Both the position numbers and the translations under genes were made by a program. From an uncultured Flavobacteriaceae bacterium (GTDB lineage Bacteria; Bacteroidota; Bacteroidia; Flavobacteriales; Flavobacteriaceae): a stretch of 43,800 bases of DNA. The notes beneath the pieces were generated by a model. The model was not told where the DNA came from and did not search any database. It worked only from the letters and a program-made list of their open reading frames with translations. Within the stretch, counting starts at the first letter, position 1. Each line of letters opens with the position of its first letter. The stretch covers positions 1 through 43,800 of the forward strand of contig CAJQNF010000003.1 of NCBI GenBank assembly GCA_905479625.1, written 5' to 3'. This document shows, piece by piece, positions 1 through 43,800 of this stretch.

Positions 1-746
1 CCATAAAATGAGGCATCTGTATCATTATCAACATAATAAGTAGAGTTCAAGCCTAGGAAGAAAGAATCCGTGATATCGAACCCTGTCGTAAGATCAACCT
101 GGAATTGAGGACCGTATAAAAAGTTTAAATAAGTTCCTTTAAACCCTACTTGTGCACCTAAAGTGTAATTGTTGGAAGGGTTGAAATCTGTAAGGTCATT
201 GTCATTCATAATGGCTGCCATTAAAGACCAGTCATCGTTAATTGCATAATCTAGTTTTAAACCAGTATGAGAAAATGGACCATAAGAGAACATGTAAGAA
301 GTGGAATAGTTAAAGTTACCTGTTGGAGAAATCACTTCATAACCTAAAAAGGTGTTGAAATTACCAAACGTCAAGGTTACTTTATCTGACACGTTCCAGT
401 AGACATATAATTGGTTAATAATATTGTTACTAGGTGAAGATTCAAAAACAGCATCTGCTCCTCTAGGTCCGTAAACCAAATCAGCAACTGCACCTACTTT
501 TTTTCCTTCATAGGCAAGAATAAGATTAGCCATACCAAGAGAAAAACCATTTCCATTAGCAAAGGAAGTAGCAGGGGCTATAGCTTCATCTCCGTTAGGA
601 GCTCCTATATTTTGTCTAAAATAGGCGTCAGCACTTCCGCTTACAGTAAATTTCTTTTTTGGGGCATCTTCTGATGCTGGTATTGAGTCTTGTGCATATG
701 TTAGAAAAACTGAGAATAACATTGCAAGAGTAAATAGATTTTTCAT
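1..746 (-). CDS. Outer-membrane beta-barrel porin (OmpL-like, BBP2 type), 3' end cut by window edge
   Basis: Reading leftward from an ATG at 744-746, the frame stays open to the edge of the window (248 codons), so the C-terminus is missing. The protein starts with a clear signal peptide (MKNLFTLAMLFSVFLTYAQ), then a short linker with KKK near residue 30. After that come alternating polar/aromatic strands typical of an outer-membrane barrel, such as GKKVGAVADLVYGPRG and NIINQLYVYWNVSDKVTLTFG. This pattern fits the putative beta-barrel porin-2 (OmpL-like) family common in Bacteroidota. Substrate is unknown. The gene is separated from its right-hand neighbours by about 450 bp holding two repeated C/G-armed elements that could regulate it. 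The porin class is fairly secure; the exact family is from memory of strand patterns. Confidence 0.7.
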   Translation of the reverse strand, partial: MKNLFTLAMLFSVFLTYAQDSIPASEDAPKKKFTVSGSADAYFRQNIGAPNGDEAIAPATSFANGNGFSLGMANLILAYEGKKVGAVADLVYGPRGADAVFESSPSNNIINQLYVYWNVSDKVTLTFGNFNTFLGYEVISPTGNFNYSTSYMFSYGPFSHTGLKLDYAINDDWSLMAAIMNDNDLTDFNPSNNYTLGAQVGFKGTYLNFLYGPQFQVDLTTGFDITDSFFLGLNSTYYVDNDTDASFY

Positions 747-832
747 ACTTTAATTTTTAATATTTAATAATGAGTTAATAGTAATTAAATTTCTAATGAT
801 TAATCGATGTAAAAATATATTAATAATACATT

Positions 833-910
833 ACCCCGAAAAAAAATAGGGTATATGAGTAAGAATTGTGTATTTAAGAAAATGACCCCCATAAAAATTG
901 GGGTATATGA
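833..910. repeat. Two tandem C/G-armed repeat units
   Basis: Two similar units lie about 52 bp apart: 833-858 and 885-910. Each starts with ACCCC, has an A-rich centre, and ends in GGGTATATGA. The second has CCCC (887-890) facing GGGG (900-903) across a 9-nt loop; the first has CCC (835-837) facing GGG (849-851). They sit 90-165 bp upstream of the porin start, so a tandem operator for a dimeric regulator is plausible. This is inference from the repeats only. Confidence 0.45.
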
Positions 911-1091
911 AAATTAAATGCATATTTTTTTATATTCTCAATAATTTGAACCCTAATGATCTGTAAAATCTTGTTATATGATATTAAAATAATATATTAC
1001 ATATATCAAAATGATATGTAAAAATGCATATATTCACAATTTTTACATCTAAATTTGTAAAATGAGTGGTTTTTTGAATAGATATGAGAAT

Positions 1092-1135
1092 TGCTTCAAA
1101 GTCGAAGCACGTTAAAACAAAAGTTACTAATTTTG
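1092..1135 (+). promoter_or_regulatory. -7 box with inverted repeat in the -33 position
   Basis: TAATTTTG at 1128-1135 matches the Bacteroidota -7 consensus TAnnTTTG. Where a -33 TTTG would be expected there is instead a perfect 6-bp inverted repeat, TGCTTC (1092-1097) and GAAGCA (1104-1109), with a 6-nt spacer. This arrangement could be a repressor operator. The leader to the first ATG (1195) would be about 50 nt. Confidence 0.4.
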
Positions 1136-1194
1136 TTTTATCTTGTCTTCAATAGAAAGAATACTTATTATTACTGTAACAGACAAAAGTATAT

Positions 1195-1368
1195 ATGAAA
1201 GAGTATAAAATAATTAAACAAACAGGAACTGCAGTTAAGTCGCAGCAAAATTTCGAAGATTTGATCAATAGCTATGCTAAAATGAATTGGACAGTAATCA
1301 ATATGTTTACGCATCGCGGAATCCTTAAAGCTCTTATTGAAAGAGACAAGAAGGAAGAAGAATCCTAA
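1195..1368 (+). CDS. Small DUF4177-like protein, 57 aa
   Basis: An ATG at 1195 opens a 57-codon frame ending in TAA at 1366-1368. The product begins MKEYKIIKQ, continues with FEDLINSYAKMNWTVINMFT, and ends in a charged tail (RDKKEEES). The order of a short N-terminal strand, a helix with a leucine/tyrosine face, and a WxVxNM strand resembles the small DUF4177 proteins. Their function is unknown. It is followed 53 nt later by a small Arc-type DNA-binding gene, and the two probably share a transcript starting near the TAnnTTTG box at 1128. Coding status is supported by intact composition and by its position. The family assignment is moderately sure. Confidence 0.65.
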   Translation: MKEYKIIKQTGTAVKSQQNFEDLINSYAKMNWTVINMFTHRGILKALIERDKKEEES

Positions 1369-1421
1369 TTACATCAATTATAGACTTCACTTTACCTTAA
1401 GTGATCAAATCAGATATTGAT

Positions 1422-1598
1422 ATGAAAAGTAAAAAAGCCTTTGCGTTGAGAATCGAAGCAGGTATTTTCAAAGAAGTAGAAAAACTCGCTAAAGAAAAGT
1501 TTCGATCTACTAATGGACAAATAGAATGGATGCTGAGCAAGCAGTTAAAGGAATCTGGCAGACTTTCTGACGATAGTGATAATGAAGGCCTCATTTGA
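1422..1598 (+). CDS. Small Arc/ribbon-helix-helix-type DNA-binding protein, 58 aa
   Basis: The product begins MKSKKAFALRIEAGIF and continues with EKLAKEKFRSTNGQIEWML, ending in a short acidic tail. The pattern of a basic N-terminal strand (KKAFALRI), a helix, an FRSxNGQIE turn and a second helix is that of Arc-like ribbon-helix-helix proteins. These bind DNA as dimers and often repress their own operon. I chose the ATG at 1422 because family similarity begins there; an in-frame GTG at 1401 would add seven residues without obvious purpose. The stop codon lies inside a 10-bp perfect hairpin (1583-1610). The DUF4177-like gene just upstream is the likely operon partner. The DNA target is unknown; the inverted repeat at 1092-1109 is a candidate. 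Confidence 0.7.
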   Translation: MKSKKAFALRIEAGIFKEVEKLAKEKFRSTNGQIEWMLSKQLKESGRLSDDSDNEGLI

Positions 1599-1610
1599 GC
1601 GAGGCCTTCA
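1583..1610. terminator. Hairpin between convergent genes
   Basis: A perfect 10-bp stem, TGAAGGCCTC (1583-1592) with GAGGCCTTCA (1601-1610), has an 8-nt loop. It overlaps the stop codon of the Arc-type gene and sits just past the end of the leftward S46 peptidase gene. It lacks a strong T-run on either strand, so it may be a weak bidirectional terminator or an mRNA 3'-end stabiliser. Confidence 0.5.
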
Positions 1611-1626
1611 GTTATTAAACAAGGCT

Positions 1627-3756
1627 TTATTTTTTCTTAGGGTGAACTAATTTCATTTCATCGATTAATCTTTGGCTATCGGCATATTTATCTATAATGA
1701 ATAATATGTAACGGGCATCCACCATAATATTACGGCAAATTTCAGGATCATAATTATAATCGCTCATAGTTCCTTCCCATACGCGGTCAAAGTTCAGACC
1801 AATGAGGTTTCCCTTGGCGTCGATCACAGGGCTTCCTGAATTACCTCCGGTAGTGTGGTTGGTTCCTATAAAGTTTACTGGCATTTTCCCATTAATACCG
1901 TAATCTCCAAAATCTTTCTTCTTATATAACTCAATTAGTTTTTCAGGAACATCAAATTCATAGTCACCTGGCTGATATTTTTCCATAACCCCTTCAAGAT
2001 AGGATACCGACTCGTAAAGCACCGCATCTTTTGGCTGGTAACCTTTGACCTGACCGTAAGTAACTCTTAAGGTACCGTTAGCATCAGGGAAAAAACGTTC
2101 ATTGGGAAATGTTTCCATCAAGGCTTTCATATACACTTTTTGTGTGGCTTTGATTTTTAAATTTAGTGCCTGAAACTTAGGATTAATGGCTTCATAAAAA
2201 TTATCCACCAGGCTTTTACCGAATTGATACCCCGGATCTTCATTCATTTTTATGAGGACTTCTTCTTGTGTTCCGGAAAGTAAAGTCTGCATCTTATCCA
2301 TATGGGTTAAACCAGAATTACTGTAAATATTTTCAGCAAGTGCTGCTATGTCAGTGTTTTTTAATGAAGACGGTAGGTGAGATTGAGGACTTTCCTCCTT
2401 ATATATGGTTACTAATTTTTTAAACACCTCTTGATCTAATGTAGTATTGTAGTTTTTGTAAAAGCCTTTAAAACCATTTAGTATTTTTGATCTTTCGGTT
2501 TCAAACGCTTCAGGTGTTTTCTGAACGTTATTTTCGAAACGGTATAACCTAACTGAGGCATTGAGCAATTCTACATTTCTATAAACGATTTCTGACCAAT
2601 AGTCTCTGGCAACTGCAGTTTCTTCTATTTCGGTATATAGCGTTTCAAATTCCTGGAGTAAATTCCCATAGGCAGCATTATTTTTGTTTTTTTCCTGAAA
2701 AACAGCTTCTAACTCTTTTTTCTTTTCAATGGCTTTAGATCGCTCAAGGCCTTGACTCTCACCGATCCATTTTTTCCAATAATTCGCGATTCGTGCATAT
2801 TTGGAAGCATATTGAATTTTTATTTTTGCGTCCTTTCGCATATAACCATCGACAATTTTCAAAGCCTCTTCCCTTATTTTAATTTTTGGCGGGTTTAGTT
2901 TATGAACGATCTGGTCTATGGCTACTGCCGGTAAATATTCACTTGTCCTGCCAGGAAAACCAAATACCAGGGTAAAATCGTTTTCCGAAATTCCATCTAA
3001 AGAAACAGGCAAAAAATGTTTAGGATCATAGGGCACGTTTTCCTCACTGTACTCAGCAGGTTGATTGTTTTTGTCAGCATAAATTCTGAATAAAGAAAAA
3101 TCTCCGGTATGACGAGGCCACATCCAGTTATCAGTATCCGATCCAAACTTTCCAATAGAAGTTGGGGGAGCCCCAACCAGTCTGATGTCTTTAAATGTTT
3201 CTGTAACAAATAAAAGGTACTGATTTCCATCATACATAGACTTTACTTTTAAGTCTTGCCATGCTTCTTTAGCGGCTTTTTCTTTAGCCATGGCGATATG
3301 TTGATCAATTAATCGTTGTTGTTCCTTTATGCTTGCTGAAGCAGGGATGTTTTTTAAAACATCTTTGGTGATATCGTCAATTCTAACGATAAGTGTCGCT
3401 ACCATACCTTTATTAGGAAGCTCTTCGCTTATGGTTTTGGCCCAAAACCCGTCTTGCAGATAATCATGCTCCACAGAAGAATGAGATTGAATAGCGCCAT
3501 AGCCGCAGTGATGATTGGTAAGTAGTAAGCCGCTGTCTGAAATGATCTCTGAGGTACAGCCACCATTAAAATGTACAATAGCGTCTTTTAAACTTGAATG
3601 ATTTACGTCATAAATGTCCTGGGCGCTGAGTTCACTTCCCAGACTTTTCATTTCTTTTTCATTCATACCTTTTAGCAGTGAAGGAATCCACATGCCGCCT
3701 TGCTGGGCTGATAATTGAAACGCTAGAAATAATAAGAGAATCTTGATAATTTTCAT
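1627..3756 (-). CDS. S46 family dipeptidyl peptidase, DPP11 type (Asp/Glu-specific)
   Basis: Periplasmic serine exopeptidase that removes dipeptides from peptide N-termini. A signal peptide (MKIIKILLLFLAFQLSAQ) marks the start at 3756; a longer frame to 3795 would overlap a -7-like box (3793-3800, minus strand) and lacks a better signal. The trypsin-like catalytic histidine is in TNHHCGYG (His83), and the nucleophile is Ser640 in TGGNSGSPV. The family's other conserved motif DTDNWMWPRHTGDF is present. At Ser+18 there is Arg658 (GLNFDRVWEG). In characterised family members an Arg at this position (Arg673 of Porphyromonas DPP11) gives Asp/Glu preference at P1, while DPP7 has Gly. Length of 709 aa is normal. 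Biochemical specificity is inferred from this residue. Confidence 0.92.
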   Translation of the reverse strand: MKIIKILLLFLAFQLSAQQGGMWIPSLLKGMNEKEMKSLGSELSAQDIYDVNHSSLKDAIVHFNGGCTSEIISDSGLLLTNHHCGYGAIQSHSSVEHDYLQDGFWAKTISEELPNKGMVATLIVRIDDITKDVLKNIPASASIKEQQRLIDQHIAMAKEKAAKEAWQDLKVKSMYDGNQYLLFVTETFKDIRLVGAPPTSIGKFGSDTDNWMWPRHTGDFSLFRIYADKNNQPAEYSEENVPYDPKHFLPVSLDGISENDFTLVFGFPGRTSEYLPAVAIDQIVHKLNPPKIKIREEALKIVDGYMRKDAKIKIQYASKYARIANYWKKWIGESQGLERSKAIEKKKELEAVFQEKNKNNAAYGNLLQEFETLYTEIEETAVARDYWSEIVYRNVELLNASVRLYRFENNVQKTPEAFETERSKILNGFKGFYKNYNTTLDQEVFKKLVTIYKEESPQSHLPSSLKNTDIAALAENIYSNSGLTHMDKMQTLLSGTQEEVLIKMNEDPGYQFGKSLVDNFYEAINPKFQALNLKIKATQKVYMKALMETFPNERFFPDANGTLRVTYGQVKGYQPKDAVLYESVSYLEGVMEKYQPGDYEFDVPEKLIELYKKKDFGDYGINGKMPVNFIGTNHTTGGNSGSPVIDAKGNLIGLNFDRVWEGTMSDYNYDPEICRNIMVDARYILFIIDKYADSQRLIDEMKLVHPKKK

Positions 3757-3792
3757 GGATAGTATATTTGAGATAGCATAGTTTTTAAAACC

Positions 3793-3800
3793 CAAAGTTA
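3793..3800 (-). promoter_or_regulatory. -7 box (TAACTTTG) for the S46 peptidase gene
   Basis: On the minus strand this reads TAACTTTG, an exact TAnnTTTG match, 36 nt upstream of the ATG at 3756. No convincing -33 TTTG lies 19-21 bp further upstream. Its position argues for the 3756 start rather than the longer frame. Confidence 0.4.
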
Positions 3801-3841
3801 GTATTTTTCGGCCCGGTTTTGGTCACTATCAATAGGATAAA

Positions 3842-4858
3842 TTACTCCTTTTTGAAAGGATTTTTGCTTTCTATCCAATCCATACCTCTTTCAAATGATT
3901 TTGGGGCATCGAATCTGTAGCCCACATAGATTTTAAAATATCCTCGAACACTATTGAACCTAATAACAGATTTCTCATTCCTGTTTGTAGCACTACCGTT
4001 GAGTGAGGTGCCCCCATAGAATCTACTTGAATTATAGCCAAGACCAATTTGGGTGCTGATATTAAGCGCCAGATTATTATGCCGAGTTGTTATATCAGGA
4101 AGGTCTTCACCTACACGAGTAATCAGCTTATTAAATTCAGGCCCTAAACCAGTCGAAAGACCAAGGTTGGAGTACCAGCTTTTGTTAATAACAAAAGTGT
4201 AGTAATAGCCAGCGTTAAGAATAGCAAAAAAACTTTTGATATCCTGAGGGGTCGTCTCATCTGTAATCTCGAAATAACCATAATATAGGCTAGGAATAAA
4301 ACTTCCTGCGCTTTTTGTTTGAATTTCATTTTGATTCACCACCGCCTTAAAGGAATAATTTTCATTAAATCTGTACCAGGTAGTACCTGTAAAAGACAAG
4401 GTCTTTAAGTCAGGAAGAATGATATAATCTTCATTTCTCTGTAAATTCCCAAAAGTTGGATCCTCAAAATTGCTCACATAATACCCCTTGACTTGATTAT
4501 AATCAAAGTTTTGAAGCAGGTCCTTATAAAAGATGTTGAGCGCTAGCTTGAATATTTTTGTTTTCCCTTTTAACGAAGTATCATCTGCCTGAAGAAACTT
4601 AGGAGAAAAACCAATTTTAAGCGAGATGAACCTGTAATTTATAGCAACCCCCAACCTCAAATTTGTGTTGGGTTCAATGGAATAATTGTCATCGACTCCT
4701 TCATACTCAAAAGACCGCACATCATTGTCAAGATCAAGCCTCAGATTCAAGGTATTGTTCATTTTAGCAAAATAACTATTAGAACTGTAATCCTCTTCAA
4801 GTTGCGCAAACAAAATCGCAGGCAACATGAGTAGAAAAACAAATAAGAATCGTATCAT
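3842..4858 (-). CDS. DUF4421-like outer-membrane beta-barrel protein
   Basis: A 338-residue exported protein with signal peptide MIRFLFVFLLMLPAILFAQ. The rest is built of alternating strands with aromatic girdle residues (LRLGVAINYRFISLKIGFSP, GTTWYRFNENYSFKAVVNQ, YFKIYVGYRFDAP), as in outer-membrane barrels. The early region LNLRLDLDNDVRSFEYEG and the internal ISLKIGFSPKFL resemble the DUF4421 family of Bacteroidota, whose function is unknown. It lies 85 nt upstream of the S46 peptidase on the same strand, but the peptidase seems to have its own -7 box, so joint transcription is uncertain. Its 5' leader contains two adjacent palindromes (4876-4919). Confidence 0.65.
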   Translation of the reverse strand: MIRFLFVFLLMLPAILFAQLEEDYSSNSYFAKMNNTLNLRLDLDNDVRSFEYEGVDDNYSIEPNTNLRLGVAINYRFISLKIGFSPKFLQADDTSLKGKTKIFKLALNIFYKDLLQNFDYNQVKGYYVSNFEDPTFGNLQRNEDYIILPDLKTLSFTGTTWYRFNENYSFKAVVNQNEIQTKSAGSFIPSLYYGYFEITDETTPQDIKSFFAILNAGYYYTFVINKSWYSNLGLSTGLGPEFNKLITRVGEDLPDITTRHNNLALNISTQIGLGYNSSRFYGGTSLNGSATNRNEKSVIRFNSVRGYFKIYVGYRFDAPKSFERGMDWIESKNPFKKE

Positions 4859-5179
4859 ATGAGCAGGTGCAAATCTTTCAATAAATATAAAGGATTTATT
4901 GAAAATGATTTTATCATTTCTATCAAATCTCTTTGTTTTCTTTGATATAATTTGTCACTTCATCAGTAAAAATTAGTTTAAAGGAATTCTCAACATTTGA
5001 GTTGTCATAAAATCAGGCTTTTAAGCTATTTTGAAAAAGGTGTTCCTATCATTCCCACTTTGACAGTGGTCGAATGGAATTCAAACCTGCTTTTGCGCAT
5101 ATTCTGTTATTAATTCCATATAATACCCAAATAGTTGACAGGAGTTTTTATATATTTATTGGCTTCAAAAAATGACCAT
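4859..5179. other. Divergent intergenic region with palindromes
   Basis: About 320 bp between the leftward DUF4421 gene and the rightward M14 peptidase gene. An 11-bp perfect inverted repeat (TTTCAATAAAT at 4876-4886, ATTTATTGAAA at 4894-4904) is followed at once by AAATGAT-TTT-ATCATTT. No exact TAnnTTTG box is evident for the M14 gene, and no RNA gene is recognisable. Confidence 0.5.
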
Positions 5180-7717
5180 ATGATCCGTTTTTATTTAACG
5201 ATACTTTTTACGCTACTTTTAGTCACGAGTGTTTATTCTCAAACAAAATCCCCAGCGGATTTTTTGGGTTATGCGTTGGGAGAGAGATTTTCTCAACACC
5301 ATCAGGTTGTGGACTACTTCAATCATGTAGCTGAAAACAATAAGAATGTCAAGCTCCTCACCTATGGTGAAACATATGAGAATAGACCATTGACGCTTGC
5401 TTTTATAAGTTCGGAGGCAAATATGAAAAAACTAGATGATCTTAGGCTCGACCAGTTAAAATCGGCAGGAATCATAGACGGTACAGCTTCACAAAATGAT
5501 ATTGCTGTAGTTTGGCTTAGTTATAATGTGCACGGTAATGAATCTGTAAGTACAGAAGTATCCATGCAAACCCTGTTCGAACTTGTGGATCCTGAAAATA
5601 AAAGATCAAAAGAATGGTTGAAAAACACAATTATTATTATAGATCCTTGTATTAATCCTGACGGAAGAGAACGCTACGTAAATTGGTTTAAACAAAAAAC
5701 AAATCAACCGTATAATAAAAACCCGGATGCCATTGAACATCATGAACCATGGCCAAGAGGAAGGCCAAATCATTATCTTTTTGATTTGAACAGGGATTGG
5801 GCCTGGGCCACGCAGATCGAGACCAAACAACGGTTAGCGGTATATAACAAGTGGATGCCACATATACATGTAGATTTTCATGAAATGGGTGTGAATTCAC
5901 CCTATTATTTCGCTCCGGCAGCGAAACCTTATCATGAAGTGATTACTAAATTTCAAAGAGATTTTCAACAAATTGTTGGTAAGAACCATGCCAAGTATTT
6001 TGATGAAAAGGGGTGGCTATATTTTACAAAGGAGCAGTATGATTTGTTTTATCCGAGTTATGGGGATACGTATCCAACCTACAATGGGGCCATTGGTATG
6101 ACCTTTGAACAAGGAGGTAGCGGGGCAGCAGGTTTAGGAGTGAAAACCAAAGAAGGAGACGAACTCACACTTAAAGACAGGATGAGTCATCATTTGACTA
6201 CAGGATTGTCAACCATAGAAGTAGCTTCTGCAAATGCATCGGTATTGAATAAGGAATTTGTTACTTATTTTAAGAATGCTTTAGAGAAACCATTAGGGAA
6301 TACCAAAACATATCTTGTTAAAAATAATAAAGACGATAAGGTGGAAAGCCTGATTAAATTATTGAATTTACATCAAATCGAATATGGAAGTCCTTCATCG
6401 GAGACATCTGCTAAAGGATTGAGTTATCAATCGAATAAAGAGGTAAAAGTTTCTATAGATAAGCATGATTTATTGATCAGTGTTCACCAACCGAAGTCTA
6501 ATCTGGTTAAAGCACTTTTTGAACCTCAATCGAAATTGAACGATTCCCTCACTTATGACATAACGGCCTGGTCATTACCTTATGCAAGAGGACTTGACGC
6601 CTATGCTTTAGAAGCGAAAATAGATCATGGGATTTATAAAAAAGCGATTGAACAAAAAGATACACTAGCGATTCAAAAACCTTACGCGTATATCGCGAAA
6701 TGGAACAGCACGGATGATGTTGCCTATTTGTCCCGCTTACTGAAGGAAAAGATAAAAGTTAGATTTTCGACACAGGATTTCACAATAGAAGGCAATCAAT
6801 TTTCGGCAGGAAGTTTAATCATAACCAGGGCGGGGAATGATAAACTAAAAGGCTTTGATTCAATAGTAAAGGACGTCGCTAAAAAAAATAATAGACTTGT
6901 AGTTCCTGTTAAAACCGGTTGGGTTAGCAGTGGTTCGGATTTTGGATCCAGCAAAGTATCCTATATGAAACCTCCAAAGGTTGCAATTTTATCAGGGCCC
7001 ATAGTATCCTCTCTTAATTTTGGTGCTATCTGGCATTTCTTTGAGCAACAAATTGGATATGAATTAAATGTTTTGGATCAGTCCTATTTTACACGTGTTG
7101 ATTTAAATAAGTACAATGTGCTTATTCTGCCAAGCGGAAATTATGCCAGTATACTTGATAAAAAACAAATGGGCAAATTAGAATCCTGGGTTGAGCGTGG
7201 CGGGAAGATTGTGGTCATGGGATCGGCAATCGCTTCTTTTGCATCGTCTGATGCTTTTGAAATTTCCAAATACGAAAGCAAGAAGATGAAGAAAAAAGCG
7301 AAGAACCGAAAAGATTCTATTCAAAAAGTAAATCAGTTGGGTAGCTATGATCTAAAAGAACGTAATTACTTGTCGAACCTTGTTCAAGGTGGTGTTTTCA
7401 AGACAACGCTTGATCATACACATCCTTTGGGTTATGGTTATAAAGATCATTATTACACGCTTAAGAATAACGGAATTCGTTATCCTTATTTAAAGACGGG
7501 ATACAATGTAAGTGTGATCGAAGATAAATCATCCAAAGTGAGTGGTTTTGTAGGAAATAATGTAATTGATTCTATGGATGCTTCTCTTGTTTATGGAATT
7601 GAGACAAAAGGAAAAGGGACCCTTGTTTATATGGTGGATGACCCTTTATTCAGAAGTTTTTGGGAAAATGGCAAACTGCTGTTTAGCAATGCCATTTTTA
7701 TGGTAGGCAATGAATAA
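5180..7717 (+). CDS. M14-family zinc carboxypeptidase, exported, with C-terminal GATase-like region
   Basis: Zinc metallopeptidase expected to act in the periplasm or outside. The ATG at 5180 gives a signal peptide (MIRFYLTILFTLLLVTSVYSQ); the longer frame from a TTG at 5135 is rejected. Zinc ligands are His118 and Glu121 in NVHGNES and His234 in HVDFHEMG. The NPDGRER motif is at 159-165, DLNRDW at 202-207, and the catalytic glutamate is probably Glu310 in IGMTFEQGG. The N-terminal ~350 residues form the peptidase. Residues from about 600 on (VAILSGP..., YNVLILPSG..., GGKIVVMGSA) resemble a class I glutamine-amidotransferase-like fold found in long Bacteroidota M14 proteins. The DUF819 permease starts 27 nt downstream, suggesting co-expression. 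Confidence 0.88.
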   Translation: MIRFYLTILFTLLLVTSVYSQTKSPADFLGYALGERFSQHHQVVDYFNHVAENNKNVKLLTYGETYENRPLTLAFISSEANMKKLDDLRLDQLKSAGIIDGTASQNDIAVVWLSYNVHGNESVSTEVSMQTLFELVDPENKRSKEWLKNTIIIIDPCINPDGRERYVNWFKQKTNQPYNKNPDAIEHHEPWPRGRPNHYLFDLNRDWAWATQIETKQRLAVYNKWMPHIHVDFHEMGVNSPYYFAPAAKPYHEVITKFQRDFQQIVGKNHAKYFDEKGWLYFTKEQYDLFYPSYGDTYPTYNGAIGMTFEQGGSGAAGLGVKTKEGDELTLKDRMSHHLTTGLSTIEVASANASVLNKEFVTYFKNALEKPLGNTKTYLVKNNKDDKVESLIKLLNLHQIEYGSPSSETSAKGLSYQSNKEVKVSIDKHDLLISVHQPKSNLVKALFEPQSKLNDSLTYDITAWSLPYARGLDAYALEAKIDHGIYKKAIEQKDTLAIQKPYAYIAKWNSTDDVAYLSRLLKEKIKVRFSTQDFTIEGNQFSAGSLIITRAGNDKLKGFDSIVKDVAKKNNRLVVPVKTGWVSSGSDFGSSKVSYMKPPKVAILSGPIVSSLNFGAIWHFFEQQIGYELNVLDQSYFTRVDLNKYNVLILPSGNYASILDKKQMGKLESWVERGGKIVVMGSAIASFASSDAFEISKYESKKMKKKAKNRKDSIQKVNQLGSYDLKERNYLSNLVQGGVFKTTLDHTHPLGYGYKDHYYTLKNNGIRYPYLKTGYNVSVIEDKSSKVSGFVGNNVIDSMDASLVYGIETKGKGTLVYMVDDPLFRSFWENGKLLFSNAIFMVGNE

Positions 7718-7744
7718 ATAATGTAAAGAACAGAATAACGTACT

Positions 7745-9052
7745 ATGGAAAATGCACCGATGTTTACAAATGATACCATTGTATTTGGTTTGTTGATGAT
7801 CTCTTTAGGGATTATCTTTTATACTTCATCAATAAAGAAAGGCTTTTGGTTTAAATTTTATAAAATAGTTCCAGCATTATTTATGGCTTATATGCTTCCG
7901 GCAGTATGGACCACTCTTGGTTTAATTGCGCCTGAATGGGAAACTATAGGCCCGGCTGGGGAGGTTGAAAAGCATTCCTCAAATTTGTATTTTATGTCGA
8001 GCAGGTATTTATTACCTGCAGCCTTGGTACTCATGACCTTAAGTATTGATTTAAAAGCGGTTTTTAACTTGGGTTGGAAAGCTTTAGCTATGTTTTTTAC
8101 AGGAACCATTGGAATTGTTATTGGTGGACCAATCGCAATTCTGGCGATGTCCGTTATTTATCCTGAAGCCTTAAATGGCGCAGGACCTGACGCAGTATGG
8201 AGAGGTCTTTCTACCCTTGCAGGAAGCTGGATAGGAGGGGGAGCTAATCAAACGGCCATGTTGGAGATCTATGGTTACAACCAAAAATTATATGGCGGGA
8301 TGGTATTTGTTGATATCGTAGTGGCCAATATCTGGATGGCGATCATATTGATCGGTGTCGGAAAATCAAAGGGTATTGATAAATGGTTAAAGTCAGATAC
8401 GGCGGCTATTGAGGAGCTTAAAGAAAAGGTGAGTTCCTTTTCTAAAGAAGTGGAGCGCAATCCGAGTTTGACAGATTTGATGATCATGATAGCGCTGGCT
8501 TTTGGAACAGTTAGTCTGGCTCATTTATGTGCTGGATATCTCAGTGAATTTTTCAGTGATTTTGTGGGTGGCATGGAAAATGTCACCATAAAAAATATTT
8601 TTACATTTTTAGGATCCTCTTTTTTCTGGATGATCAGTTTGTCTACAGTTGGGGCAATCCTTTTGTCATTTACCAAGGCAAAGAATTATGAAGGCGCCGG
8701 CGCAAGTAAAATTGGGAGTGTGTTTATTTATATATTGGTGGCTTCCATCGGAATGAAAATGGACCTCACCTTGATTCTAGATAATATCGGTTTGGTAGGT
8801 ATTGGGGTTATTTGGATGACAATTCATGCCTTATTGCTCATTGTAGTCGCTAAACTGATCCGAGCACCTTATTTCTTTTTGGCGGTGGGAAGTCAGGCAA
8901 ATGTTGGTGGCGCTGCCTCGGCACCAATTGTAGCGGCGGCCTTTCACCCTTCTTTGGCAACCGTTGGAGTTTTGCTGGCAGTATTCGGCTATGCTGTTGG
9001 AACTATAGCTGCCATTGGCTGTACAATATTAATGCAATTGGTCTCACCTTAA
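7745..9052 (+). CDS. DUF819 family membrane permease
   Basis: A 435-residue polytopic inner-membrane protein with about eleven hydrophobic segments and glycine-rich helices. Motifs characteristic of DUF819 (YjcL-like) proteins are present: GSWIGGGANQTAM near residue 170 and GSQANVGGAASAPIVAAAF near 385. These two repeated GGxxA/N segments resemble the paired hairpins of sodium-coupled symporters such as the CPA/GltS-like superfamily. The substrate is unknown. It follows the M14 carboxypeptidase by 27 nt with no terminator, so import of a product of peptide breakdown is an attractive but unproven role. Confidence 0.85.
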   Translation: MENAPMFTNDTIVFGLLMISLGIIFYTSSIKKGFWFKFYKIVPALFMAYMLPAVWTTLGLIAPEWETIGPAGEVEKHSSNLYFMSSRYLLPAALVLMTLSIDLKAVFNLGWKALAMFFTGTIGIVIGGPIAILAMSVIYPEALNGAGPDAVWRGLSTLAGSWIGGGANQTAMLEIYGYNQKLYGGMVFVDIVVANIWMAIILIGVGKSKGIDKWLKSDTAAIEELKEKVSSFSKEVERNPSLTDLMIMIALAFGTVSLAHLCAGYLSEFFSDFVGGMENVTIKNIFTFLGSSFFWMISLSTVGAILLSFTKAKNYEGAGASKIGSVFIYILVASIGMKMDLTLILDNIGLVGIGVIWMTIHALLLIVVAKLIRAPYFFLAVGSQANVGGAASAPIVAAAFHPSLATVGVLLAVFGYAVGTIAAIGCTILMQLVSP

Positions 9053-9091
9053 ATCAAAGGATTTAGTTATGAATTAATTCATTTTTTCTAA

Positions 9092-9099
9092 TATATTTG
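9092..9099 (+). promoter_or_regulatory. -7 box (TATATTTG)
   Basis: An exact TAnnTTTG match 23 nt upstream of the ATG at 9123, giving a short leader. No clear -33 element is seen at the usual spacing. Confidence 0.4.
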
Positions 9100-9122
9100 C
9101 GCACGGTTAAAATCAAAATAAA

Positions 9123-9815
9123 ATGAAGAAGATAGGTCTGTTATTATTAGTTGCCATAGCTGTAATTGCCTGTGGTAAGGAGAATGAAAACACCATGTAC
9201 GTCAAGGCTTCTGTCAAAGGACTTAAAAAGGGAACTTTCTATTTACAAAAACAGATAGATTCGATGATTGTGTCAGTTGATTCTATTAGTGTTGACGGTA
9301 CGGAAGATTTTTTAATGACCGATGATGTAATGAGCCCTGAGATGTATTACCTAACTTTGGGAAACAGTTCAAAAAGAATTTCATTCTTCGGAGAAAAGGA
9401 TACAGTATATATTAGTTCTCAGCTCGACCTCTTTGGTTTAAAAGCAAAGATAAAGGGCTCTGCCAATCAAGAACTTTTGGATAATTTCAATGATATTCAG
9501 CAAAAGTTTAACAACCAGAAACTGGATCTGATGAAAGCCGAATTTGAAGCCATAAAGGCAAATAGTCAGGATTCTGTTGACATGGTAGCGAAAAAATTAA
9601 AAAGTTGGGAAAGAAAGAAGTATTTATACTCGACCAATTTTGCAGTGAAAAATGCCAATTTTGAAGTAGCTCCATATATTGCGCTCACTGATTTGTTTGA
9701 TGCCAATCTAGGTCTGTTGGATACGATTAATAATTCCTTGACTCCGAGTATAAAGGAATCCAAATACGGAAAACAGCTGGATGCTTATATTCAGGACATT
9801 AAGGCTGTGGAGTAA
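9123..9815 (+). CDS. DUF4369-type lipoprotein
   Basis: A 230-residue lipoprotein: MKKIGLLLLVAIAVIACGKEN has a lipobox ending at Cys17. The next ~100 residues (MYVKASVKGLKKGTFYLQK, SVDSISVDGTEDF, YYLTLGNSSKRISFFGEKD) match the beta-sandwich DUF4369 domain. In many Bacteroidota proteins this domain precedes a thioredoxin-like domain. Here no thioredoxin domain follows; instead there is a helical, lysine/glutamate-rich C-terminal half with coiled-coil character (KFNNQKLDLMKAEFEAIKAN). Function is unknown. It is transcribed from its own probable promoter and ends 13 nt from the convergent AIM24 gene. Confidence 0.75.
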   Translation: MKKIGLLLLVAIAVIACGKENENTMYVKASVKGLKKGTFYLQKQIDSMIVSVDSISVDGTEDFLMTDDVMSPEMYYLTLGNSSKRISFFGEKDTVYISSQLDLFGLKAKIKGSANQELLDNFNDIQQKFNNQKLDLMKAEFEAIKANSQDSVDMVAKKLKSWERKKYLYSTNFAVKNANFEVAPYIALTDLFDANLGLLDTINNSLTPSIKESKYGKQLDAYIQDIKAVE

Positions 9816-9828
9816 TCGTTTTTTTGAT

Positions 9829-10629
9829 TTAAAATCGGTTATCACCGTCTAAAAGATCTCCTAGTCCTCCAAGAATACTGCCTTCTCCTTTTCGCTTCCC
9901 ACCCTGTGAGGGAGCACTTGCTATGATTCTATCGGCCAATCGGCTGAATGGTAAGGATTGAATGGCGACAGTTCCAGGCCCTGTCAAGTTTGCAAAAAAC
10001 ACTCCTTCCCCACCAAATATTGTATTTCTGATACCACCAACAAATTCGATATCATAATGAACCGTATGACTAAATCCAACGATACATCCGGTATCAACTT
10101 TCAATATCTCACCTGCTTGTAACTCTTTTTTGATCACGGTACCGCTCGCATGCAAAAAGGCCATGCCATCACCTTGAATTTTTTCCATAATGAAGCCTTC
10201 TCCACCAAAAAATCCCCTTCCCAGTTTCTTGGAAAACTCTATACTGATCGCAACACCCTTGGCCGCACATAGAAAAGCGTCTTTTTGACAAATAAAAACA
10301 CCATCAAAACGATTAAGGTCAATAGGGATGATCTTTCCGGGGTAGGGGGAGGCAAAGGATACCTTTTTCTTTGCCGCAGAAGTATTGGTAAAAACAGTCA
10401 TAAACAGACTCTCACCTGTAAGAAGTCTTTTTCCTGCGGAAAACAAACTACCCAGAATGTCCTTGTTCTGACCTGAACCATCTCCAAAAATAGTATCCAT
10501 TTTTATGTTATCGTCCATCATCATAAAACTGCCTGCTTCAGCTACCACTCCTTCATGTGGGTCAAGTTCGATTTCAACGAATTGCATTTCTTCTCCGTAA
10601 ATCGTATAATCTATTTCGTGCGCTTTCAT
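9829..10629 (-). CDS. AIM24/TIGR00266 family protein
   Basis: A 266-residue protein without a signal peptide. Family features are the N-terminal YTIYGEEMQFVEIELDPHEGVVAEAGSF region, the repeated beta-helical turns (GESLFMTVFTN, GRGFFGGEGFIMEKI, GDGMAFLHASGT) and a closing FGGEGVFFANLTGPGTVAIQ segment. These belong to the AIM24 family, which forms a single-layer beta fold and has no agreed enzymatic role in bacteria. The C-terminal tail is glycine-rich. The DUF4442 gene ends 30 nt upstream on the same strand, so the two are probably one operon. Confidence 0.9.
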   Translation of the reverse strand: MKAHEIDYTIYGEEMQFVEIELDPHEGVVAEAGSFMMMDDNIKMDTIFGDGSGQNKDILGSLFSAGKRLLTGESLFMTVFTNTSAAKKKVSFASPYPGKIIPIDLNRFDGVFICQKDAFLCAAKGVAISIEFSKKLGRGFFGGEGFIMEKIQGDGMAFLHASGTVIKKELQAGEILKVDTGCIVGFSHTVHYDIEFVGGIRNTIFGGEGVFFANLTGPGTVAIQSLPFSRLADRIIASAPSQGGKRKGEGSILGGLGDLLDGDNRF

Positions 10630-10659
10630 AGTTTGGGGGAATTAAAAATGTTTGTCTAT

Positions 10660-11118
10660 TTATGTTTTTAACTTGATGCTCCAGGTGAATTCAAAATCTG
10701 AAACCATGATTTTTTCCTCATTAAATCCTGCTGCCTTTAACACCAGATTTTGTCCTTCTCCGGTTTCGATGGCAGCTGCAATAGCCTGATCAATTTCGAT
10801 ACCCTGATGGCAGGAAAAAATAATTTTGCCTGTAGCTTTTTTATGAAAAGCGCCTTCTTGTTTTACAACAAGCATTGATATTTTTTGGTTGCAATCCTTT
10901 ATTTTTTTCATCATAAGTATACCTGTTACCAGCTCGGCAGCCATACCTTGGGTAGCCCAATAAAGTGACTTAAAAGGATTTTGATTTATCCACTTATGTG
11001 TGACGCTTGCATAAGCTTCTGTATCCGAAATAGCACTTACTCTTATGCCTGAAATAAAGGCTGAGGGTAATTTTATAGCTAAAAAACGATTTAAATTTCT
11101 GACTGTAAATTTTGGCAT
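10660..11118 (-). CDS. DUF4442 hotdog-fold protein (thioesterase-like)
   Basis: A 152-residue cytoplasmic protein. The sequence LPSAFISGIRVSAISDTEAYASVTHKWINQNPFKSLYWATQGMAAEL, followed by a helix and C-terminal strands, matches DUF4442 proteins. These have the hotdog fold of PaaI-type acyl-CoA thioesterases. The NPFKSLYWATQGMAAEL segment corresponds to the central hotdog helix. The real substrate is unknown. The ATG at 11116-11118 is the only sensible start. It is followed by AIM24 after 30 nt. Confidence 0.8.
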   Translation of the reverse strand: MPKFTVRNLNRFLAIKLPSAFISGIRVSAISDTEAYASVTHKWINQNPFKSLYWATQGMAAELVTGILMMKKIKDCNQKISMLVVKQEGAFHKKATGKIIFSCHQGIEIDQAIAAAIETGEGQNLVLKAAGFNEEKIMVSDFEFTWSIKLKT

Positions 11119-11210
11119 TATAGGGCTTTAAGCCCCTAATTTACAATAAAAAATGGGATTTGGAGGTATAACTCAAATGTTAAATAAATGTTAAAATACA
11201 GTACTTTGTA

Positions 11211-11242
11211 TTGCATAGTATTATCTTTTATCCATATATTTG
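11211..11242 (+). promoter_or_regulatory. Bacteroidota-type promoter for the DUF4870 gene
   Basis: TTG at 11211-11213 serves as a reduced -33 element. It is followed by a 21-bp spacer and an exact -7 box TATATTTG at 11235-11242. The ATG at 11271 lies 28 nt after the box. This is the best complete promoter in the window, and it argues against the TTG at 11211 being a start codon. Confidence 0.6.
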
Positions 11243-11270
11243 CATAAGAAAGTATTATACACTTTATATT

Positions 11271-11666
11271 ATGACAACAAGAAACGACAACAACAATGCA
11301 TTTTTACTACACTTATCTTCATTTTTTGGATACATATTTCCTTTTGGTGCCGTAGTGGGACCTTTGGTAATTTGGGAGTTGAATAAACGAAAAAGTGATT
11401 TTATCGATAAGAATGGTAAAGAGGCGATCAATTTTAATCTAAGCTATTTACTGTACACATTTATTCTTGGGTTGTCAGTGATCCCATTTGTTGTAAGAAC
11501 CATCATGGACGATTTTCATCATTTAGATCTTTTTGGAATGATCAGTGTTGGTTCACTTATTGGTGTTTTGGCTGTTGTAAAGTTCATACTGATCATTACG
11601 GCTGCCATTAAAGCCAATCAAGGTGAAGTCTATAATTACCCCTTAACTATTAAATTTATTAAATAA
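11271..11666 (+). CDS. DUF4870 (Tic20-like) small membrane protein
   Basis: A 131-residue inner-membrane protein. It opens with MTTRNDNNNAFLLHLSSFFG, then GAVVGPLVIWELNKRKSDF, then DKNGKEAINFNLSYLLY, two further membrane segments, and a basic tail. The LxHLS, P-IW and GKEAINFNLS motifs are those of DUF4870/Tic20-like four-helix membrane proteins. Function is not established. I chose the ATG at 11271 because it follows a good promoter and starts the family's conserved region. It precedes a PadR regulator and a PspC-domain protein; these, with the GIN-domain gene, probably form one envelope-related unit. Confidence 0.85.
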   Translation: MTTRNDNNNAFLLHLSSFFGYIFPFGAVVGPLVIWELNKRKSDFIDKNGKEAINFNLSYLLYTFILGLSVIPFVVRTIMDDFHHLDLFGMISVGSLIGVLAVVKFILIITAAIKANQGEVYNYPLTIKFIK

Positions 11667-11673
11667 TAACATT

Positions 11674-11739
11674 ATGATCACAATACTAATCTCAATCGTA
11701 ATATTTATTGCAAATACCATACAGTCGGTTTTGTTTTAA
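11674..11739 (+). CDS. Possible 21-aa membrane micropeptide
   Basis: A tiny frame from an ATG at 11674 to TAA at 11737-11739 encodes a peptide beginning MITILISIVIFIANTIQSV. It is almost wholly hydrophobic and fits one transmembrane helix. It lies 7 nt after the DUF4870 stop and about 50 nt before the PadR gene, inside the presumed transcript. Nothing besides position and composition supports expression; conservation in related genomes would be needed to accept it. Confidence 0.3.
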   Translation: MITILISIVIFIANTIQSVLF

Positions 11740-11787
11740 AAACAGCAGGTCTTAAGAATCATTAATAAAAGATTAAAAGAGAAAAAC

Positions 11788-12138
11788 ATGAAGATTGAAA
11801 ACACAAAAGCACAAATGCGTAAAGGAGTTTTAGAATTCTGCATCCTTTCTATATTAGAAGGTGGGGATGCGTATACTTCTGAAATTCTGGTCCAGTTAAA
11901 AGACGCAAAACTGCTTGTCGTTGAGGGTACAGTGTATCCTTTACTAACAAGATTAAAAAATGCTGGACTCTTGTCCTATCGCTGGGAGGAATCAACTTCT
12001 GGTCCACCTAGAAAATATTATGGTTTAACCGAAACAGGAAAAATATTTTTAACCGGTTTAAATACCACCTGGAGTGAATTGGTTAAGGCAGTGAATCTGG
12101 TTACAAAAAATAATAAATCAAAAACTACAACAAAATGA
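11788..12138 (+). CDS. PadR family transcriptional regulator
   Basis: A 116-residue winged-helix repressor. Residues 9-90 (AQMRKGVLEFCILSILEGGDAYTSEI... VVEGTVYPLLTRLKNAGLLSYRW... GPPRKYYGLTETGK) carry the PadR signature, including the VEGTVYPLLxRLxxxGLL recognition helix and the GPPRKYY wing. PadR proteins usually repress neighbouring genes, often their own operon. The stop codon overlaps the start of the PspC-domain gene by 4 bp (ATGA at 12135-12138). This translational coupling implies that PadR controls or works with that membrane protein. The effector is unknown. Confidence 0.92.
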   Translation: MKIENTKAQMRKGVLEFCILSILEGGDAYTSEILVQLKDAKLLVVEGTVYPLLTRLKNAGLLSYRWEESTSGPPRKYYGLTETGKIFLTGLNTTWSELVKAVNLVTKNNKSKTTTK

Positions 12139-13898
12139 ACAAGACAATAAATATAAATCTAGGAGGCATATTTTTTCACATTGATGAAGTTGCTTATCAA
12201 AAACTGAAAGGTTATTTAGATGCTATTCGACGTTCTTTAAGTGATGACCCCAAGGGTAGAGATGAAATCATAACGGATATCGAATCCAGAATAGGTGAGT
12301 TGTTATCGGCTAGAGTAAAGGATGTCAGGCAAGTGATCAATCAGCAAGATATTGATGAAGTGATCGAGGTTATGGGGAAACCTGAAGACTATATGGTTGA
12401 TGATGAGATTTTTAACGATGATTCTTATGGGAGTTATAGTAGCCAGAGAAGTAAAAAACTCTATAGAGATGGCAGCGACAGATTCCTTGGAGGTGTTTCA
12501 TCAGGAATGGCGCATTATTTGAAAATTGATGTGATCTGGGTCAGACTGGGTTGGTTGGTTGCAGCATTTGGTTTCGGATTTGGTTTTATCGTTTATCCCA
12601 TATTATGGATATTATTACCGGAAGCGAACACTACGGCAGAAAAGCTTGAGATGGAGGGGGCTGAGGTCAATATCAGTAATATAGAAAAAAAAATTCGTGA
12701 CGAGATCACAGAAGCATCTTCACGCGTAAAACACGGCATTGATGAGGTGTCAGAAAAAGTAAAAAATGCCGACTATAAAAAGTACGGTGCCAAAGCGAAA
12801 TCAGGTTCACAGGACTTTGTCGATACCTTGGGAAAGATCTTCGTAACCCTCTTTATGATTGTCGGTAAGTTCATTGGAGTTATATTGATCATCGTATCTG
12901 TAGCCACTATTTTAGGGTTATTAGTAGGATTGTTTACCGTTGGTTCTCTTGATTTTATTCATGAAGACTGGTTTTTTCAGAATTCAATGATGTACAATAG
13001 TTCTGGACTACCAATTTGGGTTTTATCCATATTGACTTTTGTATTGGTGGCGGTTCCTTTCTTTTTTCTGTTTGCCCTTGGTTTAAGAATCTTGTCAAAC
13101 AACACAAAATCAATAGGTAAAACAGCTAAGTTTTCCTTATTAGGGATCTGGATCGTTGCACTTTTACTTGCCATATTTTTTGGTACACGCCAGTTCATGA
13201 ATTCGGCTTATGACGGCACTGTAACAAATACACAGGAGCTCATATACAGCCCGACAGACACTTTAGAAGTAAAGATGGTCGATAATAAGGATATTTCAAA
13301 TAATGGTACTTTAAAGCGTCATTGGAAGTCTGAAATAATCATTGATACTGATAATGAGGAGAAAATTTACTCTAATAATATTAGATTGAATATCCTGGCT
13401 TCTGACAATGAAACCATGTATACCAAGGTTCGCAAATTGTCACAAGGAAAAAGCAGGAAAGATGCCAGAGACAATGCGGATCTTATTGATCATGGATATG
13501 AACTAAACGAAGAGGAACTGAGAATTAATGGTTTCTTTTTAGCAGAGATGAGCAACAGGTTTAGTGAACAACGTCTATACGTGGATTTATATTTACCTGA
13601 AGGACAAGTCATCTATTTGGATAATTCGACCAAATCTTTTCTTTATGATGTAGATAATGTTCAAAGTATTTATGACAATGATATGGTCAAACACTATTTT
13701 AAAATGACTGCAGAAGGACTGAGTTGTCTTGATTGCAGTGAACAGGAGATCAATATCGGACATGAGGATGATTCTTTTCAAATGAAAATAGACGAAGAAG
13801 GAGTACATATTGAGATTCAAGAAGAGGGAAGGGAAAAATCAGAGGTAAAAATTGATGGATCAGGAGTCATTGTAAAAAGTTCAAAAGATACTGTATAA
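12135..13898 (+). CDS. PspC-domain membrane protein with N-terminal helical and C-terminal soluble regions
   Basis: A 587-residue membrane protein. Residues 1-95 are a soluble helical region ending in IDEVIEVMGKPEDYM, similar to HAAS/DUF1700-like modules that accompany PadR regulators. Residues 107-167 form a PspC domain (KLYRDGSDRFLGGVSSGMAHYL..., then two membrane segments ending WILLPEA). Residues 230-360 hold about four more membrane helices. The last ~220 residues are soluble, beta-rich and acidic. PspC in enterobacteria senses membrane stress with PspB, but no PspA or PspB gene is here. The GIN-domain lipoprotein follows 101 bp downstream. A role in envelope homeostasis is inferred from the domains. 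Confidence 0.9.
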   Translation: MNKTININLGGIFFHIDEVAYQKLKGYLDAIRRSLSDDPKGRDEIITDIESRIGELLSARVKDVRQVINQQDIDEVIEVMGKPEDYMVDDEIFNDDSYGSYSSQRSKKLYRDGSDRFLGGVSSGMAHYLKIDVIWVRLGWLVAAFGFGFGFIVYPILWILLPEANTTAEKLEMEGAEVNISNIEKKIRDEITEASSRVKHGIDEVSEKVKNADYKKYGAKAKSGSQDFVDTLGKIFVTLFMIVGKFIGVILIIVSVATILGLLVGLFTVGSLDFIHEDWFFQNSMMYNSSGLPIWVLSILTFVLVAVPFFFLFALGLRILSNNTKSIGKTAKFSLLGIWIVALLLAIFFGTRQFMNSAYDGTVTNTQELIYSPTDTLEVKMVDNKDISNNGTLKRHWKSEIIIDTDNEEKIYSNNIRLNILASDNETMYTKVRKLSQGKSRKDARDNADLIDHGYELNEEELRINGFFLAEMSNRFSEQRLYVDLYLPEGQVIYLDNSTKSFLYDVDNVQSIYDNDMVKHYFKMTAEGLSCLDCSEQEINIGHEDDSFQMKIDEEGVHIEIQEEGREKSEVKIDGSGVIVKSSKDTV

Positions 13899-13999
13899 GG
13901 TTTCTTATCAAAAAATGTAGCATATTATTAAATCAACTGTAACATGTTGTACCATAGCGTAGTCTCATAATAAACAGCCTATTTCAAAAAATATAAATC

Positions 14000-14719
14000 A
14001 TGAAAAAAATTATCAAATTAACAAGTATTTTATTTCTAGTCTTCAGCATGACCTCTTGTATGTTTAACGGAGTGAATGGAGACGGAAACGTAGTTTCTAA
14101 AAAACGAAAAATATCAAATGACTTTGTTCGTATAAGTGCGAGTAGGGGCCTAGACGTTTATATCACCAAAAGTAAAAACATTTCATTGGAAGTAGAGGCT
14201 GATGAGAATTTGCATGAATTGATCGAAACTGAAGTAAAAAACGGAACTTTATATATTACCGCTACCAAGAATATTAATATGGCCAGCGCCAAGAAGATAC
14301 ATGTTTCTGCTGACAACATCAATGAAATACAAGTAAACAGTGGAGCGGAGGTATATTCAGAGAATACTTTTTCTTCTGAAAGATTAGTTTTAAGTGTGAG
14401 TAGTGGTGCCCATGCAAAAATGGACCTAAAAGTAGGTGATCTCACTTGTGAGAGTTCAAGTGGTGCCGGAATGGTGTTAAGAGGAGAAGCAAATACTTTA
14501 ACAGCTTCTTCTTCAAGCGGCAGTGACATTGCAGCTTATGAACTCATAGCGAAAGAGTGTACTGCAAAAGCCAGTAGCGGATCGGATATTGAGTTAAACG
14601 TAAGCAATAGGTTTGATGGCAGTGCCAGCAGTGGTGGAGATATAAAATTTAAAGGAAATCCGAAAAAAATCGATAAAAATAATAACTCTGGAGGAAGCGT
14701 AAGGCAGGTCAATGGTTGA
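14000..14719 (+). CDS. Head GIN domain (DUF2807) lipoprotein
   Basis: A 239-residue lipoprotein with signal MKKIIKLTSILFLVFSMTSC (lipid Cys at 20). It is followed by GNVVSKKRKISNDFVRISASRGLDVYI and a right-handed beta-helix-like repeat in which SSGA/SSGS motifs recur (VSSGAHAKM, ESSSGAGMVL, SSSSGSDIAAY, ASSGSDIEL, ASSGGDIKF). This is the DUF2807/'head GIN' family. Members are surface or periplasmic proteins of unknown function that often lie beside PspC and PadR genes. The gene ends 11 nt from the convergent response-regulator gene. Confidence 0.9.
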   Translation: MKKIIKLTSILFLVFSMTSCMFNGVNGDGNVVSKKRKISNDFVRISASRGLDVYITKSKNISLEVEADENLHELIETEVKNGTLYITATKNINMASAKKIHVSADNINEIQVNSGAEVYSENTFSSERLVLSVSSGAHAKMDLKVGDLTCESSSGAGMVLRGEANTLTASSSSGSDIAAYELIAKECTAKASSGSDIELNVSNRFDGSASSGGDIKFKGNPKKIDKNNNSGGSVRQVNG

Positions 14720-14730
14720 TCTGTTATTTT

Positions 14731-15444
14731 TTATGTAGAAGTATTTAAAATCACGTCTTTGGCGTGATTTATATATTTACGACCAATAGGAATTCGTTTA
14801 TCTGCTACCAAAACAGAGTTTCCTTCAAGTGCCTGAATTTTATCCAACGCCACGGTAAAAGACCTGTGAATTCGAAGAAAAAGATTGTTTGGTAATTCTT
14901 CTGTAATGCCAGACAAAGATTTATGCGCCAGATAGTCTCCAGATTTGGTAAAAACCTTGATATAATCCTTCAGACTTTCGATAAAGTAAATGTCTTCAAA
15001 TTTTATTTTTATCAGCTTTTTGTCAACTTTTAAAAAAATAAATGATTTTTCAGTGGCGGGTTGATGCGTATCCGTAGATTGCCCTATCATCATTTTTTGT
15101 GATAATTTGTTGATCGATTTTAAAAAACGTGAAAATGGAATGGGCTTGACCAAATAATCAAATACGTCAAGATCAAAACTTTCTACAGCATATTCTCGAT
15201 AAGCTGTTGTGATAATGAAATAAGGTTTCGCATCAAGACTTTTGATAAAATCCAAACCATTCATTTTAGGCATGTTAATGTCAATAAATACGGCATCAAC
15301 GTCATTACTTTCAATCAAAGACAGGGCGTCAACCGGATTCGTATAACTACCCAAAAGTTGCATATTTGAAAATTCTTTCAAATGCGTTGCAATGACCTCT
15401 CCAGCCAGCGGTTCATCGTCTATTATAATGCATTTAATCTTCAT
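14731..15444 (-). CDS. LytTR-family response regulator
   Basis: A 237-residue two-component regulator. The receiver domain (1-120) has the acidic pair in IIIDDEP (Asp9/Asp10), phospho-acceptor Asp55 in AVFIDINMPKMNG, and the FDYLVKPI lysine. The C-terminal LytTR DNA-binding domain (about 135-237) has KFEDIYFIESLKDYIKVFTKSG and LPNNLFLRIHRSFTVAL. It overlaps the upstream kinase gene by 11 bp, so the pair is translationally coupled. A hairpin-forming AAATCACG/CGTGATTT pair (14748-14770) falls within its last codons. Target genes are unknown; the adjacent PspC/GIN genes are candidates only by proximity. Confidence 0.93.
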   Translation of the reverse strand: MKIKCIIIDDEPLAGEVIATHLKEFSNMQLLGSYTNPVDALSLIESNDVDAVFIDINMPKMNGLDFIKSLDAKPYFIITTAYREYAVESFDLDVFDYLVKPIPFSRFLKSINKLSQKMMIGQSTDTHQPATEKSFIFLKVDKKLIKIKFEDIYFIESLKDYIKVFTKSGDYLAHKSLSGITEELPNNLFLRIHRSFTVALDKIQALEGNSVLVADKRIPIGRKYINHAKDVILNTST

Positions 15445-16483
15445 ACAAGGGTAGTTTCAAATTGACGGTATACTCATTTCCTTTAGACTTGGTTTTTAAA
15501 CTATATTCGGAGCCATAAAGAAGCTGTAGTCTCCTTTTTACATTTTTAATTCCGATACCATGTGCAGGAGTTTTTTCGTCGTTTTTCACAAAGTTATTCG
15601 TTACAGTAAAGTAAAGGAAATTGTCTTTAACAACAAAGTCAATAAGAACTTTTATATCTTCTTGATGATTGGTTCCATGTTTAAAACAATTCTCTAAAAA
15701 GGGAAGGAACAAAAGGGGAGGAATCTCTATATCGTCCATATTACCGTCAATACTAATCTCAGATTTCACTCTGTCTCCATACCGTAATTTTTCAAGCTCC
15801 AAATAACTGTACAAGTAATTAATGGACTTCATCAAACTAATTTTTGGTTCTTTGACCTCATACAATACATATTGCATAATCTCTGAGAGCTTCATTACCA
15901 CGTTTGCTGCATTGGGTGATTGTTTGATCACTAAGGCGTATAAATTATTTAAAGTATTGAAAAAGAAGTGAGGCTGAATCTGTGACTTTAAAAAATTAAG
16001 CTCTGTCTCAAGTTGTATTCTTTGTAGGTCATCATTGCGTTTTTTTTCATTCATCCAATCATAGGTCAGTTTGATTGCCGAAACCAATGCAATAACATAA
16101 ATTGTTCCTATGACCAGTTCCACAATATGAATAACCGTAAAAGGCTCTTGATTGCCTTGTGCTTCAGGCCAGATGTTCTCTGTAACCAGGATATAATTGA
16201 GACCGGTTCTTGTTAAATAGAACAGTGCAAGAGAAAACACAAATAAAAGAAAGAATTGCAAGTATTTTTTTTTGAGAATAAACCTTGGAATCAGGTAGTA
16301 AATAGTGAAATATGTGATCACAATATTCAAGGGGAACTCAATAAGATTGGATTTCAAAGAATACCAATAGTCATTGTTAATTGTCGCAAACCTAAAAAAA
16401 TTGAAAACAAAATAGAGCAACCAGAACAGTAGGTGGTATTTGATAGGGATCCTAAATTCAGAAAAAAGTTTTTTGAACATCAT
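15434..16483 (-). CDS. LytS-type sensor histidine kinase (His_kinase family)
   Basis: A 349-residue membrane kinase. Four hydrophobic segments in residues 15-140 form the sensor region without an obvious extracellular ligand domain. The His_kinase motif is at LKSQIQPHFFFNTLNNLYAL with phospho-acceptor His172. The ATPase part contains FLENCFKHG (N-box) and a GIGIKNVKRRL glycine box. This architecture is the usual partner of LytTR regulators in Bacteroidota. Its 3' end overlaps the regulator gene by 11 bp. The signal sensed is unknown. Confidence 0.92.
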   Translation of the reverse strand: MMFKKLFSEFRIPIKYHLLFWLLYFVFNFFRFATINNDYWYSLKSNLIEFPLNIVITYFTIYYLIPRFILKKKYLQFFLLFVFSLALFYLTRTGLNYILVTENIWPEAQGNQEPFTVIHIVELVIGTIYVIALVSAIKLTYDWMNEKKRNDDLQRIQLETELNFLKSQIQPHFFFNTLNNLYALVIKQSPNAANVVMKLSEIMQYVLYEVKEPKISLMKSINYLYSYLELEKLRYGDRVKSEISIDGNMDDIEIPPLLFLPFLENCFKHGTNHQEDIKVLIDFVVKDNFLYFTVTNNFVKNDEKTPAHGIGIKNVKRRLQLLYGSEYSLKTKSKGNEYTVNLKLPLYED

Positions 16484-16588
16484 GCAATACTTAAGCGCCA
16501 GGGACTTGCTTTTTTGACGATTATTAATTTAGAAAAATCTATGAGCCAATATGTTCAACTCTTTTGGGCCCTTTTACGGAAACTATAT

Positions 16589-16616
16589 AAAAAGCAGGTT
16601 ATGACTATGGTCCTGC
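16589..16616 (-). terminator. Terminator of the SusC-SusD-VCBS unit
   Basis: On the minus strand GCAGG (16616-16612) pairs with CCTGC (16598-16594) across a 13-nt loop and is followed directly by TTTTT. It overlaps the stop codon of the FG-GAP gene. The stem is only 5 bp, so it is modest. Confidence 0.45.
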
Positions 16617-19600
16617 CACTAATTCGATAAATTGAACATAGTCATCATTTTTAGCAGCTATTATGTACTTCTTATCCTTAATGTTAATAAAAGTCAAATC
16701 TTTCGTGTCACCAGGGATGTATAAGCCGCTTTCAGTTGGAGGAACAGCTTTAAATCCACCCTTTCCATCGCCTTCAAGATATAGTCCGAACCCGGCGTCA
16801 TTTCTAGGTGTTTCTACTTCAGACCCATATAAATTACCTGCAATTACTACATCAAGATGTTGATCATTGTTAAAATCTTTGACTAGAATTTGATTGACAC
16901 TTGACAATTGAGACATGTTTGGTAAATTATGGATGACAAATTCACCGTCTTTGTTTTCAAGATATATACTAGCAAATGATTTCACTTGATAGTGTAAAGC
17001 ACTTTCAAGAGATTTTTTTGTATAAACGTCTTCTAATGTTGCAACGGCAAAGGCATCGTAATCTTCGAATTTTTTCTTAATACCAGGAACTTGCTCTGAT
17101 GAACATTGGCGCCCCCTCACAGGAAATTTCTCCCCCTCATCATAATAACTCAAGACAATATCATTTTTCTGATTCTTATCAAAATCGTTGAGGTAAATAT
17201 CAAATGTTTCCTCTTCGTTTGCTTTGTATTTATAATTTAAACCCAGATTTCCAACGATAAAGTCTATATCACCATCTTGGTCAAAATCACCCTCTTCAAT
17301 GCTGAACCACCAACCTGTGGCGTCATTTAAGTTTAGTTTTTCTGTAATATTTTCAAAACTACCTCTATTGTTTCTAAATACTGTAATTGGCATCCATTCT
17401 CCAACTATGATGAGATCGACCCAGCCATCCTGATCATAATCGGTCCAGCTTGCATCAGTAACCATTCCTAAATCAATAAGACCCGGTGCAATTTTTTCTG
17501 TTGCGTTAACAAATTTCGGATGCCCTTTCGTACTTACGTTCTCAAGAATATAACTTGAGGTGGCCATGGGATAGTTTTTTGGAATGAGTCTTCCTCCTAT
17601 AAACAAATCAAGATCACCGTCCTTGTCATAATCATACTCTTGTACCCTTGAACCACTGATAATCATTTCTGGAAGCGCTGAGGCTGTTTTTGATAAATTC
17701 CCCTTACCGTCATTCAGGTATAAGCGATCTTGCAATAGTTCAGAGTTATAATCAAATTCATTTCCGCCGCTAACCACATATAAGTCGTTGAAACCATCTC
17801 CGTCTGCGTCAAAAATAAGGCTGCCTAAATCTTCTCGATCACTGTCATTGTCAACATCAGGAAAATGCTGTCTTAGAAATCCTTCAGCAGTTTGATAATA
17901 GACGGCAGTTTGGTTATTATGCGCCCCTGCGATCACAAAATCATCCAAGCCATCACCATTTAAATCCCCTACAGTGGCCCCAGGGCCTAAAGTAGACATC
18001 TTATGTGGTAATAATACCTGATCTTTAAAATCGTCGTATTCATTCTCTGAATGCTTGTGATTCATTACAATAGAAGGATTATTTTCAGTTTTGAATAAAG
18101 GTTTCACCTTTGTCAATAAAGGCTTTTCATCAATACCAGCATTCTTGTAGTCAATCGTAAGGAATTGATTCTTATCGACATTATTCAATACTTGAATTTT
18201 ACCATCAGGCCATGCAATCTTAATTTCATCCGCCTGTATCGCACTTCCGATACCAAAATGTAGTTGTGGCGCAACAGATGATTGAAACCCTCTTGTTAAG
18301 GTCATTTCTTGAAACTGAGTCACTTCATTGACTGTGATATATGCCTTGACCCCAAGGCCTGATTTATTCTTATCAGGGCCATTGAAATTTAAAGTCATAA
18401 AATTATTATGATCTGAGCTAAAATTTTCAAATATGGCGGCTTTATCATCAATGTTGTTAACGACGATTTCAAGATCTCCGTCATTATCAAGGTCGACGTA
18501 AACACATCCATTTGACCAACCGACAAATTCCAGACCCCATGCTTCATTCATTTTATCAAAAGTGAGATCACCATTATTTCTAAATACAAAATTGTCAATT
18601 TTTTCGGAAGGTATAGCCAAAGATTTTTCCAAAAATTGATCCTTGGTCATCTTCTCTTTCTTTAATTTATTGAAATAGTCTTTGTTGTTGATTTCTCTCC
18701 GTGTTCCATTTGAGATATAGATGTCTTTCCAACCATCGTTATCCAAGTCAGCTATTAATGGACCCCAACTCCAGTCAGTAGTTGCTAAACCAGCGATTCT
18801 GGCTACATTACTAAATGAGGGTAAAGAATCATGTATGTTACCATTGTTCATTTGCAATTGGTTCTGCATGTATTGGTAGTGAAATCCGGCATTAACAGTT
18901 CCCCAAAACAAATCAGGATTCATACCAGACATATTAGCTTTAGATCTTCTGTTGTTTCCCGGAGTCATATCCATTTGTATGATGTCGAGTAGTTGATCAT
19001 TGTTGAAATCAGCGATGTCAACACCCATTCCATACAGAGCGGTTTGTTTTGTGAGTTCTTTTGAATGTTCACTAAAGGTGCCGTCACCATCGTTGATCAA
19101 CATATAATCAGGAACATTAAAATCATTTGAAATATAGATATCAGGCCAGCCATCACCGTTGATGTCTCCCACTGTTGCGCTATTGGTCAGACCAAATGAT
19201 CTAATCTCTGCCTCGACAGTAACATCAGTGAATGTGTCGCCATCATTTCTAAAAAGTTTATCTGTTTCATAATCCCTTGGATTACGCATTTTATAAGAAT
19301 AGAAATTATTTGGGGCATTAAAGTTAGTAGGAGGGTAGTTGGCTACATAAAGATCCAAGTCTCCATCAAGATCATAATCGAAAAAGGTTGATTGAATCGT
19401 ATTCCCTATATCACTGACGCCATAGGTTTCTGCTTCTTCTGAAAAAGTAGAATCCCCGTTATTCATAAATAATAAGTTGCCTTTTGGTGCAAATTTTCCA
19501 GCAACTGAACAATAAATGTCAAGAAAGCCATCATTGTTGACGTCTGCCATGGTCACACCTGTAAACCAGCGCTCATCCCCAGCTACACCAGCAACATCAG

Positions 19601-19904
19601 AAATGTCTTCAAATTGAAGATTTCCTTTATTTAGATAAAGTTTGTTCTCTACCATATTACCTGTAAAATACAGATCTATCAAACCATCATTGTTGATGTC
19701 ACCTGCAGAAACACCACCACCCATATAGATATATGCATAAGCCATATAGTTCAAAGAATCATTTTCTATCAGATTGTTAGAGAAGTTGATAGAACTATTA
19801 TCTGAATCTAATTGTTTGAATAGTTTGACAGAAGGTTTTGCTCCTGGATTGGAGCAAGAAAGCAATAAAGTGCTGACTGATAGAAAAAACAAAATATTTT
19901 TCAT
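16605..19904 (-). CDS. Large FG-GAP/VCBS-repeat lipoprotein with UnbV (ASPIC) domain
   Basis: A 1099-residue lipoprotein: MKNILFFLSVSTLLLSCS gives lipid Cys17. I took this ATG (19904) rather than upstream ones that lengthen the leader unnaturally. The chain holds about fourteen calcium-loop motifs of the DxDxDG kind (DINNDGLID, DVNNDGFLD, DYDLDGDLD, DLNGDGLDD, DADGDGFND, DYDKDGDLD and others), as in integrin-like seven-bladed propellers. A UnbV/ASPIC module (GLGVKAYITVN... RGFQSSVAPQLHFGIG... IAWPDGKIQVL) lies around residues 505-600 and separates two propeller blocks. Such proteins commonly accompany SusCD pairs and may act in surface glycan binding. A strong hairpin (19941-19970) separates it from SusD, suggesting lower expression. 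Confidence 0.88.
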   Translation of the reverse strand: MKNILFFLSVSTLLLSCSNPGAKPSVKLFKQLDSDNSSINFSNNLIENDSLNYMAYAYIYMGGGVSAGDINNDGLIDLYFTGNMVENKLYLNKGNLQFEDISDVAGVAGDERWFTGVTMADVNNDGFLDIYCSVAGKFAPKGNLLFMNNGDSTFSEEAETYGVSDIGNTIQSTFFDYDLDGDLDLYVANYPPTNFNAPNNFYSYKMRNPRDYETDKLFRNDGDTFTDVTVEAEIRSFGLTNSATVGDINGDGWPDIYISNDFNVPDYMLINDGDGTFSEHSKELTKQTALYGMGVDIADFNNDQLLDIIQMDMTPGNNRRSKANMSGMNPDLFWGTVNAGFHYQYMQNQLQMNNGNIHDSLPSFSNVARIAGLATTDWSWGPLIADLDNDGWKDIYISNGTRREINNKDYFNKLKKEKMTKDQFLEKSLAIPSEKIDNFVFRNNGDLTFDKMNEAWGLEFVGWSNGCVYVDLDNDGDLEIVVNNIDDKAAIFENFSSDHNNFMTLNFNGPDKNKSGLGVKAYITVNEVTQFQEMTLTRGFQSSVAPQLHFGIGSAIQADEIKIAWPDGKIQVLNNVDKNQFLTIDYKNAGIDEKPLLTKVKPLFKTENNPSIVMNHKHSENEYDDFKDQVLLPHKMSTLGPGATVGDLNGDGLDDFVIAGAHNNQTAVYYQTAEGFLRQHFPDVDNDSDREDLGSLIFDADGDGFNDLYVVSGGNEFDYNSELLQDRLYLNDGKGNLSKTASALPEMIISGSRVQEYDYDKDGDLDLFIGGRLIPKNYPMATSSYILENVSTKGHPKFVNATEKIAPGLIDLGMVTDASWTDYDQDGWVDLIIVGEWMPITVFRNNRGSFENITEKLNLNDATGWWFSIEEGDFDQDGDIDFIVGNLGLNYKYKANEEETFDIYLNDFDKNQKNDIVLSYYDEGEKFPVRGRQCSSEQVPGIKKKFEDYDAFAVATLEDVYTKKSLESALHYQVKSFASIYLENKDGEFVIHNLPNMSQLSSVNQILVKDFNNDQHLDVVIAGNLYGSEVETPRNDAGFGLYLEGDGKGGFKAVPPTESGLYIPGDTKDLTFINIKDKKYIIAAKNDDYVQFIELVAGP

Positions 19905-19940
19905 GATCATAAGAGGTTCTATTTGGGGTATAAAAATACA

Positions 19941-19970
19941 AAAACAGAGCATTATTTAATGCTCTGTTTT
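19941..19970 (-). terminator. Strong hairpin between SusD and the FG-GAP lipoprotein gene
   Basis: AAAACAGAGCATTA (19941-19954) and TAATGCTCTGTTTT (19957-19970) form a perfect stem of 13-14 bp. On the minus strand it is followed by a T-rich stretch (TGTATTTTTATA). It lies 31 nt after the SusD stop and 37 nt before the next start. It would terminate most SusCD transcripts and allow limited read-through. Confidence 0.75.
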
Positions 19971-20001
19971 AGTTAAATTAAGATAAAAAATATCTTGTTG
20001 A

Positions 20002-21690
20002 TTACCACTCTGGGTTTTGCGTCAATGTACCACTACTTTGGTCAATAGCACCAACTGGTACCGGGAACAAGTTGTGTTTATTTGCAGCTCCAGCAAATTT
20101 AGGTCCGAAGTTTGGAATAGTTCTTACTTCGTTACCAACATATTCTGTCATTGTGTCAACGAGTACATTCCATCTTCTAAGATCAAACAAACGATGTCCT
20201 TCCATTGCAAGCTCTAATCTTCTCTCCATTCTCACAGCTTTTCTAGCCTGATCTTGTGATCCAAAATCACCAGCAGCATAAAGTCCGATGTCATAATTAG
20301 CAGCATCAGATCCGTCAGCAGCTTTAATAGGAGTACTGTCAATTGCTCTTTGACGAACTTGATTAACATAGCCAAGTGCAGTAGGTAAATCATTCGTTTC
20401 AACAGCAGCTTCAGCAGCCATTAATAATACATCAGCATATCTGATAAAGTGATAGTTGATACCAGAGCGTTGTTCACCCCAGCCACCAGCTCCGACTTGA
20501 GAGTCTTCACCTGCCCAGTATACATTCTTACGTCCTAAGTATGGTCCTGAAATATCAGTAAAACCAGCTCTTACCCAATCTTTACCTGGGTTAATGTCCC
20601 AGTTATTGTAATTGATACCACGTCTACCGGCAGTATAATCAACTCTTGGGTCAAGAGTTCCTGTGTGCATTGTAAAAGAGTCACCACTTTCAAGCCCAGC
20701 ATCATTAGCAACATCAGTATCATTATACGTATCCAATAATGGTAAACCACCACTTGTTTGGAATGCGTTAACTAAATCTTGAGTAGGTTGATAGAATCCA
20801 CAACACCATCCGTTAGGCCCTTGGTAATTCAAAACACCACCTTGGTTTCCGTTTGGTGCGAAAGCCCCACCAATTGGACTGAATTCAATAGCGAAAATAT
20901 TTTCGCTTCCTTGTTCTCCAGCAACTCTAAAGTTATCTCCATATTCAGGTAATAAAGAGTATTTACCACCATTGATAACTCCCTCGAATGCTCCTAAAGC
21001 TTCAGAATATGCTCCCTGATACAATTTAGATTTACCCCAATAAGCTTGTGCAGCCCAATTAGTAGCTCTACCAAAATCGCCTTGGTCATCCGGAAGATTT
21101 TGAGTTGCAAATAAGAAATCTGCATCGATAGCAGCCCATAATGGCGTACCATTTGGTTGAGCAAAATCGGTGTCAGCATAATTTTGTTCACTAATATATG
21201 TAGCGTATTGACCCCACATAATTTGCAATTGGAAATTATAATGACCTCTTAAAAATCTAGCTTCAGCCAATTGATTCTTAAAAGTAACTTCTCCACCTTC
21301 AGCACCAAGGATTAATGCAATTACTGCATTTGCTCTGTTTGCTCCTGCATACAGTGCTCTCCATTTTGATCCTAAATAAGAAAGTCCGGTAGTCCAGTCA
21401 TAAACTTCTAATCTGAATAATGTTTGCTGGTCACCATCATTACTACCTTTGTGTGCATCATCTGCAATCACATCCATCCACCAGTTATCACCGGTAGCTT
21501 CCCATCCACCTGAGGCATTAGTTACACCATCTAAAGAGCTGTAAGCAGCTGTCAATAGAAAGTTAACTCCATCTGTATTTGCTAATGCATCAGGATTTAA
21601 CGTACCGATTTCAATCGTTTCGCTAAATTCATCGCTACATGCTAATACACTCATTAGCAAAAGCATTATATAAAATATTCTGTTTTTCAT
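20002..21690 (-). CDS. RagB/SusD family nutrient-binding lipoprotein
   Basis: A 562-residue surface lipoprotein that caps a SusC channel and captures glycans. The signal MKNRIFYIMLLLMSVLACSDEF gives lipid Cys18, and the following SDEFSE resembles the lipoprotein export signal that sends Flavobacteriia lipoproteins to the cell surface. The N-terminal region has the SusD helices (VNFLLTAAYSSLDG, KWRALYAGANRANAVI, AEARFLRGHYNFQLQIMWG). The C-terminal region has NYHFIRYADVLLMAAEAAVETND, QVRQRA, RMERRLELAMEGHRLFDLRRW and the closing NLFPVPVGAIDQSSGTLTQNPEW. Only 3 nt separate it from the SusC stop, so the pair is one operon. Substrate cannot be read from sequence. Confidence 0.95.
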   Translation of the reverse strand: MKNRIFYIMLLLMSVLACSDEFSETIEIGTLNPDALANTDGVNFLLTAAYSSLDGVTNASGGWEATGDNWWMDVIADDAHKGSNDGDQQTLFRLEVYDWTTGLSYLGSKWRALYAGANRANAVIALILGAEGGEVTFKNQLAEARFLRGHYNFQLQIMWGQYATYISEQNYADTDFAQPNGTPLWAAIDADFLFATQNLPDDQGDFGRATNWAAQAYWGKSKLYQGAYSEALGAFEGVINGGKYSLLPEYGDNFRVAGEQGSENIFAIEFSPIGGAFAPNGNQGGVLNYQGPNGWCCGFYQPTQDLVNAFQTSGGLPLLDTYNDTDVANDAGLESGDSFTMHTGTLDPRVDYTAGRRGINYNNWDINPGKDWVRAGFTDISGPYLGRKNVYWAGEDSQVGAGGWGEQRSGINYHFIRYADVLLMAAEAAVETNDLPTALGYVNQVRQRAIDSTPIKAADGSDAANYDIGLYAAGDFGSQDQARKAVRMERRLELAMEGHRLFDLRRWNVLVDTMTEYVGNEVRTIPNFGPKFAGAANKHNLFPVPVGAIDQSSGTLTQNPEW

Positions 21691-21693
21691 TTT

Positions 21694-24600
21694 TTAAAAT
21701 TTAATATTTAAACCTATAGTAAATATCTGTGACAGAGGATAAGTTCTAGAATCTATCCCCATGTTTAAGTTCTCAGCTTGACCACCAATAGATCTTGGAA
21801 GAATCTCAGGGTCAACACCACTATATGATGTAATTGTGAACAAGTTAGTTCCTTGTAAATAGATTCTAAATCTTTCCATACCCATTTTGTCTGTTGTAGC
21901 AGAAGGTAGAGAATATCCTAATTGTAAGTTTTTCAATCTAAAGAAAGAACCGTCTTCAACAAAGAAGCTGTTTGCATTCACTTCTACACCATTTAAGCTA
22001 TTGCTCAAAGCTGGATAAGTAGCATTCGTATTATCTGGTCTCCAAGAATCAATAACATCTGTAGTTCTGTTTCCGTTCGGGAAGATCGGGAAGTTAAATG
22101 CTTTTGTGTGATTATAGATATCGTTTCCTTGCGATCCGTTAAAGAAAGCAGAAAGATCGAAACCTTTAAATCCAGCATTTAAGTTCAAACCATAAGTGAA
22201 ATCAGGATGAGGACTACCAATTTTTGTTCTATCACCATCATCAACAACTTGATCTCCATTTACGTCTTCATATTCAAATCTACCAGTATCAGAAAATCCT
22301 GAAACCTGACGACCATAGAAGTAAGAAATTGGTTCTCCTTCTGAAGTTCTTGTATAAGCTCCAGCCCAACTAGTTAATGCATTACCATTAATTGGAGTTC
22401 CGTTTACCAATGACTTTACCTCATTTTTATAGTGAGACAAGTTAAAGTTGGCACCAAAAGATAATCCATTGTCCCAAGTGTTGTTATAACCAACAGACCA
22501 GTCAATACCTGTATTGTTAACCTCACCTAAATTTACAAATGGTGGCGGTGCTTCAGGTCCTGTAGATGGAATCAAGTTACTATTTCTTGCAAACAAACCA
22601 TCAGTTACAATCTGATAAAATTCGATTGAAGTTGATAACTTACTACTAAAGAAATCTAATTCTATACCAATGTTACTAGTATTACTTTTTTCCCATTTCA
22701 AGTCTTCATTTCCAATCTGATCCTGTATAGCACCTGTACTTAAAGAATTTCCAAACACGTAATTTGCGGTATTTTCGTTAAAGGCATACAAAGTTTGAGT
22801 CGGGTTGTTTACAGGAAGATCCTGGCTACCTAACTGACCCCATGATCCTTTTAACTTCAAACGGTTTAAAACACCAGAATTGTTAAACCAATCTTCATTA
22901 CTCATCACCCAACCTGCGCTAACTGATGGAAAAACATCTGATTTGTTATCACCTGCAAAACGAGAACTCTTGTCATAACGTAAAGTACCAGTAAAGAAAT
23001 ATTTCTGCTTGTAGTTATAATCTGCTGAACCAAAAACGGAAAATAATGTAAAACCATTCTCATAAGCATAAGTTACATTTGGTGGATCAAATCCATTAGC
23101 TAACGTATAAAAATTAGGAGATTCATTGAAGTAATTTTGACGATTTACTCCTTTACCTTTATTAGAATTTTCTAGTGCTTCAGTCGCTATAAATACATTT
23201 AAGTTGTGATTGTCAGCAAAAGTATTTCTATACATTAACATATTTGTCCAAGTCCAGTTAAAAAATGTTTGGTCTTGTTCCTCTAATGTGTTTTTAGAAG
23301 CTGCTTCACCATGTTCTGGATCTAAAGGACTAAAATTTCTTGTATCAAAGATTCCAATACTACCAGCAAAAGTAGTCTTGAACGTCAAGTTATCAGTAAT
23401 ATCATATGAAGCATATACATCTCCAAAAGTTCTGATGTTTCTAAGATAGTTGTCCTTCGCTCTATAAAGTAAAGCATAAGGTTGTCTCGTGTTAGAAAGA
23501 TCTGTTGAATTACTGAAAGTACCTGCAAACTGAGGCTCATCAAATCCTGGTCTCTCACCATAAACAGCCATCAATGGAGTCGCTCTAAAAGCTGATTCCC
23601 AACCTTCACTGTTTCCTTGTTGTTCTGTTGTATAAGATACATTTAAATGTTGTCCTATTTTTAATCTTTCAGTAGGCTTAAATTCATTGTTCACCTGTAT
23701 ACTTGCTTTTGCAAAACCAGTGTGTTTAATAACACCACCTCTGTTCAAATAATTAATAGACATAAATGACTTACTGGTTTCAGTACCACCAGCCAGAGAT
23801 ACAGTAGCTGAAACTGTTGGCGCAGATTGAGTGATCTCATTCCACCAGTTTGTACCACCAGGTTGAACCGGCACTACCCAGTCTGCTCCTTTAGATCCAG
23901 ATAGATCTAAAACAGATGGAAGTACAGGGCCATTTGGATCTCTACCATATTGTACATGACCTCTAAAGTCTCCTCCACCATTGTTAACATCGTTGGTATA
24001 ACCTTCCCAAAGCATGTCAGCATGTTGCTGAAGATTCATTAAACTTGGATCATTCACAGTTTGAGAGACACCAGTATAGATATCAACAGTGATTGAAGAT
24101 TTTTCCATATTATAGCTACCACTTTTAGTAGTTACAATAATAACTCCATTCGATGCTCTAGAACCATAGATTGCTGCAGCACCATCCTTCAAAACGTTCA
24201 TCTGATCGATGTCACCTGGATTGATAGATGTAAGCACATTAGCATCAGTAGTTTGAACTCCGTCAATAATGTAAAGAGGTCCAGTACCATTGGTAGAACC
24301 AATACCACGAATGTTAACATTCGGAGCAGCTCCTGGAGCACCATTACTAAGAACTTGAACACCTGTTACCCTACCTTGTAGAGCTTCTGCAGCATTCACT
24401 GTTGGTACCTTAAGTGCTTCGTCCATGTCTACAGAAGCAACCGAACCGGTAATATCTCCTCTAGTCTGTTGAGAATAACCAACAACAACTACTTCTTCAA
24501 GGGTGTTGTCTCCACCAGCAAGCGTAATGTTGATCACGGAATCACTACCAATAGTAGCACTTCCTGTTGTCATTCCAATAAAGCTAAACTCTAAAACGTC

Positions 24601-24801
24601 ACCTTCATTGGCTTCAATGGAATAATTCCCATCGAAATCACTAGTAACACCATTAGAGGTGCCCTGAACAACTACAGTTGCTCCAGGCAATGGCCCGTCA
24701 GCGTCTGAGACTGTTCCTGTGATCGTCTTTTGCGCCATTGTAAAGCCGCAGGTCAAGAAGATCCCCAGAATGATTAAACTTTTAAATAATTGTTTTCCCA
24801 T
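21694..24801 (-). CDS. SusC/RagA family TonB-linked outer-membrane transporter
   Basis: A 1035-residue TonB-dependent channel. The signal peptide (MGKQLFKSLIILGIFLTCGFTMAQ) is followed by a carboxypeptidase-regulatory-like beta domain (KTITGTVSDADGPLPGATVVV... DGNYSI). Next come the TonB-box-like EEVVVVGY, the SusC plug signature (APNVNIRGIGSTNGTGPLYIIDG, DQMNVLKDGAAAIYGSRASNGVIIVTTKSG) and a long barrel ending in GLNIKF. There is no extra FecR-interacting STN domain, and no ECF sigma/anti-sigma pair nearby. Control is therefore probably by the AraC regulator at 25978 or another factor. Substrate is unknown; the neighbouring genes suggest a plant- or alga-derived glycoside. Confidence 0.96.
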   Translation of the reverse strand: MGKQLFKSLIILGIFLTCGFTMAQKTITGTVSDADGPLPGATVVVQGTSNGVTSDFDGNYSIEANEGDVLEFSFIGMTTGSATIGSDSVINITLAGGDNTLEEVVVVGYSQQTRGDITGSVASVDMDEALKVPTVNAAEALQGRVTGVQVLSNGAPGAAPNVNIRGIGSTNGTGPLYIIDGVQTTDANVLTSINPGDIDQMNVLKDGAAAIYGSRASNGVIIVTTKSGSYNMEKSSITVDIYTGVSQTVNDPSLMNLQQHADMLWEGYTNDVNNGGGDFRGHVQYGRDPNGPVLPSVLDLSGSKGADWVVPVQPGGTNWWNEITQSAPTVSATVSLAGGTETSKSFMSINYLNRGGVIKHTGFAKASIQVNNEFKPTERLKIGQHLNVSYTTEQQGNSEGWESAFRATPLMAVYGERPGFDEPQFAGTFSNSTDLSNTRQPYALLYRAKDNYLRNIRTFGDVYASYDITDNLTFKTTFAGSIGIFDTRNFSPLDPEHGEAASKNTLEEQDQTFFNWTWTNMLMYRNTFADNHNLNVFIATEALENSNKGKGVNRQNYFNESPNFYTLANGFDPPNVTYAYENGFTLFSVFGSADYNYKQKYFFTGTLRYDKSSRFAGDNKSDVFPSVSAGWVMSNEDWFNNSGVLNRLKLKGSWGQLGSQDLPVNNPTQTLYAFNENTANYVFGNSLSTGAIQDQIGNEDLKWEKSNTSNIGIELDFFSSKLSTSIEFYQIVTDGLFARNSNLIPSTGPEAPPPFVNLGEVNNTGIDWSVGYNNTWDNGLSFGANFNLSHYKNEVKSLVNGTPINGNALTSWAGAYTRTSEGEPISYFYGRQVSGFSDTGRFEYEDVNGDQVVDDGDRTKIGSPHPDFTYGLNLNAGFKGFDLSAFFNGSQGNDIYNHTKAFNFPIFPNGNRTTDVIDSWRPDNTNATYPALSNSLNGVEVNANSFFVEDGSFFRLKNLQLGYSLPSATTDKMGMERFRIYLQGTNLFTITSYSGVDPEILPRSIGGQAENLNMGIDSRTYPLSQIFTIGLNIKF

Positions 24802-25025
24802 AATAAATAATTATTAATTAATAAATTGATTGTAAGCGTGTGATTTTTTTGAAAAATCACCAAAAATTTTTTCAATGCATAAGAATAAAAGTTTTAAGAT
24901 TAACTAAAAATAATAATATACATATAACATAAATCGCCTGATAAATAACATTTTTTTAACGTTAAAAATGAAATTGATCTGAAAGCGTTAATTTTTCATA
25001 AGATTTAAATTGCAAGATATAAAAT
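24802..25025. promoter_or_regulatory. SusC leader region with hairpin and TTAACGTTAA palindrome
   Basis: A perfect 9-bp stem (GTGATTTTT at 24840-24848, AAAAATCAC at 24852-24860, 3-nt loop) lies about 40 nt upstream of the SusC start. A perfect palindrome TTAACGTTAA lies at 24956-24965, and its half-site CGTTAA recurs at 24986-24991, 26 bp away. The palindrome pair is a candidate operator; the hairpin could act in the mRNA leader. No exact TAnnTTTG box was found. Confidence 0.35.
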
Positions 25026-25826
25026 TTATTGATTCAATTCTAACAACATTATATTTTTAAATTCAACGGGGTGACTCTCGCTCTGAAGTGAGATAAAACC
25101 CTGTTTTAGAGGCTTTCCATCAAGATTGTTTAAGGTGTTATACTCCCCTCCAATCACAGGATGCTCATATTCCATGACCTGTTTGCCGTCAATAAAATGG
25201 CGAATTATCGAATCATTTCTTACTTCAATCTCCAAATTGACCCATTGTTCACCATAATACGTATCAGAACTTGAAGCGATACAATGTTCAGTGACCAATT
25301 CATTATTTATGCTGACATGTGTGCCTGGCGTACATAAATTAGCTGTACTTCTTGATTCATTGTCTGAGACCCCACCCAATAACTGTACTTCAATGCATAC
25401 CGGAAAGTTTTGATCAAGCTCCATAGATTTCGGAGATTGACAGTGAATCATAACACCGCTGTTACGAAGAGCCCAGTTTTCACCTCCTTCTACCTGCTTG
25501 CCGAGAAACCTGTATGTCATTTTGAACCTATAATTACTATAAGGTGTTTTGTAAAAAATATGTCCAAAAGAATTGTCAAAGGTTGTATAGCTGGAATAAT
25601 CAACTCTAATGGCGCTATCTATTACTGTAAAGGTATTGTTCCAGTTTTCTCCTAATGGATGACCTTTAATTTTGACTTCCCAATCTTCGAGATCCACACC
25701 ATTAAATAGGCTGATCCACTTGTCTTTTTCAGGGTCGCTTTTTTCTGTCGTTTTTTCTGTTGTTTTACAATTCATCAGTAAAAAAGACAAAAGAATAAAA
25801 AAAATTGAATTACCAAATGTACTCAT
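25026..25826 (-). CDS. DUF1080 (3-keto-disaccharide hydrolase family) lipoprotein
   Basis: A 266-residue lipoprotein with lipobox at FLLMNC (Cys20), followed by a Lys/Glu/Thr linker. The DUF1080 domain starts at WISLFNGVDLEDWEVK and includes NYRFKMTYRFLG, NSGVMIHCQ, CIEVQLLGG and a closing ISLQSESHPVEFKNIML. Family members have a concanavalin-like beta-sandwich, and some cleave glycosides already oxidised to the 3-keto form. It is the most divergent of the three copies here: the IGLQDHxxxVWFRSIKI ending of the other two is replaced by ISLQSESHPVEFKNI. It is transcribed divergently from the AraC gene and lies upstream of SusC on the same strand. Confidence 0.88.
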   Translation of the reverse strand: MSTFGNSIFFILLSFLLMNCKTTEKTTEKSDPEKDKWISLFNGVDLEDWEVKIKGHPLGENWNNTFTVIDSAIRVDYSSYTTFDNSFGHIFYKTPYSNYRFKMTYRFLGKQVEGGENWALRNSGVMIHCQSPKSMELDQNFPVCIEVQLLGGVSDNESRSTANLCTPGTHVSINNELVTEHCIASSSDTYYGEQWVNLEIEVRNDSIIRHFIDGKQVMEYEHPVIGGEYNTLNNLDGKPLKQGFISLQSESHPVEFKNIMLLELNQ

Positions 25827-25860
25827 AACGGGGTCAAAGTGCCTATTTGAACTGCAATTT

Positions 25861-25880
25861 AATACCTTTGATAAGGTATT
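25861..25880. promoter_or_regulatory. Perfect 8-bp inverted repeat, candidate operator
   Basis: AATACCTT (25861-25868), TGAT spacer, AAGGTATT (25873-25880). It lies in the 151-bp gap between the divergent DUF1080 and AraC genes, 35 bp from one start and about 100 bp from the other, where an autoregulatory AraC site could be. Whether AraC binds here is inference. Confidence 0.4.
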
Positions 25881-25949
25881 TTAAGACAAAGTCGCAAAGT
25901 TTTACAACTTCTATTAACAATATGATAAAATGAATAATTGCTAAAACTC

Positions 25950-25980
25950 TTGTAAAATCCAAGGCAAATTAATTACTTTG
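25950..25980 (+). promoter_or_regulatory. Possible promoter of the AraC gene
   Basis: TTG at 25950-25952, a 20-bp spacer and TTACTTTG at 25973-25980 resemble the -33/-7 promoter with one mismatch. The -7 box overlaps the first possible start codon (TTG at 25978). If the promoter is real, translation more likely begins at the GTG at 26008. Confidence 0.35.
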
Positions 25981-27027
25981 TCCTCCAATAATGTTCAAAA
26001 TACTTCAGTGAAAGCCAGTATACATAATATAGAGCCCTACAGGGCAGAAGGGATCGTTTATCATGCAGATACTTGTTTACCCTTAATTGATGCCGTGTCA
26101 CGAGACAAATTGAAGTTCAAGGCACTAGCGCGATACACCTATCCGGGAGATCGCCTTACAGATGATACCTTAGGTTTAAATTCCATAGGCTATTGGAATG
26201 CCATGGAACCTCAGGATTGGGGTTTGAACTGGCATAGAAATGAAGGAATTGAGATTCATTTTCTTGAATCAGGATCTATGCCTTATTCACAAGAGAGTGC
26301 AAAGACTGACTTACTTCCCAATCACCTTACTATTACTCGTCCTTGGGAGGCCCATAAAGTGGGTGATCCTAGGATAGGAATGGGTAAATTTTATTGGGTG
26401 ATCATAGATTTGGGAGTAAGGAGACCACATCAGGAATGGGTATGGCCGGATTGGATCATGATGACTAAAAACGACCTGAGTCGTTTGACAAAAATCCTTA
26501 GGCAGGATGATCAGTGGCTATGGCAGTCAAACCCAAGAATAAGAGAATGTTTTCATAAGATTGGGATAGCGGTTGATAATGATTCAGATGGTAGTAGTGC
26601 TTCTAAGATCCGTTTACTGGTCAATGAATTGTTGATTTTATTGCTGGAACTCGTTGATTCAAAAGGAGTTGTGCTTAATGAGGCGCTAACCGATAGCTCA
26701 AGAAGTGTCAAATTGTTTCTGAGAGAATTGGATAAGAATTTATCCGAAAACTGGACGATTGAACGAATGGCTGAGTCTGCCGGGGTTGGACTTACCAGGT
26801 TCACTTATCATTGCAGGCAGTTAACCAATACCACCCCAATGCGATATCTTGCGATGAAAAGAATTGAACAAGCTAAGCAAATATTGAATAAAAATCCTGA
26901 ATTGAGTATGGCAGAAGTAGCCTATAGCTGCGGCTTTGCAACAAGTCAGTATTTTTCTACCGTATTTAAGCGGCAAGAAAAATGTACACCTCTTGAATAC
27001 AAGACTAGTCTTTCAGTGTCAATCTAA
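25978..27027 (+). CDS. AraC family transcriptional regulator
   Basis: A regulator of up to 349 residues. The N-terminal ~170 residues form a cupin-like sensor (YWNAMEPQDWGLNWHRNEGIEIHFL, LTITRPWEAHKVGDP). The C-terminal ~100 residues hold two helix-turn-helix units (WTIERMAESAGVGLTRFTYHCRQL; LSMAEVAYSCGFATSQYFSTVFKRQ), ending in TPLEYK. No in-frame ATG precedes the conserved region: the start is TTG at 25978 or GTG at 26008. It faces away from DUF1080 and SusC and toward the isomerase operon, so it is the natural local regulator. The sugar ligand is unknown. Confidence 0.92.
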   Translation: MSSNNVQNTSVKASIHNIEPYRAEGIVYHADTCLPLIDAVSRDKLKFKALARYTYPGDRLTDDTLGLNSIGYWNAMEPQDWGLNWHRNEGIEIHFLESGSMPYSQESAKTDLLPNHLTITRPWEAHKVGDPRIGMGKFYWVIIDLGVRRPHQEWVWPDWIMMTKNDLSRLTKILRQDDQWLWQSNPRIRECFHKIGIAVDNDSDGSSASKIRLLVNELLILLLELVDSKGVVLNEALTDSSRSVKLFLRELDKNLSENWTIERMAESAGVGLTRFTYHCRQLTNTTPMRYLAMKRIEQAKQILNKNPELSMAEVAYSCGFATSQYFSTVFKRQEKCTPLEYKTSLSVSI

Positions 27028-27042
27028 TTTGACTATGAAGGA

Positions 27043-27069
27043 GTCGGAGTTGAGGCCTTCAGCTCCGAC
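27043..27069 (+). terminator. Hairpin after the AraC gene
   Basis: GTCGGAG (27043-27049) pairs with CTCCGAC (27063-27069). The stem extends inward through a T-G wobble and TGA/TCA, closing a 5-nt loop. It starts 15 nt after the AraC stop and is GC-rich against an AT-rich background. No T-run follows directly, so termination efficiency is uncertain. Confidence 0.5.
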
Positions 27070-27216
27070 CCATTCGGTTCTGGTTTCCTGATTCCCTGAT
27101 AATTGAGCATATAATTGGGTTCATATTGTATAATTCCTTTCACTGAATAAAAACACACAGTTTTCCGTTTTTTATAGTTTAATTTCACTGGCAGAAATCC
27201 AATTAAATTATAAAAA

Positions 27217-28218
27217 ATGAAAAAAGCAAGTCAATTAGTCAAATTGTCAACTATTGTGATAGCAATTTTGATCCTAACAGTTTTTAGTTGTGGCGAAAAA
27301 CAAAAGGAAGCTGCAGAAACAATAGAAAAGGATGAACTTGTTGAAGTAACAACACCATTTTTTAAGTTATCTCTGGCGCAATGGTCATTGAATAAAGCCG
27401 TGAGAGAAGGAGGACAAAGTCCATTGGATTTTGCACAAAAAGCAAGTGAATTAGGATTTGAAGGTGTTGAATATGTAAGTCAGTTGTACAGGAATGAACT
27501 AGAAAAGGATGCTGATCCAAAAATAGCCATGGAAACACTTTTAAAAACGTTAAAAGAAAAAAGTGAGACTTATAAAGTAGAGAATTTACTCATTATGGTT
27601 GATGGAGAAGGATATTTGGCTACATTGGATGATAATGAAAGAGCACAAACTATTGAGAATCATAAAAAATGGATTGACGCCGCCAAATTTTTGGGTTGTC
27701 ACTCTATTCGTGTAAATGCCCATGGGGAAGGAACTTATGAAGAGGTTGCTGAGGCTGCTGTAAAAGGCTTGACAGCACTTTCTTCTTATGCGGCTACCCA
27801 AGGAATTAATGTACTTGTGGAAAATCATGGAGGCTATACTTCCAACGGACAATGGCTTGCAGAGGTTATGGCCAAGGTGAACATGCCAAACTGTGGCACC
27901 TTGCCTGATTTTGGTAATTTCTGTATCACCGAAGGCTATGGCTCGATCAATAGTGAAGAATGTGACAATGCATATGATATATATAAAGGTGTCAGTGAAT
28001 TGATGCCTTATGCCAAAGCGGTAAGCGCAAAAACTTATGATTTTGATGAAAATGGGGATCAGCCGAAGATCGACTATGTCAAAATGATGCAAATTGTAAA
28101 GGATGCTGGTTATACTGGTTTTGTGGGGGTAGAATATGAAGGAGATAATTTGTCTGAAATTGATGGTATCAATGCGACTAAGGAATTATTGTTAAAGGCA
28201 GCGAGTCAGGTACAATAG
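27217..28218 (+). CDS. Lipoprotein sugar isomerase/epimerase-like TIM barrel
   Basis: A 333-residue lipoprotein: the signal ends at LILTVFSC (Cys25), then a Glu/Lys-rich linker. The rest is a xylose-isomerase-like TIM barrel (AP_endonuc_2 family): FFKLSLAQWSLNKAV, LGFEGVEYVSQLY, GCHSIRVNAHGEG, INVLVENHGGY, CGTLPDFGNFC, AVSAKTYDFDENG and GFVGVEYEGD. Glu in VENHGG and Asp in LPDFGN are in positions that bind divalent metal in the family. Export of such a barrel means it acts on free sugars or keto-sugars in the periplasm. It heads a compact operon with the next two genes (gaps of 21 and 24 nt). Confidence 0.88.
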   Translation: MKKASQLVKLSTIVIAILILTVFSCGEKQKEAAETIEKDELVEVTTPFFKLSLAQWSLNKAVREGGQSPLDFAQKASELGFEGVEYVSQLYRNELEKDADPKIAMETLLKTLKEKSETYKVENLLIMVDGEGYLATLDDNERAQTIENHKKWIDAAKFLGCHSIRVNAHGEGTYEEVAEAAVKGLTALSSYAATQGINVLVENHGGYTSNGQWLAEVMAKVNMPNCGTLPDFGNFCITEGYGSINSEECDNAYDIYKGVSELMPYAKAVSAKTYDFDENGDQPKIDYVKMMQIVKDAGYTGFVGVEYEGDNLSEIDGINATKELLLKAASQVQ

Positions 28219-28239
28219 TGCTACAATTTTTTAAGTAAT

Positions 28240-29376
28240 ATGAGCTCAAAGATCAGGTTAGGAATTTTAGGAGGAGGAGGTGATTCTCTTATAGGAGTAT
28301 TGCATCGCGTAGCGGCCAGCATGTTTGATCAATATCAGATTGTCGGTGGTGTTTTTAATCCTGTTTGGGACGAGAATGTCAGTTTTGCTGAAAAGATAGG
28401 ACTCCCAACTCATAGGGTCTATAAAGATTTTGAAACGTTGATCAGGGAAGAGGTGAGATTGCCTGAAAATGAAAGGATGCAGGTAATTTCTATACTGACA
28501 CCTAACTTTCTCCATTATCCAATGGCCAAAAAATTACTGGAGAATGGATTTCATGTGATCTGCGAAAAACCATTAACCACAACCTACGAGGAGGCACTGG
28601 ATCTCAAGAAAACGCAGGAGCTTTCAAATAATGTTTTTGCTGTTACTTATACCTATACAGGCTATCCAATGGTGAGGCAAATGAGGAAAATGGTCGAAGA
28701 AGGGGTTCTGGGAAAAATTCAGAAAATAGATGTTCAGTACTACCAGGGATGGATCAATCCTGTAATTCACGATCCTGCAAAAAGAGCCGAAACTTGGCGT
28801 TTGCAACCAGAGAAATCCGGTATTAGCTGTTGTATTGGAGACATAGGAACTCACGCCTATGATATGATTGAATTTGTTTCTGGTTTGCAGGTAAATAAAG
28901 TATTGTCAGACTTGAATTATTTGTATGAAGACAATAAAATGGATATTGATGGGACTGTCCTGATCAGATGTGCCGAAGGCGTGAAGGGTGTTATCAGGGC
29001 AAGTCAGATCGCTACAGGCGAGGAGAATAGTTTTGTCGTAAAAATCTACGGAGAGAAGGCCGGGATCAAATGGGAACAGGAGAACCCTAACTATGTTTAC
29101 CTCATGGAAGACGGACAAGCTTTGAAAGTACTGAAGCCCGGTCATTTGTACAATAGTGATTTGTCATTAGACGGAACCAAATTACCTCCGGGACATCCTG
29201 AAGGAATATTTGATGCCATGGGTAACATATATAAAGGTGTGGCCAGAGCTATTAAGGGAGAGCCATATGATTCAGGAGAGTTCCCAACGATTATGGATGG
29301 CCTTAGAGGCATGAATTTTATAGAACAAACAGTTGCCTCAAATGCTGAAGGTAATGTGTGGAAAGATCTTGACTGA
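28240..29376 (+). CDS. Gfo/Idh/MocA family oxidoreductase, no export signal
   Basis: A 378-residue NAD(P)-dependent oxidoreductase lacking a signal peptide, so probably cytoplasmic. The Rossmann part begins LGILGGGGDSLIGVLHR. The second strand ends GGVFN, lacking the usual acidic residue that favours NAD. The family EKP motif is at FHVICEKPLTTT, and the catalytic segment is CCIGDIGTHAYDMIEF. Family members oxidise or reduce sugar hydroxyls, often at C3. It sits between the isomerase (21 nt upstream) and a DUF1080 gene (24 nt downstream), so these three are one operon. A role in making or reducing a 3-keto sugar is inferred from that context. Confidence 0.92.
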   Translation: MSSKIRLGILGGGGDSLIGVLHRVAASMFDQYQIVGGVFNPVWDENVSFAEKIGLPTHRVYKDFETLIREEVRLPENERMQVISILTPNFLHYPMAKKLLENGFHVICEKPLTTTYEEALDLKKTQELSNNVFAVTYTYTGYPMVRQMRKMVEEGVLGKIQKIDVQYYQGWINPVIHDPAKRAETWRLQPEKSGISCCIGDIGTHAYDMIEFVSGLQVNKVLSDLNYLYEDNKMDIDGTVLIRCAEGVKGVIRASQIATGEENSFVVKIYGEKAGIKWEQENPNYVYLMEDGQALKVLKPGHLYNSDLSLDGTKLPPGHPEGIFDAMGNIYKGVARAIKGEPYDSGEFPTIMDGLRGMNFIEQTVASNAEGNVWKDLD

Positions 29377-29400
29377 TCTTTCATAAATAGAGAAAATATC

Positions 29401-30132
29401 ATGAAAAAATACTTGATTCCTTTGTTTGCAACTTTCCTGATTTGGGGATGTAAAAAAGAAATAAAAACGGATGATAATACCAAGGAAATAGTTGTAGCCA
29501 ATGATGATGGCTGGATCAACCTTTTTGACGGAAAGAGTTTTGATGGCTGGCATACTTATTTACAAGATACTATATCGAGTCAATGGCAAATTGAAGACGG
29601 TGTTATGTTCTACAAACCTGATCCTGACAAGAATCAGGGAGTGAATAATCTGATTACCGACAAAACCTATGAGAATTATGAATTATCATTAGACTGGAAA
29701 ATCTCAATTGATGGAAATAGTGGTGTTTTTTATGGAGTGCTCGAAGATGAAAAATTTGTAGTTCCTTATATGACTGCACCTGAAGTGCAAATAAGAGATT
29801 ATACCAACATCCCTGATTTTACAGATAAGCAACAAATGTCAGGAGCCATTTTTGGTATCGTTGGTATTGAAGAGGATATCGCAAAAAAAGCAGGTGAATG
29901 GAATCATTTTTTGATCAGAATTGACCACGACAATAATGAAGGAAGTGTCACCTTAAATGATAAGGAAGTTGCTAAATTCCCGGTTAATGGAGAAGCATGG
30001 AAAGCCCTGGTTGAAAATTCAAAATTCAAGGATTGGGAAGGTTTTGGAATTACACAAAAGGGTCATATTGGATTGCAGGATCATGCCTATGGGGTTTGGT
30101 TTAGAAGTATAAAAATCAGAGAGTTGAGGTAG
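29401..30132 (+). CDS. DUF1080 (3-keto-disaccharide hydrolase family) lipoprotein
   Basis: A 243-residue lipoprotein (MKKYLIPLFATFLIWGCKKE, Cys17). DUF1080 landmarks are GWINLFDGKSFDGWHTY, YELSLDWKISIDGNSGVFYG, APEVQIRD, AGEWNHFLIRI and the closing HIGLQDHAYGVWFRSIKIREL. It closely parallels the copy at 32057, including a 25-nt identical stretch near the 3' end (30094-30118). It is the last gene of the isomerase-oxidoreductase operon. Predicted role: hydrolysis of a 3-keto-glycoside at the envelope. Confidence 0.92.
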   Translation: MKKYLIPLFATFLIWGCKKEIKTDDNTKEIVVANDDGWINLFDGKSFDGWHTYLQDTISSQWQIEDGVMFYKPDPDKNQGVNNLITDKTYENYELSLDWKISIDGNSGVFYGVLEDEKFVVPYMTAPEVQIRDYTNIPDFTDKQQMSGAIFGIVGIEEDIAKKAGEWNHFLIRIDHDNNEGSVTLNDKEVAKFPVNGEAWKALVENSKFKDWEGFGITQKGHIGLQDHAYGVWFRSIKIRELR

Positions 30133-30420
30133 TTCAGAGTTGAAGGTAAAGGATATTGTCAAATTGACTTAAATTATTCAAGTTTAGGCTAATTTTATAG
30201 GCAGAATTAAAAGAATTTTAAGGATTAGTTAGTATATTTACTTTTTATGAATGAATTCCCCCAATGTACGGTAACATATATGCTAAATAAATAGATAATA
30301 GTTTAGCTTTTCATTTGGCTGTGAAAATAATGTCAATTAAAATGATAAAAAAGAGTTTAAGATTTTAAATTAAGTATATAAATCACCGATTTTTTCTAAT
30401 TAATTAATTTATGTAATATT
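30133..30420. other. Gene-free region between two sugar-oxidation modules
   Basis: 288 bp of AT-rich DNA with no credible gene. It contains GTCAAATTGAC (30158-30168, an odd palindrome), an imperfect repeat around 30167-30183, and a TATATTTA near-match to the -7 box at 30233-30240. It probably carries the promoter of the Tat-type oxidoreductase gene, but I cannot place it firmly. Confidence 0.4.
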
Positions 30421-31932
30421 ATGAGTAAGAATAAAAAAAAGAATGCAATTTCCCGGAGGAATTTTGTAAACAAGACTTTGGTGGCAAGTGCCGGTTTTAC
30501 CATTGTACCTTCTTTTGCAGTTAGTGGTCTGGGCCATGTTGCACCAAGTGATAAATTAAATATTATCGGCGTTGGAGTTGGTGGAATGGGTCTAAGAAAC
30601 TTGAAAAATTTAAAGTCTCAAAACATTGTAGGTTTATGTGATGTAGACTGGAAATATGCCAAGGGAGCTTTTGATGAATTTCCAAAAGCAAAACAGTATT
30701 GGGACTGGCGTAAAATGTATGAGGAAATGGAAAATGAATTTGATGCAGTAGTTATTGCAACTGCCGATCATACACATGCTATCACTGCGGCACATGCCAT
30801 GACTATGGGGAAACATGTATACCTTCAAAAGCCGCTTACTCATTCTGTATATGAATCAAGATTATTGACAAACTTAGCGGCACATCACAAAGTAGCGACC
30901 CAAATGGGTAATCAAGGTGCTTCGGGAGCAGGTGTTGCCGAAACTTGTGAAATACTTTGGAGCGGAGCTCTAGGAGATGTGGTTAAAGTGGAATCTTTTA
31001 CAGATCGTCCAATATGGCCTCAAGGATTGAATATGCCAGAAGCTGTTGATCCTATTCCAGACACATTAAATTGGGAACTGTTTACAGGTCCTGCTAAAAT
31101 GCGTCCATTTAACGAAGTATATCATCCATGGAACTGGAGAGGATGGTGGGATTATGGCACAGGAGCTTTAGGAGATATGGCTTGTCATATTCTTCACCCG
31201 GTATATGAAGGTTTAAAATTAGGGTATCCAACAAAGGCACAGGCAAGTTCATCATTATTATTAAATGATTCAGCTCCTGTTGCACAATCTGCTAAGCTGA
31301 CATTCCCTGAAAGAGGAAAAGTTGGAAGTATAAATTTACCGGAAGTTGATGTTCATTGGTATGATGGTGGTATAAAACCTGAATTACCGGATAATTGGCC
31401 AGCAGGTAAGAACCCAAATAAAAACGGGGGAGGAACTTTCTTCTACGGAACTAAAGATATTCTTCACACGGGTTGTTATGGACTTGAACCAGAATTGTTG
31501 TCAGGTAAGAAGATCACAGCACCTAAAACTGAAAGAAGGGTTGAAGAAGAAATGGGATTGACCTGGGGTGGTGGAGCTCATGAGATGGATTGGGTTAGAG
31601 CCTGTAAAGAGAGTCCAGAAAACAGAACACCATGTACTTCTGATTTTGCAGAAGCAGGTCCATTTAATGAGATGGTCGTAATGGGTGTATTGGCTGTTCG
31701 TCTTCAAGATCTTAATAAGACGCTTGATTGGGATGGTGAAAACATGAAATTTACAAATATTGGAGCCACTGAAGAAATCAGGAATATTGTTAAAGATGGG
31801 TTTGAAATTCATGATGGTCACCCAACTTTCAACAAAGATTATACTGATCCAATGAATGCATTGGCTTACTCTGAAGAGCTTGTTAAGCATACATATAGGG
31901 ATGGTTGGGAATTACCACCAATGCCTAAATAG
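30421..31932 (+). CDS. Tat-exported Gfo/Idh/MocA family oxidoreductase
   Basis: A 503-residue oxidoreductase with an N-terminal twin-arginine signal (SRRNFVNKTLVASAGFTIVP), so it is folded with cofactor before export to the periplasm. The Rossmann motif is LNIIGVGVGGMGLRNL, with an acidic residue after the second strand (VGLCDVDW) that favours NAD. The EKP-equivalent is VYLQKPLTHS, and the catalytic region is GTGALGDMACHILHP. Length exceeds the cytoplasmic family norm because of insertions in the C-terminal domain, typical of the exported Bacteroidota/Planctomycetota subfamily. A long-armed hairpin (31950-32007) separates it from the DUF1080 gene at 32057, its likely partner. Confidence 0.93.
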   Translation: MSKNKKKNAISRRNFVNKTLVASAGFTIVPSFAVSGLGHVAPSDKLNIIGVGVGGMGLRNLKNLKSQNIVGLCDVDWKYAKGAFDEFPKAKQYWDWRKMYEEMENEFDAVVIATADHTHAITAAHAMTMGKHVYLQKPLTHSVYESRLLTNLAAHHKVATQMGNQGASGAGVAETCEILWSGALGDVVKVESFTDRPIWPQGLNMPEAVDPIPDTLNWELFTGPAKMRPFNEVYHPWNWRGWWDYGTGALGDMACHILHPVYEGLKLGYPTKAQASSSLLLNDSAPVAQSAKLTFPERGKVGSINLPEVDVHWYDGGIKPELPDNWPAGKNPNKNGGGTFFYGTKDILHTGCYGLEPELLSGKKITAPKTERRVEEEMGLTWGGGAHEMDWVRACKESPENRTPCTSDFAEAGPFNEMVVMGVLAVRLQDLNKTLDWDGENMKFTNIGATEEIRNIVKDGFEIHDGHPTFNKDYTDPMNALAYSEELVKHTYRDGWELPPMPK

Positions 31933-31949
31933 TGAATACTTTACTGTAT

Positions 31950-32007
31950 AAAATACTGAACTTTTACTTTGAAGAATAATCCTCAAGACACTAAGGTTCA
32001 GTATTTT
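31950..32007 (+). repeat. 12-bp inverted repeat between oxidoreductase and DUF1080 genes
   Basis: AAAATACTGAAC (31950-31961) and GTTCAGTATTTT (31996-32007) are perfectly complementary across 34 nt, with a few further pairs inside. No T-run follows, so this looks like an intercistronic mRNA structure (stability or attenuation) rather than a classical terminator. Confidence 0.5.
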
Positions 32008-32056
32008 ACAATAATATGATCAATAATTTATTTAGTACTAATAAAATTTAATTAAA

Positions 32057-32860
32057 ATGAAAAAAAGAATTTTTGTATTTGCCATAGGAATCGCTACAGC
32101 TTCGTTTATGATGAGTTGTGGAGGCGGGGCAAAAAAAGAAGCTCCAGCTGCTGAGGCCGCTGAAGCTAAAACTGAAGTTCAGGAAGTAGCGGCACCAAAT
32201 ACCTTGACTGAAGCAGAAAAGAAAGACGGATGGGTATTACTTTTTGATGGTACAAGCTCAGAAGGATGGAGAGGCTATAAAAAGGATAATTTTCCTTCTG
32301 CCTGGCAAGTTGTTGACGGAACGATTTATATGACAGGTTCAGGTAGAGGAGAAGCCGGAGACAAAGAAGGTGGAGACATTATGTTTGACAAGGAATTCCA
32401 AAATTTCACATTGAGCCTGGAATGGAAAATTTCAGAAGGTGGTAATTCAGGGATCTTTTACTTAGGTGAAGAAAAACTTGATTATATTTGGAAAACTGCT
32501 CCTGAAATGCAGGTTTTGGATAATGATAAACATCCGGATGCGAAATTAGGTACTGATGGAAATCGCATGGCTGGATCTCTTTATGATCTTATTCCTGCAA
32601 AACCACAGAATGCAAAGCCTGTTGGGGAATGGAATCAAGTAGAAATTACTGTTTATAAAGGAACCGTGGTACACAAGCAAAATGGTGTAAATGTTGTTGA
32701 ATATCATTTATGGACTCCTGAATGGAATGAAATGGTAGCCGGAAGTAAATTCCCTAGTTTGAATGAGAACTGGGCAGATGTGGCCTCAAAAGGGTATATC
32801 GGTTTACAAGATCATGGAGATGATGTTTGGTTTAGAAGTATAAAAATCAAAGAAATGTAA
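32057..32860 (+). CDS. DUF1080 (3-keto-disaccharide hydrolase family) lipoprotein
   Basis: A 267-residue lipoprotein with lipobox FMMSC (Cys21) and a glycine then Ala/Glu/Lys-rich linker to about residue 55. The DUF1080 domain runs from GWVLLFDGTSSEGWRGY through FTLSLEWKISEGGNSGIFYLG, APEMQVLDNDKHPDA, VGEWNQVEITVYKG and GYIGLQDHGDDVWFRSIKIKEM. The KHPDAKLGTDGNRMAGSLYDLI insertion is typical of the main DUF1080 subfamily. It follows the Tat-exported oxidoreductase and is followed by a strong terminator, so it ends this unit. It is the closer paralogue of the copy at 29401. Confidence 0.93.
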   Translation: MKKRIFVFAIGIATASFMMSCGGGAKKEAPAAEAAEAKTEVQEVAAPNTLTEAEKKDGWVLLFDGTSSEGWRGYKKDNFPSAWQVVDGTIYMTGSGRGEAGDKEGGDIMFDKEFQNFTLSLEWKISEGGNSGIFYLGEEKLDYIWKTAPEMQVLDNDKHPDAKLGTDGNRMAGSLYDLIPAKPQNAKPVGEWNQVEITVYKGTVVHKQNGVNVVEYHLWTPEWNEMVAGSKFPSLNENWADVASKGYIGLQDHGDDVWFRSIKIKEM

Positions 32861-32881
32861 TCTTAAATGTTTAGATGTAAG

Positions 32882-32911
32882 AAAGACAGTCATTTGGCTG
32901 TCTTTTTTTTT
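32882..32911. terminator. Bidirectional Rho-independent terminator
   Basis: AAAGACAG (32882-32889) and CTGTCTTT (32898-32905) form an 8-bp stem with an 8-nt loop, followed by a T-run to 32911 on the plus strand. It lies between the convergent DUF1080 and PfkB-type kinase genes and can serve both. Confidence 0.8.
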
Positions 32912-32912
32912 A

Positions 32913-33803
32913 TCATTTATCTGAATTCTGAAGATTTTCAACCTCTTGCACAGAAACATAAGCGTTGCCACCTTTTTTACTTGCCACCAAAGACCCCATG
33001 GCACATGACGTGTCAAGTGCTTTTTGAAAAGGTTTAGTTTGGACCAATTGAAAAACAAGGCTTGCTAAAAAGGAATCGCCTGCACCTACTGTATCTTTGA
33101 CTGTAACTTTGTATCCAGAGTTTTTATAAAATTTACCCTCAGCATAAAGGATCGCCCCTTTTGCTCCTAAAGTAATACACATTATAGGTGTAGTAGTTTT
33201 TTTTGATAAATCAATGATTTGCCCTTCAATTGACTTCGACGAGATCTGATAAAAGGTGATGAGTTCTTCAAGCTCCTCATCGTTGAGTTTAATCATATCT
33301 GCTTCAAGCATTAATTTGATAACAGTTTTTATTTGATAATTAGGGGGCCTCAAGTTTGCATCGAAGACTTTAAATTTGGCATGGGATAGGTAATTGAACA
33401 GCGTATTCCTTGAAATACTGTTTCTGCAAGAAAGACTCCCAAAAATAAACGCATCTGATTGAGCAATTCGTTCAATGTGGGCTTCTTCAATTGAAATTCG
33501 ATCCCAAGCTACAGGCTCTGAAATTGTATAAGTAGCCGTGTTCATTTTATCGAGATGAACCTGAACATTACCAGTTTGAAGTTCCTTATCTATTTGAATT
33601 AAATGATCATCAAAGGACTCTTTCTTTAAATAGTCCAATATACCTTTGCCATCCTGATCATTGCCGACCCTGCTGATGATACTTGATTCAGCCCCTAAAG
33701 AGTGTAATCTTAAGGCAACATTTAAAGGTGCACCCCCGATCACTTTTTTATCAGGGAATATATCCCATAAAGTTTCTCCAAAACAAACAACTTTCGGCTG
33801 CAT
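32913..33803 (-). CDS. PfkB-family carbohydrate kinase (fructokinase-like)
   Basis: A 296-residue cytoplasmic sugar kinase. The start is the ATG at 33801-33803 (MQPKVVCFGETLWDIFPDK); the longer frame to 33992 runs into the transporter gene and is discarded. The GGAPLNVALRLHSLG motif near residue 23 is that of fructokinase-type PfkB proteins. The C-terminal DTVGAGDSFLASLVF holds the catalytic aspartate and anion hole. It begins 2 nt after the sugar porter stop, so uptake and phosphorylation are coupled in one operon. Fructose or a keto-sugar is the most likely substrate, but PfkB specificity cannot be fixed from motif alone. Confidence 0.9.
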   Translation of the reverse strand: MQPKVVCFGETLWDIFPDKKVIGGAPLNVALRLHSLGAESSIISRVGNDQDGKGILDYLKKESFDDHLIQIDKELQTGNVQVHLDKMNTATYTISEPVAWDRISIEEAHIERIAQSDAFIFGSLSCRNSISRNTLFNYLSHAKFKVFDANLRPPNYQIKTVIKLMLEADMIKLNDEELEELITFYQISSKSIEGQIIDLSKKTTTPIMCITLGAKGAILYAEGKFYKNSGYKVTVKDTVGAGDSFLASLVFQLVQTKPFQKALDTSCAMGSLVASKKGGNAYVSVQEVENLQNSDK

Positions 33804-33805
33804 AC

Positions 33806-35128
33806 TTACTGATTTTTGGTTAATTTTTTTTCCAAATCTTCTAAGGATATTCCTTTTGTTTCCGGCATGATAAATATGACAAACAGCAATTGTAACACCA
33901 TCATAAATGCGAATATAGCAAATACTGTTCCTGCGCCAATTGTTCCAAACAGGAAGGGTACCATCGATGGGATAATAGCAGCTAAAACCCAATGAGTACT
34001 TGTTCCAAAGGATTGCCCTGAAGCCCTTAGCTGATCAGGAAAAACTTCGGATATGAATACCCAAATTACTGTACCTTGTCCAATGGCATGAGAGGCTATG
34101 AATATAAATAGAAATAAAGGTACAGCCATTCCTTCCCATTCAAAAAAGAATGCCATGGAGACCAGTGATAAGGATATAATATATCCAATAGAACCTATAT
34201 ACATTAATTTTTTACGACCTAGTTTGTCAATCAAGGAAATACCAATTAAAGTAAATACCATATTAGTTACACCTATGCCAATTGAACTTAAAAGTGCCGT
34301 GCTTTCACCTAAACCTGCTTCTTGAAATATTCTTGGGGCGTAATAAAGAAAAGCATTGATCCCAGACAATTGATTGAAAAAAGCGATTAAAAAGGCCAGG
34401 ATTAAAGGAAACCTGTATTTTTTCATGAAAATGTTTTCATTACTGCTGTGATGATCCTTTTGACTTTCTTCAATGTCACTCATAATTTTTTCAATGTCAT
34501 CATCGGGATTCAGTAGTTGTAATGTTTTTCTAGCTTCTTCTCTTCTTCCATGAAGTAATAACCATCGCGGACTTTTAGGAACCGTGAGTACCAAGAGTGT
34601 ATATATTAAAGCTGGCATGGCTTCAACACCTACCATCCATCTCCATGCGTTTTCGCCTATATTACTCAGTAAATAGTTAGAGAGGAAGGCTACCAATATT
34701 CCCAGCACAATATTAAATTGGTAAAACCCTACAAGACGACCCCGGTCTTTGGCTGGAGCAATTTCTGATACATATGCAGGGGCTGCGACAGTAGAGGCGC
34801 CCACGCCCAAGCCGCCAATAAATCTAAAGAAAGCGAATGTATAAGGATCATTGACCAAAGAAGAGCCCAGGGCAGAAACGGTATATAATACGCCAATCCA
34901 GATCAGCGTATTTTTTCTCCCGATTTTATTGGTCGGGATGCCACCAAACATAGCTCCAATGACAGTTCCCCAAAGTGCCATTGCCATAACCACAGATCCG
35001 TGAAATACATCAGAAGAACTCCACAAATTTTGTAGTTGCTGGTCTGCTCCAGAGATCACCACAGTATCAAATCCGAAAAGAAATCCGGCCATGGCTACAA
35101 TTATTGACCATATTGTTATTTTATTCAT
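33806..35128 (-). CDS. Sugar porter, major facilitator superfamily
   Basis: A 440-residue transporter with about twelve membrane helices. Sugar-porter signatures are present: FGFDTVVISGADQQL in helix 1, NKIGRKNTL in loop 2-3, RFIGGLGVGASTVAAPAYVSEIAP, ISLIDKLGRKKLMYIG in loop 8-9, and the C-terminal MPETKGISLEDLEKKL. This is the proton/sugar symport family (xylose, arabinose, glucose, inositol). The PfkB kinase gene follows after 2 nt. It is divergent from the nagB fusion across 285 bp. It probably moves the monosaccharide set free by the periplasmic enzymes of this region. Confidence 0.93.
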   Translation of the reverse strand: MNKITIWSIIVAMAGFLFGFDTVVISGADQQLQNLWSSSDVFHGSVVMAMALWGTVIGAMFGGIPTNKIGRKNTLIWIGVLYTVSALGSSLVNDPYTFAFFRFIGGLGVGASTVAAPAYVSEIAPAKDRGRLVGFYQFNIVLGILVAFLSNYLLSNIGENAWRWMVGVEAMPALIYTLLVLTVPKSPRWLLLHGRREEARKTLQLLNPDDDIEKIMSDIEESQKDHHSSNENIFMKKYRFPLILAFLIAFFNQLSGINAFLYYAPRIFQEAGLGESTALLSSIGIGVTNMVFTLIGISLIDKLGRKKLMYIGSIGYIISLSLVSMAFFFEWEGMAVPLFLFIFIASHAIGQGTVIWVFISEVFPDQLRASGQSFGTSTHWVLAAIIPSMVPFLFGTIGAGTVFAIFAFMMVLQLLFVIFIMPETKGISLEDLEKKLTKNQ

Positions 35129-35413
35129 TATTTGAGATTTAATTTCATAAGGCGATGAAGATAAACTATTTACTTTAATATTTTATCTAATTAATTTGGG
35201 CCGTAAAATTGATGAGTTGGTTAAAAAATATCAAAAAACTAGATGAGCTACTTATTTTGTATTGTAAAAATTGATTTTTATTGTTGATTTTCTGTCATCT
35301 GTCGAATATATTTCAACAAGAGGCTTTTTACCTTGATTTTTGCAAAAGATTAAGTTCATGTAGGTTGGGTATTTTATTGATCTCAAATGCCTTCTTAAAG
35401 AAAGATAAAAAAT
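35129..35413. other. Divergent promoter region, porter versus nagB fusion
   Basis: 285 bp of AT-rich DNA without a gene. TTATTTTG at 35252-35259 is a one-mismatch match to the -7 box, but no -33 element lies at the right distance. No riboswitch or operator repeat is evident to me. Confidence 0.4.
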
Positions 35414-37324
35414 ATGTATAAGAAATTAGAGTATAAAGAAGCAGGAAAATTTGAAGAAACAAGGTTTGAAAAGATTCACAATGTTGTTTTCGATAATTCA
35501 AATATTGCATCAATAGCTGTAGCACAAGAAATTGCCAACTTGATTAGGACCAAACAGGCAGATTATAAAAAATGTGTTTTAGGTTTGGCAACAGGGTCTT
35601 CTCCAATTAAAGTTTATGAAGAATTGGTTAGAATGCATGAGGAAGAAGGGCTGAGCTTTAAAAATGTAGTCACCTTTAACCTTGATGAATACTATCCGAT
35701 GACCAAGGAGAATACCCAGAGTTACTGGTATTTTATGCATGAACATTTATTTAATCATGTTGATATTCTACCTGAGAATATAAATGTGCCGAGTGGTGAG
35801 GTTAAAGCGGACGAAGTGCACCAGTTCTGTATTGATTATGAATTAAAGATCAAAGAAGCCGGTGGACTCGACTTTCAGCTATTAGGTATTGGTAGAACGG
35901 GACATATCGGTTTCAATGAACCAGGATCACATTATAATTCAGGCACAAGAAATATAACACTTGACCATATCACAAGAATTGATGCTGCAACAGCATTTTT
36001 AGGTATTGATCATGTTCCTAGAGTTGCGATTACAATGGGAATTGGAACTATCAGAAAAGCCAAAAGAATTGTACTTCTGGCCTGGGGTGTGAATAAAGCA
36101 TCGGTTGTTCAGGAAACAATAGAAGGAGAGACGACTGCTGATGTACCTGCTACCTATTTACAAAGACATGAAAATGTAACTTTTGTTCTTGATGAAGGAG
36201 CTTCCAACGATCTTACCCGTGTTAAGACACCTTGGTTGGTTAAAAATTGTATTTGGACAGATGATTTAATGGCAAAAGCCGTGGTCTGGTTAAGTATCAA
36301 ACTAGAAAAGTCTGTTTTAAAACTTACGGATAAAGACTATAACTATCACGGAATGTCAAGTTTGTTGGTTGAACAAGGTTCAGCCTATCAAATGAACATA
36401 AACATGTTTAATCGGGTGCAGCATACCATTACAGGATGGCCAGGAGGAAAGCCTAATGCAGATGACAGTAACCGTCCTGAGAGAAATACACCGGCTAAAA
36501 AACGAGTAATTATATTTAGCCCTCACCCAGATGATGATGTGATCTCAATGGGAGGTACTTTTGATCGACTTGTGGAGCAGGGACATGAAGTACATGTCGC
36601 TTATCAGACTTCAGGAAATATAGCTGTTTCGGATGAAGAAGCCTTAAAATTCGCGGAAGTATCACTCGAGCTCAACGGCGGAGCCTCGAATGCCGCTAAG
36701 ATCATAAAAGATCTGGGTAAGAAAAAGGATTATGACGTAGATAGCGATGGTGTAAGAGGATTAAAAGGTCTGATCAGAAGAAAGGAATCAGTCGCTGCAA
36801 CCAGGTATGTCGGGATACCGGATGAGCAAGTTCATTTCCTAGATCTTCCATTTTATGAAACTGGTACGGTAAAAAAAGATAAACTAAGCGACAAGGATGT
36901 GCAGATCATGTGCGACATTATTGCAGAGATAAAGCCTCACCAAATTTATGGTGCAGGAGATCTTGCTGATCCGCATGGAACGCATAAAGTATGTCTTGAT
37001 GCCTTGTTTATGGCCTTAGCTGAACTTAAAAAAGAAAGTTATATGGATGATTGCTGGGTCTGGTTGTACAGAGGAGCTTGGCATGAATGGGATATTCACG
37101 ATATCGAAATGGCAGTTCCTATGAGTCCTGATCAAGTATTAAAGAAAAAACAAGCTATTTTCTTTCACCAGTCTCAAAAAGACGGCGTGATGTTCCAGGG
37201 TGATGACTCAAGAGAATTCTGGATGCGTGCCGAAGAGAGAAATAAGGAAACAGCTAGAAAATATCATAGCTTAGGTATGGCTGATTATGCTGCCTTTGAA
37301 GCATTTAAGAGACACCACTATTAA
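35414..37324 (+). CDS. nagB: Glucosamine-6-phosphate deaminase fused to PIG-L/LmbE deacetylase domain
   Basis: A 636-residue cytoplasmic fusion. Residues ~25-300 are NagB, which isomerises and deaminates glucosamine-6-phosphate to fructose-6-phosphate and ammonia. Seen are GLATGSSPIKVYEEL, VVTFNLDEYY (Asp91, the base) and GRTGHIGFNEPGS with His164 and Glu169. The Asp141 of E. coli NagB corresponds to Thr162. Residues ~362-600 are a PIG-L/LmbE zinc deacetylase: SPHPDDD (His371, Asp374) and the second half-site DPHGTH (His521, His524). NagB alone is about 265 aa; this long form is known in Bacteroidota. It may join N-deacetylation to deamination. A terminator follows, separating it from the GH20 gene. 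Confidence 0.93.
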   Translation: MYKKLEYKEAGKFEETRFEKIHNVVFDNSNIASIAVAQEIANLIRTKQADYKKCVLGLATGSSPIKVYEELVRMHEEEGLSFKNVVTFNLDEYYPMTKENTQSYWYFMHEHLFNHVDILPENINVPSGEVKADEVHQFCIDYELKIKEAGGLDFQLLGIGRTGHIGFNEPGSHYNSGTRNITLDHITRIDAATAFLGIDHVPRVAITMGIGTIRKAKRIVLLAWGVNKASVVQETIEGETTADVPATYLQRHENVTFVLDEGASNDLTRVKTPWLVKNCIWTDDLMAKAVVWLSIKLEKSVLKLTDKDYNYHGMSSLLVEQGSAYQMNINMFNRVQHTITGWPGGKPNADDSNRPERNTPAKKRVIIFSPHPDDDVISMGGTFDRLVEQGHEVHVAYQTSGNIAVSDEEALKFAEVSLELNGGASNAAKIIKDLGKKKDYDVDSDGVRGLKGLIRRKESVAATRYVGIPDEQVHFLDLPFYETGTVKKDKLSDKDVQIMCDIIAEIKPHQIYGAGDLADPHGTHKVCLDALFMALAELKKESYMDDCWVWLYRGAWHEWDIHDIEMAVPMSPDQVLKKKQAIFFHQSQKDGVMFQGDDSREFWMRAEERNKETARKYHSLGMADYAAFEAFKRHHY

Positions 37325-37346
37325 AATATTATTTGAGTATTTTTTT

Positions 37347-37397
37347 AAACCGTCTTTGGGAGTTTGTTGAGAGCAATCTCATATCGACGGTTTTTTT
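37347..37397 (+). terminator. Rho-independent terminator after nagB
   Basis: Outer stem AAACCGTC (37347-37354) with GACGGTTT (37386-37393) and T-run 37391-37397. An inner stem TGAGA/TCTCA closes a GCAA tetraloop (37373-37376). It separates nagB from the GH20 gene. Confidence 0.75.
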
Positions 37398-37432
37398 ATC
37401 GAAGTTAATTTTATCACCCTTATATCAGAACC

Positions 37433-39499
37433 ATGAGTAACAAACTATTTTTGATCCTTCTTCTTGTTATGGGATCAGTCAGACTTCAGGCGCAGGAAAA
37501 TACATCCCATCAGATTCATCTCATGCCCTGGCCACAGGAAATGAAAACCAATGACAGTAATTTTAGTATTACCGAGGATTTTAGTGTTTTTATACATGGC
37601 GAACAAGACAAGTATACAAGAATTTCAAAAGCAGCTGTCCGTTTTATTCGTTATATGACGGATAAATCAGGGGTTTTTGTGACACAAGGCTTTCCAAATG
37701 CCAAAGGTGTTGCTGCTTCATCTGCTTCTTTACATATTTATGTAGATACAGAGGCAAATATAATGATGGGTATAGATGAGTCATATACCTTGACTGTGAC
37801 GGATACAGGTATGGAGATTCATGCGACTACAGATGTTGGTGCTATGCATGGGTTGTCCACTTTATTGCAATTGATAAAAGCAGATAAAGGAGGGTATGTA
37901 TTTACAGGTATTGAGATCAAAGATGAGCCGAGGTTTGTATGGAGAGGCTTGATGATGGATGTGGCGAGGCACTTTATGCCTATAGATGTTGTTAAAAGAA
38001 ATATAGATGCCATGGCTTTGGTAAAGCTCAACGTGTTTCACTGGCACTTGTCAGATGATCAGGGTTTTAGAGTAGAAACCAAGACATTGCCAGAGCTGTA
38101 TAAAAAGGCATCTGATGGCTTGTATTACACGCAAGCTGAAATAAAAGATATTGTAAAATATGCGGATGATCGCGGCATAAGGGTAGTGCCTGAATTTGAC
38201 GTTCCTGGCCATGGAAGTGCTTTTTTGACTGCTTTTCCTGAATTGGGAAGTAAAAAAGGTATGACATACAGTGTTGAACGCAACTCGGGAATTTTTGACC
38301 CAACCCTGGATCCGACCAATGAGAAAACCTATGAGTTTTTAGATACTTTGTTTAAGGAAGTTGCTCCTCTGTTTACAGATGTATACTTTCATATTGGCGG
38401 GGATGAGAATGAAGGAAAGCACTGGCATGAGAATCCTGAGATTCAACAATTCATGAAAGAAAATAAATTAAAAGACAATCATGAGTTGCAGACCTATTTC
38501 AATATCAGACTGGAAAAGATCCTTGCCAAATACGGTAAATCACTAATGGGTTGGGAAGAAATTATGACACCAAACATGCCTAAGTCTGCGCTTATTCATT
38601 CCTGGAGAGGTGTAAATGAAGGTATGCAACCCGGAGAATCTTTGATAAAGGCTGTAAAAAATGGTTACCAGACCATTTTATCCAACGGTTATTATATCGA
38701 CCTTTTACTCTCAGTGGAAGATCATTATTTGGTAGACCCGATGCCCGATGTAACCTTGACCGATAAAGAAGCTAAAAGAATTCTTGGAGGCGAAGCAACG
38801 ATGTGGGCCGAATTGGTAACACCACTTACGGTGGATTCCCGTATTTGGCCGAGAACTGCAGCCATTGCAGAAAGATTCTGGTCGGCTCAGGAAGTGCGTG
38901 ATATAGATCATATGTATGAAAGATTAAACACAGTGAGCCAGTTTTTAGAGCTTGTTGGAATTCAACACCTAAAAAGCCAGGAATACCTCTTAAGAAACAT
39001 TTCAAATTACCAGGACACTCATGGATTAAGACAACTCACTACCATAAGCGAACCTTTTAAGATCTATTCAAGAAATGCAGGCGGCACCCAGTATAAGACC
39101 TATTCTCCATTTACTTTGTTTGCTGATGCTTGCATAGCTGATGCCAAGGCTGTCAGGAGTTTTAGAAAGCTGGTAGATGCTTATGTAGATCAATCAGATC
39201 AAACGGTTAAAGAAGATTTGATGAGGTATTTTAAAGCTTGGGGAGCTATAGCAGATCAATTAAAAACCATTGAGCCTCATGCTCCTTTAGTTTCGCGTGT
39301 AATACCTTACGCGGAAAGAGTAGGAGAGATCGCTGTAATAAGCGAAAAGGCTATTGAAAACAAACGTATTTCTGAGGAAGAATTGCAACGTTTAAAGGCC
39401 TTGCTTGAGCAAAAAGAGGATCCTGAGGTTAATCTTGACGTAGAATTGGCAGTAACCAAAGATATCATGAAATTGGCTGAATATTTGGCCAAAAATTAA
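37433..39499 (+). CDS. GH20 beta-N-acetylhexosaminidase, exported
   Basis: A 688-residue glycosidase that removes terminal beta-GlcNAc/GalNAc. The signal peptide is MSNKLFLILLLVMGSVRLQAQ. Residues ~28-165 form the N-terminal alpha/beta domain of GH20 (TDVGAMHGLSTLLQLI). The TIM barrel follows from FVWRGLMMDVARHFMP, with NVFHWHLSDDQGFRVE and VVPEFDVPGHGSA. The catalytic pair Asp324-Glu325 lies in HIGGDENEGKHW, the substrate-assisted GH20 signature. Later motifs are MGWEEI and GGEATMWAELV. The C-terminal ~150 residues are helical. An SMP-30-like lipoprotein gene starts 16 nt downstream. With nagB upstream this indicates hexosamine use. Confidence 0.95.
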   Translation: MSNKLFLILLLVMGSVRLQAQENTSHQIHLMPWPQEMKTNDSNFSITEDFSVFIHGEQDKYTRISKAAVRFIRYMTDKSGVFVTQGFPNAKGVAASSASLHIYVDTEANIMMGIDESYTLTVTDTGMEIHATTDVGAMHGLSTLLQLIKADKGGYVFTGIEIKDEPRFVWRGLMMDVARHFMPIDVVKRNIDAMALVKLNVFHWHLSDDQGFRVETKTLPELYKKASDGLYYTQAEIKDIVKYADDRGIRVVPEFDVPGHGSAFLTAFPELGSKKGMTYSVERNSGIFDPTLDPTNEKTYEFLDTLFKEVAPLFTDVYFHIGGDENEGKHWHENPEIQQFMKENKLKDNHELQTYFNIRLEKILAKYGKSLMGWEEIMTPNMPKSALIHSWRGVNEGMQPGESLIKAVKNGYQTILSNGYYIDLLLSVEDHYLVDPMPDVTLTDKEAKRILGGEATMWAELVTPLTVDSRIWPRTAAIAERFWSAQEVRDIDHMYERLNTVSQFLELVGIQHLKSQEYLLRNISNYQDTHGLRQLTTISEPFKIYSRNAGGTQYKTYSPFTLFADACIADAKAVRSFRKLVDAYVDQSDQTVKEDLMRYFKAWGAIADQLKTIEPHAPLVSRVIPYAERVGEIAVISEKAIENKRISEEELQRLKALLEQKEDPEVNLDVELAVTKDIMKLAEYLAKN

Positions 39500-39515
39500 C
39501 AATTAATCAACCCAT

Positions 39516-40388
39516 ATGAGCGTCTTTAAAACCCTCAGTATTTTGAGTTTATCCCTTCTTTTGATCACTTGTGACAAAGAGGATTCCAGTACGGATTTTA
39601 CTGAGGAACATCTTTTTACAACAGGAATAGAAGGGCCGGCAGTTGATGCCAATAGAAATCTCTTTGCCGTTAATTTTCAAAAAGAAGGCACCATTGGTAT
39701 TGTTACTGCAGAAGGTAAGGCATCGCTTTTTATGAATCTTCCTAATGGCAGCATAGGCAATGGGATAAGATTTGACAAAGAGGGTAATATGTTTATCGCT
39801 GATTATGTGAATCACAATGTTTTGCTTGTCCCGAAAGGTTCCAAAGAAGTGAGTGTTTATGCACATCATCCGGACCTGAACCAACCAAACGATCTTGCCA
39901 TTGCACCTAATGGCACTTTGTATGCCAGCGATCCTAACTGGGCAGCAAGCACCGGAAAACTATGGAAGGTCTCTGACGAAGGTTTTGAATTGATGGAAGC
40001 TGAGATGGGTACTACCAATGGCATTGAAGTTTCACCTGACGGAAAGCTATTGTATGTGAATGAGTCTGTTCAAAGAAATATCTGGGTATATGATATCGAT
40101 GACAATGGTGATCTGCACGATAAAAGGCAATTCTTTCAGTTTAAAGATTTTGGTATGGATGGCATGCGCTGTGACAATCAAGGGAATCTATATGTTTGTC
40201 GTTATGACGCCGGAAAAGTAGTGGTGTTTAGCCCTGAAGGAAAGGTGATCAGAGAAATTGTATTAAAGGGTAAAAAACCCACAAATATAGCTTTTGGCGG
40301 AAAGGACTGGATGCAGTGTTTTGTGACCATGCAAGGCCGTGGTTGTTTTGAAACTTTTATGGCCACGAATCCAGGAAGAGACCACTGA
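39516..40388 (+). CDS. SMP-30/gluconolactonase/LRE-like beta-propeller lipoprotein
   Basis: A 290-residue lipoprotein: MSVFKTLSILSLSLLLITCDKED has lipid Cys19 and a K-E-D acidic run that resembles the Bacteroidota surface-export signal. The remainder is a six-bladed propeller: EGPAVDANRNLFAVNF, GIRFDKEGNMFIADY, NQPNDLAIAPNGTLYASDPNW, TNGIEVSPDGKLLYVNES and GMDGMRCDNQGNLYVCRYDAGKVVVF. The NDLAxxPNGxLYxSD and TNGIExSPD segments place the family's metal-binding Asn/Asp residues, consistent with sugar lactonase activity. The 16-nt gap to GH20 implies an operon. A lactone substrate could come from the oxidoreductases of this region, but that is inference. Confidence 0.85.
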   Translation: MSVFKTLSILSLSLLLITCDKEDSSTDFTEEHLFTTGIEGPAVDANRNLFAVNFQKEGTIGIVTAEGKASLFMNLPNGSIGNGIRFDKEGNMFIADYVNHNVLLVPKGSKEVSVYAHHPDLNQPNDLAIAPNGTLYASDPNWAASTGKLWKVSDEGFELMEAEMGTTNGIEVSPDGKLLYVNESVQRNIWVYDIDDNGDLHDKRQFFQFKDFGMDGMRCDNQGNLYVCRYDAGKVVVFSPEGKVIREIVLKGKKPTNIAFGGKDWMQCFVTMQGRGCFETFMATNPGRDH

Positions 40389-40480
40389 TAAAAACACTAG
40401 TCTGCTGGTATTCAATATTTTATTCCCAAGCCTTTTAATTCTAAAATTAAACTTGCGCAATCGATTTCGTTTAAAAGTTG

Positions 40481-40520
40481 GCATTCGTATAAGAATGCGC
40501 TTTATTATTATTATTTTTGT
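40481..40520 (+). terminator. Small hairpin with T-rich tail and overlapping -7 box before pfkA
   Basis: GCATTC (40481-40486) pairs with GAATGC (40493-40498) and is followed by a T/A-rich tail, so it may end the GH20 unit. Inside the tail TATTTTTG (40512-40519) is an exact TAnnTTTG -7 box, 18 nt upstream of the pfkA ATG. No good -33 element is seen. Confidence 0.4.
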
Positions 40521-40537
40521 GTGTTTTTAAAAAGAAT

Positions 40538-41524
40538 ATGAAGAAATTTATTAGAAAAGTTGCCGTCATGACCTCTGGGGGAGATTCTCCCGGTATGAAT
40601 GCTGCTATTAGAGCGGTAGTTCGCGCATGTGCTTATTACAAGTTAGAAAGCGTTGGGATTTATAGAGGATATCAAGGAATGATTGAAGGAGATATCGTTC
40701 CAATGTCGGCTCGTGATGTTCACCATATTATTCAAAAAGGAGGAACAGTTTTGAAAACAGCCAGATCAAAAGAATTCAGAACTATAGAAGGTAGAAAAAA
40801 GGCTTACGAAAGCTTGAAGCAACACGAGGTTGATGCTTTGGTTGTAATAGGCGGTGATGGATCTTTTACTGGTGGAATGATCTTTAGTCAGGAATACAAT
40901 TTTCCAGTGATAGGAATACCTGGAACTATTGACAATGATATTTTTGGTACTGATTATACCATTGGCTATGATACGGCATTGAATACTGCTGTGGAAGTGA
41001 TTGATAAGATCAGAGATACCGCAAGTTCTCATAACCGTTTGTTTTTTGTTGAAGTCATGGGACGACAGTCGGGGTATATTGCTTTGAATACAGGAATTGG
41101 AGCTGGAGCTGAGGAAATTCTTATACCTGAAGAGGATATGGGATTAGATCGTTTGCTTGAATCTCTTGAAAAAAGTCGCAGATCTGGAAAATCTTCAAGT
41201 CTTGTGGTTGTTGCTGAAGGTGATAAAACAGGAGCTAATGTTTTTGAGTTGGCTGATTATGTAGAAAAGAATTTACCTGAATACGACGTGAGAGTTTCTA
41301 TTCTAGGGCATATGCAACGTGGAGGGTCACCAAGCTGCTTCGATCGCGTTTTGGCAAGCAGAATGGGAGTAAAGGCAGTGGAACTTTTACTAGACGCTAA
41401 AACGAATAAAATGGTAGGAGTACAAAACAATGAAATGGTGGCAGTAGATTTAGAAAATGCTGTAAAGGAACATCATAAAATACCAAATGAAATATTAAGA
41501 ATATCTGATATTATGTCAGTATAA
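40538..41524 (+). CDS. pfkA: ATP-dependent 6-phosphofructokinase
   Basis: A 328-residue glycolytic enzyme phosphorylating fructose-6-phosphate. I took the ATG at 40538; a TTG at 40517 lies within the -7 box. The ATP-binding GGDSPGMNAAIRA is near the N-terminus. Decisive residues are Gly108 in VVIGGDGSF and Gly129 in IPGTIDND (E. coli Gly104 and Gly124), both typical of ATP-using rather than PPi-using enzymes. The catalytic Asp is Asp132. Substrate motifs VEVMGRQSGY and LGHMQRGGSPSCFDRVLASRMG are present. GAPDH begins 28 nt downstream, giving a two-gene glycolytic operon closed by a strong terminator. Confidence 0.96.
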   Translation: MKKFIRKVAVMTSGGDSPGMNAAIRAVVRACAYYKLESVGIYRGYQGMIEGDIVPMSARDVHHIIQKGGTVLKTARSKEFRTIEGRKKAYESLKQHEVDALVVIGGDGSFTGGMIFSQEYNFPVIGIPGTIDNDIFGTDYTIGYDTALNTAVEVIDKIRDTASSHNRLFFVEVMGRQSGYIALNTGIGAGAEEILIPEEDMGLDRLLESLEKSRRSGKSSSLVVVAEGDKTGANVFELADYVEKNLPEYDVRVSILGHMQRGGSPSCFDRVLASRMGVKAVELLLDAKTNKMVGVQNNEMVAVDLENAVKEHHKIPNEILRISDIMSV

Positions 41525-41540
41525 ATAAATTTAATTTTAA

Positions 41541-42548
<1,008 letters not shown>

Positions 42549-42569
42549 GCATTGTAAAATATTATATTG

Positions 42570-42601
42570 AAAAGCTACTTCTTTTGAAGTAGCTTTTTTT
42601 T
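42570..42601 (+). terminator. Rho-independent terminator after gap
   Basis: A perfect 12-bp stem AAAAGCTACTTC (42570-42581) and GAAGTAGCTTTT (42586-42597), TTTT loop, and a T-run to 42601. Confidence 0.9.
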
Positions 42602-42715
42602 GCTTCCATCTCAAAATTTCAAGTCAAAAACGCATTCCAGACGGGCTTTAATTTTCCTCATGATTGTCATCATTTTTGTAAAATGTTTTCTTAAATTTAC
42701 CTTAATTAAAAATTT

Positions 42716-42777
42716 ACCTGATTATTTCGTTTATAAATAGCTGAAATTCAGTTTTAAAAGAAACGAATTTCACAGGT
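42716..42777 (+). promoter_or_regulatory. Structured leader upstream of the second phosphofructokinase
   Basis: ACCTG (42716-42720) and TTCGTTT (42726-42732) pair with AAACGAA (42761-42767) and CAGGT (42773-42777), separated by matched 5-nt internal loops. A competing 8-bp pairing TGAAATTC (42742-42749) with GAATTTCA (42765-42772) cannot form at the same time. The structure ends 33 nt before the ATG at 42811. A regulatory leader is possible. Confidence 0.35.
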
Positions 42778-42810
42778 TCATTATGTTCATTAATTTATAA
42801 AATTTATTAT

Positions 42811-43800
42811 ATGGCTCATACAAAGAAAACTAAAGGCATTATTGCTATTCTGACTGGTGGAGGCGACGTTCCTGGTCTTAACCCTGCTATTCGTGCAATC
42901 ACCATCCGGGCAAATCGTGAAGGGTTTAAAGTGATTGGCTTGCGCCGTGGTTGGGCGGGAATTACCGAATTGATCCGCGACAAAAAAGCAGATAATAGTA
43001 AAAGCTTTATGGTTTTGACAAATGATATCGTCAATAAGGCTGGTAGAACCGGAGGTACCTTTTTACATTCCTCAAGAACAAAACCCAGTAAAATGCCTAA
43101 AGCAAACGTTCCTGAGCATTTACAAGATTCCTATAAAGAAGAAATTAATGACCTTACCCCAGAGGTGATCAAGAATTTAGAATGGCTTGGTGTAGATTTT
43201 TTGATTCCAATTGGAGGAGACGATACTTTAAGTTATGGCGTTAGGTTATATAAAGAAGGCGTGAAAGTAGTTGCTATTCCAAAAACGATGGATAATGACG
43301 TGCCTGGTACTGATTATTGCATTGGTTTTAGTACTTGCGTGACAAGAACAATACATATGACCAATAACCTCAGAACTTCAGCCGGGTCTCACGAGAGAAT
43401 ACTGGTGATGGAAGTGTTTGGAAGATATGCCGGATTTACGGCCATGTTACCTGCTATGGCGGGCGCTGCAAATCGCTGTGTAATTCCCGAACATGAATTT
43501 GACATTTCCCATTTGACAGAACTATTGGTGCAGGACAGAAACAATAACCCTAGCAAGTATTCGGTGGTACTCGTTTCAGAGGGAGCCATGTTTAAAGGCG
43601 GGGAAATGATGTTTCAAAATTCAGAAAAAGACATGTTTGGTCACGCCAAATTAGGCGGAATAGGTGATGTGGTCTCTGCCGAAATGAAAAATTTAACTGC
43701 TGGTTTTAACAAAGGAAAAACCATCAATATTATCAACCAAAAATTAGGCTATTTGGTTCGCGGTGGCGATCCGGATGCGGTTGACTCTATTGTACCCATG
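42811..43800 (+). CDS. 6-phosphofructokinase, pyrophosphate-type active site, 3' end cut by window edge
   Basis: The frame opens at the ATG at 42811 and is still open at the last base (330 codons). The N-terminal motif GGGDVPGLNPAIRA replaces GGDSPGMN. The residues that decide the phosphoryl donor are Asp138 in PIGGDDTL and Lys158 in IPKTMDND. They correspond to E. coli Gly104 and Gly124, and the Asp/Lys pair is the mark of PPi-dependent enzymes. Catalytic Asp161 is intact, and MEVFGRYAGFTAML and VRGGDPD are present. PPi-PFKs work reversibly in glycolysis and gluconeogenesis. It follows gap after a terminator and a structured leader, so it has separate expression. Confidence 0.92.
   Translation, partial: MAHTKKTKGIIAILTGGGDVPGLNPAIRAITIRANREGFKVIGLRRGWAGITELIRDKKADNSKSFMVLTNDIVNKAGRTGGTFLHSSRTKPSKMPKANVPEHLQDSYKEEINDLTPEVIKNLEWLGVDFLIPIGGDDTLSYGVRLYKEGVKVVAIPKTMDNDVPGTDYCIGFSTCVTRTIHMTNNLRTSAGSHERILVMEVFGRYAGFTAMLPAMAGAANRCVIPEHEFDISHLTELLVQDRNNNPSKYSVVLVSEGAMFKGGEMMFQNSEKDMFGHAKLGGIGDVVSAEMKNLTAGFNKGKTINIINQKLGYLVRGGDPDAVDSIVPM

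Follow-up and report, generated by a model that had tools for sequence, protein, structure and literature searches.

The locus described here lies within a window of 43,800 nucleotides, the whole stretch of DNA that was analysed, in the draft genome of an uncultured Flavobacteriaceae bacterium (G000; 2.67 Mb, 151 contigs, 84% complete). Its minus-strand arm comprises an FG-GAP/UnbV_ASPIC lipoprotein (16605-19904; Pfam FG-GAP_3/UnbV_ASPIC), for which the lipoprotein start at 19904 was judged better than the full open reading frame, which reaches 19952, a SusD-like outer-membrane lipoprotein (20002-21690; Pfam SusD_RagB, 162 bits), a SusC/RagA TonB-linked outer-membrane channel (21694-24801; NCBIfam TIGR04056, 793 bits, cut-off 368) and DUF1080a, a lipoprotein of a divergent subfamily that partners the AraC regulator (25026-25826; PF06439, 122 bits). 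On the plus strand follow the AraC-type regulator (25978-27027; Pfam AraC HTH), a lipoprotein TIM barrel (27217-28218; Pfam AP_endonuc_2, nearest solved structure 4ovx), a Gfo/Idh/MocA oxidoreductase named by Pfam (28240-29376), DUF1080b (29401-30132; 140 bits), a glycoside 3-dehydrogenase (30421-31932) and DUF1080c (32057-32860; 179 bits). The PF06439 (3keto-disac_hyd) cut-off is 26.8 bits, and three of the five matches to this family in the draft genome sit at this locus. Every named gene was found at its coordinates with at least one Pfam match above the curated cut-off.

The tandem SusC-SusD genes, separated by 3 bp, are those of a polysaccharide utilisation locus (PUL). The classical glycoside hydrolase expected of such a locus was not found: apart from PF06439, Pfam named no glycoside hydrolase or polysaccharide lyase family in the ten proteins of 16605-32860. 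The first-pass annotation had described exactly this hydrolase-free gene set, and Pfam bears it out; the range it gave ends too early, because a PfkB fructokinase-like sugar kinase (32913-33803, minus strand; Pfam PfkB) and an MFS sugar porter (33806-35128, minus strand; TIGR00879, 354 bits, cut-off 238), probably an inner-membrane importer of a released monosaccharide, are also part of the argument. A GH20 gene lies further along the window, at 37433-39499. Signal peptides were judged by eye on the translated N-termini, and we infer the compartments from them: SusD, the FG-GAP protein, the TIM barrel and all three DUF1080 proteins carry lipoprotein-like signals, the 30421 protein has a Tat-like RR motif, which would make it periplasmic, and the 28240 protein has no signal and is probably cytoplasmic.

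The assignment of the oxidative enzymes begins with the 30421 product, which belongs to the BT_2158 glycoside 3-dehydrogenase family (NCBIfam NF058561; 848 bits, cut-off 750) and matches 8tdf (E 9e-212) and 8tdh along its whole mature length. In the available text of PMC11300592, BT2158 is a periplasmic glycoside 3-dehydrogenase required for growth on trehalose, leucrose and palatinose. DUF1080c matches 8v31, 3osd (BT2157), 8tda and 8rr2 at E of about 1e-80, and the titles of its solved matches include 3-keto-glycoside eliminase/hydratase and 3-keto-2-hydroxy-glucal-hydratase. The 9fbe and 8rr2 chains differ at QD[N/H]GDD, where the window has His; this difference is consistent with H275N, the hydration-deficient variant of the B. 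theta enzyme described in the accessible part of PMC13273386.

The three DUF1080 proteins are not equivalent. The histidine mutated in that variant is retained in DUF1080b (His228) and DUF1080c (His253), whereas the DUF1080a subfamily has Glu, with QSESHP replacing QDHGDD in all 14 aligned sequences. A sequence search of the PDB with DUF1080a returned no match at E 0.01; structure prediction gave it a DUF1080 fold. The idea that DUF1080a is a dead enzyme was dropped because H89, H128, H181, H210, E250 and H252 are invariant in the same 14 sequences. The TIM barrel is possibly a second eliminase/hydratase or an epimerase.

Together these genes suggest a pathway whose core chemistry is already known. 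SusCD and its third component, the FG-GAP/UnbV lipoprotein, would import a glucoside into the periplasm, where the Tat-exported dehydrogenase would oxidise the glucosyl C3 with bound NAD. DUF1080c, probably assisted by DUF1080b and the TIM barrel, would then eliminate the aglycone and add water to give 3-keto-glucose, which a Gfo/Idh/MocA enzyme would reduce to glucose, while the neighbouring MFS porter and PfkB kinase would import and phosphorylate the other product. The direction of flux, cofactor recycling, the parts played by the 25026, 28240 and 27217 proteins and the substrate are likewise our deductions from gene content. Uptake by SusCD followed by oxidation, elimination/hydration and re-reduction had been proposed at first pass and fits both the 30421 and the 32057 assignments. 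As judged from sequence, oxidative cleavage in itself is very probable, and oxidative cleavage with SusCD uptake, the substrate being left open, is our main reading, with a probability of roughly 0.8.

The gene neighbourhood bears on the substrate. Three relatives of the same genus (G004, G009 and G010, the last with one extra gene) carry SusCD, PfkB, MFS and GH32 in a row, and G020 has the same arrangement in pieces. By blastn, window positions 35001-35129 and 35264-35478 align to locus L177 on the two sides of its GH32 gene, at 93.5% identity on the NagB side, which places the counterpart of the G004 GH32 site at 35129-35413. GH32 is absent from this exact site; the best candidate for a remnant there was not significant (E 0.14), and no GH32 match above 100 bits was found in the 84% complete draft. 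Thus, at the place where relatives have fructokinase-MFS-GH32, the window has fructokinase-MFS only, joined to the 3-keto cluster, an arrangement that is new here. PfkB-MFS follows DUF1080c in five genomes, namely the window's, G012, G013, G014 and G017 (in the last after one further DUF1080 gene), and none of the five has a GH32 match above 100 bits. The kinase itself is nearest to 2qhp among solved structures (deposited as Fructokinase; E 9e-40), and fructokinase is also the best of its 23 NCBIfam rows, at 112 bits against a cut-off of 450, with none of the 23 passing. Across 22 genomes, with presence thresholds set by us, a PfkB fragment at a contig end in G003 counted, and kinship and draft gaps left out of account, PfkB and a BT_2158 member over cut-off were both present in 14, both absent in 6 and mismatched in 2 (Fisher p 4e-4), whereas PfkB and GH32 gave p 1; PfkB fragments stood without such a BT_2158 member in G001 and G003.

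Given the absence of GH32 and the joining of PfkB-MFS to the 3-keto cluster, the likeliest substrate would be sucrose or another fructose-releasing glucoside, and the locus most likely stands in for a GH32 sucrase in the window's lineage. We hold a sucrose-type substrate tentatively, at a little under even odds. The loss of GH32 is not tied to the exact fusion with the 3-keto cluster: GH32 is also missing from the SusCD-PfkB-MFS rows of G015 and G002, where PfkB adjoins that SusC rather than the 3-keto cluster, G016 matches them as far as its contig runs, and PfkB-MFS stands in a different setting in G007 and beside the GMC arm in G006. In the AraC tree, G004, which has GH32, falls together with the window and G013 (support 93/92), so that GH32 must have been lost at least twice or regained once. 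GH13 enzymes, which might split sucrose, occur in all 22 genomes, and several of the genomes, among them that of the window, are drafts with parts missing. According to the accessible portion of PMC11501099, deleting BT2157 or BT2158 caused no defect in B. theta on raffinose-family sugars.

The same oxidative mechanism might serve another glucoside, such as trehalose, a compatible solute or a mixed pool, in which case the loss of GH32 and the adjoining PfkB-MFS would be coincidental; we regard this as a serious contender that nevertheless falls short of an even chance. The requirement for the B. theta enzyme on several disaccharides (PMC11300592, available text) argues for it, as does the breadth of the window's SusD family, for which a search of 397 Flavobacteriaceae genomes gave 49 match rows with identities of at least 50%. 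Among 36 sampled loci of this family PfkB was absent and MFS matched once, which makes the fructokinase link local to the genus. SusC and SusD also vary more among relatives (61%/57% identity to the window in G004, 57%/55% in G001) than FG-GAP and AraC do (79%/89% and 72%/77%), as if specificity changes, and DUF1080a varies too (70% and 55%). Against coincidence stand the empty GH32 site and the joining of PfkB-MFS to the cluster in five genomes.

The regulator connects the locus to a wider family. Among the matches listed from 119 genomes searched, AraC orthologues at 68% identity or more occur in 19, the window's own included. Outside the clade with SusCD, eight of ten orthologous loci have a GMC dehydrogenase, gluconate-2-dehydrogenase subunit 3 (a Pfam assignment made in one sample) and DUF1080a; of the others, one shows a GMC fragment where its contig stops and one ends too early. 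Within the SusCD arm, the AraC-linked DUF1080a was found in the window and five other genomes; a sixth also has it, but its SusC is truncated. The AraC-DUF1080 regulon thus has two forms, newly recognised here: one with a GMC/gluconate-dehydrogenase arm and one, in a single clade, with a SusCD arm. The first-pass annotation had suggested that the regulator and three hydrolases may define a distinct variant; the AraC-DUF1080 pairing is not confined to this locus, recurring in the family with the GMC dehydrogenase replacing SusCD. The intergenic DNA gave no shared regulatory motif, with no 8-mer of at least three G or C common to at least three of eight stretches; the word AAGCGT had two copies, upstream of SusC only among the stretches tested, and promoter-like sites were at shuffle level (73 versus 67.7).

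An alternative is that the first oxidation is carried out by a GMC/gluconate-dehydrogenase-type 3-dehydrogenase encoded elsewhere, passing electrons to respiration, and that the locus provides uptake and the later steps. None of the 30 window proteins scanned is a GMC dehydrogenase or subunit 3, and G000 has two such pairs elsewhere, on contigs 61 and 59, the contig-61 GMC being 63-75% identical to the listed full-length GMCs of AraC-DUF1080 or GfoB loci; DUF1080 acting with LacABC is moreover a proposed pathway (PMC9007349, in the part accessible). The locus itself nevertheless encodes a BT_2158-family dehydrogenase, and we consider this alternative unlikely.

SusC, SusD and FG-GAP/UnbV recur as a trio, also new here: 24 of the 36 sampled loci have an FG-GAP gene no more than 500 bp from SusD, and 33 have one anywhere in the fetched stretch. 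For the FG-GAP protein, cartilage acidic protein 1 is the sole solved sequence matched at E 1e-10. A unique linkage of SusC and GfoB in the window was rejected, as a survey of 80 retained loci, with SusC found by similarity to the window's SusC only, placed SusC genes or fragments near GfoB in L071, L073, L092, L096, L118 and L124. The minus-strand transporter and the plus-strand 3-keto cluster could still be unrelated neighbours sharing only a boundary, given that the arms are divergent, that G009 lacks a SusCD arm between the histidine kinase and AraC, and that 17 of the 36 loci have no GMC, DUF1080 or GfoB match in the fetched stretch. The other 19 do have such a match, however, the trio of L208, counted among the 17, adjoins a Gfo/Idh gene, and the SusCD arm holds the AraC-linked DUF1080a, which renders mere adjacency improbable. 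The special purpose first suggested, the use of C- or S-glycosides or of unusual natural products, is very unlikely: homologues are reportedly of broad specificity, thioglycosides included (a 2024 Nature abstract), but the Pfam matches of the ten proteins name no second C-glycoside-eliminase subunit, and synteny favours a fructose-releasing sugar such as sucrose.

Returning to oxidative cleavage fed by SusCD, a bolder picture would be a sucrose-type PUL in which an oxidative glycosidase took over from the hydrolase: in one Flavobacteriaceae lineage GH32 would have given way, at the same chromosomal site, to C3 oxidation, elimination and re-reduction, and SusC-SusD-FG-GAP/UnbV trios would be a wider importer class feeding oxidative sugar pathways. 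We offer this as a speculative extension, with the odds leaning against it. No paper joining SusCD with 3-keto cleavage of sucrose appeared among the titles and abstract openings surveyed, which covered few subscription papers. PUL substrate prediction relies on glycoside hydrolases, so such a locus would be given no substrate. If the picture is true, redox chemistry may allow growth on sucrose or similar sugars where a genome is scored as lacking that ability, and the trio, when accompanied by AraC, DUF1080a or a GMC arm, would mark oxidative sugar pathways. One genus supplies a natural series, with GH32 present, GH32 absent and its SusCD kept, and the 3-keto cluster joined, so that cultured strains could be used to test the exchange; Lutimonas saemankumensis DP2N0-7 has a locus of the window's type (L054).

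Among known systems, the BT2156-BT2160 cluster of B. theta is similar in that a BT2158-type 3-dehydrogenase and a BT2157-type DUF1080 eliminase/hydratase, both carrying export signals, lie next to each other. The window has less than the full Bacteroides set: the 84% complete draft gave no BT_2159-family disaccharide 3-dehydrogenase over cut-off (best of three matches 38 bits, cut-off 650). The TIM barrel appears to be a different one, giving no BLAST match at E 1e-3 to that at the BT2156 position of Bacteroides locus L118. The window adds a signal-less Gfo/Idh protein, two more DUF1080 proteins, AraC, the SusCD-FG-GAP arm and the adjoining PfkB-MFS. The four-step oxidation, elimination, hydration and reduction operons for levoglucosan, phlorizin and puerarin (PMC7676230, PMC10628242) share the reaction logic and the use of Gfo/Idh and TIM-barrel enzymes; in the accessible portions of these papers, elimination is by TIM-barrel families and SusCD is absent from the descriptions. 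Systems pairing DUF1080 with a LacABC-type GMC dehydrogenase in Caulobacter and Pedobacter (the available part of PMC9007349) resemble the window in the proposed periplasmic C3 oxidation with DUF1080, and orthologues of its AraC and DUF1080a occur with GMC and subunit 3 in relatives, whereas the window has SusCD in place of the GMC pair. The same-genus GH32 locus of G004, G009 and G010 shares PfkB and MFS with the window, and in G004 and G009 also the NagB-GH20 flank; unlike it, the window has neither GH32 nor that SusCD pair, and its 3-keto cluster adjoins PfkB.

Pfam bears out every gene that the first-pass annotation had named in the SusCD locus and its claim that no ordinary glycosidase is present, PF06439 being the sole hydrolase family among the 10 proteins at 16605-32860. 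By-eye reading of the translations gave lipoprotein-like signals for FG-GAP/UnbV (16605-19904), SusD (20002-21690), the TIM barrel (27217) and all three DUF1080 proteins (25026, DUF1080a; 29401, DUF1080b; 32057, DUF1080c), a Tat-like signal for the Gfo/Idh/MocA protein 30421, and no signal for its counterpart 28240. Plus-strand gaps are 21 and 24 bp across TIM/28240/29401 and 288 and 124 bp thereafter. A terminator-like hairpin (32879-32908), of a kind not above shuffle frequency, lies between the convergent 32057 and PfkB (32913-33803); PfkB and the MFS gene (33806-35128) are therefore probably a separate transcript. Further along, 35414-37324 encodes one 636-aa protein with glucosamine-6-phosphate isomerase-like and PIG-L deacetylase-like domains, adjoining GH20 and an SMP-30 lactonase-like gene.

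The core enzymes resemble characterized 3-keto-glycoside proteins. Protein 30421 exceeds the cut-off of the NCBI BT_2158 glycoside 3-dehydrogenase model (848 vs 750 bits) and matches 8tdf and 8tdh (E 9e-212 and 2e-207). The draft genome holds no BT_2159 member over cut-off (best 38 vs 650 bits). The matches of protein 32057 include BT2157 (3osd) as well as entries whose titles read 3-keto-glycoside eliminase/hydratase or 3-keto-2-hydroxy-glucal-hydratase. In the motif QD[N/H]GDD, Asn/His distinguishes the 9fbe and 8rr2 chains, a difference that we interpret as the H275N variant mentioned by the available text of PMC13273386; both 32057 (His253) and 29401 (His228) keep the His. At this position the 25026 group (25 sequences, window included) carries Glu in 96% and a gap in the remainder, and QSESHP occurs in all 14 aligned sequences. 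Protein 25026 matched no PDB sequence at E 0.01; the top structural matches of its predicted model (mean pLDDT 85) are DUF1080 structures (3hbk, TM 0.58; BT2157, TM 0.55) at 16-18% identity. For the TIM barrel the match is 4ovx (E 3e-85), for 28240 it is 3v5n (E 3e-87); the roles of both are ones we infer.

Orthologues of the AraC regulator (25978-27027) at no less than 68% identity were listed in 19 genomes, our own included, of 119 searched. A SusCD arm accompanies six (SusC of G013 runs off its contig), a truncated SusC one (G017), and a GMC arm nine, G019 as a contig-end fragment only; G009 has no arm, a histidine kinase directly adjoining AraC, and two loci (G020, G003) end too early on the contig. 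Subunit 3 and DUF1080a were found by similarity in all eight full GMC loci, Pfam naming of GMC and subunit 3 being confined to sample loci. In the AraC tree, the SusCD loci group with the truncated case, G009 and G020 in a single nine-member clade (support 100/99), which together with arm content indicates that one clade carries a SusCD importer in the position taken by a periplasmic dehydrogenase in the wider family. Several Flavobacteriaceae loci (e.g. Gelidibacter, Lutibacter) among the 80 named ones from relatives of GfoB, a Gfo/Idh/MocA gene, place TIM-GfoB-DUF1080c beside a GMC arm; two GMC pairs also lie elsewhere in the window's own genome. In the G017 locus (L038; L055 apparently comes from the same genome), SusC is truncated to ~450 residues and the MAG lacks both SusD and FG-GAP, through either decay or misassembly. 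After DUF1080c, L038:16903-18246 encodes an extra 448-aa DUF1080 protein, with ~220 N-terminal residues lacking domain assignment.

With E no higher than 1e-80, the window's SusD family occurs in 96/397 Flavobacteriaceae genomes. We sampled 36 loci (35 hand-picked from the 46 rows with at least 50% identity outside the window's genus, plus one at 45%). In 24 of them FG-GAP lay no more than 500 bp from SusD, and in 33 it occurred anywhere in the fetched stretch; GMC matched in 17 and DUF1080 or GfoB in 6, so that 19 loci had at least one of these and 17 had none in the fetched stretch. FG-GAP lay within 2.6 kb of 31/40 sampled SusC of the window's family vs 2/16 other SusC, in a non-random sample with some loci counted twice. 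One locus, L197, unites AraC, GMC, subunit 3, DUF1080a, a GfoB-like gene and the SusC-SusD-FG-GAP trio; its DUF1080a and GfoB-like genes are each two ORFs, as if frameshifted. Two or three FG-GAP/UnbV genes stand beside the GfoB-DUF1080c pair in L189 (G004), L157 (G009) and L068; G004 and L068 also have a gene that Pfam assigns to the PAP2 superfamily, and G004 has a GyrI-like gene as well. On contig 59 of the window's genome (L149), a TIM barrel, a Gfo/Idh gene and cytochrome- and HZS_alpha-like domain genes lie near a full-length FG-GAP/UnbV paralogue; the search recognised no SusC/SusD there.

A sucrose-type substrate is proposed from the distribution of GH32. Ten of 22 genus genomes exceed the Pfam cut-off for PF00251; five were counted as present at >100 bits (G004, G009, G010, G020, G021), and matches of 20-26 bits were set aside (G001, G002, G008, G013, G016). 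The order SusD-SusC-PfkB-MFS-GH32, then NagB-GH20, is found in G004 and G009; G010 has these five genes with one more before PfkB and a different right flank, and G020 has the set in pieces. In the window, G012, G013 and G014, DUF1080c is followed by PfkB-MFS and then NagB, and G017 interposes one more DUF1080 gene before PfkB-MFS; none of these five genomes has GH32 at >100 bits, G012 and G014 being listed as 100% complete. The window aligns with both flanks of the G004 GH32 gene (35001-35129 and 35264-35478, the latter at 93.5%), and G013 and G015 align straight through the site without GH32. This absence recurs, since G015 and G002 keep SusCD-PfkB-MFS without GH32. The window's SusC type is common to G012, G013 and G014 (81-96%), all without GH32 >100 bits. 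Against the GH32-keeping G004, the window shows 61% (SusC), 57% (SusD) and 70% (DUF1080a) identity, and 79-96% for FG-GAP, AraC, GfoB, DUF1080c and TIM. PfkB and over-cut-off BT_2158 are associated (14 both, 6 neither, mismatches G001 and G003; p 4e-4), PfkB and GH32 are not (p 1), kinship being uncorrected in both. The substrate odds rest mainly on the exact-site GH32 comparison and are unmoved by the PfkB recount. GH13 genes in 22/22 genus genomes leave another sucrose route.

A 2024 Nature study reportedly described the chemistry and the two core enzymes. Both also appear as known in the accessible portions of PMC11300592 and PMC9007349. According to the available part of PMC11501099, B. 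theta BT2157 or BT2158 mutants still grow on raffinose-family sugars and the authors presume a sucrase, so that this growth, as described there, does not depend on the sucrose reading and lends it no support. The titles and abstract openings surveyed yielded nothing joining SusCD to the 3-keto pathway for sucrose; although its chemistry and core enzymes are known, we therefore count this variant as new.
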